Assembly: GCA_027083995.1 (NCBI GenBank)
Contig: JALWME010000087.1
Location: 1-17,984, forward strand
DNA length: 17,984 nucleotides
Source: Sulfurovum sp.
GTDB lineage: Bacteria > Campylobacterota > Campylobacteria > Campylobacterales > Sulfurovaceae
Direction: 5' to 3'
In this document: piece after piece, positions 1 to 17,984 of the stretch
Layout of the letters: the number at the start of each line of letters is the position of its first letter
How positions within the stretch are numbered: position 1 is the first letter of the stretch
Position numbers and translations under genes: made by a program
Notes under the pieces: model-generated
What the model saw: the letters and a program-made list of their open reading frames with translations, nothing else
Database searches by the model: none
What the model was told of the DNA's origin: nothing

Positions 1-25
1 TCTCTTGTACAATCTCACATTTGCA

Positions 26-62
26 AAACCCTCTGTGAATGTCTAGGTTATTCAGAGGGTTT
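26..62. terminator. Stem-loop, probable (bidirectional) terminator
   Basis: A perfect 10-bp inverted repeat, AAACCCTCTG (26-35) with CAGAGGGTTT (53-62), encloses a 17-base loop. On the minus strand the stem runs into TTTT, a short U-tail suiting termination of transcripts leaving nuoN. On the plus strand the tail is only TTT. It may serve both the nuo operon and a convergent gene to the left of the window. No gene tail can be proven in bases 1-25. Confidence 0.4.
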
Positions 63-106
63 AATGATACGATAAAAATGTCTCTTGAAGAGTTGGAGAA
101 ATTTAC

Positions 107-133
107 TATAGGGTGCCTCAGACACACCCTATA
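107..133 (-). terminator. Stem-loop directly after nuoN stop codon
   Basis: A perfect 9-bp stem, TATAGGGTG (107-115) with CACCCTATA (125-133), has a 9-base loop and begins one base after the nuoN stop codon on the minus strand. Its position marks the 3' end of the nuoG-N transcript. The sequence beyond it (GTAAATTTC) is a poor U-tract, so it could instead be an mRNA-stabilising hairpin, with termination at the second hairpin (26-62). Confidence 0.45.
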
Positions 134-134
134 T

Positions 135-1625
135 TTAATACCCACTGGCACTTATCATATAATACAAGTAAGACAATAAAGGCTGTACATAGAAGATAGC
201 AGTTACAGTGGCAACTGTTGCTAGCCCTATAACAACCATCAGTGGCTTGGAAAGGTTATAATAGACTGTATCTACATCTTGTACTGGCTCTTTGAGGAAC
301 ATATACACAATAAGCTTTAGGTAGTAGTATGCTGCTACAGCAGAGTTAAGCCCCATGATAATAGCCAACCAAATATAACCAGCATTTACGGCTGCTTGCA
401 TTACATATATCTTACCCCAAAAGAGTGAGAATGGTGGTACACCCGCAAGTGAAAGCATAAACAATGCCATAATCACTGCACCCATAGGCATAATTTGGAT
501 AAACCCTGCAAACTTCTCATAGGGGTGGTCATGCAAGTTATCAAATCTTCTCTTTTTGTGACGAGAAATCCATAACATTGTAAATGCACCAAGATTGGTA
601 AACATAAAGAGTGCATAGTAGAGGAATATCGCTGTATTCCCCTCTGTAGTATCCAGTGCCAAGGCTGCCATAATGAAACCAGCATGAGAGATAGATGAGT
701 AGGCTAGCATACGCTTCACATCGTTTTGTACCAGTGCCATAATATTGGCTAGTGTCATTGTAAGTACTGCAATGACCAAAATGACAATACGCACCCACTC
801 CACACCCAGGTCAATATACATACCAAATATTCTAATACTTACAACAAAAGCTGCTATTTTAGGTATGACTGACATATATCCAGCCATTGGTGCAGATGCT
901 CCTTCATAGACATCTGGTGCCCATGTATGGAAAGGAAAAAGAGAAAGCTTAAAGGCAAAGGCTACAAGCAACAATACCGATGAACCAAAGATAGCAACCA
1001 TAAGTCCTACCTCATCTATACGTGTTGCCATCACCTCTGCTACTTTATAAAGTTCTATGGATCCTGTAAGTGCATAGACTACTGCTGACCCCATAGCAAA
1101 GAATCCAGCCGCCAAAGCACCCATAGTAAAGTACTTTACCGCTGCCTCATATGAGTTAGCTCTGTTGTGTAGTGCTATGAGAGTATAGAGTGAAAGTGAC
1201 GCAGTTTCCAGCCCCACAAAAATAAGGATAAGGTTATCTGTAGCCACCATAAACTGGAATCCTGCAATCATAAACAAAAAGAGTGCAAAGTACTCAGGAT
1301 AAGAATATTCATGAAACCTTTTGGACGTAAGCGCCAACGGTATGAATATCATAGACCCACCGATAATCATCAGTTGAGAAATAATAGAGATACCATCTAT
1401 AAGCATCACATCAAAAAAACCACGTTCATTCACATTAAGCCCTAAGACAGAACCAAAGTCTATGAATAGCACCAAGACAGTAAGCATCACATAGAGTGAT
1501 TTATCTAATTTTTTATTCAGCAGATCAATGACTAAAATAATCAAAGCACCAGCAATAGCAATGAGCATAGGAGCAAGTGTAATAAGGTTTAAGCTCTCAA
1601 GGCTTACGTTAATTGGCTCTAACAT
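135..1625 (-). CDS. nuoN: NADH-quinone oxidoreductase subunit N (complex I)
   Basis: Membrane subunit of complex I, one of three antiporter-like proton channels of the membrane arm. At 496 residues it has the family's length and is almost entirely hydrophobic helices. The channel residues are visible: Glu140 in the VGLETASLSLY segment and Lys226 in AFKLSLFPFHTWAPDVYEG, followed by the conserved NDVKRMLAYSSISHAGF segment. Last gene of the cluster. Its ATG overlaps the nuoM stop by one base (TAATG) and a strong ribosome binding site (AAGGAGGTG) lies just upstream inside nuoM, so coupled translation is likely. Two hairpins follow it. Identity is certain from sequence and context; NuoM and NuoL are paralogues but are separately present next door. 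Confidence 0.97.
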   Translation of the reverse strand: MLEPINVSLESLNLITLAPMLIAIAGALIILVIDLLNKKLDKSLYVMLTVLVLFIDFGSVLGLNVNERGFFDVMLIDGISIISQLMIIGGSMIFIPLALTSKRFHEYSYPEYFALFLFMIAGFQFMVATDNLILIFVGLETASLSLYTLIALHNRANSYEAAVKYFTMGALAAGFFAMGSAVVYALTGSIELYKVAEVMATRIDEVGLMVAIFGSSVLLLVAFAFKLSLFPFHTWAPDVYEGASAPMAGYMSVIPKIAAFVVSIRIFGMYIDLGVEWVRIVILVIAVLTMTLANIMALVQNDVKRMLAYSSISHAGFIMAALALDTTEGNTAIFLYYALFMFTNLGAFTMLWISRHKKRRFDNLHDHPYEKFAGFIQIMPMGAVIMALFMLSLAGVPPFSLFWGKIYVMQAAVNAGYIWLAIIMGLNSAVAAYYYLKLIVYMFLKEPVQDVDTVYYNLSKPLMVVIGLATVATVTAIFYVQPLLSYLYYMISASGY

Positions 1626-3151
1626 TACTTCACCTCCTTGTCTGATTTGGCTACGATGATTAACTCTTTAGCCTCTTTTGTGATGGCTTTTTCATCCATA
1701 AAGGACAACAATGCATTCACAGAGTTATCAATAGGTGTCAACACAGGCTTCGGGTAAACACCCAGCCAGATGACAATGGCAACCAATGGTATAAGTGACC
1801 AAGTCTCTCTACTGTTTAAATCTTTTAGCTTTTTGTTCTCTTCATTATCTAGTGGACCAAAGAAAGCCAACTTCATGACTCTTAACATATAGACTGCTCC
1901 TAAAATAATAGATGTACCAGCGATAATAGTCATCATAGGAGAGACTTGGTAAAACCCAAGAAGCACAAGAAACTCACCGACAAACCCTATAGTAAGTGGT
2001 AGCCCTACTGAAGCCATAAGCATCACACCAAAGATGATAGCAAACTTAGGCATCACAGCTGCAAGCCCTCCAAACTCTGATAGTAGCTTCGTATGCCTTC
2101 TTTCATAAATCATCCCTACAAGCATAAACAGAGCCCCTGAGACAATCCCATGAGAGAGCATCTGAAATACCGATCCTGAAAGCCCTTCAGAGTTCATGGC
2201 AAAAAGACCAAGCATGATAATACCCATATGCGATACAGATGAGTAGGCAATGACCTGTTTCATATCTTTTTGTGCATAAGCAATCATCGCTGTATAGACA
2301 ACCATGATAAGTGACAACACAGCTATAGGTGTAATAGCCATTACCGCAGCATCAGGAAACATAGGAAGTGAAAATCTTACAAATCCATACGTACCCATCT
2401 TAAGCAAAATAGCTGCAAGGATAACTGAACCAATAGTTGGTGCTTGTCCATGTGCATAAGGAATCCAAGTATGGAATGGGAACATAGGTACTTTAATAGC
2501 AAAACCTATAAAAAATGCTGCAAACAACCATAGCTGATAATTGACTGGCAATACCAGTGCATACCAATCTGTAATAGCAAAACTCCATACACCTGTAAGA
2601 TTATGATAAATATATGCAACAAACAACATACCTACAAGCATGATGAGTGAACCCATAAATGTATATAAGAAAAATTTGATAGATGCATAGATACGTAAAG
2701 GACCACCCCATGCACCAACAATATAGAGCATCGGTACAAGTGAAAGCTCCCAGAACAAGTAAAAGATTATTGCATCAAGTGCCACAAATACACCTATCAT
2801 CGTCATTTCCAAAAAGAGAAGCGTAATAATCATATTTTTGATATTTTTTGTCTCACCCATAGATGCCATACCAATAAGCGTCATCAATGTAGTCATAATA
2901 ATAATAAACAGTGAAATACCATCTGCACCCAAGTAGTATGATATCCCCATGTCTGGAATCAACGGTACCATCTCTACAAACTGCATACCTGCATTACTCA
3001 TATCAAAAGAGAACCATAACCATAAAGACAAAAAGAACTCTATCGTTACTACAGTGATACCGTACATTCTTATGCTCTTACTATCTACTACAAACCCCAG
3101 CAGTCCTGCAACTGCTGGAAAAAATACCAATATACTTAAAATATTTTCCAT
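1625..3151 (-). CDS. nuoM: NADH-quinone oxidoreductase subunit M (complex I)
   Basis: Second antiporter-like subunit of the complex I membrane arm. The 508-residue protein is polytopic. Key proton-path residues can be seen: Glu135 in FWELSLVPMLYIVGAWGG and Lys220 in GFAIKVPMFPFHTWIPYAHGQAP, with the QKDMKQVIAYSSVSHMG motif further on. The C-terminus is a short charged tail rich in Lys and Glu, likely cytoplasmic. The ATG is preceded by GGGAT. The gap to nuoL is 9 bases, and its stop overlaps nuoN by one base. A normal family member in canonical order. Confidence 0.97.
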   Translation of the reverse strand: MENILSILVFFPAVAGLLGFVVDSKSIRMYGITVVTIEFFLSLWLWFSFDMSNAGMQFVEMVPLIPDMGISYYLGADGISLFIIIMTTLMTLIGMASMGETKNIKNMIITLLFLEMTMIGVFVALDAIIFYLFWELSLVPMLYIVGAWGGPLRIYASIKFFLYTFMGSLIMLVGMLFVAYIYHNLTGVWSFAITDWYALVLPVNYQLWLFAAFFIGFAIKVPMFPFHTWIPYAHGQAPTIGSVILAAILLKMGTYGFVRFSLPMFPDAAVMAITPIAVLSLIMVVYTAMIAYAQKDMKQVIAYSSVSHMGIIMLGLFAMNSEGLSGSVFQMLSHGIVSGALFMLVGMIYERRHTKLLSEFGGLAAVMPKFAIIFGVMLMASVGLPLTIGFVGEFLVLLGFYQVSPMMTIIAGTSIILGAVYMLRVMKLAFFGPLDNEENKKLKDLNSRETWSLIPLVAIVIWLGVYPKPVLTPIDNSVNALLSFMDEKAITKEAKELIIVAKSDKEVK

Positions 3152-3160
3152 TTTTATCCC

Positions 3161-5080
3161 TTACACGAACATCGCTGAAATCGCAGCGACGGACAATAAT
3201 ATTACAGCTCCAACAGCCATCCAGTTAAGATAATTTGAAAGGTTACCTGTCTGCATACCTCTTGTTTTATCTCCTGTGTTATAGAAGAATTTAGCGATGC
3301 CATCTACTGTCGCATCGACTATCTTCAAGTCTACTTCTGTCCAGAACTTCTCAGACACCATTCTGTATGGTTTGGTGATAAACTCCTCATAAAACTTCGG
3401 TACATAGTACTGGTTTATAAGTAGTTTATAGAAGAAACCATTTTCAACCTCTTCATCTCTTTTCCAGGCTTTTTCCCCTGTTCTTGCATATTTATAATAC
3501 GCATAAGCTATACCTGAGACTGCTACAAAAATAACAATGAGCCCTAAATAAGTTGCCAAGTGATGCGTATGATCTGACATCTCATACTGTACTGAGTCAC
3601 CTATCTTATAGATAAACGCTTTATATGTTGACATAAACCACCCTGTGATGATAGCAAGTACAGCCAGAGGAGACATTGCTACAAGTACAAACTTATACAT
3701 TTCGTGAGGATGAAACCCTAGAGGGGTATGTCTGTCTTCACCATGGAAGGATAAAAATACTTGTCTAAATGAATAAAATGCTGTCATACCAGCAGTAATC
3801 ACAAGCACTATCCATAAGATATAAGTATGTTCATTAAATGCTGTCTCGATGATAGCATCTTTAGACCAGAAACCTGCAAGAGGAGGGAGACCAGCCAGTG
3901 CAATGGAGGCAATACCCATGTAGATCCATGTACCTCTCATTTTTTTACGCAAATCACCCATTTTAAAAAGGTCAAGTTCATCATGCATCGCATGCATAAC
4001 ATTACCCCCTCCAAGGAATAAGAGTGCCTTGAAAAATGCGTGTGCTGCAAGGTGGAAAAGTGCTATCCAGTACGCTCCAAGTCCAGCAGCGGCAAACATA
4101 TACCCAAGCTGTGAAAGTGTAGAGTAGGCAATGATACGCTTCAAATCACGTTCAACCAGTGCCATAGATGCTGCATAAAACGCCACAAATGTACCAAGGC
4201 TAGCAATAAACATACTTACCCCTGCTACCTCTTCCATAGAATAGAGAGGATTTGCTCTAATGACCAAGAACACCCCAGCTGTTACCATCGTTGCTGCGTG
4301 AATAAGTGCCGATACAGGTGTAGGTCCCTCCATCGCATCCGTAAGCCAGGTATGCAGTGGGAACTGTGCTGATTTACCCATAGCTCCTATAAAGAGTGCG
4401 ATGGCTGCTCCAATCAAAACCGTCTCAGAAAGATAAGGTAACTGTGCAAAGACTTCGTCATACTTCAAAGAACCTGTGTTCCAGTAAAGTATAAAGATAC
4501 CAACCAACATACCAAGGTCAGCAATACGGTTCATAATGAATGCTTCATTTGCTGCCCATGATGGAGAGATGGATGGGTTGTCCTCTCTGGCTTGGTCTGA
4601 TTTGTGATACCAAAAACCAACAAGTAACCAAGAACAAACTCCCACACCTTCCCAGCCTATAAATAGTCCCAAGAAGTTATCTGACATAACAAGTATCAAC
4701 ATGGAGAATACAAAGGCAGAGAGGTATGAAAAGAATCTGTTAAAACTCTTGTCGTGATCCATATAACCTATGGCATATATATGTACGATGGTAGATACAA
4801 GTGTAACGACTGTCATCATAGTCACCGATATCTGGTCAATCACAAAACCAAAAGAGACGTTAAAATCTCCAGCATCTATCCAGTCCATCATCGTGACATT
4901 GATGACTTCTCCGGTTATGTAAAGATTTGCTGCTAAAAATGCAGAGGCCAAAAATGAGATAAACAACAATGCAGATGCCACAACACCTACAAATATCTGT
5001 CTTTGACTCATCCCAAACAATGATGCAAACAGTGAGCCTGCAAACGGTGCAAAAAGTGCTACGTATACTAAACTTTCCAT
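3161..5080 (-). CDS. nuoL: NADH-quinone oxidoreductase subunit L (complex I)
   Basis: Distal antiporter-like subunit of complex I; in the family its long C-terminal amphipathic helix braces the membrane arm. The 639-residue protein shows Glu144 (IGWEGVGVCSWLLVGFW), Lys236 (GAMGKSAQFPLHTWL) and Lys408 (LAGLPPLAGFWSKDAI), the expected channel residues. The hydrophilic stretch after about residue 520 and the final hydrophobic anchor (about 617-639) fit the lateral helix and last transmembrane segment. The start ATG lies one base after the nuoK stop, with GAGAGGAT as ribosome binding site inside the end of nuoK, implying tight coupling. Confidence 0.97.
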   Translation of the reverse strand: MESLVYVALFAPFAGSLFASLFGMSQRQIFVGVVASALLFISFLASAFLAANLYITGEVINVTMMDWIDAGDFNVSFGFVIDQISVTMMTVVTLVSTIVHIYAIGYMDHDKSFNRFFSYLSAFVFSMLILVMSDNFLGLFIGWEGVGVCSWLLVGFWYHKSDQAREDNPSISPSWAANEAFIMNRIADLGMLVGIFILYWNTGSLKYDEVFAQLPYLSETVLIGAAIALFIGAMGKSAQFPLHTWLTDAMEGPTPVSALIHAATMVTAGVFLVIRANPLYSMEEVAGVSMFIASLGTFVAFYAASMALVERDLKRIIAYSTLSQLGYMFAAAGLGAYWIALFHLAAHAFFKALLFLGGGNVMHAMHDELDLFKMGDLRKKMRGTWIYMGIASIALAGLPPLAGFWSKDAIIETAFNEHTYILWIVLVITAGMTAFYSFRQVFLSFHGEDRHTPLGFHPHEMYKFVLVAMSPLAVLAIITGWFMSTYKAFIYKIGDSVQYEMSDHTHHLATYLGLIVIFVAVSGIAYAYYKYARTGEKAWKRDEEVENGFFYKLLINQYYVPKFYEEFITKPYRMVSEKFWTEVDLKIVDATVDGIAKFFYNTGDKTRGMQTGNLSNYLNWMAVGAVILLSVAAISAMFV

Positions 5081-5081
5081 A

Positions 5082-5384
5082 TTATCCTCTCATATTTGCT
5101 AGGTCATCTAAGTCAAGAGAACCATGTTTTTTATATAGTACTATCAAGATACCAAGTCCCACTGCCACTTCAGATGCTGCAATAGCAATGATAAAAAAGG
5201 CAAACATCTGACCTGTTAGGTCATTGTAGTAGTGAGAAATAGCTGCAAATGCTATATTGACTGCATTAAGCATTACTTCTGTTGCAAAGAAAAGCATCAA
5301 AAGGTTTCTTCTTCTTAATACTCCCATAAGCCCTATAGAAAAGAGTATTGCTGATATGATTAGGTAATGCGAGAGCCCTATCAT
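5082..5384 (-). CDS. nuoK: NADH-quinone oxidoreductase subunit K (complex I)
   Basis: Small membrane subunit (100 residues, three predicted helices) that contributes a proton half-channel next to NuoJ and NuoN. The two buried carboxylates known to matter in E. coli NuoK are present at the usual places: Glu36 (FFATEVMLNAVN) and Glu72 (AASEVAVGLGI). The arginine-rich loop LRRRN at 23-27 is the conserved cytoplasmic loop. The ATG overlaps the nuoJ stop by four bases (ATGA), a typical coupled junction, and nuoL begins one base after its stop. Confidence 0.97.
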   Translation of the reverse strand: MIGLSHYLIISAILFSIGLMGVLRRRNLLMLFFATEVMLNAVNIAFAAISHYYNDLTGQMFAFFIIAIAASEVAVGLGILIVLYKKHGSLDLDDLANMRG

Positions 5385-5974
5385 TTTTCATCCTTTATTA
5401 TCATAATTTCATCATCGGCACTTAAGTCTTCTGTAAGTGACTCTTCCATTTTCTTACCTGCGAGTATAATCCCTGCTATCATTGCAACAAGTAACATCAC
5501 CGCCGCTACTTCAAATGGTATAAGATACTTTGTAAAAAGTACCATACCTACATCCTGTGCATTTCCCACACCCTCATGCATAGGGTAGAGTGCAGTGATA
5601 TTCTCTGAATAGATAGGTGCTGCAAACATCAGCACCAGTACCAATGCAGACAGACCACCAAGCAAAAAGACCAAAGCGTTGTTTGTATTTTTTTCTTTGA
5701 TCTCTCTGGTGGCATCAAAAAACATCATAGCAAAGGCATACAAAGCCATAACCGCTCCCACATAGACCACCAATTGAACTACTCCTAGGAAATCTGCCCC
5801 CAAGATAAAGAAAAAGCCTGAGATAAGTACCATTCCTGCTGCCAATGCTGTCATTGCATACAAGATATTTTTACTTATCACAGTGACCAAAAAGAGTCCT
5901 GTAATCAAAAGAGAGAAGAGATAAAACGCAAATCCCTCTATAGTCATCAAAGATGCCAAAAAGTTTTCAAACAT
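5381..5974 (-). CDS. nuoJ: NADH-quinone oxidoreductase subunit J (complex I)
   Basis: Membrane subunit of complex I, 197 residues with about five helices. The third-helix region reads FLGVVQLVVYVGAVMALYAFAMM, the conserved NuoJ signature containing the helix that changes conformation in the catalytic cycle. After the last helix (about 150-172) there is a short acidic cytoplasmic tail rich in Asp and Glu. A good ribosome binding site (CTAGGAGGGATA) precedes the ATG. Gap to nuoI is 12 bases, the longest inside this unit, and it overlaps nuoK by four bases. Confidence 0.96.
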   Translation of the reverse strand: MFENFLASLMTIEGFAFYLFSLLITGLFLVTVISKNILYAMTALAAGMVLISGFFFILGADFLGVVQLVVYVGAVMALYAFAMMFFDATREIKEKNTNNALVFLLGGLSALVLVLMFAAPIYSENITALYPMHEGVGNAQDVGMVLFTKYLIPFEVAAVMLLVAMIAGIILAGKKMEESLTEDLSADDEIMIIKDEK

Positions 5975-5986
5975 ATCCTATCCCTC

Positions 5987-6610
5987 CTAGTATGCTAATG
6001 GTGTTTTTTTGATGTTTTCATCTGCATTTGGAGAGATAGCACCAAAACCATCATACTCTTGTTGCAAATTCAACTTATCTATAGGTGTTAACATGTCTTC
6101 AAAAAGCGAAAACCCTGCTCTTTGTTCTGCTGCATTTTCATATCTAGGTCCGTGTACAATGGCAAGTTCTGGACATACTTCTGCACAGTAACCACAAAAG
6201 ATACAACGCCCAAAATTAATGGTATATTCACTCACTTCCTTACGTTGCTCTTCATCATATCTGGTATCCATAGCGATACAGTTTGAAATACATATCTTTT
6301 CACACAAACCACAACCAATACATCTATAATTACCAGACTCCAATAACCTTAGCATATCATGAATAGCTCTGTATCTTGGAGAGATAGGCAGTTTTTCAAA
6401 AGGATACTTCACTGTATGCATATCACCTCCAAAGAGTGCTTTAAGCATCGCTTTCATAGTCACCCCAAGTCCCACAAATAGTTCAGGTTTAAGCGTACGT
6501 TTTACGACTTGCTTAAACTGGCATCTCCACCCTTCGGGTTTTTTCCCTACGTCTAATGTAATGTAGTTTTGTCTACCTACATTTCTGTCTTTAAATTGTT
6601 CTAAACTCAT
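5987..6610 (-). CDS. nuoI: NADH-quinone oxidoreductase subunit I, 2x[4Fe-4S] (complex I)
   Basis: Peripheral-arm ferredoxin-like subunit carrying clusters N6a and N6b, which pass electrons from NuoG to NuoB. The 207-residue protein has two CxxCxxCxxxC motifs: Cys97, 100, 103, 107 and Cys136, 139, 142, 146. The second ends in the usual CP. The first is followed by Ile instead of Pro and has an additional Cys111 (CISNC), a departure from the common bacterial form. The N-terminal 60 residues resemble the membrane-associated helix of NuoI. The C-terminal tail after residue 160 has no motif I recognise. Ribosome binding site AAGGAG lies 9 bases from nuoH's stop region. Confidence 0.97.
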   Translation of the reverse strand: MSLEQFKDRNVGRQNYITLDVGKKPEGWRCQFKQVVKRTLKPELFVGLGVTMKAMLKALFGGDMHTVKYPFEKLPISPRYRAIHDMLRLLESGNYRCIGCGLCEKICISNCIAMDTRYDEEQRKEVSEYTINFGRCIFCGYCAEVCPELAIVHGPRYENAAEQRAGFSLFEDMLTPIDKLNLQQEYDGFGAISPNADENIKKTPLAY

Positions 6611-6619
6611 ACCTACTCC

Positions 6620-7654
6620 TTATACCAATATCACTATGGCAGTAATCAAAATATTTAGCAACGCTATTGGCATCAATACTTTCCAACAAAACCACATCAA
6701 CTGATCTGGTCTTATATGTGGCCAAGAAGCTCTTACCCACAACATAAGGAAAAAGAAACCTGCTATTTTAAGCATGATAAAAAGCCATCCTAAAAAACCA
6801 TCTGCATCATACCCACCCAAGAAGACTACTGAAGCGATAATAGCAACCGTAATCATGTTGGCATACTCACCAATGAAAAACATACCCCACCTCATACCTG
6901 AATACTCTGTTGCGTATCCAGAGACTACTTCTGCCTCATGTTCAAGTAGGTCAAATGGTGTTCTGTTTGTCTCAGCAAATCCTGCGATAAGAAAAAGTAT
7001 AAAAGCTACTGGCTGTTGCCAGATAAGCCATGAGCCTACGCCTCCACTTTGATAGTCGTTAAACTCTACAAACGAAAGTGAACCTACAAGCATAATAGGT
7101 GCCAAGATTGAAAGCCCGGTAACCACTTCATAAGATAAAAACTGCACAGCTGTTCTAGCCGCTCCAATGATACCCCATTTGTTTGCCTGAGACATACCTG
7201 CCAGTAGTGGCCCATAAAGTCCTGCTGCCATCATACCCAGTACAAACAAAATACCTACATTGACATCTGAGGCAATTGAAGGTACAAATGTACCACCAAT
7301 GAGGGGCATAAACTCAGGTACAGTAAAATCAGGAAACACAGGCACAGCGGACAAAGCAATAAACGCTGTAGCCGCTGTGATAATCGGTGCTATCATAAAA
7401 ATGAGTTTGTTTGCATTTTGTGGGATGATGTCTTCTTTGGTAAAAAGCTTTATCCCATCTGCTGCAATTTGAAGTACGCCGTAAGGACCTACGTGCATTG
7501 GTCCCAAACGTCTTTGCATAAATGCCAATACTTTTCTCTCTATAAACGTACCAAATCCTGCCAAGGCAGAAAGTACAGCCAAAATAATCACTGCTTTTAT
7601 AATGACACCCAGTGCTGTCACTTGTGGTAAGTTTTCTACTAATGTTGCTTCCAT
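6620..7654 (-). CDS. nuoH: NADH-quinone oxidoreductase subunit H (complex I)
   Basis: Membrane subunit that forms most of the quinone-binding chamber at the junction of the two arms. The 344-residue polytopic protein carries the first cytoplasmic loop ERKVLAFMQRRLGP (39-52) followed by GPYGVLQIAADGIKLFTKED, and the acidic loop AETNRTPFDLLEHEAE (227-242) followed by GYATEYSGM, both lining the quinone channel in known structures. Near the C-terminus is WVRASWPHIRPDQLMWFCWK, also conserved. Starts one base after the nuoG stop, with AAAGGTG as ribosome binding site within the last codons of nuoG. Confidence 0.97.
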   Translation of the reverse strand: MEATLVENLPQVTALGVIIKAVIILAVLSALAGFGTFIERKVLAFMQRRLGPMHVGPYGVLQIAADGIKLFTKEDIIPQNANKLIFMIAPIITAATAFIALSAVPVFPDFTVPEFMPLIGGTFVPSIASDVNVGILFVLGMMAAGLYGPLLAGMSQANKWGIIGAARTAVQFLSYEVVTGLSILAPIMLVGSLSFVEFNDYQSGGVGSWLIWQQPVAFILFLIAGFAETNRTPFDLLEHEAEVVSGYATEYSGMRWGMFFIGEYANMITVAIIASVVFLGGYDADGFLGWLFIMLKIAGFFFLMLWVRASWPHIRPDQLMWFCWKVLMPIALLNILITAIVILV

Positions 7655-7655
7655 C

Positions 7656-10136
7656 TTACACCTTTCTTAATGTTACTGTTTTGTATCTGCTCCCAGAAAA
7701 GAGGTCATAGACACCTTCTGCGGCTCTATAGTCAGGTACTTTTACGATATCACCTGTAATTTTTGTATCTGTTAACACATCTAAGATGATGCTTCCACTG
7801 TCAAATACAACTTCTACTTTATCACCTAGGCTTGCCGCTTTTTCTTCACTTGCATAAAGCCCAAATGCTTCAAATATTTCATGTGATTTATCTGTAAAGT
7901 CGTTAAATTGTCTAGCAGGGTTACATCTGTACGCTATCTCTCCATCAAGCACAGCATTTTCATCAAAAGTATCTACTTTGGGAAGTGCTGTTTCAGCACT
8001 GCTGGCTTCCAGTATATATCCACGGTTGTCTTTACCATCATTGGTAAATGTATTTGGTAAGGCATCAAAATCTAAAGATTTAAACCCTCTGTCTATCGGG
8101 AGTATTGCAGTCCAGTCAACAGTAAGTTCTGGGGCACCTACAAGTTCTTTCATGAGGTCATTCAGTTCATAGCCGTTGTACTCTACTGCCGCATTGGTAG
8201 GAAGCACACGTTTGCCTATATTACACAAAGTACCCTCTTGTTGGTTCATCGCTGGCATATCCAAATCGCCAGTACCCAAAGCAGAGAGTTTAAAGTCTCC
8301 ATTTTCGTTATATCCTACTGTATATCCACTTGCATCGTCATCAAGGTCACAGATGAGTGCAACACCTAGTGCATTTGATTTAGGGGGTGTCATCACCACA
8401 CTGATGTCACAGGTAGATTCTATCAGTGCCACAAGTTTAGCAATATTTTCTGCTTTTTCGTGATAATAAAGGTCTTCTCCAAGCATCATAGCAAAAGACT
8501 CTTTTTTCTTCATCATTTTTGCAAAAGTATCTTCAAAAGTAGCAGAGTCTCCGCCAAGTAGATCCACCAAACCATTGCTTGTCACAGTAATCTCTTTTTC
8601 TACTTTCTCTTTGACTTTCTTTTCTACTTCCTCTTCTTCCCCTGTCTCTTCGTTTAGTACCATCTCTTTGACTGTTTTTTCAACACGTTCTGTAATAGTC
8701 TTCGTCTCTGACTTGTGGAAAGTAGCTAGATAATCTTTTACCTCTGAAGGTAATTTATCTTTGTCTGCAAACAAATCAAGTATCAGATAAAGTACAGCTT
8801 CTTCCAGCCCTACTTTATGGTTAAAAATTTCAACACTTTTACCAAAGGTAGGGATAAGTGTATCTCCAACGGGATGGAAGTAAAGTCCTGCTCCCTTGTT
8901 GAGCTTTTGCACATTATTGAATGCATACTTCATCGCAGGAGAGTCATTTCTCATTGCCATCCCAACAGAGATAACAAAATCAGCATTTTTCATAATAGTG
9001 TCTGTATCTGTAGACCAAAGGCTGTTTCCAGATGCTGCTTCATAGTGATTTAGGAATTTCTGGAAAGCCCGTACTTCAGGGTTGAAAAGCTTGAGTCCCA
9101 TTTTTTCTTTGAGTGTTTGAAGCATCAATGCTTCCTCATTGGTAATCATGGCATTGAAACGTACTGTCTTGGCTTTTTTAAATGCTTCTATCGCTGCATC
9201 AAAAGCTGCTTTATTTTTGCTTGCTGTTGTGTTTTGAAAATCATAGGCAAAACGTGCTGAACCATCTAATGAAACATAGGACCATTCGTTGGTAACTCTA
9301 AAAATTTTCTCTGTTCTGTTTTCTATAGAAGTAGGTTTGACTTCATAATATATCTGGGCTCCATCACTTGAGTGTGCTGCAACTGCTGGTACTCTCTTTA
9401 AATCCCATGCATTCGAACTATACACAAAGTCACGTGATGCCAATGCCCCTACAGGACATACAGCAATACACTCACCACAATCAGAACAGTTTGTTTCACC
9501 TGTACCATTACTAGGAGCGATAACAGACTTTTGTAGTTTGTTCCACATAGAGTAAGCATCCTTAGGCATGGTCTCTTTATATCCCTTGTCTAGTTCTGCC
9601 CCTCCACGTTTGGCAGTAGTGATAGCTGCATCACCTATCATGTCTTTACAGACAGTGGTACAACGCTCACATACAATACATAAACCTGGGTCATAATGTA
9701 ATACGGATGACCAGTTTGTTGTTTCACGTTTGGTATCTGGTATCATGTATGATTGTGAATCAACACCAAGCTCAAGTGTGTAGTTTTGTAACTCACACTC
9801 TCCTGATTTGTCACAGACACCACATTGAAGCGGATGATTTACATCATACACTTCCATGATGGCTCTACGTTCTTCAAGTATAGTTGGGGTAGAAGTAGTC
9901 ACTTCCATTCCCTCTTTTACTTTTGCATTACAGGCATATACTTGCTTGCCATCTGCTTCTACCAGACAGATACGACACGCCAGAGTTGGCGAACATCTTG
10001 TCAGGTAGCATATAGCAGGAATAAAGATATCATTAGCCCTAGCAGCATTAAGGATATACTCTCCCTCTTTAGCCTTATACTCCACACCATCAATTGAGAT
10101 GTCGACCATATTATTTACATTTTGTACTTCACCCAT
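7656..10136 (-). CDS. nuoG: NADH-quinone oxidoreductase subunit G, iron-sulfur (complex I)
   Basis: Electron-input iron-sulfur subunit, 826 residues. N-terminal [2Fe-2S] ligands are Cys43, 54, 57, 69. The His-Cys3 cluster is His101, Cys105, 108, 114. Two full CxxCxxCxxxC motifs follow: Cys153, 156, 159, 163 and Cys217, 220, 223, 227 (the last in CPVGAL). Ordinary NuoG has only three cysteines in the first motif plus the CPVGAL cysteine, so this version seems able to hold an extra [4Fe-4S] cluster, as in [FeFe]-hydrogenase N-termini. The N7-type cysteines are absent. Residues about 310-820 match the degenerate molybdopterin-oxidoreductase fold, interrupted by a highly charged Lys/Glu segment at 475-520. 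The first ATG is chosen because AGGAAAT precedes it; Met10 has no such site. No nuoE/nuoF pair lies upstream; fqrB is divergent. Confidence 0.95.
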   Translation of the reverse strand: MGEVQNVNNMVDISIDGVEYKAKEGEYILNAARANDIFIPAICYLTRCSPTLACRICLVEADGKQVYACNAKVKEGMEVTTSTPTILEERRAIMEVYDVNHPLQCGVCDKSGECELQNYTLELGVDSQSYMIPDTKRETTNWSSVLHYDPGLCIVCERCTTVCKDMIGDAAITTAKRGGAELDKGYKETMPKDAYSMWNKLQKSVIAPSNGTGETNCSDCGECIAVCPVGALASRDFVYSSNAWDLKRVPAVAAHSSDGAQIYYEVKPTSIENRTEKIFRVTNEWSYVSLDGSARFAYDFQNTTASKNKAAFDAAIEAFKKAKTVRFNAMITNEEALMLQTLKEKMGLKLFNPEVRAFQKFLNHYEAASGNSLWSTDTDTIMKNADFVISVGMAMRNDSPAMKYAFNNVQKLNKGAGLYFHPVGDTLIPTFGKSVEIFNHKVGLEEAVLYLILDLFADKDKLPSEVKDYLATFHKSETKTITERVEKTVKEMVLNEETGEEEEVEKKVKEKVEKEITVTSNGLVDLLGGDSATFEDTFAKMMKKKESFAMMLGEDLYYHEKAENIAKLVALIESTCDISVVMTPPKSNALGVALICDLDDDASGYTVGYNENGDFKLSALGTGDLDMPAMNQQEGTLCNIGKRVLPTNAAVEYNGYELNDLMKELVGAPELTVDWTAILPIDRGFKSLDFDALPNTFTNDGKDNRGYILEASSAETALPKVDTFDENAVLDGEIAYRCNPARQFNDFTDKSHEIFEAFGLYASEEKAASLGDKVEVVFDSGSIILDVLTDTKITGDIVKVPDYRAAEGVYDLFSGSRYKTVTLRKV

Positions 10137-10227
10137 TGTTATTTCCTATTTTTTCAATATGATAAATTTAGTATGAGGATATCAAAGAAGCACTTAATAC
10201 TACATCATAATACATATCTATGATTTT

Positions 10228-10256
10228 ATTATCATCCAAGATGTATCGTATGTAAA
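10228..10256 (-). promoter_or_regulatory. Probable sigma70 promoter of nuoGHIJKLMN
   Basis: On the minus strand TTTACA (10256-10251) and GATAAT (10233-10228) are separated by exactly 17 bases; each differs by one base from the sigma70 consensus. Transcription would start near 10221, giving a leader of about 85 bases before the nuoG ATG. It explains how the second half of the nuo cluster is expressed although fqrB and kefB cut it off from nuoA. A second TATAAT at 10285-10280 on the same strand is an alternative -10. Confidence 0.55.
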
Positions 10257-10298
10257 CACACCTATTATCTATAGTTACTATTATAAATATATATTTAA

Positions 10299-10304
10299 TA
10301 TAAT
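10299..10304 (+). promoter_or_regulatory. Probable -10 box of fqrB promoter
   Basis: A perfect TATAAT on the plus strand sits in an AT-rich tract, about 44 bases before the fqrB ATG. No good -35 box is visible (TACTAT at the right distance), which is common in Campylobacterota, where A/T-periodic upstream DNA replaces it. Predicted leader is about 37 bases and includes ribosome binding site AAGGA (10336-10340). It is back to back with the nuoG promoter within 211 bases, so shared control is possible. Confidence 0.5.
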
Positions 10305-10347
10305 TTATGCTAATATCCCAAAACTATTAACACATAAGGACATAAAT

Positions 10348-11340
10348 ATGGCTTCAGAAAACATATATGACATTGCAATCATTGGTGCAGGACCTGGTGG
10401 TATGGCTTCTGCCATCGAAGCAAAACTAGCAGGTATTGATAATATAGTTGTGGTTGATAAAGCAGAGACGCATAACTACATGATTCACAAGTTTTACAAA
10501 AAAGGAAAAAGAGTAGATAGAGACTGGATGGGTATCAAGTTTGAATTTGAGGGAAATGTAACTTTTGAAGAGTGTTCAAAAGAAGAGTACATTAAACAAA
10601 TGGATGATTTACTTGCAAGCCATGGTGTTTTAGATAAATTTGTATATAACACGGAGGTTGCTTATGCCAAAAAGGGCGAGGATGGTTTGTTTCATATCCC
10701 ATTTGGTCAAGATGTTGTCAAAGCAAAAAATGTTATCGTATCTGTAGGTAGAATGGGTAAACCAAACAAACCAGGATACAAATTTCCTAAAGCTATTAGA
10801 CCTAGACTAAACTTCAACCTTTCAGATGTACAAAATGGTGAAAGAGTAATGGTAGTCGGTGGTGGAGATACTGCTGGTGAATATGCTTATGGTCTCGTTG
10901 AGATGGAGGGTATGGAAGATTGTAAAGTCACACTAAACTACAGAAAACCAACCATTACAAGAATGAATCCTATCAACACAGAGATGACAATGAAACACCT
11001 TGAAGAGGGTACACTTATCAATAAAATGGGTGTAGATGTTGAGAGTGTTGAGGCCACAGAAGATGAACTTGTAAAAGTAAACTTTACAGATGGCACATCA
11101 GAAGTATATGATAGAGTTGTCTATGCACTTGGCGGAACAAGTCCGAAAGATTTTCTTGTAAATTCAGATATAGAAACCGGTAAATGGGATGAACCGCTTA
11201 TGGATGAAAAGACACTTGAGACAAATATCAAAGGTCTTTACACCATTGGTGATGTAGTCACAGACCAAGGCAGTATCGCACTTGCATTTAACCACGCTTA
11301 TTTTGCGATGAGTGATATCGTAGCTAAAAACCAAATATAA
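10348..11340 (+). CDS. fqrB: FqrB-like NADPH:flavodoxin/quinone oxidoreductase (FAD)
   Basis: A cytoplasmic two-dinucleotide-domain flavoprotein of the thioredoxin-reductase fold, 330 residues. The FAD-binding GAGPGG is at 13-18, the NADPH-domain GGGDTAGEYA at 171-180 and the C-terminal FAD motif YTIGD at 298-302. The thioredoxin-reductase CxxC is missing; the only cysteines are Cys76 and Cys192. The KFYKKGKRVDRDW segment (48-60) recalls Helicobacter HP1164/Campylobacter Cj0559 (FqrB), described as reversibly moving electrons between NADPH and flavodoxin. I name it by memory of that family; a YpdA-like or ferredoxin-NADP reductase assignment is the alternative. It has its own promoter and terminator, is transcribed away from nuoG, and faces kefB convergently. 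Its site beside a complex I lacking NuoF suggests a link to complex I electron input (inference). Confidence 0.78.
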   Translation: MASENIYDIAIIGAGPGGMASAIEAKLAGIDNIVVVDKAETHNYMIHKFYKKGKRVDRDWMGIKFEFEGNVTFEECSKEEYIKQMDDLLASHGVLDKFVYNTEVAYAKKGEDGLFHIPFGQDVVKAKNVIVSVGRMGKPNKPGYKFPKAIRPRLNFNLSDVQNGERVMVVGGGDTAGEYAYGLVEMEGMEDCKVTLNYRKPTITRMNPINTEMTMKHLEEGTLINKMGVDVESVEATEDELVKVNFTDGTSEVYDRVVYALGGTSPKDFLVNSDIETGKWDEPLMDEKTLETNIKGLYTIGDVVTDQGSIALAFNHAYFAMSDIVAKNQI

Positions 11341-11353
11341 ACCTACCTCTATA

Positions 11354-11395
11354 AGAACAGGGTTTAATTACCTGTTCTGTATTTTAATTCTTTTT
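11354..11395 (+). terminator. Rho-independent terminator of fqrB
   Basis: An 8-bp stem, AGAACAGG (11354-11361) with CCTGTTCT (11371-11378), and a 9-base loop are followed by a T-rich run ending in six Ts. It starts 13 bases after the fqrB stop. The tail on the other strand is not U-rich, so it works mainly for fqrB, although kefB ends just beyond it. Confidence 0.75.
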
Positions 11396-12996
11396 TATAC
11401 CTTCAAAACCTGGTCAAACATAGCAATAGCTGTTTTCTCTGTCTCAATAATAACATGTGTGAGGTTTAAATCCTCTAATGCTTCTTTGTCTTCAAATCTA
11501 TCTACTTTTACAATAGTCTTTGCATTATTAGTAAGTTCATTCACTACCTGGCATATATGATAAAGTTTTTGACTGTTTCCAAGAGAGATAACAACGGCTG
11601 AAGCTTCCTTGATGTTGACTGATTCCAAAATATCTTTTTGAGCAGCATTACCAAAGATAACAGGCATACCTTTTTTTCTAGCATCTTTCACAGTTTTTAT
11701 ATCTCCCTCAATAGCAATAAATTCCATACCTACCTTTTGCATAAGTGCTGAAATATGCTGTCCTAGCCTTCCATAACCTATGATTACCACATGGTTGAAA
11801 AGTTTTTTATCTTCATGTTTTGTATAGTGGTTATCTTCTAAACTATTTTTATCTAAGAGATTTGCAATAGAAGAGATATTTCTTAGAACAAAAGGAGTCA
11901 TAATCATAGAAATAACCACAGTGACAATAAGAATTTGACCTAACACTAGGTCAAGCAAGCCATTTGCAAAAGCAAGTTCAAAGATAACAAGTGCAAACTC
12001 TCCAAGTTGAAACAGACTCAAAGAAGTTTTAAAAGCATTACGCTTGTTAACAGAAAATCGAACCAGTGAAAATATAATAAGCATTTTTATAGCGATGAGT
12101 GCTGGCAAAAGATAGGAAATAGTCAAAATGTTGTCATATATAATTTTAAAATCAAGTTGCATACCTACCGTGACAAAAAATACACCAAGCAACAAGTCTC
12201 TAAAAGGTATAAGATCAGCCTCTACTTGATGTTTATAGTGTGTATCAGATATCATCATCCCTGCTATAAATGCTCCTAAAGAGTAGGAAAACCCCATAAG
12301 GTGTGCCACATAAGAAGATCCTATAACAATAAGTAAAATGGAAGATATAAATATCTCATTTGACTTAACTTCAGAAATCTTTTGAAAAAAAGGATCTAAA
12401 AAATACTTACCCACAACAAACAATCCTATAATAAGAATAATAGCTTTTATCAGTGTAAGCAGTAGCAAATTAGAGACAGAGCCAGTATTAATAGAAAAAA
12501 TGGTTATCATAAGCAATATAGGAATAACTGCTATGTCTTGAAACAGGAGTATTCCTAATACTTTTCTTCCATAGGTCTTGTTGATATCTCCATTTTCATT
12601 TAAAATTTTAAGAACAATAGCTGTTGAAGATAGTGCAAGTGCTGCCCCTATGACGATAGCCTCTTTCATCTCAATAGAAAAAAAACTATAGGCAATAATG
12701 CTAAATAGTGTCGCAGTTAGCACTACTTGTAGTCCGCCATAGAAAAAAACATCTCCTTTCATCTTTATAAGATGTTTGAGAGAAAATTCAAGTCCAATGG
12801 TAAACATAAGAAATACTACACCAAACTCTGCTATTTCTTTAAGTTCATGGCTATGTACTGCTTGATGGAGTCCAAAAACATAGGCAATAATAGTTCCTGT
12901 CGCAATATATCCTACAATAGTGGGTATATCAAACTGTTTCAAAGAAAGATTGATAAGTGTAGCTATAAAAATAGCTGAAACAATAATCTCCAACAT
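11395..12996 (-). CDS. KefB/KefC-type monovalent cation:H+ antiporter (CPA2) with RCK domain
   Basis: Inner-membrane cation/proton antiporter, most likely K+ efflux. The chosen start (533 residues) follows AAAGGGC at proper distance; an in-frame ATG at 13041 would add 15 residues but has no ribosome binding site. Residues about 1-380 are the hydrophobic Na+/H+-exchanger domain, including FQDIAVIP (152-159) typical of Kef proteins. Residues about 400-520 are a TrkA-N (RCK) nucleotide-binding domain with GYGRLG at 407-412 and an acidic residue at the end of the next strand (AIEGD). A gating nucleotide is probable; glutathione control as in E. coli KefC cannot be inferred. It is monocistronic or fed by read-through from the NuoE-like gene, and it interrupts the nuo cluster. 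Function in relation to complex I is unknown; exact substrate is unproven. Confidence 0.88.
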   Translation of the reverse strand: MLEIIVSAIFIATLINLSLKQFDIPTIVGYIATGTIIAYVFGLHQAVHSHELKEIAEFGVVFLMFTIGLEFSLKHLIKMKGDVFFYGGLQVVLTATLFSIIAYSFFSIEMKEAIVIGAALALSSTAIVLKILNENGDINKTYGRKVLGILLFQDIAVIPILLMITIFSINTGSVSNLLLLTLIKAIILIIGLFVVGKYFLDPFFQKISEVKSNEIFISSILLIVIGSSYVAHLMGFSYSLGAFIAGMMISDTHYKHQVEADLIPFRDLLLGVFFVTVGMQLDFKIIYDNILTISYLLPALIAIKMLIIFSLVRFSVNKRNAFKTSLSLFQLGEFALVIFELAFANGLLDLVLGQILIVTVVISMIMTPFVLRNISSIANLLDKNSLEDNHYTKHEDKKLFNHVVIIGYGRLGQHISALMQKVGMEFIAIEGDIKTVKDARKKGMPVIFGNAAQKDILESVNIKEASAVVISLGNSQKLYHICQVVNELTNNAKTIVKVDRFEDKEALEDLNLTHVIIETEKTAIAMFDQVLKV

Positions 12997-13058
12997 ATTT
13001 TGCCCTTTAAATATAGATGAGATATAGTAGCTAAATAACAATAGTATTTACATTTTCT

Positions 13059-13101
13059 ATAATATTATGTCTTGCAGAACTCATTTTTGATACCCAGCTG
13101 G
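13059..13101 (-). promoter_or_regulatory. Possible kefB promoter/operator region
   Basis: The perfect palindrome CCAGCTGG (13094-13101), flanked by TA on both sides in TAcCCAGCTGGcTA, lies about 100 bases upstream of the kefB start. Between it and the gene the minus strand reads CATAATATTATAG (13069-13057), containing -10-like hexamers. No convincing -35 box exists. The palindrome is placed like an operator, but nothing identifies the regulator. Confidence 0.25.
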
Positions 13102-13143
13102 CTACCAAATATAGTATGATTGTTTATCTTTTAGAAGTAAATG

Positions 13144-13172
13144 TTCTTAAGAGACACTAAGCCCCTTAAGAA
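13144..13172 (-). terminator. 12-bp stem-loop at the 3' end of nuoABCD-nuoE-like unit
   Basis: Arms 13144-13155 and 13161-13172 pair over 12 bases (two G-U on the minus strand, TTCTTAAGGGGC with GTCTCTTAAGAA) around a 5-base loop. It begins 9 bases after the stop of the NuoE-like gene. The following minus-strand sequence (CATTTACTTC) is only moderately U-rich, so it may be a partial terminator or an mRNA 3'-end stabiliser, letting some transcription reach kefB. Confidence 0.45.
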
Positions 13173-13181
13173 AAAATCTAA

Positions 13182-13517
13182 TTAAGCTTTTTCTTTTTCA
13201 GCAGCTGCTTTAGCAATTTCTGCTTCCTTTTCTTCTGCTTCTTTTTTTGCGATAGTAAATGCCTCTGCAGATTTTTTGGCAGTCTCTGCATCTACTTTTT
13301 TTACTACAAGTGTCCAATCTACTTCATTGAATTTCAAAGAGTTCATGAGTTCATGTCCACTCGCATAGATAGCATCTGCAGACTTTTGGATAGAAGAATA
13401 ATCCCCTACTTCAAACAAAAATATTGCTACTTCATCTACTTTAATACCTTGATCTATAAGCTCAAGCATCCTATCATAAAAATCATCATGCAGATGTCTT
13501 AAATCGTAACGTTTCAT
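13182..13517 (-). CDS. Small NuoE-like complex I-associated protein (HP1264/Cj1575c type)
   Basis: A 111-residue soluble protein occupying the place of nuoE. It begins [17 protein letters not shown] and has a mixed alpha/beta look up to about residue 75, similar in position and size to Helicobacter HP1264 and Campylobacter Cj1575c, which are linked to complex I and replace canonical NuoE. It has no cysteine at all, so it cannot hold the NuoE [2Fe-2S] cluster. Residues 76-111 form a Lys/Glu/Ala-rich, probably helical tail. Its ATG overlaps the nuoD stop by one base (TAATG), with GAGGT upstream, so it is co-translated with nuoD. The family assignment rests on position and general likeness. In those relatives a second gene (HP1265/Cj1574c) follows; here none does. 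Confidence 0.75.
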   Translation of the reverse strand: MKRYDLRHLHDDFYDRMLELIDQGIKVDEVAIFLFEVGDYSSIQKSADAIYASGHELMNSLKFNEVDWTLVVKKVDAETAKKSAEAFTIAKKEAEEKEAEIAKAAAEKEKA

Positions 13518-14746
13518 TATCTATCTACCTCTCCAAATACAATATTGGTTGTACCAATTATAGTAACAACATCAGCGATATATGTACCTACCAAAAGCTC
13601 CTGTAAGAGTCCTGTATGGAAAAATGAAGGTGCTCTACATTTAAGTCTGTATGCGTAAGGCTCACCTTCTGACTTAATGTAAAAACCAAGTTCTCCTTTA
13701 GGAGATTCCGTAGGTACATAAACTTCACCTTTTGGTGGTCTCATACCCTGTGTTACCAATACAAAGTGTTGCATAAGTGCATAGTTTTGTGTCATTATCT
13801 CTTCTTTAGGAGCAGAGATATACTTAGGAGAGTGTGCCATAAGTTGTGGTTCAGTCTCTTTATACATTGGGATGAGTTGTCTTATAATTTTTGTAGATTG
13901 TTTCATCTCTTCCATATAGAGTCTAAACCTACCATATGAATCACATCTGTCAGATACAGGTATATCAAAGTCAAGTTCAGAGTAAAGCTCGTAAGGCTCT
14001 TCTTTTCTAATGTCGTACTTTATACCAGACCCTCTAAGCATAATACCAGAACATCCCCAACTTTGTGCATCTTCTGCAGAGATAACCCCTACATCTTCCA
14101 GACGCATTTTCCAAATACGGTTTTCATTAAGCAGTGCACCGTAAGTATGCTCCACTTCATGGTCTACTTTGTCACAAAATGCTGCCGCATTTTCTAGCCA
14201 ACCTGCAGGTAAATCAAGTGGTACACCACCTATGCGTACAGCTGAGTGTGTAAGTCTGGCACCACAGTAATCTTCCATAAGATCCATCGCAAATTCACGT
14301 TCACGGAATGCATACAAAAACACAGACATCGCACCAACATCAAGAGCATGTGTTGCCACAAAGAAAAGATGTGAGATGATACGGTTAAGTTCCAAAAGTA
14401 TAGTACGAATCACTTGTGCACGTCTTGGTGCTTCTATATCTAAAAGCTTTTCTACTGCCAATGCATAGGCATAGTTGTTTGACGTAGATGCTATATAGTC
14501 TAGTCTATCTGTTGTTGGCAAGAACTCATTATATGTCATATTCTCTGCCATTTTTTCTATACCGCGGTGCAGGTATCCTATATCTGGATAGGCTTTTACT
14601 ACCTGTTCTCCATTAAGCTCAAGGACCAGCCTCAACTGTCCATGTGCAGAAGGGTGTTGAGGTCCAAAGTTAATAACCATGGTATTGTCATCACGTTCAA
14701 AATTGAGATTTTCAAAAAATGGTGATAATTTATTTGCTACTTGCAT
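13517..14746 (-). CDS. nuoD: NADH-quinone oxidoreductase subunit D (complex I, 49-kDa)
   Basis: Peripheral subunit related to the large subunit of [NiFe]-hydrogenases; with NuoB and NuoH it forms the quinone reduction site. The 409-residue protein shows [10 protein letters not shown] (27-36), whose His31 and His35 line the quinone pocket, and Tyr84 in [10 protein letters not shown], the tyrosine that holds the quinone headgroup in characterised enzymes. The C-terminus ends GEVDR as usual. It is a stand-alone NuoD and not fused to NuoC. Ribosome binding site AGGGAG; 9 bases from nuoC; its stop overlaps the next gene's ATG. Confidence 0.97.
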
Positions 14747-14755
14747 ACGTACTCC

Positions 14756-15532
14756 CTATTTTCTTTCGTCTAACATTTTAGACGCTTTTTTGTTATAATT
14801 AACGAGTACTGTTTCACTATATTCTATCTCTTGTTCTACTTCAGAATACTCTGAACCAAATGGCACTTCATACCCTACTCTTGTAAAGCGTTTTGTATCT
14901 TCTATATCTATCTTGGCAGGATCTCTGTTTTCAGGTCCAATGATGTCTCTGTACTCTTTACCAAAGATTTTGTCCACCTCATACCATGATGCGGCCTCAT
15001 CACCAAAAAGAGGATAGGTTTTAAGAAGAGGGTGTCCTTCCCAGTCATCAGGCATAATGATACGCTTAAGGAAAGGGTGGTTATTTACTTTGATACCAAA
15101 CATATCAAACATCTCACGCTCTGCGAAATTAGCAGACTTAAAAAGTGGCACTACACTCTCTATAGCCAGCCCCTGTTCTAAGCGAGTCACTACCCTTACT
15201 CTTTTTGCTTCATTATGATTAAGTAGTTGCCAAAAAAGTTCAAAGTTACCATCTTTTGCCAAGTAGTCTACAGCTGATTGTTCTGAACATTGCTTATATC
15301 CACAAGCTTCTTTGAGAATAGTCAGTACTTCAAAGTTATCTGCAGCATCAATATGTACCACCAGTTGACTTACTTCAATATAGTACTCTTTAATCAAAGT
15401 ACCCAATGCCTCTACCACAGAGAGAAAATGTGTATCTTCTACTGCTGCTCTAGGTACACGAGGAGAAACCCAAAATCTATCTGTATAGTAGGCCTTAGCT
15501 TGAACGTTATCTTTAGGAACATATTTTCTCAT
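14756..15532 (-). CDS. nuoC: NADH-quinone oxidoreductase subunit C (complex I, 30-kDa)
   Basis: Peripheral connecting subunit that scaffolds NuoD and NuoB; it carries no cofactor. The 258 residues include the family signature EREMFDMFGI (138-147), then HPFLKRIIMPDDWEGHPL (152-169), where the common HPLRKDYP reads HPLLKTYP. The roughly 80 residues after the signature exceed the shorter bacterial NuoC and resemble the long Campylobacterota form. The ATG overlaps the nuoB stop by one base (TAATG). Confidence 0.95.
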   Translation of the reverse strand: MRKYVPKDNVQAKAYYTDRFWVSPRVPRAAVEDTHFLSVVEALGTLIKEYYIEVSQLVVHIDAADNFEVLTILKEACGYKQCSEQSAVDYLAKDGNFELFWQLLNHNEAKRVRVVTRLEQGLAIESVVPLFKSANFAEREMFDMFGIKVNNHPFLKRIIMPDDWEGHPLLKTYPLFGDEAASWYEVDKIFGKEYRDIIGPENRDPAKIDIEDTKRFTRVGYEVPFGSEYSEVEQEIEYSETVLVNYNKKASKMLDERK

Positions 15533-16074
15533 TAGATTAACCTCACTCTTTTGCCTGTTTGATTTGTTAAATCTTGCTTGGTATTATTTTTCATATCTGC
15601 AGATTCTCTACGTATCTTCTTTTGAAGCATCATCAGTGCATACTGTAGTGTCTCAGGTCTAGGAGCACACCCTGGCAGGTAGATATCTACAGGGATGATA
15701 CGATCAACCCCTTGTACCGTTGCATAGGTGTTAAACATACCACCAGTGTTTGCACAACTTCCCATAGATATAACCCACTTAGGCTCTGTCATCTGGTCAT
15801 ACAGACGTCTGGCAAACTCTGCATGCTTTTTAGAAAGTGTTCCTGCAAGTATCATGACATCTGCTTGTCTAGGACTTGCTCTAAAGATCGTTCCCAGTCT
15901 ATCGAAGTCATATCGTGATGCTCCAGATGCCATCATCTCAATGGCACAACATGCCAGTCCATAGGTAAGCGGCCAAAGTGAATTTGAACGTCCCCAGTTT
16001 ACGAGTTTGTCTACCGAAGTCAGTGCTATCGGCAATCCAGCTGAACTGGCATAATTTACTTGATGCTGTGCCAT
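15532..16074 (-). CDS. nuoB: NADH-quinone oxidoreductase subunit B, [4Fe-4S] N2 (complex I)
   Basis: Carries the terminal cluster N2 that reduces quinone. The 180 residues include the ligand set Cys42-Cys43 (LACCAIEMM), Cys107 (MGSCANTGG) and Cys136 (LPGCAPRPE), all at family positions. The tail after about residue 155 is polar and lacks conservation that I recognise. A strong ribosome binding site (AAGGAG) lies inside nuoA, and the start overlaps the nuoA coding end by 19 bases, an unusually long overlap for this cluster but clearly supported by that site. Confidence 0.97.
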
Positions 16075-16445
16075 TCAAGTGCTCCTTTTTTCCATGCATA
16101 TACGAAACCAATCGTAAGTAATAATATAAATAGTAACATCTCTACAAAACCAAACCAACCAAGCAATTTAAAGTCAATCGCCCATGGAAACATAAAGATA
16201 ATCTCTACATCAAACAAGATAAACAAAAGTGCTATCAGATAAAACTGTGCAGAAATAGTGTTAGGTTGCTTAGTGACCTCTGGCCCACACTCATAAATAG
16301 AAAGTTTAAGCCTTTCTGTGTCAAGACGTGCAAATTTTCTAGATACAAAACGTGCAGCCCAAAGCGTTGCTGTAAATGCTATAGAAGTCATAGCAAACAA
16401 AACAAAGACACCAAAATATGGATGTTCTGTGATAACATGCGTCAT
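16056..16445 (-). CDS. nuoA: NADH-quinone oxidoreductase subunit A (complex I)
   Basis: Small membrane subunit, 129 residues with three helices (about 12-32, 67-90, 95-117). The long loop after helix 1 holds the conserved YECGPE (50-55) with the single cysteine that is accessible in the deactive state of mitochondrial complex I (ND3). The loop and the segment [22 protein letters not shown] identify the family. First gene of the nuoABCD unit, preceded by AAGGGATT as ribosome binding site and a probable promoter about 50 bases upstream. Confidence 0.96.
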
Positions 16446-16493
16446 AATAATCCCTTAAAATAGAAAATATAAAATCTTCAAAATAATTAATCT

Positions 16494-16503
16494 ATATTAT
16501 CAG
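16494..16503 (-). promoter_or_regulatory. Probable extended -10 promoter of nuoA
   Basis: On the minus strand CTGATAATAT (16503-16494) holds an extended -10 (TG-A-TAATAT, or GATAAT) about 50 bases upstream of the nuoA ATG. No good -35 box exists, as often in this phylum. A small imperfect palindrome (AGGAGC-TTAG-GCTCTT, 16523-16538) lies about where a -35 would be and could be a regulator site. Confidence 0.45.
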
Positions 16504-16586
16504 AAACAGTTTAAAGGGATATAGGAGCTTAGGCTCTTGCGAAGATTACTTTTCCTGTATGTAACAATGCGAAACAAAGAAAGTGT

Positions 16587-16595
16587 TGATACAAT
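16587..16595 (+). promoter_or_regulatory. Probable extended -10 promoter of leader ORF and rhodanese gene
   Basis: TG-A-TACAAT on the plus strand matches an extended -10 with one mismatch. Transcription would start near 16602, leaving a leader of about 22 bases with ribosome binding site AAAAGGAG before the ATG at 16624. No -35 box is evident. Confidence 0.45.
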
Positions 16596-16623
16596 ACCAA
16601 ATTATATAAAAGGAGTTTTATCT

Positions 16624-16671
16624 ATGCCAACAAGTATTAAAATTCACTGCAAGCGAAGCACTAAATGTTAA
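16624..16671 (+). CDS. Putative 15-residue leader peptide, coupled to rhodanese
   Basis: A very short ORF, MPTSIKIHCKRSTKC, has the best ribosome binding site of the region (AAAAGGAG, 8 bases from ATG). Its stop (TAA, 16669-16671) overlaps the ATG of the rhodanese gene at 16665, a 7-base overlap in another frame. The rhodanese ATG itself has no Shine-Dalgarno match, so ribosomes ending the leader probably reinitiate there. The peptide is basic and has two cysteines, one as the last residue. A role in sensing cysteine supply is conceivable. It could alternatively be only a ribosome-loading device with no product function. Confidence 0.5.
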   Translation: MPTSIKIHCKRSTKC

Positions 16672-17078
16672 ATCATAAAAAATATACTAACATACTATAT
16701 TGGCTGGCTATGCTGGCAATGTTATTTTGGTTTGCATACTCTAAAGGTTGGATTTTGGCAAATTTCCAGTCTGTTGATGCCTCAGAGGCGATTGCACTCA
16801 TAGAAAATGATAACAATATCACAGTACTTGATGTCCGTACCATTCCAGAGTATAAAGAAGGCCACCTGCAAGATGCCACACTTATACCACTTCAGGCTCT
16901 AGCTCAAAACTTAGGCATGCTCAAACATGACAAGCACAAAAAAATACTTGTCTACTGTGCTACAGGTAATCGTTCTGTGGCTGCTTCACGTATTTTGGAA
17001 GAAAATGGGTTTACGCCTGTTAATGTCAAGGGGGGTATCATCTCTCTGCAAGGTTTTGGTGTAGAAGTAGTGAAATGA
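16665..17078 (+). CDS. Membrane-anchored, probably periplasmic rhodanese-like sulfurtransferase
   Basis: A single-domain rhodanese of 137 residues. Residues about 9-25 form one hydrophobic segment after a positively charged start (HKK), so the catalytic domain should face the periplasm as a signal-anchored or secreted protein. The domain (about 36-137) has LDVRTIPEYKEGH (55-67) and the active loop CATGNRS at 98-104, with Cys98 as the persulfide carrier. The conserved Asp56 and Arg58 are present, so it should be active. The physiological sulfur donor is unknown; single-domain periplasmic rhodaneses suit organisms handling thiosulfate or sulfide. No recognisable ribosome binding site; translation likely depends on the overlapping leader ORF. 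Ends in a hairpin shared with the convergent gene. Confidence 0.88.
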   Translation: MLNHKKYTNILYWLAMLAMLFWFAYSKGWILANFQSVDASEAIALIENDNNITVLDVRTIPEYKEGHLQDATLIPLQALAQNLGMLKHDKHKKILVYCATGNRSVAASRILEENGFTPVNVKGGIISLQGFGVEVVK

Positions 17079-17079
17079 G

Positions 17080-17100
17080 ACTACCTCGAAGAGAGGTAGT
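17080..17100. terminator. Bidirectional terminator hairpin between convergent genes
   Basis: ACTACCTC (17080-17087) and GAGGTAGT (17093-17100) form a perfect 8-bp stem with a 5-base loop, beginning one base after the rhodanese stop. Plus-strand continuation is TTATCTATTTT, which is U-rich. The minus-strand gene stops 9 bases away on the other side, so the hairpin can serve both. Confidence 0.7.
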
Positions 17101-17109
17101 TTATCTATT

Positions 17110-17984
17110 TTAAAGTTCTATATTGAGTGAGTTTAATGTCTCATATGTAATCCCACCCGTAGAAAGTCCATTGTCTTTTTGGTATCTTTCAATAGCATTT
17201 CTTGTACCACGTCCTAGTAAACCATCGGGTTTTCCTGTATTGTATGACTTCTCATTCAGGGCTGTTTGAATTTTTTTAATCACATCTTTTGTCATATTCG
17301 TTTGACACAAGATACGTTCCCAGCTTACTTGAGAATCTTTCACTTTTTTACGTTTATCGACTATTTTGTATTCAGCTTCAATAGGTGTTTTAATCTCTTT
17401 TGCTTCTTCAACTAATTTTTGTACTTTTACCACTTCAAAAGTAGCTGGAATTACTTCTTCTTTAACTGATGCAGGTACATCTACCACTACAGTCTTGACC
17501 TCCTTGGTTACTGCTGCTGTTTCTACTAAGCATACCATGTTTCCTGTTGCTCTCCATGGCTTATCTGCACCAGTCTCAGCATTTGTCCACATAAATGATG
17601 CTCCCTCATCAAGTACTCTCTTTTCCAATGTAGTATACTTGGCAGGTACAGGTACATGCTCTACTTTAGGCTCAGATACAATTGTTTGTACTGCAAATTT
17701 CTGCACTTCAGCTGGTATCTCTTTTATCTCTGTTCTTGCTGGACTTTTGACCACTAGTTTTTTAATGGTTTTATATTTTGCAGGTACCTTTACAAGACAC
17801 ATAATGTCACCCGTTGCTCCAGAGAGTTTCTGTGCAGGATTTTGTCCTTTTTTCCATACAGTTTTAGCTTCTTCTACCAATACTTTTTCTTCTACATATT
17901 CATACTCTGCAGGTATCTCTACTACCTCTTTGGAAGGTGGAGAAATCTCAATAGTTTGTTCTTTGGTATCAAAACTTGCAGGTA
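17110..17984 (-). CDS. Repeat-containing peptidoglycan-binding protein, 5' end outside window
   Basis: Open from the right edge to the stop at 17110; about 290 residues visible. The TTG at 17880 is not a real start: the frame continues without a stop through 17984 with the same kind of sequence. The C-terminal 65 residues are a peptidoglycan-binding domain 1 fold (IKKIQTALNEKSYNTG, GLLGRGTRNAIERYQ). Before it run repeats rich in Val, Lys and Glu, each with an IPAEY/VPAKY strand, a Trp and, in complete copies, CLV. Equivalent Trp residues are exactly 89 residues apart in three consecutive units; the last unit ends early and leads into the peptidoglycan-binding domain. It is probably an envelope protein tied to the cell wall; a signal peptide would lie outside the window. 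I do not recognise a named protein. It is convergent with the rhodanese gene. Confidence 0.75.
   Translation of the reverse strand, partial: PASFDTKEQTIEISPPSKEVVEIPAEYEYVEEKVLVEEAKTVWKKGQNPAQKLSGATGDIMCLVKVPAKYKTIKKLVVKSPARTEIKEIPAEVQKFAVQTIVSEPKVEHVPVPAKYTTLEKRVLDEGASFMWTNAETGADKPWRATGNMVCLVETAAVTKEVKTVVVDVPASVKEEVIPATFEVVKVQKLVEEAKEIKTPIEAEYKIVDKRKKVKDSQVSWERILCQTNMTKDVIKKIQTALNEKSYNTGKPDGLLGRGTRNAIERYQKDNGLSTGGITYETLNSLNIEL

Follow-up and report, generated by a model that had tools for sequence, protein, structure and literature searches.

To our knowledge, it is not settled how the NuoEF-less complex I of the Campylobacterota exchanges electrons with soluble carriers, nor by what route this phylum's sulfur-oxidising autotrophs make NADPH and reduced ferredoxin. 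The Sulfurovum sp. contig analysed here raises both questions. In this stretch of 17,984 nucleotides (the window), a minus-strand complex I (nuo) cluster of the Sulfurovum type is broken into two blocks, and a gene for an FqrB-like flavoprotein lies between them. Does this protein exchange electrons with complex I and, if so, through which partner?

A flavoprotein gene within a split nuo cluster

The window contains the following features:

135..7654, minus strand: nuoH, nuoI, nuoJ, nuoK, nuoL, nuoM and nuoN (nuoI from family searches, the rest from gene order and sequence)
7656..10136, minus strand: nuoG, Fe-S subunit (open reading frame and family searches)
10137..10347, no strand: divergent intergenic region between fqrB and nuoG, with a degenerate 19-bp dyad-like element (sequence)
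10348..11340, plus strand: FqrB-like flavoprotein of 330 residues, clade "FqrB-A" (open reading frame, Pfam, tree and model)
11395..13041, minus strand: Kef-type (CPA2) cation:proton antiporter, between fqrB and nuoX
13182..13517, minus strand: nuoX (PF16514; 2lxr type), 111 residues (open reading frame, families and match to 2lxr)
13517..16445, minus strand: nuoA, nuoB, nuoC and nuoD (nuoD from family searches, the others from gene order and sequence)
16665-17078: rhodanese-domain gene, divergent from nuoA (Pfam)

Because the cluster is split around the antiporter and fqrB genes, which separate nuoABCD-nuoX (13182-16445) from nuoG-N (135-10136), fqrB lies inside the nuo locus and is not merely adjacent to it, a point absent from the earlier note on this DNA. 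Two claims of that note are borne out here. The fqrB gene (start at 10348) diverges from nuoG (start at 10136) over 211 bases, and complex I lacks NuoEF: neither subunit was found in the window's nuo cluster by open reading frames and family searches, and only NuoX follows nuoD, in the place where nuoE would be expected. NuoG is likely to be the point at which electrons enter or leave the complex. The antiporter gene had no match in the DNA available around the 37 FqrB-A loci of relatives (see below), where the corresponding gap is occupied by other genes or by none. The rhodanese-domain gene is present in 8 of 16 Sulfurovum-type loci; it is absent from three that extend past nuoA (L005, L006 and L037), and the remaining five stop before nuoA.

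The same note had placed promoters for both genes in the intergenic region, a claim that we could not uphold: a scan of positions 9900-11700 returned 9 promoter-like sites when 8.3 (sd 3.8) were expected by chance. A 19-bp dyad-like element, GTGTATCAATTTTAAACAC, occurs with 0-2 mismatches in all 16 Sulfurovum-type loci, where it precedes the nuoG match by about 123-195 bp (positions in relatives: L005:8437, L006:9680, L007:9744, L026:9560, L037:9679); the background in shuffled sequence is 0.013 per kb at up to 4 mismatches. In L013, L015 and L030 it falls inside the 3' end of a remnant of a second NuoG (NuoG2, described below). The window copy, at about 10241-10259, is degenerate, with 5 of 19 positions differing as counted by eye.

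A survey of clade A with one genome per species (84,980 species) yielded 37 loci, two of them from one genome. Sixteen are of the Sulfurovum type (15 titled Sulfurovum, plus L004), and in every one the FqrB-A gene diverges from nuoG, with a NuoG2 remnant interposed in L013, L015 and L030. At ten others, titled Sulfurimonas, Sulfuricurvum or unclassified, the gene shares its strand with nuoA and precedes it by 0.3-6.6 kb, and at one it follows nuoN by 2.6 kb. No nuo gene is visible at the remaining ten; five of these sit on contigs of 3.6-10 kb (L012, L016, L027, L028 and L029), and five have more flanking sequence yet no nuo gene near (L020, L024 and L035 from Sulfuricurvum; L031 and L032 from Sulfurimonas). 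We also examined 130 genomes of the Sulfurovum family (that of G001, which carries L001, titled Sulfurovum). FqrB-A was found in 18 of them and stands beside nuo genes in all 18. In 15, the contig with FqrB-A also carries nuoD, at most about 3.1 kb away; in the other three (G014, G289 and G324, the last equated with L008 via coordinates) FqrB-A abuts nuoG and nuoD is on another contig. A conserved neighbourhood of this kind, the check that the earlier note had called for, rules out chance adjacency. Six further genomes (G019, G021, G043, G054, G055 and G101), presumably Nautiliales, have FqrB-A together with only distant relatives of NuoD, so FqrB-A is not bound to the NuoEF-less complex I everywhere.

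Some other features of these loci deserve mention. L031 carries a tandem pair of FqrB-A genes in a Sulfurimonas MAG (6427-8602), and G008 likewise has a pair, of which one gene directly precedes nuoA and the other lies elsewhere. A gene for a 578-residue AAA ATPase occurs near nuoA and fqrB at L014:13857-15593, L018:8090-9826 and L034:1077-2813 (identified by Pfam for L014, and by a similar N-terminus and length for L018 and L034), and several Sulfurovum loci contain similar open reading frames of 576-578 residues.

FqrB-A, canonical FqrB and the fused subunit of complex I

In a tree of 84 sequences, built by a quick method with groups assigned by bit score (L082, labelled B by that score, is placed inside clade A), the FqrB family divides into clades A and B, which separate at an SH-aLRT of 100, with 0.91 changes per column on the branch between them. 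Among the members of clade B are two proteins from Campylobacter lari and C. avium that are named FqrB (P0123 and P0165), cluster P0158 of C. jejuni and, going by identity, the FqrB of most genomes of a phylum-wide sample. Clade A consists of the window protein and those of other Sulfurovum, Sulfurimonas and Sulfuricurvum together with the six genomes mentioned above. FqrB-A is 39% identical to C. jejuni FqrB, 37% to a Helicobacter-like FqrB and 41-51% to the clade B proteins of the Sulfurovum family. Judged by these comparisons, it is a sister clade and not an orthologue of characterised FqrB. The assignment made in the earlier note is thus half right: fold and motifs are FqrB-like, but the protein falls outside the clade of characterised FqrB.

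FqrB-A has fold class, length, motifs and NADP-site residues in common with the FqrB of C. jejuni and Helicobacter. The settings of the genes differ: in four genomes a distance of about 1 kb separates canonical fqrB from a flavodoxin gene, whereas FqrB-A sits at nuo and the FqrB-A genomes searched have no intact flavodoxin. The four, identified by coordinates, are G034, G083, G116 (L109) and G151. When the result rows were inspected by eye, canonical fqrB was seen near nuo in G020, G193 and G048 (about 4.3 kb from nuoA) and 7-9 kb from nuoD in G264 and G278. The latter two were the only ones with a distance under 10 kb among nine family genomes carrying canonical fqrB and nuo on one contig, which makes close linkage to nuo mainly a trait of clade A.

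The gap between nuoX and nuoG has a different content in many relatives, where it holds a fused subunit of about 680 residues composed of the C-terminal Fe-S region of NuoF (PF10589), a Fer4_20 region and a GltD-like FAD/NADPH unit (PF14691, PF07992). In L089, L090, L091 and L102 this subunit is followed by NuoG2. Two examples inside nuo clusters are:

L090:6889-8931: fused NuoF-C/Fer4_20/GltD-like subunit
L089:8340-10385: fused NuoF-C/Fer4_20/GltD-like subunit

The solved relatives of the larger part of the fused subunit include Nfn subunits, a 1172-residue chain of StnC length, dihydropyrimidine dehydrogenases and glutamate synthase small chains; database names for the protein range from "FAD-dependent oxidoreductase" and "formate dehydrogenase" to "NADPH-Fe(3+) oxidoreductase" (member P0288). 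With NuoG2 it resembles the GltD-NuoG modules of the SfrAB/StnC/NfnB type, in which a GltD-like NADPH/FAD domain and Fe-S domains stand beside a NuoG-like part or are fused to it. It differs from those modules in being encoded within the complex I cluster, and the window's cluster has no such subunit. Our literature search turned up no publication describing either a complex I with the fused subunit or the replacement of that subunit, which does not disprove that one exists.

FqrB-A and the fused subunit exclude each other almost completely. Within the Sulfurovum family the fused subunit is present in 102 of 130 genomes, namely in none of the 18 with FqrB-A and in 102 of the 112 others. Seven of the ten genomes with neither gene lack a nuoD match at E <= 1e-60; of the rest, G297 and G307 have their nuoD at the end of a contig, and the sole nuoD of G291 is divergent. 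The picture is similar in the Sulfurimonas family (that of G007), in which 92 of 101 genomes, and 91 of the 94 without FqrB-A, have the fused subunit. Six of its seven FqrB-A genomes lack it (G007, G008, G011, G015, G386 and G397), and the seventh, G371, has both, with FqrB-A on a 3.7-kb contig. The other genomes of that family without the fused subunit have a divergent nuoD only (G343), a divergent and a partial one (G341) or none (G378). Across the phylum sample, 45 of 200 genomes carry the fused subunit. Any FqrB (E <= 1e-30) is missing from 7 of these 45 and from 1 of the other 155, the latter being G121, which has a divergent nuoD only. Fisher tests on such co-occurrence counts ignore kinship, and genomes without a match were found partly by subtraction from full match lists (8 of 28 for the fused subunit in the Sulfurovum family and 17 of 37 for flavodoxin in the phylum sample, among others). 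For the window and for L002, L010, L011, L014, L017, L018, L022, L025 and L026, absence of the fused subunit was judged at the nuo locus alone; going by its relatives, the window organism probably has no copy elsewhere in its genome.

NuoG2 follows the same pattern. In clade A clusters it is either missing, as in the window and its closest kin, or cut down to some 300-500 residues corresponding to its C-terminal part, the first 200 or more residues being gone with most of the Fe-S cysteines. Loss of the NADP(H) arm and presence of FqrB-A therefore go together. The remnant in L014 is 57% identical to residues 206-748 of the L091 NuoG2 and keeps the last four-Cys motif; those in L015, L018 and L030 start beyond this motif or lack it. 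The NuoY of L088, from a Campylobacter-like cluster, weakly matches the same C-terminal part. More generally, NuoY-type proteins resemble the C-terminal remnants at about 24-57% identity over the matched stretches, the match being weak for L083 and L088. Proteins of these two kinds are found at:

L014:19142-20650: NuoY-type/NuoG2-remnant protein
L018:14503-15396: NuoY-type/NuoG2-remnant protein
L030:8355-9701: NuoY-type/NuoG2-remnant protein
L083:3287-4114: NuoY-type/NuoG2-remnant protein
L088:8444-9160: NuoY-type/NuoG2-remnant protein

Kinship was taken into account with a NuoBCD tree of 93 loci, built by a quick method with trait labels entered by hand. Its 56 rows without FqrB-A were hand-picked from genomes with the fused subunit, genomes whose slot is not intact, for example G291, G297 and G307, were left out, and L033 and L116, which are one genome, count twice as identical rows. 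Well-supported branches show at least 8 changes of the FqrB-A label, and the best tree shows 11. Eight independent pairs of loci could be formed; the fused subunit was distributed oppositely to FqrB-A in seven and did not differ in one (sign test, p 0.016). Moreover, the FqrB-A genes found in the Sulfurovum slot fail to form a single clade (AU p 3e-11 with a careful tree method, for a group named after sight of the first FqrB tree), so on more than one occasion the slot acquired a gene or had its gene replaced. In L026, L030, L033 and their kin, FqrB-A groups with Sulfurimonas and Sulfuricurvum and the nuo genes with Sulfurovum. Simple vertical inheritance of the neighbourhood is insufficient to explain these results. 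FqrB-A and the fused subunit have been exchanged repeatedly, and a nuo-linked sister clade of FqrB appears to replace the NADP(H) arm that complex I otherwise has built in. The functional tie between flavoprotein and complex I that the earlier note drew from position is strengthened by this exchange with an NADPH-type complex I subunit, as well as by the conserved neighbourhood.

Could FqrB-A be a divergent FqrB that has taken over the general task of passing electrons between POR, a carrier and NADPH, with proximity to nuo and loss of the fused subunit both incidental? FqrB-A and canonical FqrB seldom coexist: 2 of the 18 Sulfurovum-family genomes with FqrB-A have both, and 81 of the 112 others have the canonical protein, so that part of the pattern may reflect the exchange of one FqrB for another. 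Such a view also accommodates the copies unlinked to nuo and the six genomes with FqrB-A in which the NuoEF-less type of complex I is missing. It does not explain why the exchange with the fused subunit should recur in seven of eight independent pairs, why the slot genes should differ in origin, or why G002, G308 and G397 should have lost no canonical FqrB, carry FqrB-A and be without the fused subunit. It is further at odds with the 27 of 31 Sulfurovum-family genomes without any FqrB that carry the fused subunit. We consider plain replacement of an orthologue unlikely, although it deserves to be taken seriously.

The FqrB-A protein

The preferred reading is that FqrB-A is a ferredoxin:NADP+ oxidoreductase of the thioredoxin-reductase type which stands in for the lost NADP(H) arm of complex I; on balance we think it probable, by a modest measure. 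Pfam matches to Pyr_redox_3 (148 bits) and Pyr_redox_2 (100 bits) predict one dinucleotide-binding domain of FAD type and one of NADP type, and the only two cysteines are scattered (positions 76 and 192), so there is no CxxC; the earlier note had likewise described two dinucleotide domains and no CxxC. Its conserved motifs suggest that it binds FAD and NADPH, and residues Y198, R199 and R205, common to clade B, presumably form the NADP site, as their role in related enzymes would indicate. In an AlphaFold model (mean pLDDT 89), the best PDB matches by E-value are thioredoxin-reductase-like ferredoxin-NADP+ oxidoreductases, 3ab1 (E 1.8e-22; presumably from Chlorobaculum) and the Bacillus enzymes 3lzw and 6gas, with YpdA and thioredoxin reductases ranking close behind. 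Identity to 3ab1, 3lzw and 6gas is 20-22%, and, unlike theirs, the partner and activity of FqrB-A are predictions. TM-scores of the model to the FNR entries are about 0.5, which we would attribute to a rotation of the two domains; those to 5nii, a thioredoxin reductase, are 0.64-0.70.

The family matches are confined to flavin/pyridine-nucleotide oxidoreductases, and Pfam detected neither the NuoF Fe-S region (PF10589) nor the NuoF FMN domain in FqrB-A, which could be an analogue of the NuoF-containing N-module at most. This bears on the idea that FqrB-A binds NuoG or NuoX as a peripheral subunit and delivers NADPH electrons without a soluble carrier. One could imagine that the Campylobacterota have several times swapped an Fe-S-rich NADPH module, consisting of the fused subunit and NuoG2, for one small flavoprotein at the same locus, FqrB-A being a docked, exchangeable N-module. 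The position of the gene, in the very gap between nuoX and nuoG where relatives have their fused NADPH-type subunit, and the retention of NuoX speak for it. The protein, however, has no Fe-S domain or docking domain beyond what clade B FqrB possesses, and Sulfuricurvum has copies unlinked to nuo. We find docking doubtful, and an exchangeable docked module just as doubtful; were it real, complex I would be a machine into which alternative NADP(H) heads can be plugged.

That FqrB-A is a YpdA-type (bacillithiol) disulfide reductase placed at nuo by chance is highly improbable: TIGR04018 (YpdA) is its top NCBIfam model and YpdA entries are among the fold matches of the predicted structure, but the score (66.4 bits) is far under the cut-off of 339.9 bits, this model is the first match of two FqrB proteins from clade B as well, again below the cut-off (125 and 96 bits), the first glycine motif (GAGPGG, residues 13-18) has Gly where YpdA has its catalytic Cys, and the linkage to nuo is conserved. 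The outcome that the earlier note had named as a refutation, a best family match to YpdA, was thus encountered in name, at a score that leaves the YpdA identity rejected.

The electron carrier and the direction of flow

The carrier named in the earlier note was flavodoxin, which we searched for with PF00258 in the phylum (200) and Sulfurovum-family (130) samples. A match was present in 163 of the 200 phylum genomes and in none of the seven with FqrB-A. The Sulfurovum family gave matches in 23 of 130 genomes; among the 18 with FqrB-A only G014 had one, weak and covering 77 of 143 positions. Altogether 23 of the 24 distinct FqrB-A genomes searched, all from these two samples (G001 is in both), had no flavodoxin match. 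Since the majority of the family's clade B genomes likewise gave none (17 of 81 genomes with canonical FqrB had a match), the lack is not peculiar to clade A in the Sulfurovum family. The window organism, if it resembles its relatives, would have no flavodoxin either. In C. jejuni, flavodoxin is described in PMC4178425 and PMC6682613 as acting through Cj1574c (NuoY), probably with Cj1575c (NuoX). The complex I of that organism (Weerakoon and Olson 2008, cited through PMC6682613 and PMC4178425) resembles the window's in that NuoEF is replaced and NuoX present. Unlike it, the window has no NuoY, and the searched relatives with FqrB-A have no intact flavodoxin. We therefore find flavodoxin unsupported as the partner of FqrB-A and regard ferredoxin, by exclusion, as the likely one. 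Proteomic data on Sulfurospirillum have been read, in PMC4585668, as pointing to ferredoxin as the donor to the epsilon-type complex I.

The path of electrons would then run from NADPH to the FAD of FqrB-A, to ferredoxin, to the Fe-S clusters of NuoG and to quinone, each step being reversible. In most relatives, the corresponding NADP(H) arm would be the fused subunit with NuoG2, encoded inside the nuo operon. Sulfurovum fixes CO2 by the reductive TCA cycle. Sulfurimonas does so too, according to PMC4584964. The main direction of flow may thus be the reverse one, with electrons from quinol driven by the proton-motive force through complex I to ferredoxin, which would serve the reductive TCA cycle and pass electrons on to NADPH through FqrB-A. 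We favour reverse flow because autotrophs need both reduced ferredoxin and NADPH and because Nautilia has been proposed to make NAD(P)H by passing electrons in reverse through a partial complex I (PMC2628731). FqrB-A would probably run backwards in these autotrophs. Both its coupling to complex I and the direction of flow are what we infer from the arguments above.

The strong part of this case is the pattern of exchange, while the biochemistry of FqrB-A, deduced from its sequence, is putative. The pattern makes the question of electron supply testable, in that NADPH-type parts have been repeatedly exchanged, often at the same place, among close relatives that can be compared. It also suggests that the flavodoxin model of C. 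jejuni should not be transferred to these relatives. If FqrB-A does stand in for the lost arm, this would help to account for how an odd complex I exchanges electrons with the rest of the cell.
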